From: Halichondria panicea
Taxonomy: Eukaryota; Porifera; Demospongiae; Suberitida; Halichondriidae
Assembly: GCF_963675165.1 (NCBI RefSeq)
Contig: NC_087383.1
Coordinates: 3,316,979-3,380,978, forward strand
DNA length: 64,000 nt
Reading direction: 5' to 3'
The translations under genes and the position numbers were made by a program. Under the pieces are notes generated by a model. That model did no database searches. It was not told where the DNA came from and saw nothing but the letters and a program-made list of their open reading frames with translations. Positions 1 to 64,000 of this stretch are shown piece after piece. Numbering within the stretch: position 1 is the first letter of the stretch; each line of letters opens with the position of its first letter.

Positions 1-413
1 TTATGCAGTTTCCAATATTATTAGATCTATAGCTATGATATGTACGTAGATAGCTACGAGGCTCACAATAGCCACAGAATGTGGAGTATGGCCTGTGACC
101 TCTCTGCTTCTGCGTATTCTGACTGCACTCAGCTCCATCCTAACGATTACACACACACAGCTACAGAAACTGTTTATCCGGGCTAGCTCTCCGGAGATAC
201 AACTCGTTGCTATGGCAATGATTACATAAGAAGTAATTATAGTTTAACCACACCCACTTTAGTATCAGGGTGTGTCACTCTCGGTGTTGTGTGAAAACCA
301 AGTTGATTGTTTGCCTTCAAGCTGCTAGATCTACCTCTGTGAGCTTTGAAAGAGCTAGAGTGCGTTGGCGTTGTGCATTGTGATAAGTCCTGGAGTGTCA
401 CATGTGCTAGACC
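1..413. other. 5' flank of the flippase gene
   Basis: No open frame or RNA gene is visible here. The stretch should hold the promoter and 5' UTR of the plus-strand flippase whose proposed ATG is at 414. I see no convincing TATA box or initiator and cannot place the transcription start. A non-coding exon further upstream is possible. Confidence 0.4.
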
Positions 414-3400
414 ATGAGTGGTGAGTTTATATCGTCTATTGCAGCTTTAATTAACAGTAAATAGAATCTCTACCTAGATCTCCTATAAAACACCTCATCA
501 GTTTTGTGTGATTGGGTGATTGGCACCACCTTAAATGTTTTACGTGTTGTGCAGAGCCGGGACCACGTGAGCTGGATGACATGGCCTCTGTACCTGCATC
601 GGGTACGTTATTAATGATATTGATGATTAGACCATAGAATCTATGATCTGATTAGACCACTAGATGTCATACATATGCTATGATGTGTGTTGTATCGGGT
701 GTGTCAACTTAATGCATGCCAATTAAATGCTCGTTACGTCATTGGCATGGCAACTTCGTTTCAACTCTCAATTTAGACGATAGATGGTGCTTATCTTGTA
801 ACATAATTATACATGCATGTTTATGTACGTATTATAATTTGTGATTATTGCTCTAGGCAATTAGTTAAAATGTGAAGTGTTTTCCTTTCCCTATAATTCC
901 TCACTGTGGGATCTAAGGTATCCTTAGACCACTGTAAACAAACCTTTCATACATGTAGCTTTGGGTTCTGGTGTATGAAAGATTATCCTAGTCCTGTAGT
1001 GATTCTGTGTGACCCGTGTATGGTTGCATTATACACTGCTGCAAGGTTTCAGTCTCAAATTAGACATTAAGATAAAAATATCTGTTTGATGCAAATCGAT
1101 GTACCTCGGATTTCTGATAGCTTTGTTGTTGATAGGCACTAGCAGGAGTGCATTGGAAATACACTATCCAGAAAGATTAAGCTCACTTTCAATTTGTGTT
1201 ATTGCTGTTATAATATTTTATCGCTGCTAAGCTTGTATGTTTCGTAAACTGCTTTCTAGTACTGATGATGTAATGTATGGTTGATATGCATTCCTGTAGG
1301 TACTATGACTATTGAAGTTGTGGAGGAGCCCTCACCTCAGAAATCAGAGCAGGGTAAGGCAATTCACTCATCTGTGTGTACGTTTCTGAGTATGGCTTAT
1401 TCACCTTCTCATAATTGGTTACATTTATAATTGTATTCATGAGTGTGTATGATTACTAAGCCTATGCCACTCCTTGACCATGCTATTGTTAGCTAAAATG
1501 AATAATTAGGTATGCTAGCTCTTCTGGATTACACTTTCATCAAAACATTATGCTCTCTCCGTGCAGGTAGTCAACAGGGGTTGCTAGCCTCGGGTGGCGA
1601 CACAACACAAGAAGGATCCCCAGTCAAGGATGGGGGCGGGGCTCCACAGCAGGATCAGGAGGAGGCGGTCCCGGAGAAGCTGGCTGATGACGATGCACCC
1701 AAGGAGGCGCTCTGGAGGAGGGTGCTCTATTGGTTCTTCCCGAAACTAAGGAGAGGTGAGTTGGACTGTTACCTGTCCAGTGTAAAGTGTGGGATTACTG
1801 TAATTCATACAATGGATACTGTACTCCGGCTCATGTGTACAAAGCATATTCATTGCAATTCATTATACACGTAGGCATTGTCTAACGTTAGGTGTATATT
1901 TTTGACAGAGAATAATTGATCTACCTTTACAGTTGAGAAGCACCGTGACCTGATAGCCAATGATAACGAGTACAATGCAGTGTTCAAGTACTGTGTAAGT
2001 CACTGTCCGTGTTTCTGTACTATATTAGTTGTAATTCTTCTTTCGTGATGATATGTATACTCCCCTCCTCAACAGAAAAACACTGTGACCACTTCCAAGT
2101 ACAACATCATCACATTCCTACCCATCAACCTATTTGAGCAGTTTCTGAGAGTGGCCAATACTTACTTTCTGATCCTCGTCATCTTACAGGTTTGTGTACA
2201 TTCATACATGTGTATGTGCGTGTCTCTACTTTCTGTACCTGTTATCAGTTTACGCACACAATAGTCTGTTTCAATGTTTGTCAAAATCACGTTGCTATAA
2301 TTATTGTAGAATATTGCTTACTCTCCATCCCCTGAGAGTTGAGACTACCTTCTTAGTGCTTGTTGTGTTGAAATCTACATTAGTAGTTTCATTCCTTATT
2401 GCATGGATACACTTTACTCTTGCCACCTACACAAACGTTGACAAAGTAAATTATTGTAATATATAGTATGCATGTATAGTGGGTAATTTTACAACTTGTC
2501 TTAGACAATAGCTAGAATAGAAATGTGTTCTGTTTAAATTTCTTGCTGCTTTTCTGCGGGTTGTAGCACCTTCATTGCGTGTGTATGTAACCTTCCCTCT
2601 GCCTCTGTACAGTTGATCCCCACTGTGTCCTCAGTCCCCTTCTACACCACCCTCATCCCTCTCCTGGGTGTGCTGGCCGTCACCGCCATCAAGGACGCTT
2701 ATGATGACATTGTGAGTGCACGGGGTATGGTGTGGGGGATAAGGGTGTACATGTGGGTATGGTGTGGGGGGTAAGGGTACGTGTGGGTATGGTGTGGAGG
2801 ATAAGGGTGTATATGTGGGTATGGTGTGGAGGATAAGCGTACATATGGGTATGGTATTTGGGATAAGGGTACATGTGGGTACGGTGTGGAGGATATGTGG
2901 GTATGGTGTGGAGGATAAGGGTATACATGTGGGTATAGTGTGGGAGATAAAGGTACATGTGGTTATGGTGTGGAGTGGACTATATTCACATTGCAGTACA
3001 TCTCTTCTTTACAGACAGGTTTGCTATGTATTTCTCCATCCAGTTGCGACACTACAGTGACTACAAAGTGAACCGTCGAGAAGCCCACATTCTCTGTCAT
3101 AACACAAAGGAGTAAGTGCTCAACTGTCCTGTCTTCATAAGTGCATAGTTGGAGTGAGCTAGCTTGAGTGCCCATGGTCTAAGCGTTCTAAGCGTCCTAT
3201 TTATAGGTTATTGTAGTTCATAGCATGCTCATTTAATGATCCGTGGAGGATAGAAGATCTGAGTGTCCTGTGTTGGTGGTTGCCAAGAAGCTTGGATTAA
3301 TTTCCTAGTACTGATTAGTGTAAATAGAATCCTTTGCTACTCAAATTTTTTGTAACGTAGTACATCACCATGCCAACCACATACCTTTTGCACTGCACTG

Positions 3401-6400
3401 TGCAATTCTCATGTACAGTACTGTACCTATAGCAACGTCTATTTATGGTCGTGCACGCTACGTAGTGTCTGTGTAATGATCGCTATTCACCCCTCCCAGG
3501 GTAAAGAAGCACTTTTGGAGGGATGTGGTAGTAGGGGACATTCTACGGCTGGAGAAGGATGAGTTCATTACTGCTGACATGCTGCTCCTCTCCTCCAGTG
3601 AACCCAACAGTCTTGCGTACATTGAGACAGCCGAGCTAGACGGGTGAGAGTTGTAGAGATATTTGACCTGTGTGTGGGGGAGGGGGTACTGAGACACCAT
3701 GTACGTGTGTGTATGTATGTGTGGGTGGGTGTGGGTGGATGGGTAAGTGTGTATGTGGGTGGGTGGATGGATTGTTTGTGGTGTGGAGTTGTTGACAGGT
3801 TTGGGTTAATATCATCACTTCTGCATTGTTGTATAGTATGAAACTGTTTATTTTACCCGAAGTGCGCGTGGGCGGCCAGCAGGTTATTATAGTAGTCGTT
3901 TGGTTTGTTTGTATTATCTGAGTCTGCTCACCTGGATGTCATAGCATTGCGTTTACAGCATGGATAGCCGGCTTCCCACACAACAAGTTTTTAGTGAGAC
4001 ATTTTGATGTTAAGGCTTCGTTGTCGAATAAAAGCGAGCAAAAGCAAGAGCGAACTTGCACGTTGGCTGCATGGCTAGCTACACGCGGCCTTTTTTCGAG
4101 GTAGGTATTTACAGCTGAAGTGAACAGGAACAGTGGAAAAGGGTCACTAAAGTAGAAAGCTAGAATTATGACGGTTAGGTTGCTTCTCTGCTTATCCTAG
4201 CCTCAGAACATACCAGGAGGCTTCTTAGCTGCGATTCTAGTCCACAGTGAATGTCTCATACACTACTAAAAAAACTCTGTTCTTAGGATGCCTCTAGTCT
4301 AATTTTATTTACTCCTGTTACTTGCTGTCTTAGCCAGCCAGCTTCCATGCTCATACGTTACTACTGCGTATTATATTGGTTTCTATTATTCATGTCAACA
4401 GCCAAGAGTTAGCACTTCAGTGCTTTAGTTAGTTTTTAGCTACATGTATTATGAATCTATCTGTTTCCAGGGAGACCAATCTGAAAGTGAAACAAGCTCA
4501 ACCAGAGACTGCAGAGATGCAAAAAGATCATGACAAACTGGCCGACTTCAGAGGTACGTGGTTTTCTGATTAGTTCTGCGTGCCCACCCACCTCACTAGC
4601 TAGACTCTGCTGTTGCTGTTAATGACTGTTCCTATCATTTCATTGTAGGCAAGGTCATATGTGAGCCCCCTAACAACCGACTGAACAAGTTTGTGGGCAC
4701 CCTCACCATTGACGACAATCTTCTCTCTCTTGACAACGATTCTCTTCTACTCAGAGTAAGTCATTATTGTTTGCTAACCTTCTCTGTTGCTTGTTGCTTG
4801 TTTTCATCACGTTGAGTAACATACTGACACCGCTACAGTAATTGTACTGTCGGAGGACAATGTAACTACAGTATAGTGTAGACATACAATGTACAAGCAG
4901 TGTCAATTAGAGATAGGCTAGAGGTAAGGTAGTTCTATGTATTAACTGTCCTCCTCTGGCTTTTCAGCATGAGCATGTGGGTCCAGTACATGTTATTGAT
5001 ATACAGTCATGTAGATCTGTAATCTGACGTATTTGTTATTTGGTTCACAATTTATGGGTTTTGCAACACTGGTCTATTATGTGCAATAATGACATACATT
5101 GTTACCTAATACATGTGTACAATGTATGTGTATATTTATTATACACTAGCATTCGTTGACTACATGTCACTCCACTCTGTGCAGGGCTGCCGACTGCGTA
5201 ACACTAGCTGGATCTACGGCCTAGTGGTGTACGCTGGTCACGACACCAAACTGGTGCAGAACAGCGGACAGACCAAGTTCAAGAGGACCCATCTTGACCT
5301 GCTCATCAACAAGCTTGTCATTTTTGTGAGTAGCGATGGCAGCCAGCCTAGAATTTACAGTGTTTATTTTTGCGATTGCGTCTAGTACGTGTTTCAAATG
5401 CTGTAGGCATTACGGCATCTCGATTATTGTGTTCAATGTGCTACATGTACGTTTCCCTTTAGATTCTCTGTTTCCTTGGTTCTGTTGTCGTTGTCTGCCT
5501 CATTGGATCAGCCATATTTGAATCTGTCTATGGAGTGGTGAGTTTGATTAGATTTGAGACAAACAGCTTAGTATGTTTGTAGATGTAGATGTGTTAATCT
5601 ATTTCCAGACGTTGTTTCCCTAGACTCTAGACCACCATCTGTGTACTACCATGGCCCTGAGTGCTACTCCTAGTTGATAGTTCATACTTGATAGTTCAAG
5701 GTAGTTTGTAGTTGCTACTTGAACTGCCAACTACCAACTAGGAGTAGCACTCAGGGCCACCGTAGTGTACTGTACAGGCAGTCATGTTTTACAAGTCAAT
5801 AAAATATGTGTTCACTTACCCTCTAGCCGTTCACCGACTATGTGCCCTATTTCAACTCGGTCCAAGACAATCCTGCTGAGCTGGCGTTCCTACAGGTGCT
5901 CTCCAACATCATTGTGCTCAACACCTTTGTACCCATCTCCCTCTATGTCAGGTGAGCTTGTGCAGCAGCCATGACCACTGTCAGACTGCAGTGTAGGCGC
6001 ATGCATGTACAGTCTGTATACATGTACAAGTACCATATAGCGCGAAATTTTCGAGGGGCTTAATTTTCGCGGATTTCGTGGGTTAGAATTCTACACAAAA
6101 ATTAAGTCTACGAAAATTGTTCTTTAATTAGAATTACCTGCTATCATGCAAATATTTAAAGGTGTGGCTTCCGGTAAGCAGTCATTCCGCAAACATTGTG
6201 CAACGAAATGGCTTTTAGAGGCCAATCCACGAAATATAAGTGCCTCGAAAATTTCGCGCTATACGGTATATACATATACCATGTATGTATAGTACATACT
6301 TGTCAATCTAAATATTCCATTGCTCAGAAGTCTTGTAGTTGTACAGTGAATCTTTCAGAGTGTTGTCGATAGTTATATTGCTACATGTATGTTGGATTAT

Positions 6401-8640
6401 CCAGAACATATATTTCGTACGCTGTACATGCGTGAGAGCTATTGATTAAATAGTCCTAACCCTACCCCTAACCATATTGATTAAAACAAGCCACTAACCT
6501 GTTGTACGTGTATGGTGTCCTTGAACTAGGTGTTCTTGCCTACATGTATAAAGAAAGTATTGATACCACTAATCAAAGAAACCTTCTCCCATGCATGCAG
6601 TGTGGAGGTGATTCGACTGGGACTGTCCTTGCTTATCAACTGGGATGTCAAGATGTACTACGCCAAAGATGATATTCCTGCCGTTGCGAGAACCACTGCT
6701 CTGAATGAGGAGCTGGGTCAGATCGAGTACATCTTCTCTGATAAGGTACTGCGTATACTTGTATTACTCTACATGGTATATACACCTGTATACAGACTGT
6801 ACGCGTGTATACAGACTGTACGTGTATACAGACTGTAGGCGTGTATACAGACTGTACGCATGTATACAGACGCACATGCTGTATACTTCATTCATATACA
6901 TGTACAGTATACGTATTGTATCAATTGTACACAGGAGCATGCATGTACTAATTGCCATAGGCTTTCGTATGCTACATGTACATGTAGACGGGAAAGTGTC
7001 TGTTGTACAATACAGTAGTTACACAGTGCGACCACTCATCCAGTACAATCATGTATGTCTATCCTGTACCTGTCTATACCACATCACTCACACTTGTACT
7101 TTACTCAATGCTCTAGACCGGAACACTCACACAAAATGTGATGACATTTCTCAAGTGCTCTATCAGTGGCAACAAGTACGGGGAGGCAACAGACGACGAC
7201 AAGGAGATTGTACAGCAGGTAGCCTCAGGCGAGAATCTAGTGGAGCGCTCCAACAGTGCTAGCTCTAGTGTAAGTGACTTTGTGAGTTGTAGGAGTACAG
7301 TCGAGTCCTGTGCACTGTAATTGCAATGGAAAATTGCCTAACTACATGTAACCTCAAATGATCAGATGATATTCATAATGGTAATCTAGTTGTGGTTTTG
7401 CTAAATACGTACGTGTACAATCAACTGACAGGGTCATAGGATGGATTAAACACATATCGATCATTGTACCAATACATACTTCTGGCTATAGCGATACTTC
7501 TAGGCTGGAAACCTTCATGCTAGCTATAGGGTTCTTTTGTCTGATGTGCAATACAGTAGTGTCTGCGTGTACATGTATGGAATCATGTGTACAGTAGTGA
7601 CTGCATGTATAGAATCATGTGTACAGCAGTGTACTGTGTGTTTGCCATACAGGACCATGGTCCTTGTGACCTCACCTCGTGGAACCCTTATGCTGACCCA
7701 AAGTTTGTCTTCTATGACCACAGTATGATCGCTAAGTGCCAAAGCCGAGATCCGGTAAGTGAGTGTGTAAAGGGAGGGTGGGTGAGAAGTTAATGTGGGT
7801 AGGTCGGACATGCAGTACGAATCAGGTATTTTCAGCAACTTTTCATTTCTGGTTACACGTACATGATATACAAATGTACATGTAGGGCCCAGTCAGGTTG
7901 GGCCCAGTACACTGAACTTGGTAGTAATTTGTACATCACGTCGGACTTCTCCAGAGCTATACAGTTCATGTGTATTATTTAGAGCAAGCCATTTTTTAAT
8001 TTGTGTTTGTTATGACCATTTACTCGATCATTAAAACCATAAACAGGATTGCGATGAGTTCTTCAAGGTCCTTGCTCTCTGTCACACCGTCCTGCCCTCC
8101 ATGGAGACTGGTGAGTGCCATAGACTTAGTAGCACACACCATTAGATGACGCCCATCTCTCTGTACAGGCTCACTGACGTACAACGCTCAGTCACCTGAT
8201 GAAGCTGCTCTCGTCTCCGCAGCAAAGAACTTTGGATATGTCTTTAAGGTAACAGTGTACAGTAGCTACTACATGACAGGTGAAGACTCTCGTGTTTTAG
8301 GCTGGTAATTAAGAGCTTGCATTTGCCACTGTAACGGTGTGTACATGCAGTGTATCATTGCCCCCCCCCTCACACACACGCAGGCTCGTAGTCCGTTCTC
8401 CATTACTGTGGAGTTGCTCAACTTGGATGCAGGGGTGAGCCAGTAACATACAATGTCAACTTGTCTAGTGCTACATGCATGTACATGTAGTTATAACGTG
8501 TGTGTGCATTTACATGTACATTGTACATGTCTTCCAACCTTGTATTAATTGTTGCCCCGCTCCCTCCATCGCAGAATCGTGAAGTGGAGTATGAGATGCT
8601 CAACATTCTGGAGTTCAACAACGAGAGAAAGAGGATGTCG

Positions 8641-8721
<81 letters not shown>

Positions 8722-11700
8722 CGTGTGTGTGGGTATGTGTGAGTGGGAGTGTGTGGGCGTATGAGTACACCTGCACATGTACAGTGTATAGCAGTCACTT
8801 ATACTACTCCACGCCATTATGATGGTGTGTCAAAGTGTGGTGTTCTGTCGGTACCATGACCATGTGTGTCGTTGTTATACAGGTGATTGTAAAGTTGGAA
8901 GATAAGATCACTCTCTACTGCAAGGGAGCCGGTGAGTTTGTACTCTCAGTCTGTACTCCATATATACATAATTATATAGCTTGCATGTTGGAAGATTTTG
9001 CTGGAAGTGTACAATCATCACACTATGTCTTCTACCTTCTCTCTCCAGATGCTGTGGTCCTTGCTCGATTGTCTGAGGAGTCTGGCAAGGAGCTGAAGAA
9101 GCACACTCTGGAACAGCTAGCGGTGGGTATTCATTAGCTATCCTATACCAACTAGTTATACATGTATATGTACATTAGCAGAGGAGGTTGATCATAATGT
9201 TTTACGAAGGAATGTGCGTGCACAGAGAAAATTTAAAGTTATACGGAAACTTACAGAGAAAAGTAGCTATTCTAGCTAAGCTAACATACTGCAAATGATT
9301 GTAGCTCTCTGTACTAGTAGTAAATGATGCTACATGTAACAATGCTCAGTGACACTAGAAAGTGAGTAGCATAGTCGTACTAGAAACAATGTGCCAGAAA
9401 CCACAAACTTTGAGCTGTTGCTGCACTTCCTTTGTTTCTTTGACTCCTGTCTTGATGAGTTGATGTAGCAGCAGGAGCAGGTACATGTATAGCAATCATA
9501 GTGTTAAACTGCTATGACTCATAAACTAACAGGACATGTTATACAAGTGAGATAAACGTGCTAGAATGCAACAGTGTAGATAAAAAGTGCTGAATCAGCG
9601 GTTTGGATTGGTCTGGAGTTTTACGTAGAATACATAGGCGCACGTGACTCTTAATTAATCGTGACCAACCTCCTCTGCTAGTAAACACACTCTGATAATT
9701 TTACCTTGAGGCGTAGCCGCACGAGAGATACGGTCAAGCTGACTCAAACTGTGTGTGTATGCTTGTAACTGCTCAATGTTGCAATGCAACGAAATCTATA
9801 GGCTTTTATAGGCTTTTAGCGACGTTCTCTTGGATTTTGATTCGTGGATTTGCAACTTTTTCTCGAGTTATGGCCATAGTTTGATTCACAGAGAAGGCTG
9901 TTGCAGAACTTTTATAGCACAATTACACACTGTAAGTGCAGGATTTGTGAAAAATGGGGGAAGTAAGGTTGGATGACCCACTCCAATACCAAAAAGAATG
10001 TAAACAGACGAACATTCAACGGATGTCATATATAATTATGCATCATGTGCATGTGTACCAATACCTACAAACCGGGTGGGTGTTGGTTATTTTATAGCTC
10101 TCTCTTTTTTGAATTAACTGCTCTGCCCTAAAAAAACGCACCCCACAAATAGCTTTAGTTTTTACTCGCACGTAGTAGGGTTGATAGTCAGTTGCATGCC
10201 CTCTCTCTTTTTATACGCCATTGGTAATACGGTATACTGGCGTTTGTATAGCACCTGTACATATACATGTACTTCTACTTTCTTAGCCGTAGTGAATCTC
10301 CTCGTAGTTTTTACAAAGAGGTGTGTTGAACACATGGTAGTCACATTCTCAATATCAGGCTATTACCAATGTAGGTATACACCCACGCGTTTCAACGAAG
10401 TATGCCACTTAACGCGTGGGTGTAACTAGATAAGCCCTCTAGTGTAGAGTATCATTTCAACACTATATACAAGTATATATACATGTGCGCATGTGCTGAT
10501 AGTAACATAGCTCAAACACAGAGAGCACACGGAATTTTAAACTGACCACTAGCGTGGCCGTCATAATGTGACGGTTAATATGCATGTTACTATTCCTCAT
10601 GAATTTAACATACTTTGCCTGGACCCATTATAATACAACTACAGAGAGAACAGAGCCATTGCATGTACTTCAAGACTCCACTATCTGTCAGATCTCCACA
10701 ACCTCACTACATGTAAAAGTGACAATATCTCTCAAAATTCACAAAACTCATGGCAATAATTATCGATCGTACACAACAATTATCTATATTATGATGCAGC
10801 ACTTTATTCAAATTGCAGCTAGTATCATCGGTTCGTTCATTGATAAGATAACCTTGTTGACACTGCATCTGGCACTGCATTCTTCACGCTGAGTACAACT
10901 ACCAAAGCTGTCATGAAAGAAACGATTTCCTCTAAATGGTCTATGTATTTTCCATTTGCTGTTCGGTCAGAAAGATCATTGGAAATTACCCACTGATTTT
11001 CAATACGCAAAAGGCAGATAGATTGGAGAATCTTTCGAACATCATCTAGCCATACAATAGACTGTCTGTCCATATCATTTTGCTGCGCTAATTTAATCTC
11101 ATCTCGTTTGTTCCAAATGAATTTCGTAATCTTGGTATAGATAAGATCCAAAAACTCTTTGTGTGAAGCTTCGCACTTTTTTCACGTTTAATTTCAATTT
11201 TTTCATCATTGCTTTTAACTTCGAATTGTTTCTTAAACTGTTTTGGGCCTTTCTCTGCTTTCAAGTTTTCAAGGTCCTGAGAACTGATGTTTTCCCATAT
11301 TTTCTTAGTAAGCATCCAACGTTTGCCATCGTCTTCAGGTCTGCACCCATCCAAACCCAACTGTGGAATATCAAGAAGCTTGTCTTGCTGTTTATGATAT
11401 GCTTCGTTTATCATTGTGCTGTAGCAATTGTTAGTGCATGGATGAGCACAGCGGCCCTGGCAGAACATTTTCTTTATTTGTAAAGGAGTAAAATCGTCCT
11501 GAAGAATAACATTCTGCTGGACCAATCGTTTCAAGACCAATCGTTTCAATTCATTCAACCTTTTTTCTAGAACTATATGGCCGGGGGTTCTCCTATCGAG
11601 GCGTTGCTCATGCTCACCCGGACGTATGGACGTGTTGATACGAAAAGTTAAATTTTCAGAGCATCTCTTAATCCAAGTTCCAAGCCTTGGCTGTCACCAA

Positions 11701-13792
11701 GACCTTCTAGTATAGGTTGTATAATTGCTCGTAGCTGGTCTCTTTCAACTCCACGAAATTTCAGGCTGCATTTGAAATGGTGCAACTCTTTTTCGTGCAC
11801 AGTCTTATGACCCTCAGAAGTAGATGTTGTAGAAGTAACTGGAGGGTCGTTGGTAATATTCATACCACCAATCTGCTCCTCAGCCCCATCGAGTGAATCA
11901 ATGCTTGATACTTCTCCTTCTGAATCATCTGCCATAGCTAGTTATCCCAACTGCCAGTTCGTGTAATCTTGTCAGTACATGCATGCTTTAAATACTATTT
12001 GCTACAGGAATGTACTGAAACCTTATTATGTTATGTCCCTGACCTTACATGCACACCACAATTGAGATAGCAAAGGCTTCTATACCTACTAGCTATGCTT
12101 TCTTGGAGGCACTCATAATACCAATGCAGCTTAGATTAAACCAGTAGGTTGCGGTAATTGGCAGAGAGTTTGTAGCTTTTTATCACCAAAAAGCATGGAA
12201 CAAGAAAGTAAGCGGGAAAGAGCCCTATACGGCAATCCGTTACAATGTCGTGAACATGTACAGCTAGCATTAATTTACATCGCATTAGCATCACTACATT
12301 TCCTATTTAAACCTAAAGTGATATTTATTATTAATGATTGCAATTGTAATTACGATGTAATAATTGTCTGTAGACTATAGCCCCGGTCCATCTACCAGCT
12401 TAAACACAGTATGCCATACTGATTGTTGTGCATGTGAATAACGTTGTAACTGATTGACATACCCTTTTTTCCAGTGTAGTGCTTCCAACCCCAACCCTAT
12501 AGCAATTTTTCATTGGGGGAATATCTCTTATATAGCCAAAAGAGAATGAAAATTATCCTACCTCAACCATAACCATGCACCCACACACACTGTTGCAGGA
12601 GTATGCTAGAGAGGGACTGAGGACGCTGGTGTGTGCCAAGAAGGACCTCACTATTGAGGAATACTCCGCATGGGCAGAGAAATATCAGCAGGCTAGGTGA
12701 GAGCTACATTATAATGTAATATGCCTATATTAGTTTTATGCAATAATTATGGTGGCACTGTTATTATGTTATATTGAGGTATGTGTACATTTATGTTACT
12801 ATTTACTCGTTATATTATTATCTGCATGTAAAGTGAGTTGTTAGGTAATTTTGTGGGCTAGCTACAGTGTATAGTGTATCAATGAATTACAAGAGGTGTG
12901 TGTAAGTATTGTGTTTTTGTTTATTTGATAGCACCCAATTGGAGGACAGAGATCACGCTTTGGATGTTGTAAGTTGAAGGGTGTGGTACTGGGCTAAATA
13001 CGAGTACATTTAAACACTTACCTCCCGTTCCCCTCAGGTGTTTGATGAGATAGAGCAGGGTATGACAATGGTGGGCACCACGGCCATAGAGGACAAGCTA
13101 CAGGATGGAGTACCCGACGCCATTGCCAATCTAGCCAAGGTGAGGAGAAATTAAAAGTTAAAAGCTACAAATTAACCCAAGTACTGAGTGTTGGTAATTT
13201 CATGCATGTACCTGAAATTGTCAAGTCTCGTCTGAAAGCAATAAAAGATGGCTGCTAAATATTTGCAATTCTGTGCTTGTGTGCACTGTAATTAAGTTAA
13301 ATACATGGCACCTTAGGCTTAAAAAAAGTACGTATCTGTTGCTAACATACTATGTACTATTATCTCAGGCGGACATCAAGATCTGGGTGCTAACGGGAGA
13401 CAAGCAGGAGACGGCCATCAACATTGGCTACTCCACCAAACTGCTCACTCCCCAAATGAGGGTATTCATCGTGGACGCTGATACTAAGAAGGGTGTGGTC
13501 AAACAACTGGCTGACATTACAGAGCAGATGAAAATGTGAGTGCAAATAAATATTTTAGTTTCAAATAAGTAGCACTTGAAGTTTGTGCTCACTTATACCT
13601 GTCAGCTGTAGATAACAAACCACACCCCCTACCCCAGCTCCCTGGAGGAACGTGGGGATAACCCGCCTGACCCGTTTGCAGGAGACGACGACGACGACCC
13701 GGTGGAGGATGAGGACAGTGAGCCAATGGAGATGGATGACAGCCGATTGGGACCACCCTTTGGCATAGTGCTCAATGGACACAGTCTGGTAA

Positions 13793-13823
<31 letters not shown>

Positions 13824-16800
13824 TGCGTGTGTGCGTGTGGTAAAGAGCATGTACATTATACATTGTACATACTTGTCTGCCTCAATTGTGTACATGTACA
13901 TGTATAGTACTATATCAGTGAACAATTCGTTGTAATACGAATGCTACCTGGTCAGGGGAGAGAGCACTCTTATGACTAGTTGATGATTGAGCCTCTTACA
14001 GGTACATGTTCTTTAACCCCAGCCTCTCCCTACACAGAGATATGCCCTGAAGGAGGATGTGAAACTGGACCTGCTGGAGACTGCTTGTCAGTGCCAGGCC
14101 GTCATCTGTTGTCGTGTCACTCCACTGCAGAAGGTGAGAGCATCGATCTATTTATGTTTGCTATTGTCCTACTATTTGTAGTACCTAGGCCAAGAAATTG
14201 AAATATTAACAGTACCTATGTTACATGACTTATTGTACAGTTCATTCTTCCAGTGTTTTGAATTGCATGTATGTGAACTGTACATGTATCTCCTGTCCTC
14301 ACAGAAAAAAGTGGTTGACCTTGTGAAGAAGTACAAGAATGCAGTGACCTTGGCCATTGGAGACGGAGCCAACGATGTGGGGATGATCAAAGGTGGGTCA
14401 AAGAGAAGCATCTCTTATAGTCATTATAATTTAGTCTGCGAGCCAGACCTAATATCTCGGGTACAAATTCAAGGAGAGCTGGGATTAGTGTACACAGCTG
14501 AGACAGTTGCTTTGTGCTGAGAATGCTTTAATTATCTCTTCTCATTGTACAATCGTATCTGTAGCTAAACGTAATTAGGTATTGCTAGTGAATTGCATGT
14601 ACGTATGCTAATCGCCCCTAGCTAATTAAGATGTGCAGTTCTACAGTCCCTAAATGTTGTTTCCTTGTTGTGTGCAGCTGCCCATGTTGGTGTTGGCATC
14701 AGTGGGAGGGAGGGTCAACAAGCCGTCCTCTCAAGTGACTACTCCTTTGGACAGTTCAGGTCAGCTCAATTCATGTGTATGTACAGTGTATTCATTTGTA
14801 TGAAGGATTAGTGACCACTGCAGTGTGTACACGCAGGTATATGTAGGTAATGGGTAAAGAGTGAGTGATGTGCAAGTGACTATTGAGTGTAAAGTGGTTT
14901 TTGGTAAAGGGTCATTGTATTTTTAAGAACGTAAAACTGTAACTTGACACTGAATTAAATTTAGGTTTGAGATCTTTACCAATACTCCCCTTGTACCAGT
15001 ACGTTGTATAAGTTACAGTTTGCTTGCCAACTCTTTCAAGATGCCCACACTAACCCCCCCCCCTCTTCTCCCTCTTTCCCCTCCCCCCAGATATCTGGAG
15101 CGCTTGTTGTTGGTCCACGGTCGCTGGTCCTACCATCGAATGACTGTCTTCCTCCGTTACTTCTTCTACAAGAACTTTGCCTTCACTTTCTCTCAATTCG
15201 TTTTTGCCTTCTTCTGTGGATTCACTGCCCAGGTAACCTTCACACTTGGTAGCCACTCTGTCTGTTTGTATGTACGTATCAGACAGGATGGGAATAAAAA
15301 GTAAAGTTCCGACAACCATCGACTGTATTAAACTAATTACCTCCTTGCTCCTCCATGCATGTAGTGCACTCATCTCACAGTGTACGTGCATGCAGTGATT
15401 CTATTATCTTTAGCTGGCCCTTCAATTTCTGCCCCTCCTCTCCAGACCCTGTATGACCCCAACTACATCTCAGTGTACAATGTGATCTACACCTCCCTCC
15501 CAGTCATTGCTCTGGCCATTCTAGACCAGGTGAGCTAACTTCACACACAACGAAACTGGCACTGACCCTTTGAGGTTTTTGTTCCTTATCAGTTATTGAT
15601 TCCGTATCAGTTAGTAGTCAGTTAGTAGTCCCCTGATAGCGTCCATGGCAACTTAGTGTTCACATGACTGTGCATTATTGCCTGCGTTTAATCAGGAGCC
15701 CATAAATAAGAGAAGGAGCGGCTGACTACGGGGATCACATCTCGTAAGTGGTTATGACCGCATTTCCATATTATGCAGAGTCACTTAAGTGGTTGAATCC
15801 CTACACGTGTTATACGCAATGCAGGGCTGCGGTTTGTAAGCACTTAGTCACTTCCAAACAAGGAAGTGCGGTTTCACCGGCAATTATGAGATGTGATCCC
15901 CGAGTATACGTTGAAGTTAGCTGCTCCTTCTCTTATTTATGGGCTCCTGGTTTAATTAATACATGTACATTGTAGTTAATTTCTACTTTTCCGAATTTGG
16001 TTTTCACCACTCTGATAACTGCACACTTACTGTACCATTATGAACTATTACTTTCCCCTCCCACACAGGATGTGAACGAAGACAACTGTTACCGCTATCC
16101 CAAGCTCTATATAGCCGGACAAAAAAACAAAAACTTCACTGCATTCATTTTTGCTCGTAGCCTGGCCAAGGGGATCTGGGTGGCCTTCACTGTGTTCTTT
16201 ATTCTGATGGGGATGACCTTGTTTAACGAGTTTGCGGCCGGGTGGGAGTGGGACTACCAATCATTTGGTCTGGCGGCCTCAGGGGCACTCACTATCATTG
16301 TCAATCTGCAGGTAAGTGACAGTCAGTACTGGTCAGATAACATTGCTTGAATGTTCATAACTGTTTACCCAACACGTGTTAGCAAGAGTATATATAATAT
16401 AATAGAGAGGGAGTAACCAACGTAGGCATAATTACTATAGCACACTTGCAATTGGGCATGCAACGATCCGCTCACTGTACATTACCAGCACTAGTACAAC
16501 ATTTTTTAAGCTCCTCCCCCACACAGATTGCCCTGGACACGTCACACTGGAACCCGATCATGCATATCTTCGTATGGGGCAGCATGCTTTCATGGTTTGT
16601 GATCATCCCTTTCATGAGTGCCGGTCCCATCTACAGTGGTTTCCTTGCTGCTTTTGACTTCTACGGTGGTGTTGGTATTGAAGTGCTTAAAACTGCCACC
16701 TTCTGGTTCTATGTGCCTCTAGCCGTAATGGTAGCCCTCACCCCCACCATCATCACACGTATCCTTAAATTGGACCTGAACCCCCATCTTGTCGATGACG

Positions 16801-17972
16801 TTCGTCTCCTGCAGAAGAAGGATGGTCCTCAGCTGTTTACAAGGCGTAAAATTAAACGTAAAACTCCGTCCATCCGTGGTCGTTCAGGATCCGTACATCG
16901 CACTGGCTATGCATTTGCACAAGAGGCAGGATTTGGTACTATGATTACCAATGGGAGAGCTTTTGGAATGGACCAAGAGGAAGTGCAACAAGAACGTCAT
17001 CGCCGTATGTCACAGCTAATCATGTCGCATCCTCCCACTCCGACTCGTTCCACATCCCCAAATGTAGCTAGTGGCCTTGAGGCATCTCTGGGTGTGGCCG
17101 CTTCCATGGCGATATCTCAGGGGGAAGTAGAGGTCGAAGTTCATGTAGAGAGCCCACTGGAAGTTGACGTGAGTATGGAGGAGGCGATGCAGGTGAAGGT
17201 GATGGGGAGCGAGGGGGGTGCCAATCTCCCCGGGAGTGTGACCAGCTCCGATGACCTGCCCAATACAGAAGTGGTAAGTGGACATACGTCATTAATTTGT
17301 ACATGTTATGATGTGTATAATTATAGCAATGCTTATAGTGCAGCGTATATTTAAAGAATAGGGATCATTCTTGGGCAGTGTGGCTGCGTGTGATATTTAT
17401 TTTATTTGACCTAACGTCAATATGACACTGGTTGAAACACATACTGTGGAGACTTTGAGGCCTACATGTATATTAACCTGGATTTATTATTTTGGAGGGT
17501 GACTTGCTTATAAGGTGACCACACCAGTGTCTTCATGGCATTGTGATCCTACCCTTTGTTTGCAGTGTTTCTCATTTCCCATGTACTTGGACAGATCGAA
17601 TGCTACACAAGCTTACTATCGTAGGCGCGCATGATTATATTCGTTGACAAGCGCCACTCACTGTTAAGCTTAGGTCCCGCTCCTGTCTCTTGTTACTTAG
17701 CTCTAGCAGTATAGTATCATAATCTATCCTACAGCAGGTCTCCAAACTGATTATGTTATGTCCTCTAACATAGCTGTCAAAAGTGTAGGCATAAGCTCAG
17801 CAGCTGCAAAAGAGCCATTGAGCACTAGCTCTGCGTTTCAATTGTTTTCTAAATGAGGGAGCTCTTCAATTTATAAGCGCTGATATCGTTCCTGTGGGAT
17901 TGATAGTGCGCGTCTATATGTTGTTAATAATAGCGCACACATTAACCTGTCTCTCTTTCTATGCAGGTTTGA
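414..17972 (+). CDS. P4-ATPase phospholipid flippase, ATP8B-like (36 exons, 1,380 aa)
   Basis: Class-1 P4-ATPase: flips aminophospholipid or phosphatidylcholine-type lipids to the cytosolic leaflet, normally with a CDC50 subunit (family knowledge). I assembled 36 exons with GT-AG introns and matching phases, 4,143 coding bases. Seen in order: an acidic N-tail (exons 2-4); the P4 hallmark [11 protein letters not shown] (exon 6); actuator motif DGETNLK (3643/4471); PISLYV in TM4 (exon 14); phosphorylation motif DKTGTLTQN, split by an intron after DK (6745/7117); SPDEAALV (exon 19); KGAD (8931/9049); TGDKQETA (exon 27); an Asp-rich insert (exon 28); [10 protein letters not shown] (exon 30); the TM7-10 region (exons 32-35); and a C-tail with a GYAF motif as in ATP8A/8B. 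Exon 1 is only 7 bases (ATGAGTG) and the last exon only codes V-stop (17967-17972); without that splice the frame would read to 17354. All catalytic motifs are intact. ATP8B over ATP8A is my judgement from the N-terminal half. Confidence 0.93.
2712..2980. repeat. Minisatellite in flippase intron 7
   Basis: About eight imperfect tandem copies of a unit near 32 bases built on GGGTATGGTGTGGAGGATAA. The array starts within a few bases of the splice donor of exon 7 (2711/2712). It creates spurious open frames on both strands that carry no protein signal. Confidence 0.85.
3840..4390. repeat. Possible dispersed repeat in flippase intron 9
   Basis: Within intron 9 (3644-4470), segments near 4100-4145 and 4200-4350 resemble, with gaps, segments near 20055-20115 and 20540-20665 upstream of the PC4 gene. 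Shared words include GGTATTT..GCTGAAGTGA, TGGAAAAGGGTC and CCAGCTT.CATGCTCA. This suggests two degraded copies of one interspersed element, the second interrupted by about 400 bases. The class is not recognised. Confidence 0.4.
5653..5758. repeat. Perfect 24-base inverted repeat (MITE-like) in flippase intron 13
   Basis: The arm GGCCCTGAGTGCTACTCCTA.. (5653-5676) is repeated exactly in reverse complement at 5735-5758, with a 58-base centre that contains further partial complementarity. The whole 106-base unit could fold into one long hairpin. It looks like a small non-autonomous transposon or foldback element. Confidence 0.8.
6031..6268. mobile_element. MITE with GCGCGAAATTTTCGAGG terminal inverted repeats (copy 1)
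   Basis: The left end TACCATATAGCGCGAAATTT.. (6031-6056) and the right end (6243-6268) are near-perfect inverted repeats of about 26 bases, giving a 238-base unit with no coding capacity. It lies in flippase intron 14. A decayed relative with the same TATAGCGCGAAATTTTCGAGG end lies near 41931 in cadherin intron 10, so this is an interspersed family. Confidence 0.8.
6746..6880. repeat. Short tandem repeat in flippase intron 15
   Basis: Five to six imperfect copies of an 18-20 base unit, GTATACAGACTGTACGCGT, begin shortly after the donor of exon 15 (6745/6746). The unit is rich in GTATAC and TGTACA palindromes. Confidence 0.75.
8641..8760. repeat. (GT)n microsatellite growing out of a splice donor
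   Basis: Exon 21 ends at 8640 and the intron begins GTGAGTGTGTGT, continuing as an almost pure GT tract of about 80 bases, then degenerate GTGTGGGC units. Positions +1 to +6 of the splice donor are effectively the first units of the microsatellite. Confidence 0.95.
9176..9680. mobile_element. 505-base MITE-like element with TAGCAGAGGAGGTTG ends
   Basis: TAGCAGAGGAGGTTG at 9176-9190 is matched by its exact reverse complement at 9666-9680. The arms begin and end with TA, compatible with the TA target duplication of Tc1/mariner-type elements. The interior has no long open frame, so it would be non-autonomous. Confidence 0.7.
10378..10424. repeat. Perfect 14-base hairpin with ACGCGT core
   Basis: TACACCCACGCGTT (10378-10391) and AACGCGTGGGTGTA (10411-10424) are exact inverted repeats separated by 19 bases. 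It may be one end of a larger element or a small foldback unit. No function can be read from it. Confidence 0.7.
10803..10808 (-). terminator. AATAAA poly(A) signal of the intronic ORF
   Basis: A canonical AATAAA on the minus strand lies about 30 bases beyond the stop codon at 10837. It supports the broken ORF deriving from a transcribed, polyadenylated unit. No genomic A-tract follows, so a recent retrocopy insertion is not proven. Confidence 0.55.
10837..11935 (-). pseudogene. Intronless, frame-broken gene-like ORF inside a flippase intron (unrecognised protein)
   Basis: Three long minus-strand segments follow each other in different frames. The first (ATG at 11935; acidic, Ser/Thr-rich, starting MADDSEG) runs to 11648. 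The second overlaps its end near 11650-11690, continues past NELKRL to about 11160, and contains a Cys-rich stretch (MFCQGRC..PC..NC). The third (..[11 protein letters not shown]..) ends with a stop at 10837. The second change falls by a run of six T (six A in the coding sense, near 11178), where a one-base indel would restore the frame; the first needs a similar one-base change. AATAAA follows about 30 bases after the stop. No signal peptide is seen. It could be a decayed retrocopy, a recently broken gene, or an intact gene with homopolymer assembly errors. I do not recognise the family. Confidence 0.5.
13789..13840. repeat. (GT)n microsatellite adjoining the donor of exon 28
   Basis: The intron after exon 28 begins GTAAGTGTGTGTGT and runs as GT/GCGT repeats for about 50 bases. 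It is a second case of a GT tract continuous with the 5' splice site in this gene. Confidence 0.9.
15688..15955. mobile_element. 268-base MITE with GAGCCCATAAATAAGAGAAGGAGC ends
   Basis: The left arm from 15688 (TTAATCAGGAGCCCATAAAT..) pairs with the right arm to 15955, which reads GCTCCTTCTCTTATTTATGG.. on the plus strand. Inner arms GATCACATCTC and GAGATGTGATC also pair. It sits in flippase intron 33 and the flanking AATTAAT is compatible with a TTAA-like target. The short ORF inside is not credible as a gene. Confidence 0.8.
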
Positions 17973-18309
17973 AGTGTATAGTCCTGTTATCAGAAGGATG
18001 ATAAACAATTTTGAAGTATAATTATTATAATTATATCCCTCTACTAGTTTAGTGTACATGCAAGTGCTAGGTTGTACAATTAATTACCATGACTGCATAT
18101 ATATAGTATTATTGTTTTATTGTTTTCATCTAGTAGCCAAGGGTTTTAATGAATTTCTTATAACAGTCATATATACATGTGGATTTGGGAGCAACAAGGG
18201 TGTCAAACTAAGTGACATAATTATAAGATACATAGACGTCAATATATAGTTTTGTGAATGGAGAAAGCATGCTTTGAGACAGTGACAGTGTGAGGGGTAG
18301 GAATGGGCT
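17973..18309. other. Convergent 3' interval between flippase and PC4
   Basis: Only 337 bases separate the flippase stop codon from the PC4 stop codon on the opposite strand, so the two 3' UTRs probably meet or overlap. The stretch is AT-rich. I see no canonical AATAAA for the flippase here. Confidence 0.6.
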
Positions 18310-20004
18310 TTATTTGTGTAGTCGCTCGTCTATCGTGGATACAGCCTTCTTTAGTGCCTCCCACTGGTCGACTGAGAGGGAAATGCCTGCAAGATAATCA
18401 ATACATGCAAGAGTGGAAGCTCTGATAGATAAAATAAAAATAATTAGGCAAAATAATGGGTCTTCTCTCTAAAGGGCAGACCATACAGCGTTTCTGCCCG
18501 CAACTTTAATTTACTTTCCTATATAATTATGCTCACATAAAAACTGGCAACAACACTATATAGTAAGTAGCTATAGATGCTGCATTAGTGGGCAGGTAGA
18601 CACATGCATGCACCCACCTTTCCTCCCTGGTCTCGTCTCGCCACTCTCTTTGTCCTCATAGTACTCTCTGATGTTGACCAGCATCTTACCCTTGAAGTTA
18701 CTCACACTCACAAACCTCTTAGCAGACAACTATAGAGAAAGCGATTATACAAACATGAAATCACATCAAGGGTAAAGTACATGTATACTGCATAGTACAA
18801 TCTCTTCACATTATGTGTCCGATAATTTAAAATCCACCAAATTTGGCAAATGCAGCTTTGGATGCAACTTTAATTTGAGAGGCAGTAACCCAATTATTAG
18901 CAATATAAATTAAGGACTGTGGAGGAAAACCTCTCCAAGGTACAAAGAGACACTTGAAATAACCATTAATTATTTTGTTGGTTACGTCAAGGGCGTATGA
19001 AGAGAAGAGGGCATGCAACTACAATCTATCAAATTACAAATGGGAGGGGCGTGTGCACTAAAAATAGATTGCACGTGCACTTACTCCATAATAGTCACCA
19101 AGCCAGCTAGCTAGCTAGCACTGTACTGTTGGGTAGAGTTAGCCACAAAGGTCAACAAGGGGAAGAGAAGGACCAATGCTAGACTAAAAGTAGCCATTGA
19201 TCAATTCTAAGCTCTTCTTTACGGTAAATTTCTAGTATAACAGTGTTCACGCCCACTATCACGCCTATTTACGTGTGGGAAGTTGGCTAAATATAGTATA
19301 TCCTGCTGACTCATCAGTTTTTTGACGACTATACAGTATACATTGCGAGTTGCATGCCCTCTTCTCTTCATACGCCCTTGGTTACGTACCATTAATTAAA
19401 CACAGTAGCACTCACTGGTATCATGTCCTCCTCGCTACCATTGGCACTGCTGGCAGCTGCTGGGGTGGCTTGGAGACGAGCTTTCTTTGTCTTCACCTAT
19501 TACAAATAAAATAGCCATACCGAATTCTGAAAACATTTGGCGTATGCATCCTGAAGTCAAAGCCACATACATTTTGACACACAACTTAATTGGGGTGGGG
19601 CTCCCAGACTTAGTCCTCGGGTCCAAGCCGTACTTACGAACCTATGTGCAACTCGTGCAGAAGTGCAAGAATTTCTTTGGACTCGCACCGGACGTGCACG
19701 CCCATAATTTTACATGTAGTGTAATTGTGATTCACATGGCTGATCTCGTGGGCATGCACGTCCGGTGCGATTAATTACCAGACCAAGGACTTCTGCACAA
19801 CTTTGACATACTGGAACATGACCAGACATTCTTTTCGTAAAGCGCGACCTGGACCTGAGACTATCCCAGACTAGCGGTGGTAAATGGTCACAGGTGGGGC
19901 TGCTGGGGAAGATACAGTGCATGGTCCTCACTCACTTTGGTGTCTTCAGGGTCATCTGAGTCATCAATGAATTCTTTAGAGATGTTCTTTCTCTTGGGAG
20001 GCAT
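18310..20004 (-). CDS. SUB1: SUB1/PC4 single-stranded-DNA-binding transcriptional coactivator (4 exons, 112 aa)
   Basis: PC4/SUB1 homologue: a nuclear single-stranded-DNA-binding protein that stimulates RNA polymerase II transcription and acts in repair (family knowledge). Exons on the minus strand: 20004-19936 (ATG, starts MPPKRKN), 19496-19416, 18729-18618 and 18386-18310; together 339 coding bases with consistent phases. The N-terminal half is short, basic and acidic like the regulatory tail of human PC4. The C-terminal half carries the family core: [17 protein letters not shown], then PGRKGISL and QWEALKK, closing on IDERLHK. The aromatic and basic positions of the DNA-binding beta-sheet are present. 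At 112 aa it is slightly shorter than human PC4 (127 aa), in the N-tail. The AATAAA at 18309-18314 overlaps the stop codon. Introns 1 and 2 each contain an inverted-repeat element. Confidence 0.93.
18988..19380. mobile_element. 393-base MITE with 33-base perfect inverted ends in PC4 intron 2
   Basis: The left end (18988-19020) and right end (19348-19380, AGTTGCATGCCCTCTTCTCT..) are exact reverse complements over 33 bases. A single diverged arm of the same family (AGTTGCATGCCCTCTCTCTT.., 10190-10226) occurs in flippase intron 23. There is no coding capacity. Confidence 0.85.
19655..19798. repeat. Inverted-repeat element in PC4 intron 1
   Basis: TCGCACCGGACGTGCACGCC (from 19683) pairs with 19750-19770 with one mismatch, and outer arms GTGCAGAAGT and ACTTCTGCAC (19655 and 19789) also pair. 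The 144-base unit is a foldback or MITE-like sequence. Confidence 0.75.
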
Positions 20005-21158
20005 CTTAACACAGGATTGGCAGAATGAAGAATGTGTTCAAGCCTCAATTGCACGCCGCTTTAATAAGGTATTTGCAACTGAAGTGATCCTGTACCAGGG
20101 AAATGGAAAAGGGTCTGTCGGCTGATAATTACCCAGTGAGTGGGCAGATCAAAGCAATCCAGTGCTCTGTATGCTCATAGTAATTATTGCACTGCAATAT
20201 GCCATAATTATAATAATTATAATGCAGTGCAATTTTATGGTATGTTTGCACACTGTGTGTAAATGCAGTCAGTGGATGAACTGCTTTTGGACTTATGACC
20301 CATTTGGTCCCTTTAGCACTAGTTGTGAGAAGAAAACCCAAGAAAATTTACTATGGATTTCAGCAAAACTAACGAATAAATCACTCAAAATGCATGTCAA
20401 TTTATGAGCCCTTGACGTCATTGGGCAACAAAGCAGGCGCCACGTGCAACATGCCATATAGTACACTGGAGGAACATAATGCCCGAGGGTCGCAGCGTGC
20501 TGGGCAATAACTAATACTTATTCAAAAAAACTCCAGGCTTCTTTGCTGACTTTGCTGTGATCTTGTCCACCGTCCATGCCTCATGCAGTTCAAAAGTTTC
20601 AGCATGCTCCTAGACTGTACTACTAGATCAACTTGCTGCTTAATTAGCCAGCTTTCATGCTCACACAGAATAATGATTGCTGCAAGCGCGCATTTATATA
20701 TTGCATAACACTCTGTCTCTACATTATATACACTATAGTGTTGCCTTTCAACCTCGTTTCTGTCAAAGATAAAGGAAATGGGATATATAGTGACCTCTTT
20801 TGGTAGTCTCGTGAGCAGCAGGGGGGGAGTCGTGCTCGCGAGACCACTCTTTTGGGTTGAGTGTTGACATTTTCATCAATATTTGAAAATCACTATAATG
20901 TATGGTGAGTAGATATAGCTACTGTAACAAAATTAGCTTTGTATAGCCAGATAATATTATAAACCGAAGGTAACATAATTATGTTTGTCTGACATACGTA
21001 ACAGTGTGTAATTCTATAAACTAACATGAGGTTTTTGTGTGACATACAAAACAGGGTACTAGCTTAGCTTTTTCATCTGCATAATTATAATTATTATAGG
21101 TGTAAATTCCTTATACTACTATAGATCTAGCTGCAACTGCAAGGTATCGGTGTGTGTA
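20005..21158. other. Intergenic stretch upstream of PC4
   Basis: No gene is visible. It should include the PC4 promoter. Segments at 20055-20115 and 20540-20665 resemble the possible dispersed repeat at 3840-4390. A GC-rich imperfect hairpin (GTCTCGTGAGC..GCTCGCGAGAC) lies near 20810-20850. AT-rich (AATTATAATTAT)-type sequence occurs near 20190-20225 and 21080-21100. Confidence 0.5.
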
Positions 21159-24100
21159 TTATGCATGTGTTTTCTTTTTTGAGCTTGAAGTAAGCTTTGC
21201 TTTTGCGAGCTCTTCGTCATCGTAGTCGTCTTCCTCACTTTTTTCTTCATCAACTTCATCCATCTTTTGTTTCTGACTTTCTAGTATCTTCTTGCGTTTA
21301 TCGTCAAGACCGGCAATAACCTTTTGTGTAATATCCCTCATGTTTTCAATTTCCTTCGTGTTTTTTCTCCATACTTTCTCTTCATACATTTTGGTTATAT
21401 TCTGATTGTTTGATTTTATCAGTTGCTCAGCTTCTTGGGTCTTTTGCTCAAGCTCGTAGTCTTCTGTATACTCCATTCCCATTCGGCATTCCAGAATTTT
21501 CTCTTTCAAATGCGTTTGTGTATACTTGTATGTCATTTCTGCATTCTTGTAACGTCCATACAGCGTTTTCAGAGCCGAGTGACTTGTGGATGTGAAATGA
21601 TTTTTTTCAGCTGTTTCTTCACATAAAATGCAGCAATTCCCATTCAAGAATTCATTCTCTTGTTCATCTACGTCAAGTTTCGAATCTCTTTGCACTTCAG
21701 AATCTGTTGCAGTTGAAAAATCCTCCACAATGTCTTCTACATAATACATTTCTTCCTCTCCGCTTTCTTCATCTCCGCTTGCTTCAAGTTCATCAACCAA
21801 CTTATGCTCTTCATCACTATTTTCTGCAGGTGAATCATTTTTGGCAGATAGCTCTAGATTTTGAACAGTTTCTTGTGTGCAAGGATCTATGGGGCTTGTC
21901 GCTGAGATGGGATCTATGGTTTCTGAGAGAGCTACTTCACCTTGCTCATTGCATTGTGCCTTTTGATGTGTTAGTTCATGGCTTGCTATCCACTTGAATC
22001 CTATAACAGGAACTTTGTGTGAAAAGTATGGTTTTATTCTTATCTGCTCTTTTCCTAGACTAGATACGGTTTGCATGGTCATAAGCTGTAAGTCGGCCTG
22101 TTTTAACAGTGGATGTATGACAACATCATACAGGTCCTTTGTACTTTGTATAGAATTTAACTTTATGCTTAGTAACCCTCGGCTATGAAGTATACGCATA
22201 ATCTTATCGAGTATGAGCTGGATTTCAGTAGTCTGTACGTCCTGTGCTATTAGGTTTCCAATTATTGTTAAAGCCAGTACCATGATATGAATAGCTTCTG
22301 TATCCGTTCCTTGACTTACTGCTTTTTGTAGTGGGCAATAGTATTTATTATATCGGCCAGTAATCAGATTAAGGATGCTTATTAGCAACTTAGTACAATC
22401 TTGTATTAGTTGGTCTGGATCTTGAAGAACCTTTTGGCTTGTACATGTTTGCAGCAGTTCCGTGTAAGCGGTTTGTCCCATACAATTGAATAAATCAAAT
22501 GATTTAACCATCCGCTCAAAACTTTCGGGGATAACAATCGTGATTGGTCTTTGTTTCATATATTGAGAGACTGATATAATTGCAAAGAGAGCTGTACACT
22601 GAATAGTTAAGATGTTGATCAGGTTTTCCAAAGAGAGTGTTTGGTGTAAGCATCTTCGATTAGCAATCACTTGAATGAAATAGGTAAAAGAATGGCTGGT
22701 GGCCACTAATGCATCACCATTCTCTCTGTAGAGTTTGCAGGACCGCTCCCATATGGCAAAAATACTCTGATAAGAATACGTGTCGGTGCGTACGTATGTT
22801 GAAGGTGGGTGTATTGTTGGATCATACCCTACATATGTTCTTTCTCTATCATTGATGGCTGCAGCTTGATTGTGGATTGCTGAAGTGAGCATGGCTACAT
22901 TGTCTTTGCCGAGTACGTAAATGAGCCTCCAGACTTCTAGCCACTCATCAATGTTAGGAGTATCAATTATATTCCGAGTCATCATTGTAAGCTCCTTAAT
23001 TGCTACCTCCTTAAGCAAGCCTTTGATTGTGTTCGACTCCTGAGCCATAAGTAGAAAGTTTTGTTCCTCAAATGTAAGGTTTAATTGTGAGAATGGAGAT
23101 AGTATTCGTTTTATAGGCCCAATTACATCGATACTGTTCTTGAATATCGTAGCATTCATCTGATGTATTTGAAGAGCCATTTCGCACATTCCTAAGTATC
23201 GATTTATCTCTGCAGATGGATATTTTCGATAAGATTTTTGCAGATAGAACGGTGTCTTTAACAGGTCAGAGTGAAAGGAGAAAGTCTGTTTCACTTTCTT
23301 GTGCCATGAAGCTGTGTAGGCAATCAGAGACTGTATCAAAAAATCTTTGTAGTTTTCATAATGATGTAGAAGAATTCTGAGAGTTTGCTTCTTTTCTAGT
23401 TGAAGCATTCCATCAGAGTCAATATCTCTAATTTGGTCCTGTTGCAATTTAAAGAAAGCGCTTTCTTGCCTTGATACATAGTACAGATCACTTCCATATT
23501 TTTCTAGACCATAGAAATCCTCAGCATCTTTTACATTAGGTGTGAGCGCAGCTGCTGGTTTCTTGAGGAGAGAGCACATTTGTTTTAGTACAGTAAAAGT
23601 GTTAACAATCATTTTGCTGTGATTTTGTGTGTACTCCTTTCTTCTTTCTTTTATTTGGGTGAGTACATAAAATGCTTCTATTTCTCCAGCGTTACTGCTA
23701 GCACTAGATTTGTAAGCTGTGTATGCCGTAGTGCAGAGTTTAAGCGCATATTGAAGATTGTCTCTCTGTCCATTACTACACAAAACCATCACTGATAATA
23801 ACAAACATGCTTTTGCTTTGTGACGAGGACTCAATTCCTTCACCTCCAAAAGTTTTTTGAGATCATTTTGCTCATCACTCCACGGAGCTGGATTAGTGGT
23901 TATATGATGTTCAGCTCGGAGCAAGATCAGTGAATGCTTAGTATTGGTGTGATGTGGACCTGCATTTTCTGCGATTTCAATCCCTTTCGTATACAGATGC
24001 TGTGCTCTGCAAATCCTATATGCACTTTCATACTCTCTGCCTCTCTGTAACAACTCGCATGCTTCTTCATACATTTTAGCAAGTTTAAGGAAATGTACTT

Positions 24101-27100
24101 GCTCTGTAGTTTTTGGTAGAATTCCGACACACCTTAGAATGTCCTCTTTGTGTGTGCCATCTACCGCTACTTTGATACGTTTGTAGACCATATCTTTTAG
24201 GAGATCATAGCAGTCATCTTTGGGAAGGTGTTTGAGCGCCATTTCTAGAGCTAAGTCGTGCTTCTTTTTTCGTAAGCATAATTTAACTGCTGATTCGTAT
24301 CTACCACTCTTCTCATACAACCTTACTAGAGTGTCTATATCACTCTTCAGGTATTCCTTGCATATGTGGATGGCATGTTTATACTGCGTGAAAAAGAGAT
24401 ATAATTATAGTCACACTAAAAACGCTCAGAAAAATGCTCTTACCTCTCGGATCATTTCAAACAGCTTTAAGGATTCCAGGTACATCTTTGCTCGGTATAG
24501 GCAAATGGCAGCATTTTTTACATGCTCTTTTTGTGGGGTAAGCAAGGAACATCTAATAAATAAAGCAGCCACATACCGAAATTGTGCAACATCAGTCTGT
24601 TTCGTTCGAAGGGCTTTTTGTTCTAATGCACGAGCATATGCAATATTTTCTAAAGGAGCCTCGCCAGCTTTTTGATAGCATTTTTTAGCTGCATGCCATA
24701 ATTTCTTCTCCATGTAGATATCTCCTTGCTTCTTCCATTCTTCAATAGATGATTTTTCGAGTTGACTTTGTTTAGGTAACTCACTATCATCACGCGAAAC
24801 AAGTGTTATTAGATTTCTCCTTTGCCAGTACTTAATCATAGGCAATTTTTCTAGTGGAGAATCTTCATATATCCAAATATGACGTTTTGCCCTTGTTACC
24901 ATAGTATATAGAATTTTCAATTCAGCACAAAAAGATCTATGGCGTCTTTTATTGTAGCCCAAAGGGTGTATGTCAGAATCTGCTTCTTTAAGGATAACTT
25001 TGTCAGGGTGGTCAGCCAGGTATTGGGCTGATATTCTCCACATATCTTGATTCTGTGAGGTAATGCATGGTTCTGAGTAAATTAACACCGCTCCAGAAGA
25101 AAATAGTGCATGCATGGATAATGAACTTGGCTCGTTACCAGGGCTAGGGAAAAAACTCACGTGCAAATTAAGGTTTGGTCTACATACTGTACAGAGGGTA
25201 ATTTTCGTGGGGCAAAATATTCGTGGTTTTCGTGATTGAAGGTCTGACCACGAATATTTTACCCACGAATGAGGTGACCTTGCTTACCTCTACCTGTAGT
25301 GCAAGCTCCAACCACGAACATATTACCCACGAAAATAATGTCTCAATATTGCTGAACCACGAATATTTTGTCCCCCCGATACCCGCTATACAGTAGTACA
25401 TTTACCTGTTGTTTGGGTGTGTCTGTGAAGAAATTGTAGAGCAGTACGTCATTAAACTCCAGCCCTTTTGATTCTTGGACATTTAGTACAATCTCATCTT
25501 GTAGATAATCTGGCATTCTTTTTTTCCCCTGTTCACTTGAATCTCTCGCAATTACAACTTGGTCTGCTCCAAACTCTATTGAAGAAACATTGCTTGTGCT
25601 TTGAGATAACAAAAAGTTATCTAATAGTGTTTTGGAACATATAAACAGCGGTTTGGGGCCAATGATATTGGATTCATCTGGTGAGAGCAAATCGAAATCA
25701 TCTCGAAAATACTCCTTTAGAAGTTCGGTTACACTTGACGCTAAGTCTGTTATTGAGGAATGGGATCGATAGTTTTTAGTTAATTTGTGTACTTCAGGTA
25801 CTGTGCATTTCAGATTATGGAATAATGACCTCAAATCTTCAAATCTGAATAAAATACCCTTCATGATTGTTTGAGCAGTATCTCCAGCCAGGAAAGATCT
25901 GTTGGGGTTCTGACAGCATCTAAGAATCACCGAGAGTTCTGCTTGTGTAAAATCTTGCACTTCATCGATATATATTTCATGTATTGACCATGGCTTATCT
26001 TGTAATCGTTGGCTCATGTTCGTAATTAATTCACCATTGCTAAATCGATGTTTTCTGATGTCCTTATGCTTAATACATTTCTTGTATTCAATAAACAGCT
26101 TATAAACTTCTCCTCTCTCAAGTGGAGGTGCCTGTTTCAGACCTATTTTGAGGTAGTCTTCCTCTGAAAGGAAACCGTCTTTGCTCTCCAATGCTTGTGT
26201 TGAACCCTCAATGAATGATTCAATCTCGGTCCATATCAGAAGTGGATCGATTTTTGTGTGTTGACAATGTTTCGAGATTTTAGGCCAAATCTCAGTTGCA
26301 AATTCATCTGCATCTATCTCTTTCATAGGCATAAGTTTTTTGCTTTGTTTTTCTCTCCGTGCTTGATTATCATCATCTTCATCGTCACTGTCGTTTTGAG
26401 GAATTTCGAACAGCTGATTTAGTGAGCGCGTGTCTGCTTGGTTTGTTGAGCTTTCCACTGTAACACCAGGTTTAAAAAAGCGTTCGTCTTCATTCCCAAG
26501 AGATTTGTCAAGCATAGCGAAAAATTGTTTAGCTGTTATGAAAATTGGAAAGTGTTGTAGGTCGAACAGCTTTTCTGGTAAAGCATCATTTTCATGAGGC
26601 AAGTAGTGTGCGGTATGTTGACAGCCTGCAACGAAATCGTAAAATCGTTTCTTCATTTTAGCGCAAAGAGCATGATTTTTTGTTATGAAAACTTGATGAA
26701 TACGTTCACTTTCAAGGTAGGGCGATAATACTTTTCGATCATCAATTTTAGTAGTCATTCCCTTCATGTGATTTCTGAAGTTAAGCCAAAGTCTGTTCAA
26801 GCAAATAGTTGTTTTCCCAGTTCCACTTCTCCCTAGTACAACGATGGGCTTATTGCTTGGTAGCATGATGATGTCATGCTCCTCCTCTGTTACTTTGATA
26901 GGATAGTCCCTTCTTTCGTTTTCATCGTCTAGAAAGCTGAGCATAAGATCAGTAGTAACAGAGTACATCTTCGCACCAATGACACGCTCTTTTATACCTC
27001 GTATTTGCTCTGGTGTGTATCCTAATCGTTTAGCAACTTCTTCTTGTTGAAGTCTGTCGGTATATTGCAGAGAATTAATGTATCTTTTTGGTTGTATAAT

Positions 27101-28870
27101 AAGTCTATCTGCTGTTTGAGGTTCACTTTGGCAAATTGGAGTTGCAGATAATTCAATTGTCTTTTTTATTTGCTTTGCACATTTATGTAATTCATCCTGA
27201 TTTAGAACTACATCCCAAACGATTAGTGCCTGTGCATATGCATGGATGGTTTCACCTTCTAGGGAGTGAAGCTTGTTCGTCTGCTGTTCAGAAAACCTTA
27301 TCATTATCTGGTACAAAATGCTTGCTGTTTCAAAATTTGCCTTGTATATCGTGATAGCATCACTCTTTTCCAAGCACTTGTGAAGTTTATCATCCCATTC
27401 TCCACTAGCTAACTGGTATAACGTTTTTTTTAAATCATGGCGAACATCTTTTGGTGAATTTGTATTACGGATGAACTCTACAACGTTCCTTTCCATTTCT
27501 ATTTCCCATGGTTGAATTTCAAATTTAGATGTTTCTACAACATTTCCCCCTGGCTCGTAATTATATTCACCACCATGTAATTTAGGCAGTGATGACATTT
27601 GTTCTTGTTTTGGAAACTGATCTTCACTGGTTAAAAAATCCTCTTGTTTTGTAACTAGTTCATTCACCAAGATTGCTATGTCTGCCTTAGAAACAGGAGA
27701 GTCCAATTGACATTCATCTTCTGTTATATGTACTGAAGCTTCTTCTACTACTTCTATGTGGATTTTTCCGAGAGCCTCCTTTTGCTGTCGGGTAATCGGA
27801 AATACGGACTTGGATAGAGTCTTGGGAATACCAAATCTTAAAAGTACACATCCTTCTTCTATAGAAAGCAAGTACAAGAGCCAACAAGGTATATTCATGA
27901 TTTTTGCAATATTTCTGCACACTTTTTTGGTTTGGTCTATCGTAACCTGTTCCTTGAGGTATTTCAGTGCAAAATTGTGGGTTTGGTTTTCATCTGTGGA
28001 AGGATGGAATTTACTACGAGGAGGGACTTCAAAAACACTGCGTCGACAAAATTCATTGAATTCTGTTAAGTATAGTTTCAGTGTTTCTTTGTCTTTAGCT
28101 GAACCGTAGTCATCAATTATTTTTTGGATAATCTCATAGTTAAAAAATGAGTAGCGTGAACACAAGGCTTTCAGGATATCACCCATTGAGTTAATTTTTT
28201 TTAATTCTGACTTTTCATCTGACGTAAACATGTTTTTGGATAGAAGATAAATTTTAATATTTTCTATTTGGTCCGGGAAGTCTGATGATGATATTGACAC
28301 ACATAGCCTACCAAAAGCATCCTCGACTTCGTCATAGTCAGAACTCAGCTTTTCTTCAAGGATATGTGTATCTCTTTTGTTCATTTTGTACGTATCAATG
28401 AATGCCAAGTTTGTTAGTGATCCATCACTAGATCTAGTAGCATTTGGGCATTTCCCATTTAAATACTCCTCAAAGCTGCATTTCTGACACAATGGACAAA
28501 TGAAGCTAATATCAGAAGTGTGTGATGTATCTTCAAATTTTTGGTCATCGGCATAACGCTCTTCGAGCTTTTCAACACACTGTTTAATCCAATCTCCTTG
28601 TTTCTTGAGTATGTCAACAAAGGTGTGGTAAAATTTAGGAACCTGCTTTACGTAATCTCCTATGAAATCCACAAGTTTCTCTGCTCTCTTGCGTGGTTCT
28701 AGAGTTTCCAAACGAAGGGTATCTCTTAGACTATCTGGGATTATTCCAGTGCTAATTAATTCATCGCTGATACTGCTAATGTCTTGGGAAATGGCATCTA
28801 CAAGTATTGTAGTGCTTTCCACAATTGTTGCATGTTCAAGAGACCTCATACGACTATGAGTCATAGCCAT
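21159..28870 (-). CDS. Gene A: CARD-like / UvrD-type helicase / TPR protein, TRANK1-related (3 exons, 2,432 aa)
   Basis: Exons 28870-25406, 25052-24444 and 24383-21159, all phase 0. The ATG has an in-frame TAG 9 bases upstream. N-terminal residues 1-105 look like a CARD: amphipathic helices with ISDELISTGIIPDSLRD, then RKRAEKLVDFIGDY and FYHTFVDIL. A C..C..C motif follows (CPLCQKC). Next come two modules (about 230-400, with FFNYEIIQKII and SIEEGCVLLRFGIP) that I recall from other invertebrate death-fold proteins. The SF1 helicase core has Walker A GRSGTGKTT (about 680), DEVQD (about 970), NYRSHSS (about 1033), ESKGLEFNDVLLYNFF (about 1138, motif V) and motif VI LYTMVTRAKR (about 1206). The rest is TPR-like helix pairs, an acidic linker, a C2H2-like CILC..H..H motif and a charged coiled coil. 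All helicase motifs look active. The C-terminal 60% parallels gene B. Function unknown; an immune sensor role is inference. Confidence 0.85.
25185..25394. mobile_element. TTCGTGG-type MITE in gene A intron 1 (copy A)
   Basis: A 210-base non-coding unit with inverted ends TACTGTACAGAGGGTAATTT.. and, in reverse complement, TACTGTATAGCGGGTA, plus several internal ATATTCGTGG / CCACGAATAT repeats. Its right end is 10 bases inside the intron from the gene A exon 1 donor (GT at 25405-25404). A close copy in the same orientation lies at 34978-35181. Confidence 0.85.
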
Positions 28871-29488
28871 TGCTAGCTAAGCTACTTTAGCCGTGAAGAT
28901 CAAGCAAGATGGCAGACTGGGCGCGGAGTAGTTGTGGGCGGAATCCAACCAACCGCTGTGCGCCTCTGGCTGTGCGCGCCCAACAACTAAGGCTAGCCTC
29001 GAGACCAGACCGATTATCTGCCTGGATTCTACTAGCCTCGAGACCAGGCCGATTAGGCCTGGATTCGAGGCTAGGATTCTACCTCACAATGTTTTACAGA
29101 GGAAAATTAGAAAAGATTAGCCTCGAATCCAAGCCGACTAGGCTCGATTGTATGCCGCTTAAAGTTAAACAGCCTGGAATCGAGGCTAGCTAAAAAGGGC
29201 CAGATTGATTGGCTAGACTGCTGAGCCTACTTCTAGCTACAGCAGAGCACAGATAGTGTGGAAAGTTACTGCAAATATTAAGGTATTGGATTTGCAGCTC
29301 AAGGCAATCAGCTCAGGTATACTAATAGATCAAGATACTGCATGGTTTTTGTAGACCTAGTTTTGGTAGACTACATGCAAACCATTGTTGGAATATTTTT
29401 CAGTGATTATTACAAACATATACACAGGTGTTTGACCTGACAGCTCCCGGCTTTCAGCGACACGAGACACTGCATTAACCATCCGGAA
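28871..29488. promoter_or_regulatory. Divergent intergenic region between gene A and the cadherin
   Basis: Gene A starts leftward at 28870 and the cadherin starts rightward at 29489, so this 618-base stretch probably holds both promoters. I find no clear TATA element. Its centre is occupied by the repeat at 28991-29190. Upstream non-coding exons for either gene remain possible. Confidence 0.5.
28991..29190. repeat. Composite direct and inverted repeat (GCTAGCCTCGAGACCAGRCC)
   Basis: TAGCCTCGAGACCAGRCCGATTA occurs twice in direct orientation (28993 and 29032). CCTGGATTCGAGGCTAG and CCTGGAATCGAGGCTAG (29057 and 29173) are inverted partners, with a further TAGCCTCGAATCC near 29118. It looks like one or two nested foldback elements. 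It makes several unsupported short ORFs. Confidence 0.75.
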
Positions 29489-32400
29489 ATGCCTGGAAAC
29501 CATATCTTGTTGTTGCTTGCAATCCTAGCTGTGGCTGGTTGTGATTTGGAACAGTGGAAACACTTCGGATTAGTTTGGTGTAGGAACGAGACTGCAGGAG
29601 ATATGCATATAACTCGAATCACCTCAATACAGCCATTTTCGGAAAGGTGAGCATGTGCATTTTGGTATAGGAACTAACATTACCATAATTATACTGAACC
29701 ACAAATCTAATACTAAGCTTCCATAGTAATACTAAGCTTAGCTTCCATATTCTGGCCGATAGCCTTTTATGTTAAAAATAATATATGATACGATCCATGT
29801 GCATGTGGTGGTATTGTGTGGCATTGTCTCCTTTGCAGCTGTTAACTGACCATAATCTGATTTACGGGCAGCCTGACCTCATTCATTAGCACTTCCTAGT
29901 ATACTCATTATCAAGTACATTGCTGCATTATACAGTGTTGTATTGCATACTCCACACTAGCTCTACTGCATTGAGGGAAATAGCTACCTCAGATTTTAAC
30001 ACCGGAGTGTTTGGGTTAAAAATCTTCCTTGGTAACCATTCCATTGTCATCCTTTTGTTCATGATGAAAGGTTACATGTCAAGTGTATTTTGCACTACAG
30101 ATCCCAGCTTAAATTGGTTTTCATCGATGGCATCCCTCAAATTGCCCCTGAGGCAGACCTCGCCCTCTGCATATACCCAGTCAGGGATCTTGTCTCCCCC
30201 TCTGGTCTGTCCCTAGCATGTGGTAGTCTGGAGAATGGTGTTGTGAGGCCATTCAAGAATGCCCACTGGGAGAAGGTATTGCACTGCTCTGTTGATTTGA
30301 GCCTCATTGTTTTGATTGTTGTACCGTGTAAATTGTACATGGAACACATAACAATGTTTACATTGAATGTATTAATTAGAATGGGCGTCGGATTGGATCT
30401 AGTAAAAGACTGGTGGTTGCCATAGGAGACATCCAACCTAATGAGTATCAGTGCTACCTTCACCGTGACTCATTTCATGGAGCTCCTACAATCACACTAT
30501 CAACTATCCAAGGTGATGTGTAAATAATACAGAGAGAGGGGATAGTTATAGTTTCTCTGGGGACACACATGCAGTACAACTGTGTACATGTGTAGTTTTG
30601 ATAGCTCTTTGTGGCTACTTTACAGCAGCCAGACAAGGTATGTACACCCCATGGCCTATCACAACTAGAAAATACCACAATTGTTAAAGAACAGTTAGTG
30701 TGGGTGGATGCTTACCTTCAGTGTATGGTTTTATATTTTTGATATAAGCCCTAATTCCTCTTAACAGTTACTTGTAATGAATGGTCTCTTTAATTTCCTT
30801 AAAATGAATATTCGTTCTTATAATTCGAGTAATGTGAATGTACTATCTGCCCTCAGGTGGTACCCAGTGCCTACAGTATTCTACATACAGTGAAGAGGAC
30901 CATGTGGGATGCTCTACTGATTCTTCATACCGTGCAGTACAGCCAGGTAACTAATGTTAACCTTTTATCATTAAACTAAGTCGTTCATACAGATACAGAC
31001 CTTGGAAGCTGTGTCACAACTAAGGTAAGTGGGTTTGAGGAAAAAGTGTTACGCTGATAGTTGAATTCCTTAAATTTATAGGAAAATTTCGTCATCCGTG
31101 TTCCTGAGATTAGTCTGAATGTAGAAGAGCTGGTAGCCATTTATCAAGGAGATGGCCAGCCACAACTGGGTGCAACTGCTGTGAATGTGTGGGACCATAC
31201 TGTGGATGGTCTGAAACCGAGGACACTACATAGAGTTCAGCTACGTCTTCAGCTAGTTGACGAGTCCGATATGGTATGTGCAGGTTGGCAATACCAATGT
31301 AACCAGAGCTCATTCTATATGCAGTTACTACCTTTTTATTCACACAGGCTTTTGTACCAGTGATTCTATCAATCAATGATGAACAAGTTATGCTAACAGA
31401 GGTATAATAAAACTCAATCGAATATAAAGAACTAATTTAATTAATAATTACAGGTTAACGAAAACACAAAACAAACTCTTCTTGAGCTATGGTCCTACTC
31501 TAACTATGAAGGAATAATCAAATTATCAGTGGATATGGTGAGTCAGTACATTTGTCCTGCATGCTATGTGCAACTAGTTGATGCCCGGTTTGGGGAAAAA
31601 TAAACTGAGGTGTATCTATTGGGTATTACGTCTGTATAGTTATCTCTTTTGAGCTTATGACTGTATCTAGCTGCGTGCATTGGTACCATAATTATAATTA
31701 CAAATAATTAATTTTTTCGACTTTTTGTTCTTCTTTTTGACGTAAGCTTTACTTTCGAAAGTACTTCTGTGATTTTCTCATCTTCCTCGCTTCTGTCTTC
31801 ATCAGATAATTCATCGTTTACTTTCTGCTGTTCAAATTGCTTTTTATCAAGGTCTGCGATAACTTTTTGTGTTTCATTTCGTAGCTCGCTAACTTTTTCT
31901 GTTCTTTGTTTCCAACTACAGTCCTGGCCTACTTGAGATATCTCCTCCTTGTTTGATCTGATTAGCTCTTCAGCGTTGAGTGTCATCCTCTCGAGCTCAT
32001 AGTTACTGTTTCGGCATTTGTCAATAACTTCGACTAAGTGCTTTTGTGTCAAATTATATGTGATTAGAGCGTTTGTGTATTTGTCATACTCTGTTTTCTG
32101 GCATTTGTGCTTGGCTTCTTCAAAATGTTTTCTATCGTCTTCAACAGGCTCATCGCATATGATGCAACGATTACCATGTTTACATTGGCTTATTTCTTTT
32201 TGTAGCTCTTCGCTTAGTTTTGGCTCTGGCTTGTACTCCATTTGTGCCGCAGCAGATAGTTCTTCTTGAACATCTTCATCTTCAGAGTCATCTTGCTCTA
32301 AACTAATAGTCCTGTCTACTACCGCCCTATCCTCTCCGTTGGATTGGTCTTGATGTTGTTGATAGGTTTCCTCATTTTCAGTGTTATGGATAGACTCTGG

Positions 32401-35400
32401 TAATGTGCCTGCTTCTTGGCTAGTCTGTTTGCTTTCACTTCGTGCAGAATCTGATTGTGTACGTGTTTTCCATTTAAATTCTACCGTTGGGATTTGTGAT
32501 GGTAGGGATGACTTTATTCTTATTTGTTGCTTTCCAATAATCGATACAGTTTGTAGTAGCATTAGGTTCAGGTCAATACCCCTCAGCAATGGGTGTACTA
32601 CCTTTTGAAACAAATCCTTTGTATTGGTACATGAAACCAAAGATAAGTATGCTTGTTGGCTTACTGTTCCATTCTTAGAAGTTTTAAGTACTTTAATGAT
32701 AATTTGAAAGATTGACTGACCCTTTTCGGATGAGAGCAGGCCGTTTAGCAATAGGTTACCAAATATTGTTAATGTTAGTACCAAGCAGTGTATAGCTTCA
32801 GTATCTGTTCCTTTATAAACAGCTTCATTTAGTGGGAAGTATCTATAATTGTAAGTACCAGTTAATAGATCGATGACACCAATAAGAAGCTCACTTGCTT
32901 TTCGTAATACGGTGTGTACGGGTAATTGGTTAGATGTGTTCAAGCATGCATCAAGCAATCCTGTGTTGGTACTGCTGCTATTGATTAAGTCGAAATTGTT
33001 TATCATCAGCTCAAAGCTCTCAGGTACTACGATTACTCTCGGTTGTGAGAACTTGAAAAATGATGCTGATATCATTGCAAGTAGAGCTGTAGATTGAATT
33101 GTTGTGATGTGTATAAGGTTCTCTAAAGAAAAAGTTTTGTTCAAACTTCTTCGTCTGGCTATGACTTGTATAAAGCGTGTGAAGGATATTCTTGTGGCAA
33201 CCAGTGCTTTGCTTTTGCCTCTGTAAAGCTTACATGAATGATCCCACAAGTCAAAAATGCTTTGGTATGTATCCTCTCTTCTCCTGTGTGTGTATGTGAA
33301 AGGAGAGTTTCTTGAAGGATCGTATCCAAACTCAGACCAAACTGTATTAACCATCTTTTCCTGCTTTTTAATGGAATAATTTAATTGATTTATTCTCTTT
33401 CTGTCCACTACATGAATAATTTTCCACAATTGTAGCCAGTTGTCTATATTGGGTGTTTGCATGTCAGTGGCCATAGCTGTAATTTCTTTACTAACTCTGT
33501 CCATCAATGCTACCTTGATATAACTCAATTCAGCAATGTGTACGTAGTTTTCCTGTTTAAACAGAAGGCTAATCTGAGAAAATGGAGATAAAAGCCTATG
33601 TAACTGTGCAATAATGTCATTTGGATTAAAAACAGAAGGATTTGATCGGCCAAGTTGAATAGCCAGGTCAGTCATGTTTAGATATTCCTTTATTTGACCA
33701 GGTGGAAACATTTGGTGAGCCTTTTGTAGATAGAAAGGTGGCTCTAGCAACTCAGAATGAAAAGGGAAAGAACGTTTAACTTTAGTTTCCCAAGGATTTT
33801 TAACTTTTTGGATAGACTGTTTCCATTTTGCTATGTATTCTTTATAATGCTGTTGAACTTGCTTTAGCACTGTTTTTTTATTTAATCGAAGCATGCCATC
33901 AGAATCCATTTCCGTTCCGTCAAAATTTAAAAAACAACTACTTTCTCTGGATACACAATACAGCTCATTTCCATCCTTTTCTAGACGATAAAAATGTTCA
34001 ATGTCATTGATTTCTGTTGTAAACACTGCTGCAGGTTTCTCTAAGAGGGCGCATATTTGCTCAGTTGCTTCAATAGTTGCTACAATCACTTTTCCGTGGT
34101 CAACGGTGTGTTTTCGTACTTTGTTCAATATGTAGAATGCTTCTATTTCTCCGGCTTTGCTTTTTTCAACGGTCTTGTACATGGTATGGGTTTCATTGCA
34201 GTGTTTTAAGCAGTTTGGCTCATCATCACCATCACTTTCAAGTATTGCTGACAATAGCAAAAAAGCTCTTGCTTTATGATATGTTGATGGACGATGGGCC
34301 CCCAAAAAATGTTCTAAGTCTTCTTTCACTTGTCCCCTTAAATCTGTCTTTTTATTTGCTAACATATATTCTGCTTGGGTCAGTATGAATAAATGCTTAT
34401 GAGAGTCATGGTCAGTACCAAGGCCATTTGCAATGTTAATTCCCTCAGAATATAGGTGTTGTGCTTTGCAAATTCTGTATGCACTTCGATACATCTCATG
34501 TTTTTGCAATAGTTCGCAAGCCTTTTTGTAAAGTTTTGCTTGTTTGAGAAAATGTACTTGTTCAGAAACATGTGGTATAAAATCAACAAACTTTATTAGA
34601 TTTTCTCGACTAGGATCATCTGACTGTAAAACTTTCTTGATTTGCTTGTAGGCAACTTCTTTCAGCATTTTATAGCACACACTTTTCTCAAGGAGTCCTT
34701 TTTCAATGCACATATGAGCTTGCTTTAATGCCTCCTCATACTTCGCTCGCCCCAAATATAATTTAATTGATGATTTGTATCTACCCCTCTTCTCGTACAG
34801 CCTCACCAATGTGACCATATCTTTGCTATTGTGCTCTTTACATATTCGTAGAGCAAGCGTGTACTGTGTGTATGTAAACAGATATATACTAGTCTCTAGA
34901 TCAAACGCATTATATGCATGCGAAGTATATACTTAGTCTCGACATTATTATGTATGCGTTCCATCATTGCATGCATGTACTGAATAGAGAGTAATTTTCG
35001 TGTGGGAAAATATTCGTGGTTTTCGTGGTTGGAGGTCTGACCACGAATATTTTATCCATGAATGAAGCGACCTTGCCTACCTTTACCTGCAGTGCAAGCT
35101 CCAACCACGAAAATATTACCCACGAAATGTCTCAATATTGCTGAACCACGAATATTTTGCCCGAAAATTACCTGCTATACATTTCTTACCTCTTGGATTC
35201 TTTCAAAGAGCTTTATAGACTCAGTGTACATTTTTGCCCGGTAAAGACAAATAGCAGCATTTTGTATAAGGTCTTTTCTTGGAACGAGTCCACAGCAGTC
35301 AATAAGCATGGCTGCTGCTTCTCTAAATTGTGATGTGTCAGTTTTCTGAGCTCTTAGGGCTCTCTCTTCTAATGCATGAGCATGAGCAATGTTCTCTAAC

Positions 35401-36077
35401 GACTCCTCTCCAGCTTTTTGGTAGCACTTTCTAGCTTGCTGCCATAGCTTTTTCTCAGTGTAGATATCTCCTTGCTTCTTCCAAACCTCAGCTGAAGATG
35501 ATTCAAGGGAAAGGTGTGTCTGATGCTCGTCTGGTCTGGTCGATTCTGTGGTGGCTATTTCAATAAGATCTCTCTTGTACCAATATTCAAACATTGGCAC
35601 TTTGTCGAGTAGCGAGTCTTCATATATCCAAATATAACGTTTAGCTCTTGTTACTATCGTGTAAAGCATCTTCAGCTCTGCACAGAATGATTTGTGGCAG
35701 GTTTCATCAAATTGAATAGGATGCACATCAGTTTCGAATTCATCTCTTGAAGCTACTTCAGGATGTGCAACAAAATAGCTGGCTGGAATTCTCCACAGGT
35801 CTTGATTCTATTAAAATGAATATAGCTATGTAAACTGTTTTATTTGGAATGGATGTACCAACGAGGCACTAATTAAATAGACTAGCCTTTTTGTTATGCA
35901 TGCATATAATGCAATTTTTATGCATGCGCATAATAATAATTATTGGCCAAAATGTAAAGCCAAATGCCTTGGCATCACAAAGACTCCTTTTTATGAGTGC
36001 CAGATTACAACAACCGTTGGCTTCTTTAAAAGTTTGTGTTCAGTCTAAATTAGCTCTGTATACTTACATTAACTATG

Positions 36078-36118
<41 letters not shown>

Positions 36119-39100
36119 AACAAACACACTACCGTATGCTTTTGGCGCATGCACACCAAGGCATAAATAGTTGTAAGAACATACTTGTGAAGCTGTATCC
36201 GTGAAAAAATTGTACAGAAGAACATCATTAAACTCGAGTCCTTTGCACTCTTGAGGATTCAAAACAATCTCATGTTGAAGATATTCGGGCATTGTCTTTT
36301 TTCCTTCTTCACTTGAGTCTCTTGCAATTACTACTTGGTCAGCTCCAAACTCAATAGAAGAGACATCACCTGCTTTCTGACCGTGTATCAAAAAGTTTTC
36401 TAGTTTAAATTTTGAACAGATAAAAAGTGGTTTAGGACCTCTGATATTGGAGTGATCATTTGGAATGTTATTCCAGTCAAAAGAATATCGGAAATTCTCC
36501 TTCAAGAGATCAGTTAGGCTAATTGCTAGGTTAGTTATTCCAGAGTGAGAACGATGATTTGTTATTAGTTTTCTAATACTAGGTGCTTTGCATTTTACAC
36601 CAGGTAATTTTAGGCCATGGAATAATGATTTGAGATCTTCAAATCTGAATGAGATCCCCTTTATAATCGTTTGAGCTGTATCACCAGCAAGAAAAGATCT
36701 GTTGGGATCTCGGCAGCATTTGAGAATGACAGATAGTTCTGCTTGAGTAAAATCTTGTGCTTCATCGATGTAAAGCTCATGTATTGACCATGGGATAATG
36801 TCAAGACCTTTAGCCTCTAGACGCTTATTCAGCTGCCAAACGAACTCACTGTTATCAAATTGGTGTGACATATTTCTATGCTTTATCTCTTGTTTGTATT
36901 CCAGGAATAATTTGTATACCTCTTCTCTTTTAAACGGGAAATTTGATGCTTGTTTGGTACCAAGTTTGATGTAGTCCTCCTCTGACAGGAAGCCTTTCTC
37001 AGTTTCTAATGCTTGTGTCGATCCTTCGATAAAGGACTGAATTTCTGTCCAAATCAAAATGGGATCTACCTTCGATTCTGACCAGTTTTTTTCAATTTTT
37101 GGCCAAATATCTCCACTAAATTCATGTGCTGTTACTTCTCTTCGAACATGGATTTTTCGTTTTTGTCTAGGCTCATTTGAATCGTCTTCTTCATTATCGG
37201 TATCATCATCATCAGAAACATCAAATAAGAGATTCAATGAGTGCGTATCCGCTTGATTGGCTAGACTTTCTATCCTCTCCACACCTGGTTTTAGATAATT
37301 TTCTCCATCACCAATGGATCTGTCAAGCATAGTAAAGAACTGCCGGGACGTCAAGAATACTGGAAAGTGTTCAATATCGGAAAAAGTTTCAGGCAAGGCT
37401 TCATTTTCATATGCTAAATGAAGTTTTGTGAAATCGTATCCTGCTACAAAATCATAAAATCGTTTCTTCATTTTCATACAAAGGGCAGGATTTTTAGTTA
37501 TAAACATCTGATGCAGATGTTCAAACTCATCCTCTGTGTTTTCAGATGGCAACTCTCCACTAAATAGTAAATCACCATCCGATTCTTCAGCTACAGAAAT
37601 AGAAGCTCCTAATTCTTGAGAAAGTCTATCACAGGAAGTGGTAGTGGTAGGGGTTTGTGTGGAAACCGGGTCGTTATTGCATTGTTTTTTAACAATGAGG
37701 GGCTGATTAAGCCTGTCGGGTTCTTTCCAGTAGTTTCTGAAGTGTAACCAGAGTCGGTTTAGGCATGTTGTTGTCTTGCCCGTCCCACTTCTTCCGAGAA
37801 CAATAACTGGTTCTTTGGTAGGCAACATGATGATGTCATGTTCCTCATCTGTTGCTTTAATAGGATAGTCTTTTCTGTCATTCTCTTGATCTAGAAAACT
37901 AAGAATGAGGTCGTTTGTCACAGAATACATTTTTGCACCGACATCGTATTCTTGTATTTTACTTTTGGACTCAAAGTTTGGTCCTAATTGCTCAATCACT
38001 TTGTTTTCAGTAGTTGCATCAAGTTCTGGAGTGACATACATTTGGGGATATACAATGCCTTGCCCTAGGCCTTTTGTCTGAAATGGAAATAGGTCTGTGG
38101 GGACTGTCAGTTTTTTAATGGCCTGTTTTATCCGTTCAGCAGTGTGATTAATTTGCTCATGCTTTAGAACTACATCCCACACAATGATAGTTTGTATATA
38201 TATATGTATCGGCTCCCTTGAAGAAATTTTGAGAATTCTATTTGTTAATCGTTCAGAAAACCTAACGTCAATTTGATACATAATCCGAGCAGCTTTTGTC
38301 AGCTTAGCTTCAAATATTTTTATGTCGTTTTCACTCACTATAGGTTTATGAACTTTCTCATTCCAATCCCCACTGGCTAGCTTGCGTAGCTTTTTAATAA
38401 GTTGTTGGCGAATCTTGTGTGGTTGTGCTTTATCTCGCATAAATTTATCAACATTTTCTCGGATTTCTATTGCCCATAGCTCATTTTCAAAATTAAATGT
38501 ATCATCCTCAGTTTCTTGAGGCTCATCTCCAGGTATGTTATGATCCCCTTCAGTTTCTGCTTGTGGGAAAACCTTTTGTGTTGATAATCTTGTTTGTTCT
38601 ATTTCTTGAGGAACTCTCTGCGATTCTTCCAGTGCACAGTTACTATTTTCGCTTGATAAAAAATGACGTACCTTCAATTGTAAATCAAGTATGGAGAAAC
38701 ACTCTTTTTTTTTTGAAACCTGTTTAGTTTCTGGCTCATCACTAGCTTCTTTGGTCATGTTTACCATAACTTTGGGGGGCTTCTTCTTTCGTTTTGGCTT
38801 ACTATCATTTCCTTGTTTGGTTAGCTGCACATTATGACTGGCTTCGTGGCTTATTGATGTTGATATTGTTGTGGGTTGCTCACTTGTGCTCTGTGCTACA
38901 CTATTTGTATGGTCATCATCTGTACAATAAGCCTCAGGCTTAGGAGAGGGATGTACTTCTTGAGTCTCAAATCCTGCTGCTCTAAGTAGTTTGATTACAT
39001 CATCCTTACATTCGTAGCTAGATTGCTCTGCAATTTGGAGTGGCGTTAAACCATTCACATCTTCAGTTACCCATGAAGACGATTTTCTCTCCACAACTGC

Positions 39101-42100
39101 GTGTAATATCTCTGTATTCCCTGTAGGTGGATTGTTTAATTTTAGGAAAAGTCATACACATTATTAAGTTGTGAACTTACCAGTTTTAAGAGCCAAATGT
39201 GTGGCTACTATTAATGGTGATGTTTTGTTTCCCTGGGAATATCTATTGAGGCCTTCCACGTTAGCCCCAACTTTAATTAGTTCTGTTAAAGCTTTAACAG
39301 CCTTATTCTTGTCGGTCTTTCGTTGACAACATTTGAGGCTTAGTTTCTCCACTAGACAGGTTAGTGGTGTGGATACCTGTATAATATCTGTGACTTTTCC
39401 ACATTTCAAATGTTTTCTAAGATCACAGTCAGCTTTAGAAGTTAGAATACAATCCATCAATTTTGAAACGTTTTTTTCTTGATCTTTAATTGGTCCGGAT
39501 TGTATAGCAACCATCGATGGTCCAATGTCTTTGACCTCAATCCTATCCAGCAAGTAGCTTGTTCGAATATGTGGTGTAATGCATGGTTGTTCAAGAAGCT
39601 CTTTGGTCATTGCAAGTGCTGATAAAATAGGTGATAGCTCTTTCTTATTTTTTGCAAGATGCTCAACCACACCCATTTTTGTCTTATCATTCGCATGTTC
39701 CCAAATCATGTGTACTGCTTGTTGAAATTTAAACTTCCAGCAAGTTTCCAGTATACGGCCAAGAACCTCTCCACTCAAATCAGTACTTAATTCAGTTACT
39801 ATGAGGCAAAATCTTTCTTTGACAAAGAAAAATTCCATGTGGCGATTTTTTACTTGTTTTGATGTAGCTATTGTTTTGGCAAATTGGTGAAACACTTTGT
39901 GACCCGATGTTAGAAATTGTTGGTATTTCATCAGTTCTGTTACATCTGCAAATGTTATAATGTTGTGCTATAAGACATGTACATGTATACGTCATTAATT
40001 TGTGTTTTTGCAGATCATATTGTTACATAATAGTTAACTTACCAGACTTAGAATTGATGCACGTTATAATTATTTTGAAAAGTGTTGAAACAGTCTTTTC
40101 TATTTCAAAGCTTTTTTTGTAACAGTCGTAGGCTTCACGAAGATCATCGTTGTCTATGCGAGACAAGGTTTTCTGTAACTCGAAGGCCTCCGCAATGCAA
40201 TCTGCCTTGCAATTGTAGGCCTGCATGTAGTTAAGATGTACGTGGCTATCGTTATTGCTATAATTATATGAATGTAGTGAATTACCGTAGAGATATGTAT
40301 TATAGCTGTGCTGCATTGATTTATCTACATATAATTATATATTACCCTATGCGTGCACAACTGGGGTAGAGTGATTGGTGTGTGTCGGTTTGTGTGTGTG
40401 TGTGTGTGTGTGTCTATGTGTGTTTGTTACTGTGTGTGTGGATACAAAAATGAGCCGTTTGATCGCACTAGACATTTTCATGGACTGCTTTAACTGCAAT
40501 TGAGACAGTGGTTGAAAAATAATAGGCTACTGAAACTTGCATGCAAGCAAACTTTGAAAGTGACTGTTTTCCAATCGATCTATATACACTATAATGTTAA
40601 AAGTTATCGTATCCGTTATATGCGAAGAAGCTCAACGCACAGGAGGAATGTTCTATGAACGTCTTGTTATATATGTGTATTCCCGAGGGCACAGCCCAAG
40701 GGAATATAATTACTGCACTGAGTGTAAACCACTACACCTGATGTCCATGGTGACTTGTACAACGAGAAATCACAATTAAATGCTTTTTTGATCTTCGTTC
40801 TGTCGCCTACTAGGTCTATTGGCCATAATTATAGGACTTGTATGTTCATACACGGCATTGTACAAGTTTGCTTATAAGTTTGGGCCCAAAGTGTGAGTAG
40901 CAGTCTAATAAGAGACTATAACCACACATTTATTATTGAGTGTGATACCTATAATTATAAGAGCCGGATGCACAATTGTTTGATTGTGGTGTCCTTTCAG
41001 TATAGTGTTGCCCTTATTTGTACTTACTTGGGCCAGGTGGTCAGTTACACCCAACTGAATGCAATCGTCACAAGACTCTTTTGCCATATATAGACAGTGC
41101 AGTACCCTGCGACGGTCTGACACAAAGCTTGATATTTTCAGTAATATTGTAGCATATTTGATAGTTGCTCTTGCATGTCGTGCACTGAAGGCTGGAAAGT
41201 AATTCCTAATATACGATATACAGTGCTCATATTCCCACAAAGCTTCTTTATAATCTTTCTGCTTGAGGTGAACTTCAGCAGACTCTTCAATTTTCTTCAA
41301 AACCTCCTCCTAGGTTATAAATGAAGGTTATAGATGAAGCAAACGTAAATATTGCATATATAGCTTACCGGCACCCTTGTTAGGTTTAGTTTGTACTTGC
41401 AATTGGGATACCCAGGTGGGCAACTTTGAAGAGTATACCCAGACATTCCTGCATGGGACCTGCATGTGGCACCATGGTTAATATTAACTATGTGAGCATA
41501 TTGAGATGGCTAACTATAGTAATTAGCTTACTGGCTTTGTAGATCTACTGCAATTGATGTGGTCTGTGTTTTTCAGATATCTGTGGTGTTCTTTATAATA
41601 ACTCAATTTACTACAGCTAGTAAACTACTATGTTCCGTGAATAGTCGATTGTGAATACTGTTTTACCTATTCAAAGAGTAAATGAATGCCAGCTAACTGC
41701 TGCTGTACCTAGCTGTCTATATTTATTGATCTCTTCCTGGAGCAGGTTTTATGCTCATGTAACCTACGGTTATATCATGCCTCTAACAATAACCGTTACT
41801 ATTTATATAACATTTCCTTTTTAGGTGTTTCTGTTGGACTTTCCTAAACAGCCTGGTCTGCCTGTAGTGGAAGTGAATTATTGTGTGCAGCAGCTCAATA
41901 CAGGTTGGTAAGCTTAGCCTGTGTTGGCCTGTATAGCGCGAAATTTTCGAGGCACTTCATTTTCTCTGTTTTTGAGGGTTAGCAATCCCCAGGATCATAG
42001 CGGACGCATACATTAACATACTGTATAGCGCAAAATTTATTCTACGAACTGTTTTTTAGAATCCCAGAAAAGTGCCTCAAAAATGTCAGTATTAAATGAA

Positions 42101-45100
42101 CTCTTGATGACATACATAGTTGTACTCACTACATTCCATTGTGCATTCCACTAATGTGAATCTACTTCGGGTCAGGCATGCGAAATAAATTAAGTGCCTA
42201 TACAAAGCAGACACTAAGGTCAATTAATGTGCCTTCTTCTCATGTACTACCTATAATTATAGATCCTCTATATAATAATATATTTGCTTAATACACGGCT
42301 ATCCTTTTTAATATGTACCATTTCAGATATTCTCTCGCTGGACCGTTATCTTCTAGTACCGATCACTCCTTTAATTATCCATGTGCCTGAGTCGGCCAAA
42401 ATCGGGCACAGAGTCGGACCATCTATAAGTCAAATATTAAATGCTCCCTTGAGTCTTAACTATTTCTTACACAGCTCAAAATTATTTCATATTGAAAGAC
42501 AGACTGGTCAGATTTCCTTAAAAAGACAATGTCTTGACTTTGAGTCAGGTCACATTATGTATAACCTTACTATTGGTGTTAAGCATAACGGCTTTTCTAT
42601 TAGTCAATTCAATGTAACTGTTATGGTTGATGATGTAATCGATGAGCATCCGGTCTTCAGTAAAACAGTGTACAACGTAAACATTCCGAATAAATCTCAC
42701 AAAGACACAAAACTTGTTCAATTCGAAATCTACGATAATGATCAAAGAGATAAGCATTCGATTGAAATAACTTCCGTGAAACCCAAGAGTGATCTTTTCA
42801 GTTTCGATCAATCTTCAATGTCTATGTTTGTTGATGGAAGCGGAGGGTTGAGCGAACCAGCGTATGAAGTGATGGTTAGAGCCACTGACTTAGCTGGGTT
42901 AACTGCTGAGGCAACAGTGCTCGTGTCAGTTCACAATCAGAAAGAAACTGTACAATTTGATTACAAGACTTTCGTTCAGGAGAGTACACTTCCTGATCTT
43001 CCAATTTTCGTAATTGATTCAACAATGTACAGTCAGTGTAGGTGTCTCGACAGCAGAGAGCATCGATTTCAGGTTCAGAAAAGCAATGAAAATCATTGGG
43101 AGATTTGGCTAGTAGAAAAACTTGATTATGAGAGAAACCAATTCCTAAACCTAACTGTAGCTTGCCAAAACTCAAACTCACAGATTGTTGCTATATACCA
43201 CGATCAGATAGTTGTCATGGATGCCAACGATAATGCCCCTGTGTTTCCTATACATTTTTCCCAGTATTCTTTCCCTGAGAATTTGAAACATGGCTCTATA
43301 CAGATACCCATAGAAGCTATTGACTCAGACAGCAAGCAGTACGGTGAAGTAACTCGTTATTATCTCGATCCACCAACTCCTGGTTTTGTGGTCACTTACA
43401 ACTTGAAACTGAAACAACATTACATAACAAATACTCACTCGCTAGATTACGAGACACTGAGTGAATACACATTGACAATATTTGCACAAGACGGTAGTGG
43501 ATTGGTGTCTGAGACCCCTCTCACTATACGCCTGTCTGTCACTGATCAAAATGATAATGCTCCCATCTTTGAGAAAGAATTTTACAGCATCAATGTCAGC
43601 CATAACTATTTTGGTCCAACCCTCCAAGTTTTAGCTCGCGATGAAGACTCTTTATCAGCTGTAAAGTATGAACTCCACTCTCCTTACGACTTTGTCACTG
43701 TGCACCCGGACACAGGTCTTATATCAATTGCTCCGCATTCAATTTGTACTGTTCATAGCTCCCTGTATGTTGGGTATGTGGTTGCTATGGATGAAAATGG
43801 ATGTATCTCAGCACCTTCGAAGTTTGAAATCAGCGTGGAGGAATTGGAATTGAATGAATGCCTAGTCGTCCCCGAAGAAACTCATTTTGAACTTCAGATA
43901 CCGGAAAATGTACTTGAGGGTTTCATAATTGGCAGAGTCGTGTGTGGAGGATGTACATCATTCAGTTTATTGACCCAGCTAGTTCCTTTTGATGTATTGT
44001 CCGAGAATGGTGAACTGTTTGTTACGGACCTTATAGACTACGAGACTGATCCACACAATTACAACTTATCTGTGGTTGCCTTGGACACCAATGGGCAGCT
44101 AATCGAAATGACTATCAATATCGAAATCCTTGACATGAATGAACATTTTCCCTACTTTATTCCGCCCATAATCAACTCTATTACTCTTGATTCTAGTGTG
44201 CCTGAGGGCAATGTGTTACTGACCATCAACGCAAGAGATGATGACCTAGGCTCCGAATTTGGTGAAATTTCAAAGCTTACGCTTATTCCATCCATAGCAA
44301 TGCCTGTACTTCCTTTTACTGTTGAAAAGAGTCACGATTGTTCGGGACTGTTCTACCTTAAAGCAAACACCATGCTATTCCAAGAAAAATTACTGTCACG
44401 ACTCAGCTTCATTGATATACTAGCTATCGATGGAGGAGGTGTCTCGTCAGAATATTTAAGAGTCAATGTGGAAATAAAGATTGAAGAAGACCAATTCCCT
44501 CACACTCACAATACACGATTCACTCGTCAAGCTCAAAACGAAACTGAAAATGAAGAAACTCTCTCCCCAATAGAACTTTCAATTGAATATCGAGGAAGGT
44601 CTCGCTCTTTTGAAACCATTGGCTCGTCTTCTCGACCGTTGACTGTTATTGTGCAAGAGAACTCACTTCCTGGAGACTTTGATTTGCTTGTTGATTTAGT
44701 GAGGGAAAACCAAACAGTTTGTCCTGAAATGTTCAGCTCGTTAGAGTTAGTACTGAGTGAGATAGACATTCCTTTCTATGTTGTTAAAAATGAACGTTCG
44801 TGTGTGTTTTCGATTGTGAACGCTATCGTCTTGGATTATGAAAGTGAAAATCAATCAGTCTATTACCGTTTCAATACTCAAGCACTCTTTGATGGATCAC
44901 CGATTGCTGAAATTACAGTAGAAGTGTTTGTCATTGATGAAAATGAGTTTGCTCCGGTGTTCAGATCCAGTTCCTATTCTGTTATATTTCAAGAGAATTT
45001 TATCGGATTTTTGTTCCAAGCTCTTGCCACTGACCAAGATGGAAGTCTAGAGTTCAGTCGAATACGATACAACGTGTCTGGAGATAGCAGTTTTGAAATA

Positions 45101-48100
45101 TTGCCTGATGGATCCGTCCAATCAGTTTTCAGTTTCGATTACGAATTTGCAGATCCCTGCTATAATTTCAATATCACAGCTACTGATGATGGTGGATTGA
45201 TGGGTGTGGCGCTAGTGGAAGCTTGTCTGGAGGACACGAATGATAATTGTTCTCAGTTTGATCGAAGTGAGTACGTCATCAACATACCCGAAAACTCATT
45301 GAGTGAGAAGGCATTGTTTAATCTGTCAGCCATCGACTATGACTCTAGGAGTGACTTTAGTTCCGTTGTTATCTTTGACATTGAGTCGAATGACACGTTT
45401 ATCACTGGAATTATCAGCCTTGTGGGTAATCAGCTGTTTCTTCGCCGAGCTTTGGATTTTGAGTCCGATCCGGCGGTATTTTCCATCATATTGTCGGCTA
45501 CAGATGCCGCTGACAATAAATGTACTACAAATGTCACTGTCCAAGTTGTAAATGAAAATGATTTTCCACCGATTTTTACCGCTGAGTTCGAGCAAGTGTA
45601 TATCCCCGAGGAGACATTCCCCTACACGTTGCCAAACTTCCCAGAGAATTTCTTAGCTTGCTTTGCAGTCACTGATCAAGATGGCGATAATATCACATAC
45701 TTTTTACCATTTCCTTCTCCACTGTTTGAATTGTCTGCCGAGCACGAAGGCTGTATCCTACTAAATGGTTTTTTAGATTACGAAGTAGCGATAAGACACG
45801 AGGTCGAAATATCTGCCACGGATGGAAAACACAATGTTTCTTCTTTCCTGATTGTTGATGTTGAGAATCGAAATGATTTGTCTCTCAAGGTGAAGTCTGT
45901 TCATGAGGTGGATGTATTAGAAGCATTCTATACAACCGATCCTATTCTAATCATTGAAGTGAACAATCCTACACCTGGGTTTAATTATCTCTTCTCGCTA
46001 GACGAGCCCTCGGAAATGTTCCATGTTAGTTTCCGGGGGAGAGTGCATCTTAGAGCTGAGCTTGATTACGAGACTAGAACCTCCCACTCTTTGGCTGTAA
46101 CCGTGGGAGATGGCACAGGCCAAGCTCTACTCACTGTTATCATCAATGTACAGCCAGTAAATGAGTTTCCGCCCATGTTCCTTCGAAATAGAGCATCTCA
46201 AAGGACTTTATCGGAGAATACTCTGCCGGGCTTGTTCGATGTCACCCTCAACGCTATTGATGGGGATAGAGATTCTGCATATCCCATTTTGTACGAGATT
46301 GAATATATCACTGTAGATGGTAAAGCTGTGGACGAGTACAAAGCTGATGGAGTTGTTGTGAAACGTCCATTTGGTGTGATACAGCCTGAGAATAGCGAGA
46401 GCACTGGAAAACTAATTAACACCGAGAGCCTCGACTACGAATCAGATCCCAGACAGTACGAATTGGCCATTTATGCAAATGATACAGTATTCAGATCAAC
46501 CACCCCCTTCCGTTTGACTGTGTATGTCGAGGACGCCAATGACCATGCACCTGCATTTGACAACGAAAGTTATGCCTTCACATTGTCGGAAAAAGAGGAT
46601 AATTTCGAACTTCAAATACCAGTAAACGATGGTGATGGTTCAGAACAATATTCTTTTGTGTCTTTTTTCAGACTAGTTCCAATCTATCCAATTGACGTGG
46701 CTCTTCCATTCTTTATAAGCAGTGGAATAATAAGAAATGTTAGAAGATTTGATTTTGAGCGACCACCAAATGAGTACGTGTTCCAGCTTATTGCATCAGA
46801 CGATTACGGCATGTCTGGTTCTACGAATGTCACCATCACGATTCTAGACGCCAACGACTTTAAACCCGAGTTTGAAAGGGGTATTTACGAAATTACTGTT
46901 CCAGAGACAATTCCTGTAGGATCTGAGATCATTAGAGTGAGTGCAACTGACGGAGATGGTGGATCTCACTTCAATACCATTCAGTACACACTTACCGAAA
47001 GCAGTACTCCTCTGATTGATCTTCCGTTCGATATAAACTCTACCACTGGTATTATCTCACTAAAAACTCCTGTCGATTTCGATGAGGGAGACGAAGGAGG
47101 TGACTTTTTCGTAAAAGCAGAAGATGCAGGTGGTCTCAGCTCAATAACGAGGGTGTTCGTTTCCTTTGAAGATATTAATGATAATGCTCCTTGCCCCTTA
47201 GTGAGAAGTTTCAGCACTCAAATCTCCGAAAATACTTTTTATGATCGTCCACTGAGAAGGATACAAGTGTTTGACATCGATTACTATGCCGACAACCCTA
47301 GGCCTGTTTACTACTTGGAGCCTAGCTACAGTGTCTTCGTCATTGATGGAGCTGGTAGACTATATATGACAGGGCCACTAGACTATGAGGAGAGGCCTGT
47401 ATACAACTTTAAAGTGGTCTCCTCTGATGGAATCCAAAATTGCAGTACTACCACTTCAATTCAAATCACTGTGCTGAATTTAGACGATAATAGACCAATG
47501 TTTTTACCATCTTCATACGAATACAACATCTCAGAAGCTTTAGAGCCTGGGGTGATATTCAACATCTCTGCATTCGACGCTGACCCTCCTGATGAAATTT
47601 TCGAGTATAGGCTCATTGACAACCAGTTTGATTTTCCATTCACAGTATCTGACGATGGTAGAGTGTCGACCACCAGTCGATTCAACGCCGACGATCCCTC
47701 ACAGCAATTAGTGTACACTTTTGAGGCACTAGCGTACAATCAGTACGGACAAGACACTCAACCCCCTGCGCAGATAACCATTCGTATTCTCGATGTGAAC
47801 GACCACCCCCCACAGTTTGACGAGGATGTCTATTTTGTTTCTACTCCCGAGAATACCTCACCTGGAGTTGGGAATGTATTGACTGTTAGTGCACGTGATG
47901 ACGATAGAACTGCTGAGTACAGTACACTTTCTTTTGAGTTAGTGTCCGAATCAGATATTATCTTATCCACATTTTCTATCAATTCTCTCTCTGGTGATAT
48001 CTCTTTAACTAGTGCTCTCGATTACGAGTCCATTTCGCAATTGTTATTCACTTTTGTTGTTATGGCTACCGATGGACTGCACGAAAGGAGAACCAATGTG

Positions 48101-51100
48101 TCAGTACTACTTACTGATGTGAATGAGTTTCCACCACAATTTACCAACAGTACGTACAACATTGTGGTTCCATTGAACGTCCCATTAGGAGCACCTGTGT
48201 ATACATTTGTTGCCAATGACAATGATGGAAGTGAACAATTCGGACAAGTATCAAGGTACATTTTGATTCGAGACAACTCCTTGTCTAGAGGGAAATTTCC
48301 TTTTGAGCTAGCACTTAACGGTACACTGCACACAGTGATCAATGCAACTAACTACGAAGAGACACAATACTCGTTCAGAGTAATGGCATATGACAGTGGG
48401 AACTTGACATCCTCTCTCGTAAATGTTACCATCTTGTTCAGAGATTTTGGCCTAGATCAACTTTTAACTAAACATTGCATTAAACTTCCGGAAAACTCAA
48501 TTGCCTATGTTCCTATTGATTTCCCGTCCATTGGCCAACAAAACGAAAACATCTACTCTTATCAACTAATAGCATCTACGTTCCTAACGTTGTCCGGTAA
48601 TGAACTGAGGCTGACAAGAATGCTGGATTTTGAAGACACACAACATTATGCTGCCAAGCTACTAGCTACCAACAGATTAGGTGACTCTGTGCCAATATCG
48701 ATATCAGTGTGTGCTCAGAACGTCAATGACAATCCGACAGAGTTTGTCGATAGCACCAGACATCTTGTCCTCACCGACAGTAACGAAGTGGGTCCACAGC
48801 TTCTCTTGGAGCTGCTTGACAGAGATTCCAACTGGGGAGAAACAGATTATTTACAATCACAAGCGAGTACCTGCTGTGATCAGAACGACTTCCTTCAAAC
48901 TAACGTCTCATTTGTAATCAGCTCTCAGAATGCTCCATTTGAGTTGAGCCTACAGTCAAATGAAAGTGCTGGTTACGCAGTATTATCTAACACCGTCCCT
49001 ATAGCAGACATGCTGTCTTGTAGCTATGCGTTCGAAGTCATCATCGTCGACACTGATGGGATGTCATCTTCGTCCCCCATCGCTATCAGTGTGAGTATCG
49101 AGAGACCTCCACAAGGATCTCCCACTTTCCGTCAATCATCCTTCACGTTCATCTTATCTGAGAACACTAAAGAGTTCTTTGATGTCTCTACCACACATCT
49201 TTCGGAATTAAATGCCTGTTTGGATCCGAGACTCAGTAATTTTGAATACAGGATACTCAATGGTACCGAAGAGTTGCCGTTTTCTATTGATAGCAATGGA
49301 ATTTTATCTAATACACTGCAGTTGAGCTCAGAAAATTCCCCTGGGCAGTACATGTTTGCTGTCATAGCAACTAACACGGAAGGAGCCTCAACAAGCGTTT
49401 CAGTGTCTATTTACTTGCAAGATACAAATGAATTTTGTCCTGTTTTCAATTCCAGCACTGTTGATGTAACCGTTACCGAGGACACAGCTGTAAATACAAT
49501 CATCTTGTATCATCCTGCGTACGATCTGGACGGTAGCGAGTTGTATGGACAGGTTTACTATAGGCTGGTTGCTAGCGGTTACAACCCGTTCCTCTTACAC
49601 CCGAATGGTTCTCTTTATCTCTCTGAGCTGTTAAACTATGAAGACGGCATGTCGGAAGTCACCCTTACCATGCTTGCTAGTGATGGCACAATGGAGCTGG
49701 ACTCAAATCTAGGTCTAGCTTGTCCCTATACTGAAGCTGCTATCACTATCCAAATACAAGACGTGAACGATGAGCCTCCATTCTTCCTTGTTCGTGGCTA
49801 CCATTTTGACGTGTCTGAGAATGAGACAGCTATGTTCCCGGTGGGTGGCCTATCCTTCGAAGACCCTGATGTCCTAGGTAACGAATTCTCATTTGAAGTT
49901 CACCCCATCAATAGCCCATTTGAAGTTACATCGGAGGGGATCCTCATCTTAACGCAGCTGCTTGACTATGAGTCTCTAACGACGACGCAGTTCAACCTCA
50001 CCGTGTCGCTTTCAGATGGTATCTATTCTGCTTTAGAGGATGCCGCCATTGTTGTCAATATTATTAATGTTAACGAGTTTGCCCCAACAGTAGCACAAGA
50101 GATAACTGATGTTCTTGAGGAGAATTACATCCCTGAAAATGGTATTTTAAGAGTGAGAGCAACTGATCAAGATTTGGGATTGTTTGGAGAAATTGTTCGA
50201 TTTGAGCTCACTGGGGCTCAGAGCCACTTATTTGAGGTCAATGAAGAAGGTGTTATTACCAACCTGCAAGAGTTTGACTATGAGCTTGATCAGCGTGAGT
50301 TTACTTTCATGGCTCTAGCGTATGACGGTGGTGGGAAAAGTTCTTCAGTGTTAGTCCGCATCTCTCTAGTGGACGTGAACGACAATTCCCCGGTTTTTCA
50401 GGAAGATATTTACACCGTTAATATATCCGAGTCTGCAACTACTGAAGTGCATAATATAGCTCGAATTCGTGCCACTGATATCGATGGCACCTCGCAATAC
50501 AACACCATCACGTACTTCATCCCCCCTGGTCAACCATGCTCTGACTTTTTCCAAGTCCATCCTACACTAGGCATCGTTCGGATAGTCCGTGAGATAGACT
50601 ATGAGAGTAATCCCACCAACTGCTCACTTACAGTAACTGGCTCGGATCCTGAACAGTATGAAGCGTCAACAACAGTGCACGTCTCTGTATTGGATACGAA
50701 CGAGCATCCTCCGGTAATAGAATCTCAGAATGGAGAAATCTTTGTGTCAACTCACGAGGCTTTGGATATCGGTTCCAAAGTGTTCCAACTCATTGCGACG
50801 GACGGTGATGCTGGTCCTGTGTTTGGGGCTGTAGTGAGTTATACTCTTCAGTCGTTGTCTTCAACTCTACCTTTCACTGTGAATGAAGCAGGAGAGATAA
50901 TATTGTCAGGTTCCATCACAAAGAATGATCGATACGATTTCCGAGTGTTTGCTGTCGATGGAGGAGGTATGGAATCTGAAATAGTAGCTGTTCATATTAA
51001 CGTAACACAGGCAAACTTTTTCTCACCAATAATATCAACTTATCCAAATGAACTCACTGTGGATATTGAAGAAAATATAATCCTCTCTAGACCACTGTGG

Positions 51101-54100
51101 ATTCTGGAAGCAAACGATAGAGATGAAAATGATATTACTTTCCGTGTTCTGAATGGAATTGAGAGTATTATTAGAATTAATCAGGACAGCACATCACCTA
51201 ATTCAACCAGAGCTGTTGTCTGGCTGAATAGTAGACTTGATTTTGAGCTTGGCTCTTCCTACTTGTTCCAGATTGTAGCAAATGATGGATTCCATTCTTC
51301 TAATCCAGCTCTCCTCCAAATTAGAGTTGTGCCCGTGAACGAACATCGCCCGATTTTCTCGTCAGGTTTCCTTGAAATAGAGATCCCTGAGAACACTCCC
51401 CCAGAGACGTATGCCATACCGATCTCTGCACATGACCTGGACAAAGATGTACTTACTGATAGTGAAGGTATTAACGCAACTTCTCACGGTATGCTCACTG
51501 AATTCTATATAGCCGGTGGGACAGCAAGCTCTTACTTCAAGTTCTTCAATCACACTACGGACGGCCGTGCCGTACTTACCAATACAGCTGTGTTAGACTA
51601 TGAATTTATCGATATTAACCTCGATCTCACATTGCAAGTTCGTGATGGTGGTGGATTAACAGCTTTCGAACCTCTGATAATATATTTTACTCTCTTCGAC
51701 CAAAACGATTTCTCCCCAGAATTTTACCAGGGTAGGAACCAAGTTGATGAGTATTCGGCTGAAGTACTTGAGAACAGTGATGGTCATGTGGTACGTGTGT
51801 ATGCTATTGATAGGGACAGCAGTTACCAGTACAGTGAGGTGTCGTACAGATTGATACTCACACAAGATCAACCATTTGATGTTGACAGTCAGGGGCTTAT
51901 ATTTATGACCCGACCTCTCAACTACGAGTCTGATCCTAGTGTGATGATATTCACTGTAGTAGCTGAAGATATCGGAGGCTTAAATGACACTGCTACGGTC
52001 ACAGTCAGTATTCGTGATGTGAACGAATTTGCACCAGCTTTCAATAGCAGTCAAATCACAATCTCCATCCCTGAAAATACCATTCCTAATTCCATAGTGC
52101 ATACATTCAGTGCCGTGGATAGAGACGGCAGTGACATTTATAGAACTGTTGGTGGGTATAGGGGCAGTGGTGTACCAGGCATCTTCTTCTTGGACGAGGT
52201 ATCAGGAGAGCTGTACCTGAACAGTGTGAATCTAGATTTTGAAACTGGTCAGGGAGAGTATAATTTTGAGGTGACAGTCTCTGATCTTGAAGGTTTGTCT
52301 TCGATCGCCAGTGTGACCGTGCAGGTCACTGATGTGAATGAGTATCCACCTGAGTTTGACCAGAATTCGTACTCTCTTACGATAGCTGAAAATTCCTTGC
52401 CAGATCCTCTACCAGGTTATCCGGATAATTTTCTCCTTCAATTAGTCGTGACTGATAGAGATGGAAGCAGTGGCTTGCCATCACTTGATATTTCACGGAG
52501 CGATATTTTTACAATTAATACCAATGGCTATCTCATCCTCAATTCAGAATTAGATTATGAAATTGATGATGTTTACGAGCTACAAGTAGTCGCTAATGAC
52601 GGTACCTACAACACAACAGCAGGCATCACGATCACTGTTATAAACGTGAACGACAACCGTCCCTTGTTTATTCAAACTAACTACACTATTTGTATTGTTG
52701 AGAATGTTCATCGAACTGACCGACAGGCACAGCTGTTATTCGAAGACTTTGATGCTGAATTAAACACACTTACCTTTGCAATGGACCCCCAAGTCCCTCA
52801 GTTTAATGTGACGGCCGATGGTGGTGTATATCTAACCACACCCCTGGACTACGAGAGCACTCCGTTAATAAAGTTTAACATTTATCTGTACGATGGTACA
52901 TTTAGGTCTATTTCTAACGCTTCAATTAGCGTGTACGTACTGGGAGTGAATGACTTTCACCCTCAATTTGAGACTAGAGAATTCCGGACCTCCATTAGAG
53001 AAGGAACACCCTCTCTGAGTACAATCAACTTTGATGATCCCTTCTTTGCAATAGATATGGATGCACCTAACCTATACACTGAAATCTGTGTGCCCAACTA
53101 TATCCCTGTTGATACGCTAGGAGCCGAAAACACGGTGAAATCAGCTCTTTCATACACAATTTTAGAGCAGAATGTCCCATTTGAAATTTCCGTCAATGAG
53201 GGTACTGGATTACCTTATATTGAATTAACAAGAGAGCTCGATTTTGAAACTGAAAGGCACGAGTATGCACTGACTGTTGTTGTCACTGACGGTGAATTTG
53301 AGAGTATACTGCCGGCTAGAATAATTATAAATTTGCTGAATGATGACGATAATTCCCCTGAATTTGAAAAGATCTCGTATCAGTTCTCTCTCTTTGAAAA
53401 CTCACTCGAATTCTTAGCAACAATTACAGCCACAGATGCAGATCAGATGGGAGATATAACCTACTCCATAACCGAACTGTCTGAGGTCAATTTTCAGTTC
53501 AACATTGATACTGCCAACGGTACAATTTTCAGTGAGGGGCCATTCGATTTCGAGGCATACCCTAATGGAATAAATTTCACGCTTACAGCTACCGACAGCG
53601 GCGGACATGTAGCAGAGGCTATTGTTACGCTATTGCTGGTTGATGTGAATGATGTTGAACCTGTCTTTCTACAGCCTCTATACAATTTCTTTGTCCCTGA
53701 GGATTCTCAAATTGGAGAAACAGGCCATTTTGTTAGCGCCATAGACGGTGATGTATCAGAACGGTACCACACTATTACGTCATACACTGTCATCAATGCT
53801 AATACTTCAGTGCATCTACCGTTTGAAATCGGCCAAAATGGACAGCTGCTGTTGACGAGGGAACTAGACTATGAGACTGGAGTTAGAATGTATCACTTCA
53901 ATGTAGCCGCTATAGACGGTGGTGGGCTATCCTCTGTACCAGTGCAAGTTGTTGTCATAGTTACAGATGTACTTGATACAGCTCCGTGTCCTACAAAGAA
54001 TACTTATGCGGCTTCTGTTGTAGAAAATGTTGTACCCACTCTGCCGCTAATAATTGTACAACTTGATACCACATCTCAGTTTGAACAGTCTCAACTAATT

Positions 54101-57100
54101 TACGAATTAACTCCTCAAAGAGACGAGTTTGTTTTCAGAGAAAGCGGAGCACTCTATCTAACTTCACCACTAGACTATGAGAGAGAATCTGAACTAGTTT
54201 TCAACTTAACCGTTACATACGGCACGTTTAGTTGTCCTATCTCAACAGCTGTCAATGTGAGAGTTATCGATGTGTTTGACGTAAGGCCAGAGTTCACAAA
54301 GTCCTCCATTGATGTCACTGTACGGGAAAACGTTGCTGCAGTGGACATAACTTTTCTCAGCCTAGTTGACTCGGGGGATGAGCAGCCTCCTATTTTGCAA
54401 TATATCCTCTCTCCTTCCGCTGTACCATTTCTTGTAACGGGTGGATATTTGCGCTCAACTCATCCACTTGATGCCGAACAAAAGACAAATTACACCTTTG
54501 ACGTCTTTGCCGTCTCCATTGGCAACCTCACATCAGATCCCATCCGTGTAACTGTACTGATTGAAGATGAGAACGAATTTGTTCCCGAATTTACACAAGA
54601 AGTGTACGAGCTCATTTCCCCTGAGGATATACCTGTTAACCAAGAAGTGCTCAGAGTTGAAGCTACTGATCTTGACGCTGGCATTGAGTACGGTACCGTG
54701 ACATACTCTATTGCTTTCATACCGGGTAGTGTACCCATTCCATTCGCTGTTTCTGGCACCACCGGTTCTGTGTATCTCAACACGTCTCTTGACTATGAAA
54801 CGCTATCTGAGCTAGACTTTTACATTTTTGGTATTGATGGTGGTGGTTACGAATCTTCTACGCGGGTGCATGTTATAATTACAGATGTGAACGAACACCC
54901 CCCTCAGTTTGAACAACCATCTTACACCATTCAAATAGAAGAAGGAGGAGATGAAGATTACGAATTGTTCACATTTGACCAACTCGCTAGTGATTTGGAT
55001 GGTAGTCGTGTCTTTGGAACTGTCGTTGGTTATGAACTGATGCCCCACAGCGATCAAAAACTTCCCGTAACTGTCTCAGAATTTGGTGATATAATCACTA
55101 ACGAATTTGCTGCTGATATCGACTATGATACTGGAGATAGAGAGTTTCATTTTCAGTTGGTAGCTCGAGATGGAGGTGGACTTATATCTGAGCCAGTTAA
55201 CGTTACCTTGGAGGTTATCAATGTGAACGATTTGGCACCTATTATTCAGCAACAGATTGTAATCAGAATACCTCATACCACTCCTCTTTTTACAGAGATA
55301 GCCGATTTGTCAGAGTACGTGGTGGATCCTGATAATGGCATAACCCCGATTCAATATTTCATCATAAGTGAAGAAACTGCTGAATTTGAAGTGGAGGAAA
55401 TAAATGGCACACTTAGTATCGTGGAAGAACTACAAATCACTGGTAACTCTCCACACCAAATATTTGTGGTTTTGTTTGATGATGATTTCTATTCCCGTGT
55501 TTCCACTATTGAAGTTTACGTTTTCAATACCAGCAACCTCAGCCCGTACTTCAATAAAACCAGATACAATATCACAATCCCTGAGAATTCTGTGCCCTCA
55601 GATTTTCAATTGACTCTACTAGCATTTGATGAAGATGCTATTGGGTATAGCGATCCATATGATATTCCAGAATCAGGGAGAATTGCATCTTACCAATTTA
55701 TTCTAGGTCCTATGTTTGAAAATCCATTCACTCTATCTTTTGTCAATCCTGACACTGGCTCTACTACTCTGTCTCTGAGTCGGCCATTGGATTTTGAGTC
55801 GGAATGTGAGTTCACACTAAGAATCAGTGCTGCAGACGGAAGTGGTAGAGATTCATCCAACCATGTCGAAGTAACTATCACAGTCTTAAACGAGAATGAA
55901 AATATTGCTACATTCCCCTCTGATGACTATTTCATTGATTTAGAAGAAAACTCTCTCCTCCGAAGAGATCTTAAAGTGATGGATCTTGATCGAGAGGGTG
56001 TTTGTGGTGAGCTAAACACAAACCCTCTCAAGTACTCCCTGATATTTCCATCGAATACAAACCCTCCATTTGAAGTATCTGACTCCGGTATTGTACAGAG
56101 TACAAGAGTGTTTAATTTCGAGCAAGACCCCACCCAGTATACATTCGAGGTGGTGGTTATCGATGGTGACTTCTCTGATTCTGCTACTATATCCGTGTCC
56201 GTTATCGATCAAAATGAACACAGTCCCACCCTTGAACAAGCCGAGTACACAAGAACAGTCAGTCGTGATGCAACACCTGGAACGATTGTACTCACACTAA
56301 ACGCTACCGATGAAGATGCTGGTGATGTCTACGGCAATGTGGTGGACTTTAAACTTATTTCACTATCAACTCCATTTTCAGTACGCTCAACTGGAAAACT
56401 AGAAGTTGTGTCCCCACTGGAGGCTGGTGTTAACAGCTATAGATTACTAGTAGTTGCAATAGATGGTGGAGAAAGACAGTCGGAAACACCCTCAGTTGTT
56501 AACATTGAGGTCATTGAAAAGATGCCAACACCACTCCCTACGTTTCTTCAAATCAATTACACCCTCACTGTGACCGAGGTGGCAGCTGCCTCTTCGTTTG
56601 TACCCATCCCTATCGGACATATTCGAGTTTCTGAAAGCTCTCAATCATACTCCTTTGAGGTATCGCCTAGCAACTCACCTTTCCGAGTCAACTCAACTGG
56701 CACAGTTTTAATGACACAAGCACCTGATTATGAGCAGATCCCAATGTTTGAATTCTCTGTAAGGATTTCTGATGGAGCCCAATTTTCTACAGAGCAAGCT
56801 CGTGTGCTAGTGATGGTAGTGAACATCAACGACCATTCGCCATTCTTTGCAGGCCCTCGGCAATTCTCTTTACCAGAAAACTCTATTCGTCAATTCCAAG
56901 TATCTGCCCTAGACTTAGATCATGGTGTGTACGGTCAACTCAGTTACAGATTAATTGATGGAATTACTAACTTTAGAATCGATCAAAATGGCTCTCTACT
57001 GAATCTCCGACATTTTGACTATGAAAATGACGAAGAAATATTTGTAATAACGATAGAAGCTGAAGATGATGGAGGCCTCAAGGGAAATGCAACATTTGTA

Positions 57101-60100
57101 GTTGAAGTGACGGACGAGAATGAATTCCTTCCTGTTTTTGAGAGCAATGAGTACAATGCAACTGTTGTTGAGAACTATGTTGGTCAGGTTCGCATGATAA
57201 CTGCAGTGGATAGCGATGGTGGAAGTGTGTTCGGATCGGTAACATACACGCTGGAGATAAACTCGGCCTTATTCGATATTGACCCAACCTCTGGTGAAGT
57301 TGAAGTCACAGGCATTTTAGATTTTGAGGCCTTGCTGAGTGACTCGATAGATATTGTTGTGATGGCAACTGATGGTGGCGGGTTAGAGAGTAAGGCCACT
57401 GTGCGAGTGTACGTATCAGACGAGAACGAATTTGCCCCCGTGTTTGCCGAGTCTGCATATAACCAGTGTATTAATGGTACTCCTTCTATTGGTGATATTG
57501 TGCTAACGATATCGGCTATTGACTCTGACAGAGGAGACAATTTTGGCTCCGTAACAAACTATAGAATTCTCAATTCCTCGCCACCTTTCAGAATTGATGC
57601 TCAAGGGCAAATCACGGTATCAGAACAGCTGGAGGGACAACGAGGGGATGTGTATGAGTTTGATGTAATTGCTGTCGATGGCGGAAGAAGGAGCTCGCAG
57701 CCCGTGACCGTATCTCTCGTCTTGTGTACTCAGGTTATCAACAGTCCGCCATATTTCACACAGCTCATTTACAATGTTGTCGTGACCGAAGAGACGCTAC
57801 CTTCAGAGCCGATTGTGCAGCTGCTTGCAACCGATGATGCGTTTAATCTTACCGTTCCAGAAATCACATTTGAGCTCCTTAACCACCTGTCTTTGTTCAG
57901 GATAAATCGTGAGGGAAGTATGTGGCTGACTACACCACTTGACTTCGAGCAGGTGACAGAGTATGTTGTTAAAGTGAGAGCATCTGATGGTAGCCACTTT
58001 AGCGAAGACAACGCCACTGTGCTTGTATCAGTGTACCCCGTGAATGAGCATAGGCCCAGATTTGATCAGGATGTCTACCGAACTGTACTAGCTGAAAATT
58101 CACCCCCTGGTTCTCTCCAGATTGAGTTTGTGCTCAGTGACGAAGATAATAATCCACCCAATGAAATAATCTCGCAACTAGGTGGTCACGGTGATGTTCA
58201 GTCCGTCATTTTCCACTCTGGCAATTACCAAAATTTCAATTTATCGTACGACCAAGAATCACAAGTGGCCCGTATCACAAATTTAATGTCATTCGATTTT
58301 GAGACTAGTCCTGAGCAAATATCATTCAAAGTGATAGCACAAGATGGTGGACTGTTAAACTCACTGCCAGTGCAAGTGCAGTTATCTCTCATTGATATAA
58401 ATGATGTAAGACCCGTCTTTCAACGTCTTGTTTATCAGTTTTCCATCTTAGAGAACTCTAGAGGAATAATTGGCGAAGTATCTGCCGTTGATACCGATAT
58501 TAGCTCCGAATTCAACCAGATATCATATGCCATCACACATGGTGATGTTCCAGTGCCATTCACTATTCATCTTAACGGCTCACTCGAGCTGCTACGGGAA
58601 CTAAACTACGAGGTTGATGAATCTTTCTTCGAATTCTCTGTCTTAGCGACTGACAAGGGTGGACTTGACAGCTCAGCAAGTGTTGAAATAACTATACTAG
58701 ATGTGAACGAATTTCAGCCAATTATCGAAAATCCACCAACCTCATTTGAGATTATGGAGAACATTCCTATAGGTACTGTCATAGCAACAATCACAGCCTC
58801 CGATGAAGATGCTGGTGATTTTGGACAGCTAGAGCCTCCACAAATCATCGGCCCATCTCATTTTCTTGGTATACTATCAAATGGCTCACTATTCATCGAG
58901 TCTGCTGTCGACTTTGAGGCTCTTATCGAGGCATTTTTCAACATCACAATAGAAGTTTGCGACATTGGCCAACTTTGTGTGAATCACAGAATAGCAGTGT
59001 CGGTACTAGATGCTCACGACCTACCCCCGATGTTTAGTACTCACGAATACACGGTTGTAATCAGCGAAGAGCAGTTCCCTGATCCAATTCCTGACTTCCC
59101 TCAAAATGCCCTTCTAAAACTCCAACTCGACATGCAAAACTCATTCTCACTAACATTCACGTTCCAAACCAGCTCAAGCTCTCTGTCTGTAGATCAAAAT
59201 GGTTACGTCATCTTGTTGTCCCCCCTCGACTTCGAAACCGATCCACCTGTCAACGTACTGATCGTTGAAGCGTTTGATGGTACACTCAGAACAGCTCAGC
59301 CGGCTATCGTTACTGTGACTACTATCAATGTGAACGACAATCCCCCAACTTTCATATCACCTCCAACTCAACCATTCTGGGTGAGCGAGAACAGTATACC
59401 CGAAGTTCCCCTCTATACCTTTCTTGCTGAAGATATTGACGACCCTCTAGCAGTGATCAGCTTTCATATTTTGAATACCACAGAGCCGCAAAGAGAAATT
59501 TCAGGAGGCTCTTTCGTTATTATGGAGGATGGCAGCCTCCATCTCGAAGAAGCATTGGATTATGAGATGGTGCAGATGATTGAGTTAACGGTTGTTGCTA
59601 ACGATAGCATGCTGTTATCAGATCCCATCATGGTTATGATCAATATAATCGGGCAGAACGACAATGCTCCTGTATTTAAGACAAACTACATAACTGCAAA
59701 TTTGTCTGAAAATAAAGTCCCTGGTACCTTGAGTGTAAAAATACTTGCACAAGATGCTGACCTTCCCAATATTGCTTTCGGTCAGGTGATAGCAGACAAT
59801 GTCCGCTACGAAATTATCTCTTCTTCTGCTCCATTTGCTGTGAACTTTAACGAACAAACTGGAGAAGGGACAGTGACCAATGAAATCATGTTTAATTATG
59901 AGACTATGGAAACAAATTACGAGCTTCAAATAAGAGCTATAGATAGCGAAGGCCTGGAATCAGTAACGCCTGTCACTGTGGTCATCAACATTATTGACGT
60001 GAACGAGTTTCCACCTGAATTTGATCGCGAGTTGTACAACAGCACGTTGGTCGAAGGTTCTTCTGTTTTTGAATTGACTGTGAGAGCCACTGACAACGAT

Positions 60101-63100
60101 GGTAGCCTCGAACACAGCTCTATAAGATACTCAATATTTCAAGAAGAGTTCCGAGCAAACTTTTCCATCTCTGAAATTGGTCAACTAGAGCTACTCACAG
60201 AGTATGACTATGAGCTAGGCCCCGAGTATATTGATTTTGCAGTACTGGCTGAAAACATTGATGGCCAATTAGCTTCTGTAGCAAGCGTACACATTCAAGT
60301 TTTGGACAGAAATGACCACAGCCCAAATTTTGAGAGAACTTCCTATAACCTCTCAATATCAGAAGACCAAGAGATTAATGTTTCTGTTCTCCAAGTCATT
60401 GCAGTTGATGGAGACAAGAGTGAGGAATATGGAAGCATACAAATGTACTCATTTTTAACTGACAATGAAGAACTGCCGTTCAGTATAGACTCCCAAACTG
60501 GTGATATCATTTTGACTACTGCTGTGGATTACGAGCTGGGAGCGATCGAGTATACAGTAACTATCCGAGCTGAAGACAGTGAAGGATTATTTGGAGTAGC
60601 TAGTTTGTTCATCAGTATCATGGATATAAACGATAATCCAGCTTGCCCTGTTGACTCACACCTCACAGCTTCAGTAATAGAAAACACTCTACCAGATGGT
60701 CCCTTGTTGACTATAAATGTCAGCGACCCGGATCAATTGCAAACTACAATTCAATTCACTGTGATTAGTGATTATTCTTCTCAATTTACGATTAATTTCG
60801 ATGGAGACTTGTATCTTGTGCAAGCTCAAGACCACGAGAGTTTGTCATCCCTACAACTAAATATACAAGTTACAGATGACACGCTTGTGTGTCCATTTCT
60901 ACTGAATATATCAATTAGTATTGATGATGTGAATGACAACAGTCCGCAGATATTCCCACCATCCGCAGAACTATCGATCGCAGAAAACAATGTCGACCTT
61001 ATCCTCACAACATTCACAGCATTTGACCTGGACAGTTCACCGGAATTCTCCACCATTTCTGGGTATCTTGTTGAATCACAAGAATCCGGAGCAGCCGTTC
61101 CCTTCACAATTTCTAACGCAGGTGTATTGAGTGCTGAAAGGTCTTTGGATGCAGAAGCTGACCCTGCCGTATTCAGACTGTTTGTATATGCTATTGATGG
61201 CCAAGGACTGAAATCAGTACCATCAAATATTACAGTGTATGTTGAGAATATTAACGATCACCAGCCGCTATTTCAACAAACTGAGCACTATGTGCCTTTG
61301 CATGTGGACACGCCTAGAGGCACTAAGATTCTACAAGTGACAGCTGATGATGATGACATTGGTCTCTATGGTGAAGTAACATACATCTTGCTTGACAGTA
61401 CACCCTTCTCAATTGATGCAGTGAGTGGCAGTATTTACACGGCGACTAACTTTGACAGTGAAACTGAAAGGAATATGTTTGTGTTTACAATTGTTGCCAC
61501 TGACGGTGGAGGATTTATGGCTATCACTACAGTTACTGTGGAGTTAACAATCGATGAAGTGTTTGTTCCGGAAATAGAACAGCTCAATTATACCACTTGC
61601 ATTGATGAGAATACACAATTGAGGACTCCTGTACTAACCATACAAGTTGCAGGCACTCAGAATTATACCGTCGGCTTTCGAATACGATCTGATGAGGCAA
61701 TTCCATTTGAAATTAACTCACAAGGAGTAGTCCTCACAAGCAGCTTCCTCACTGACTTTGAATCTGGGAAAATCCTGTATACTTTCTCTGTGCTGGCACT
61801 AAATGGTGATGTTTCATCAGAGCCAGTAATGGTGACTGTGTGTGTTAATAACGTGAATGACAACCCTCCATTCTTTCAGGAAATAGTAATGGCCATCTCA
61901 CTTGAAGAAGGATACACTGGATTTGTAACTGATATTGAAGCTCTCGATCCAGATGGGCCAGTTACTATAGTGACGTACAGCTTAATCGGTAGCACTCGTA
62001 ACTTTAGGCTTTTCTCAAATGGCAGTCTCTACCTTGAGAGCCCACTTGACTACGAGCTAGCCAACGAAGCTACAATCAGTGTAATTGCAAACGATACACA
62101 ATTCCAATCTAAAGCATTACAATTAACAGTGACTGTTATAAACATAAACGACAATTCTCCCGAATTTGTGAATACAGCTTACACCATGGAGCTACTTGAA
62201 AACGAGCCAGCATCAACGATCATTGAAGTGCTGAGAGCCACTGATGCAGATGCCTCAAAAAACTTCTTACCTCAACCAGCATTTGCTCAAATCGTGAGAT
62301 ATGAAATACTAGAAAGTGACGTTCCATTCGAAGTTCGTCTAGACCCAGGGACACGCAACGGACTGCTAGTTAACACCAGAGTGATTGATTTTGAAACTGA
62401 TGAGTGCTCATACAATTTTTCAGTAGCTGCTGTGGACGGGGGTGGTTTGTATTCAGAAGTTAATGCCAGTATCAGCGTCTTGATTCAGAATCAGAATGAC
62501 AACGAGTTGAAATTTGATAACGAGACTTACTACTTCATGCTATCTGAAAACACAGCTGGTCCTCTTGGAAGTATTAAAGTGACAGACAAAGATTATTTAG
62601 CGATGAAGAGATGTCCCATTTCTCAATCAAACTCGTTATCGGACATTGTATATACTGCCTTTGGCCAAGAGGGGACAGTGACTGTAGATAATGAGGGACA
62701 GCTGCTAGTAACGCAGCCACTGGACTATGAGACATCAAACAGACAATTAGAAGTTGTGGTATCTGCAATTGATGGATTTTACAGTGCCATAGCAACAGTG
62801 TTTATTGCCCTAGTCGATGTGAATGAGTTTTGCCCAGATATAAGAGAAACAGTTGCTACTGTGCGTATTCCTGAGTCTACAGTAGCAGGAAATGAGATAT
62901 ACCGGATAGTTTCCATGGACGCTGATGGAGATGGTGATAACAGCAACACTCTTTTTGAAATCGTGTCCAACAATACACAGCTACCATTTTCAGTGACTGA
63001 AGATGGAGGGATAGTTTTGCTAAATAAAATTGACTTTGATAGAAATCAATCCTTTTATTCATTCCTTGTTCGTATCTATGACAACAGCGGAGACTGCAAT

Positions 63101-64000
63101 GGTATATTCATCACACTTCGAGTTGAAGTCACCAACGTAAATGATGAGCGGCCATATTTTGTGGAGACTTCTTATTCATTTGTTGCATCCGAGTCCCTTC
63201 AACCAAATTCTCTCGTTGGCCTCATATCTGCAAGAGATTTAGACATGTTTCGATCTGAGTTCAGTTTTACTCTCCAGCCAAGTAGTGTACCCTTCTCGAT
63301 CAATTCCTCTGGATATCTCGTCCTAGAAGAAGCGTTGGACTATGAAGAGACCAGTAGGTACAGCTTCGTTGTGCAAGTGAGTGATGGTGAGCTGAGAGCA
63401 ATGGAGCCTGCCGAAGTCATTGTTACCGTTGGAAATGAAAATGACCATCCCCCTGAATTTATTGGCCCCTTTGTTTTCAACCTACCTGAGAATGAACTGA
63501 CGTCTTTCTTCGTAAATGTCATCGACAGAGATGACGGAGAAATGGGTGAAATCACACACTACTCAATAAACTCATCGAGAAACGATATCTTTACAATTAA
63601 CGATCAAGGTGCTATTTCGAACATGATTGCACTAGACTATGAGTTGATGAGTGACAGTGCTTTACCTCATGTTTTTACGCTAAATGTGTGTGCCTATGAT
63701 AGTGGTGACAAGAGATCATGTGATGACTTCACAGTGATACTTCAGGATGTGAACGACAACACACCACAGTTTACAAGACCCGTCTATACAGTTGAAATCC
63801 TTGAGGGTGAAAGTCTAGACAACATTATACAAGTACAAGCCACAGACCTTGATAAGAGTGCAATATTCAGTCAAGTACAGTACAGTTTTGAAGATTCTAG
63901 TCTCACTCTAGCTGCTCAATACTCACTCACTTTGAGTGACAATGGCGTGCTGTCCTCAACTCATGTGTTTGATTACGAATCAGATTCCATTCAGATTGTA
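29489..64000 (+). CDS. Giant cadherin, 5' complete, open at the window edge (at least 7,561 aa)
   Basis: Extracellular calcium-dependent adhesion protein by family. Exons: 29489-29646, 30101-30275, 30380-30512, 30626-30637 (12-base micro-exon, least certain), 30857-30946, 30993-31024, 31082-31273, 31348-31401, 31454-31537, 41825-41903, then 42327 to beyond 64000. Phases match throughout. The protein starts MPGNHILLLLAILAVAGC, a clear signal peptide, then about 320 residues I do not recognise. Cadherin repeats begin near 42350 and continue to the end at about 107 residues each, with PEN starts, ATDxD, LDYE/LDFE and DxNDNxP or DxNEFxP calcium motifs. The reading frame is the same at every motif checked from 42329 to 63962. 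About 67 repeats are visible, against 34 in Fat and 27 in Dachsous. Transmembrane and cytoplasmic parts lie beyond the window. Several repeats lack calcium residues or carry cysteine pairs. Intron 9 (10.3 kb) contains gene B on the other strand. Confidence 0.9.
30626..30637 (+). other. Candidate 12-base micro-exon of the cadherin
   Basis: TTTACAG precedes CAGCCAGACAAG, which is followed by GTATGT. Including it keeps phase 1 and adds four residues; skipping it also keeps the frame (30512 to 30857). Either choice gives GGTQCLQYS for the next exon. Only transcript data can decide. Confidence 0.4.
31708..41446 (-). CDS. Gene B: TPR / ankyrin / UvrD-type helicase protein, TRANK1-like (7 exons, 2,670 aa), nested in a cadherin intron
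   Basis: Exons 41446-41369, 41309-41028, 40220-40043, 39945-39181, 39120-36185, 35807-35190 and 34863-31708; 8,013 coding bases with consistent phases. The N-terminus has TPR-like helices (KEALWEYEHCISYI; AYDCYKKSFEIEK), then ankyrin repeats spanning the 39181/39120 junction (SPLIVATHLALKTGNTEIL; NGLTPLQIAEQ). An acidic linker leads to the SF1 core: Walker A GRSGTGKTT (about 878), DEAQD (about 1221), NHRSHSG, CKGLEFNDVLLYNFF, and motif VI LYTIVTRAKR (about 1463). TPR-like helix pairs fill the next 700 residues. Near the end are an acidic patch, a CIIC..H..H zinc-finger-like motif and a charged coiled coil. This TPR-ankyrin-helicase order is that of vertebrate TRANK1 (TPR and ankyrin repeat-containing protein 1), whose biochemical role is poorly known. 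The start ATG is inferred; a further 5' exon is possible. Confidence 0.87.
34978..35181. mobile_element. TTCGTGG-type MITE in gene B intron 6 (copy B)
   Basis: A 204-base unit closely similar to 25185-25394 along its whole length and in the same orientation: GTAATTTTCGTG start, GGTCTGACCACGAATATTTT, GTGCAAGCTCCAACCACGAA, and GGTAATTTTCG at the far end in reverse. Its right end is 7 bases from the donor GT of the 35807-35190 exon (GT at 35189-35188). The paralogous intron of gene A (24443-24384) is only 60 bases and has no MITE. Confidence 0.85.
36079..36114. repeat. (AC)n microsatellite in gene B intron 5
   Basis: About 17 uninterrupted AC units followed by CAAACAAACAAACA, in the intron between the 39120-36185 and 35807-35190 exons. 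The rest of this 377-base intron shows no other feature. Confidence 0.95.
40221..41027. other. Gene B intron 2
   Basis: An 807-base intron containing a GT microsatellite at about 40390-40413 and an AATTATAATTATA-type AT-rich patch. Short open frames on both strands have no coding signal. I see nothing else in it. Confidence 0.6.
41447..41824. other. 5' flank of gene B and end of cadherin intron 9
   Basis: This 378-base stretch should contain the gene B promoter, within the cadherin intron and 378 bases from the next cadherin exon. There is a possible gene B acceptor just upstream of its ATG (TGCAG near 41461), so a non-coding first exon may lie here. No core-promoter motif is obvious. Confidence 0.4.
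41931..42085. mobile_element. Decayed MITE of the GCGCGAAATTTTCGAGG family (copy 2)
   Basis: CTGTATAGCGCGAAATTTTC.. starts near 41931 with a second partial end TATAGCGCAAAATTT near 42027 and a degenerate right arm GTGCCTCAAAAATGTC near 42070. It matches the ends of the element at 6031-6268 but is shorter and more diverged. It lies in cadherin intron 10. Confidence 0.6.
42327..45547 (+). repeat. Cadherin repeats before the first full marker-to-marker block
   Basis: About ten cadherin repeats. They include unusual members: one with a QCRC motif (near 43040), one ending without a DxND motif (near 43840), and an over-long repeat from about 44484 to 44935 with an Arg-rich linker (TRFTRQ, RGRSRS). 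By position they would match the last ten repeats of the next block. Confidence 0.6.
45548..52326 (+). repeat. Higher-order cadherin block 1 (21 repeats)
   Basis: It begins with a repeat carrying EETFPYTLPNFPENFL just after its PEN-like start and contains 21 repeat boundaries. Marker repeats inside: an over-long repeat at about 46150-46531, a Cys-Pro start at about 47190 with a later NC, a long repeat at about 48720-49090 with LSCSYAFEV, a repeat without LDYE at about 50690-51001, and an NEHRP boundary at about 51330. Confidence 0.7.
52327..59004 (+). repeat. Higher-order cadherin block 2 (21 repeats)
   Basis: It begins with the matching marker ENSLPDPLPGYPDNFL. At the same repeat numbers as block 1: an over-long repeat at about 52940-53330, a Cys-Pro start at about 53985 with a later SC, a long repeat at about 55510-55880 with SECEFTLRI, a repeat without LDYE at about 57415-57730, and NEHRP at about 58035. 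Confidence 0.7.
59005..64000 (+). repeat. Higher-order cadherin block 3 (partial, cut by the window)
   Basis: It begins with EEQFPDPIPDFPQNALL. At matching repeat numbers it shows an over-long repeat at about 59645-59995, a Cys-Pro start at about 60650 with a later VC, and a long repeat at about 62145-62485 with DECSYNFSV. About 16 repeats fall inside the window; the last one is incomplete. Confidence 0.65.

Follow-up and report, generated by a model that had tools for sequence, protein, structure and literature searches.

The question that this locus raises is how a very long array of cadherin repeats comes to be assembled, whether by the addition of single repeats or by the duplication of larger units. 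The window, that is, the whole stretch of 64,000 nucleotides that was analysed (C7:3,316,979-3,380,978, from a genome of 131 Mb in 39 contigs), was studied together with the adjoining 40 kb downstream. The genome has Wnt matches, and since Wnt components are reported not to occur outside animals in the findings to date (PMC4054682), it is taken to be that of an animal, a sponge being a guess; innexin gave two matches slightly above the cut-off of 25 bits (27.4 and 27.2 bits). We consider that it holds one giant cadherin gene whose array has grown by nested tandem duplication, a reading to which we assign a probability of about 0.88.

A plus-strand open frame begins at window position 42,263, runs to 64,000 and continues for 9,534 bases past the window before its stop, giving 10,424 codons in total (frame analysis, with the sequence extended by 40 kb). 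Unless stated otherwise, coordinates are window positions on the plus strand. As the 5' end of the frame resembles a splice acceptor (TTTCAG before ATATTCTCTCGC), the start exon probably lies upstream of 42,263 and is absent from the frame. An HMM built from the array's own repeats finds ~89 cadherin repeats in the frame, with repeats 5, 87 and 41 scoring lowest (14.6-15.7 bits, the weakest at 14.6 bits). In the segmentation, repeat 1 was lengthened by hand and small gaps between adjoining repeats were closed. The Pfam scan comprised residues 1-5,000, which match PF00028 at 1.3e-239, and the last 1,249 residues, which match it at 7.8e-9, while residues 5,001-9,175 were covered by the array HMM and not by Pfam. 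All of the blocks described below sit within this one frame, and the single exon of ~31 kb to which it would correspond is a predicted gene model.

Other parts of the window also contain open frames. Upstream of the acceptor, at 41,400-42,262, there are short open stretches that include a candidate start exon with a signal peptide (e.g. the ATG at 41,474). On the minus strand, large open frames between 21,159 and 39,967 form two tandem sets, which we take to be TRANK1-like. The frames at 25,343-28,876 and 36,050-39,151 have weak UvrD-helicase matches and are 51% identical over the aligned part, and those at 21,159-24,404 and 31,708-34,932 are 41% identical.

The periodic part of the cadherin array starts at repeat 8 (44,627) and consists of three full blocks and a partial fourth that ends past the window, with phase 1 a convention fixed by the left edge of the periodic region. 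Block A (repeats 8-28; 44,627-51,358; 6,732 bases) is defined by offset scores and phase ranks, and block B (repeats 29-49; 51,359-58,063; 6,705 bases) by offset scores, a block search and phase ranks. Block C (repeats 50-70), defined by offset scores, the block search and phase ranks, occupies 58,064-64,000 and ends 711 bases past the window, which makes its full length 6,648 bases. The fourth block, D, is partial (repeats 71-79); it lies past the window, is followed by the tail, and is recognised by phase ranks and the block search. The first-pass annotation had proposed a 21-repeat higher-order period with at least three copies of a ~6.7 kb block, and had advised extending the sequence past 64,000. 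The proposal is confirmed, and in the further 9,534 bases of the frame block C is completed and partial block D is found. For the extent that it gave to the array, 45,548-64,000, the period stands; the start has to be moved back to repeat 8, and the partial fourth copy lies past 64,000.

Seven N-terminal cadherin repeats (repeats 1-7; 42,374-44,506) are placed outside the 21-register by their phase ranks, the expected phase ranking 20, 16, 6, 3, 5, 21 and 17 of 21. These ranks do not support the idea that repeats 1-7 formed the closing part of an older block. Bordering the periodic array, a 40-residue stretch without a cadherin repeat (44,507-44,626) holds an R-x-x-R site. The position of repeats 1-7 outside the register is, with the nested period of about four repeats and the apparent slip in the fourth block that are discussed below, a point that goes beyond the earlier description of this DNA.

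In order to measure the period, all pairs of repeats were aligned and the scores were double-centred, which corrects for each repeat's general similarity. Offset 21 has a mean corrected score of 31.3 (68 pairs, z 7.6), as against -2.4 for offset 20 and -3.0 for offset 22. The score is 25.3 at offset 42 (47 pairs, z 5.5) and weak at offset 63 (10.0; 26 pairs, z 1.6). A rise at offset 21 relative to offsets 20 and 22, and again at offset 42, is what an all-against-all matrix had been expected to reveal, and the contrary outcome, no rise at all, clearly fails. Window-only data (repeats 1-67) give 37.8 at offset 21, -1.5 at offset 20 and -7.8 at offset 22, and offset 21 still scores 30.5 once the effect of length differences is removed. 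Repeat length itself is correlated at lag 21 (0.76 over repeats 8-79; -0.23 at lag 20 and -0.26 at lag 22). In local self-alignment of the array, the path along offset 21 has a score of 2,093 and that along offset 42 a score of 1,172, with 60 shuffles reaching 885 at most; a third path, made up of various short offsets (4 to 13), reaches 1,067. Along the +21 diagonal, 49 of the 51 scores for repeats 8 to 58 are positive, and the signal fades on either side. The marks of a super-repeat, namely peaks at a fixed offset and its multiples together with collinear blocks, are present at 21 and 42 and weak at 63.

Had the array grown through single-repeat additions or irregular duplications, a 21-step could have arisen by chance or through a few odd repeats, and some of the data lean that way. 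Raw identity at offset 21 is 0.306, compared with 0.282 at offset 20 and 0.281 at offset 22, an excess of only ~2.5 points over the neighbours; it is in alignment score, not in identity, that the excess is large. The single best match lies at 21, 42 or 63 for just 26 of the 72 repeats (shuffled labels give a mean of 2.5 and a maximum of 14 in 2,000), and the tree of single repeats is mostly without resolution. Speaking strongly against such growth, none of 2,000 shuffles of repeat order reaches the observed 31.3 at any offset from 1 to 59, the maximum being 19.6. So too does the removal of 19 marker repeats, after which the 53 that are left of repeats 8-79 score 35.4 at offset 21 (32 pairs), -1.7 at offset 20 and -6.8 at offset 22; the period is therefore independent of the marker repeats. 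When block B was searched against the genome as one unsegmented protein, collinear copies were recovered at multiples of ~6.7 kb, with 427 bits for block C (1,330 aa), 395 for block A (1,211 aa) and 337 for block D (871 aa), so the period is also independent of the segmentation. The best listed match of block B outside the gene has 142 bits. We find growth by single repeats or irregular steps scarcely credible in the face of these results. Under duplication of whole blocks, each repeat has a proper phase, and the correct phase of 21 ranks first for 41 of the 63 repeats of blocks A-C and among the top three for 55; the ranks in partial block D are 3, 1, 7, 1, 2, 1, 3, 1 and 5.

Rare variants recur at fixed phases of the block. 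Phase 4 is marked by the motif FP..P.FP.N.L (by alignment and motif) in repeats 11 (45,578-45,889), 32 (52,358-52,669) and 53 (59,036-59,353), with looser forms past the window in repeats 74 and 79. Alignment places a Cys-Pro boundary with a partner Cys in phases 8-10 of block A (46,874-47,818), and the same Cys pair in blocks B (53,669-54,592) and C (60,332-61,273). These Cys-Pro boundaries fall between repeats 15/16, 36/37 and 57/58, and both Cys are invariant in the three-copy alignment of A, B and C; in block D, repeats 78 and 79 have no Cys. The segmentation gives over-long repeats at phase 6, namely repeats 13 (126 aa; 46,181-46,558), 34 (132 aa; 52,970-53,365) and 55 (115 aa; 59,678-60,022). 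It likewise gives long repeats at phase 14, namely repeats 21 (LSCSYAFEV; 48,746-49,129), 42 (SECEFTLRI; 55,553-55,915) and 63 (DECSYNFSV; 62,168-62,515). NEHRP boundaries, which the first-pass annotation had reported, are found at the ends of repeats 28 and 49, and block C does not end with the motif. The positions which that annotation had named for the markers are right to within ~50 bases when repeat starts are taken. Its account of their origin, duplication of a whole block followed by strong divergence, is supported, as it best explains the 51 consecutive repeats in register, the length profile and these phase-fixed oddities.

Trees of the repeats are less informative. The ML tree of single repeats gives weak and mixed evidence either way, because it has ~100 columns and its end branches are near one change per column (105 of 217 columns were kept, and the rare insert columns were dropped). 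Of its 76 inner branches five carry a star, and among the four starred pairs of two rows a single one (25/67) unites repeats of equal phase. It had been anticipated that marker repeats would group together in such trees, and this holds for repeats 16/37/58, which form a clade (91/79), and for 11 with 32, which fall in a four-member clade with 28 and 31 (82/84). It does not hold for repeat 53, which lies outside that clade, or for the triples 21/42/63 and 13/34/55, which are ungrouped. As for the order of duplication, a quartet of blocks A-D over phases 1-8 gave AU p values of 0.067, 0.42 and 0.63, none of the three topologies being rejected at 5%.

Over ~2,100 positions, identity among blocks A, B and C is 29.5-31.7%. 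At fourfold third positions, pairs at offset 21 match in 205 of 717 cases (0.286, compared with 0.275 expected from composition), which is no better than the agreement at offsets 20 (0.315) and 10 (0.312). Nothing at these fourfold sites points to a recent duplication or to gene conversion at offset 21, and dating by silent sites was abandoned as they are saturated. Given the ~30% identity and the saturated silent sites, the block duplications are judged to be old. Phase-specific features have nevertheless been kept in spite of this saturation, as might also be seen if the 21-period were a product of selection, with equal-phase repeats converging because they share a role in a complex of regular spacing (a ruler). 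A parallel exists in titin, for which positional conservation matched to the thick filament has been proposed (PMC10665226). Convergence would hardly reproduce inserts, pairs of cysteines and repeat lengths through 51 repeats in a row, and we regard it as a very improbable origin of the period.

Tandem duplication of the block remains the preferred reading, and the block itself appears to have an internal structure. In the matrix folded on 21 phases, cyclic offsets 4, 8, 13 and 17 are positive (8.2-8.7), offsets 5, 9, 12 and 16 are weakly positive (3.3-4.7), and all others are negative. An inner period of 21/5 = 4.2 repeats has a folded mean score of 8.4 at its multiples, and only 0.56% of 5,000 phase shuffles are as good, each given the best of five periods (p = 0.0056). 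Clustering of the phases yields the class string cbbaa cbda dbda cbda bbda, or five sub-units in the pattern 5+4+4+4+4, with class labels that are derived from the same scores. At offset 4 the strength of the signal varies from block to block (1.7 in A, 13.0 in B and 4.5 in C). On this evidence the 21-block seems to descend from an ancestral unit that was some four repeats long.

The classes differ in their linkers. The calcium-linker motifs of cadherins are E, DxD, DxE, xDx and DxND, and in repeats 8-79 they are mostly intact; with all classes taken together, DxD is found in 60 of the 72 repeats and DxND in 49. Class a repeats have the weakest entry linkers, with a mean of 3.7 of 5 motifs compared with 4.1-4.6 for the other classes. 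In a hand count made after the fact, 6 of the 10 weak linkers (<=2 of 5 motifs) precede class a, which accounts for 21 of 71. Special joints about every four repeats are therefore a possible feature of the protein.

Such joints bear on how the inner period arose. The 4.2 period could have been generated, in a 21-block that was assembled otherwise, by selection against similarity between neighbours or by an alternation of structural roles, for instance that of a flexible joint, and the tendency of weak linkers to precede class a would fit this, as would the negative mean scores at offsets 1 to 3. Another cadherin array of the same genome, G3 (C7:3,794,001-3,813,000; array at ~3,794-3,809 kb), has its own period of 2/4, with even offsets positive and odd offsets negative, and shows no detectable class relation to the present array (p = 0.74), which again suits an origin by selection. 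The class order 5+4+4+4+4 and the p value of 0.0056, on the other hand, fit a copied unit, and we think selection a tenable but unlikely source of the inner period. The same p value gives no support for a link between the four-repeat unit and the array of period 4 in G3. Some alternate repeats of G3 appear to bear a Cys pair.

The fourth block departs from the common register near its end. Repeat 79 is closer to phase 4 than to its register phase, 9, and repeats 71-74 compared with repeats 76-79 score 89, 49, 44 and 107 (712-3,591 bases past the window). A local five-repeat copy, or a slip, is likely to have occurred here.

Taken in order, the history of the array probably had three steps. First, a unit of about four repeats (class order x-b-d-a) would have been copied to five, and one gained repeat would have brought the block to 21. 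In the second step, which is well supported, the 21-block was copied in tandem, within the present open frame, to give three full blocks and a partial fourth. Third, some five repeats near the C-terminal end were likely re-copied or slipped. The copies afterwards diverged to ~30% identity. Each position in the block has tended to retain a length, cysteines and a class of its own, so the copies have been kept as distinct parts and not homogenised, and selection keeping the phases apart after duplication is likely.

The 21-repeat period is seen in this array alone among those long enough to be compared. Eight further arrays, with 17-48 repeats each, were analysed in the same way; they come from seven regions of the same genome, picked among the 151 reported matches. 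In the five that have at least 12 pairs at offset 21 there is no rise (-4.7, -5.6, -3.0, -1.3 and 0.2), three of these five having gaps of >60 residues that may break the register. Of the remaining arrays, one has 5 pairs at offset 21 (-2.9) and two are too short for that offset. The cadherin G1 (C16:563-580 kb), Fat-like by domain content and so labelled here, resembles the present protein in joining many cadherin repeats to laminin-G domains. It differs in having an EGF domain and in its score of -1.3 at offset 21 (16 pairs, two array gaps), and it matches block B at 142 bits. Contig C16 carries six giant cadherin-bearing open frames of 3,499-7,948 aa, four of them in 465-938 kb and two near 5.5-5.66 Mb.

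Block duplication itself is already known from nebulin and titin and, at five domains, from cadherins. Nebulin has seven-domain super-repeats with an autocorrelation peak at seven, duplication of several domains together is a common growth route of domain arrays, and cadherin arrays have an average duplication peak at five domains (Bjorklund et al. 2006, PMC1553488). Nebulin resembles the present array in that a unit of several domains has expanded in tandem, which shows as a peak in similarity autocorrelation, but belongs to another domain family, has a unit of seven and not 21, and has a repeating exon pattern in place of the one open frame found here (PMC1553488). The A-band of titin has a similarly nested history, in which small tandems became longer super-repeats that were copied again and some positions kept their features (PMC10665226). 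It differs in being made of Ig and FnIII domains in muscle, and in having the thick filament as a proposed periodic partner, none being known for the present array (PMC10665226). Cadherin arrays in general share a multi-domain unit of duplication, with five in place of 21 and its inner four or so (PMC1553488). Fat and Dachsous, with 34 and 27 cadherin repeats, fall far below the ~89 counted here (PMC11497213). A 21-repeat cadherin unit was not found in the literature surveyed, which covers the matching papers in part.

C-terminal to the cadherin array, Pfam identifies two Laminin_G_3 stretches. A strong hydrophobic stretch near residues 10,394-10,423 is a candidate membrane span by hydropathy only; the top value, 3.24 per residue, is at the C-terminal end and the next highest elsewhere is 1.87. 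The product is probably a single-pass membrane protein. In classical cadherins the cytoplasmic tail binds catenin, and such a catenin-binding tail is absent here, where only 2-3 residues lie between the hydrophobic span and the stop. Members of the Fat, Dachsous and CELSR families have a family-specific EGF, laminin-G or GPCR region and a conserved cytoplasmic tail. The Pfam-scanned parts of this protein contain no EGF or GPCR match, and there is no room for a cytoplasmic tail. Calsyntenin combines cadherin repeats with a laminin-G-like domain beside the membrane; laminin-G is present here, and a calsyntenin-specific Pfam match is not among the matches listed. No other match to the C-terminal 924 residues was found among the 11 candidates scored in the genome. 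An AF2 model of these 924 residues was unusable (pLDDT 32), and one of repeats 36-38 (pLDDT 70.7, pTM 0.38, TM-scores ~0.3) is consistent with a cadherin fold.

Putative processing sites may also be present. R-x-[KR]-R occurs at a single site in the 10,424 residues, an RKKR that lies 9,394-9,405 bases past the window and ~14 residues before the span. R-x-x-R occurs at 15 sites, one of which is that in the 40-residue stretch at 44,507-44,626, at the start of the periodic array. Either of these, the RKKR or the R-x-x-R at 44,507-44,626, could possibly be used for processing.

A cadherin repeat is ~4.5 nm long, and at that length the 89 repeats would extend over roughly 400 nm and a 21-repeat block over roughly 95 nm. 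Most likely, the product forms a very long filament whose domains are stiffened by calcium. From its domain content, it would most likely serve as a tether of long range or as a filament of the matrix, a set of special joints recurring with each block. A more elaborate reading, which we consider doubtful, is that the protein acts as a molecular ruler or shed matrix filament, in which the ~95 nm block would space special joints or binding sites and a convertase acting at RKKR would free the whole ~400 nm ectodomain. If this were true, the protein would be an extracellular cadherin counterpart of titin, in an animal that may be early-branching.

The array provides a clear fossil record of how a long adhesion protein may have been built up, from about four repeats to 21 and then to three and a half copies. 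Its 21-domain unit is unusually large when set against the duplication peak at five domains reported for cadherins (PMC1553488). Many phases have kept their own features, and the blocks therefore make selection on single positions of a giant cadherin testable.
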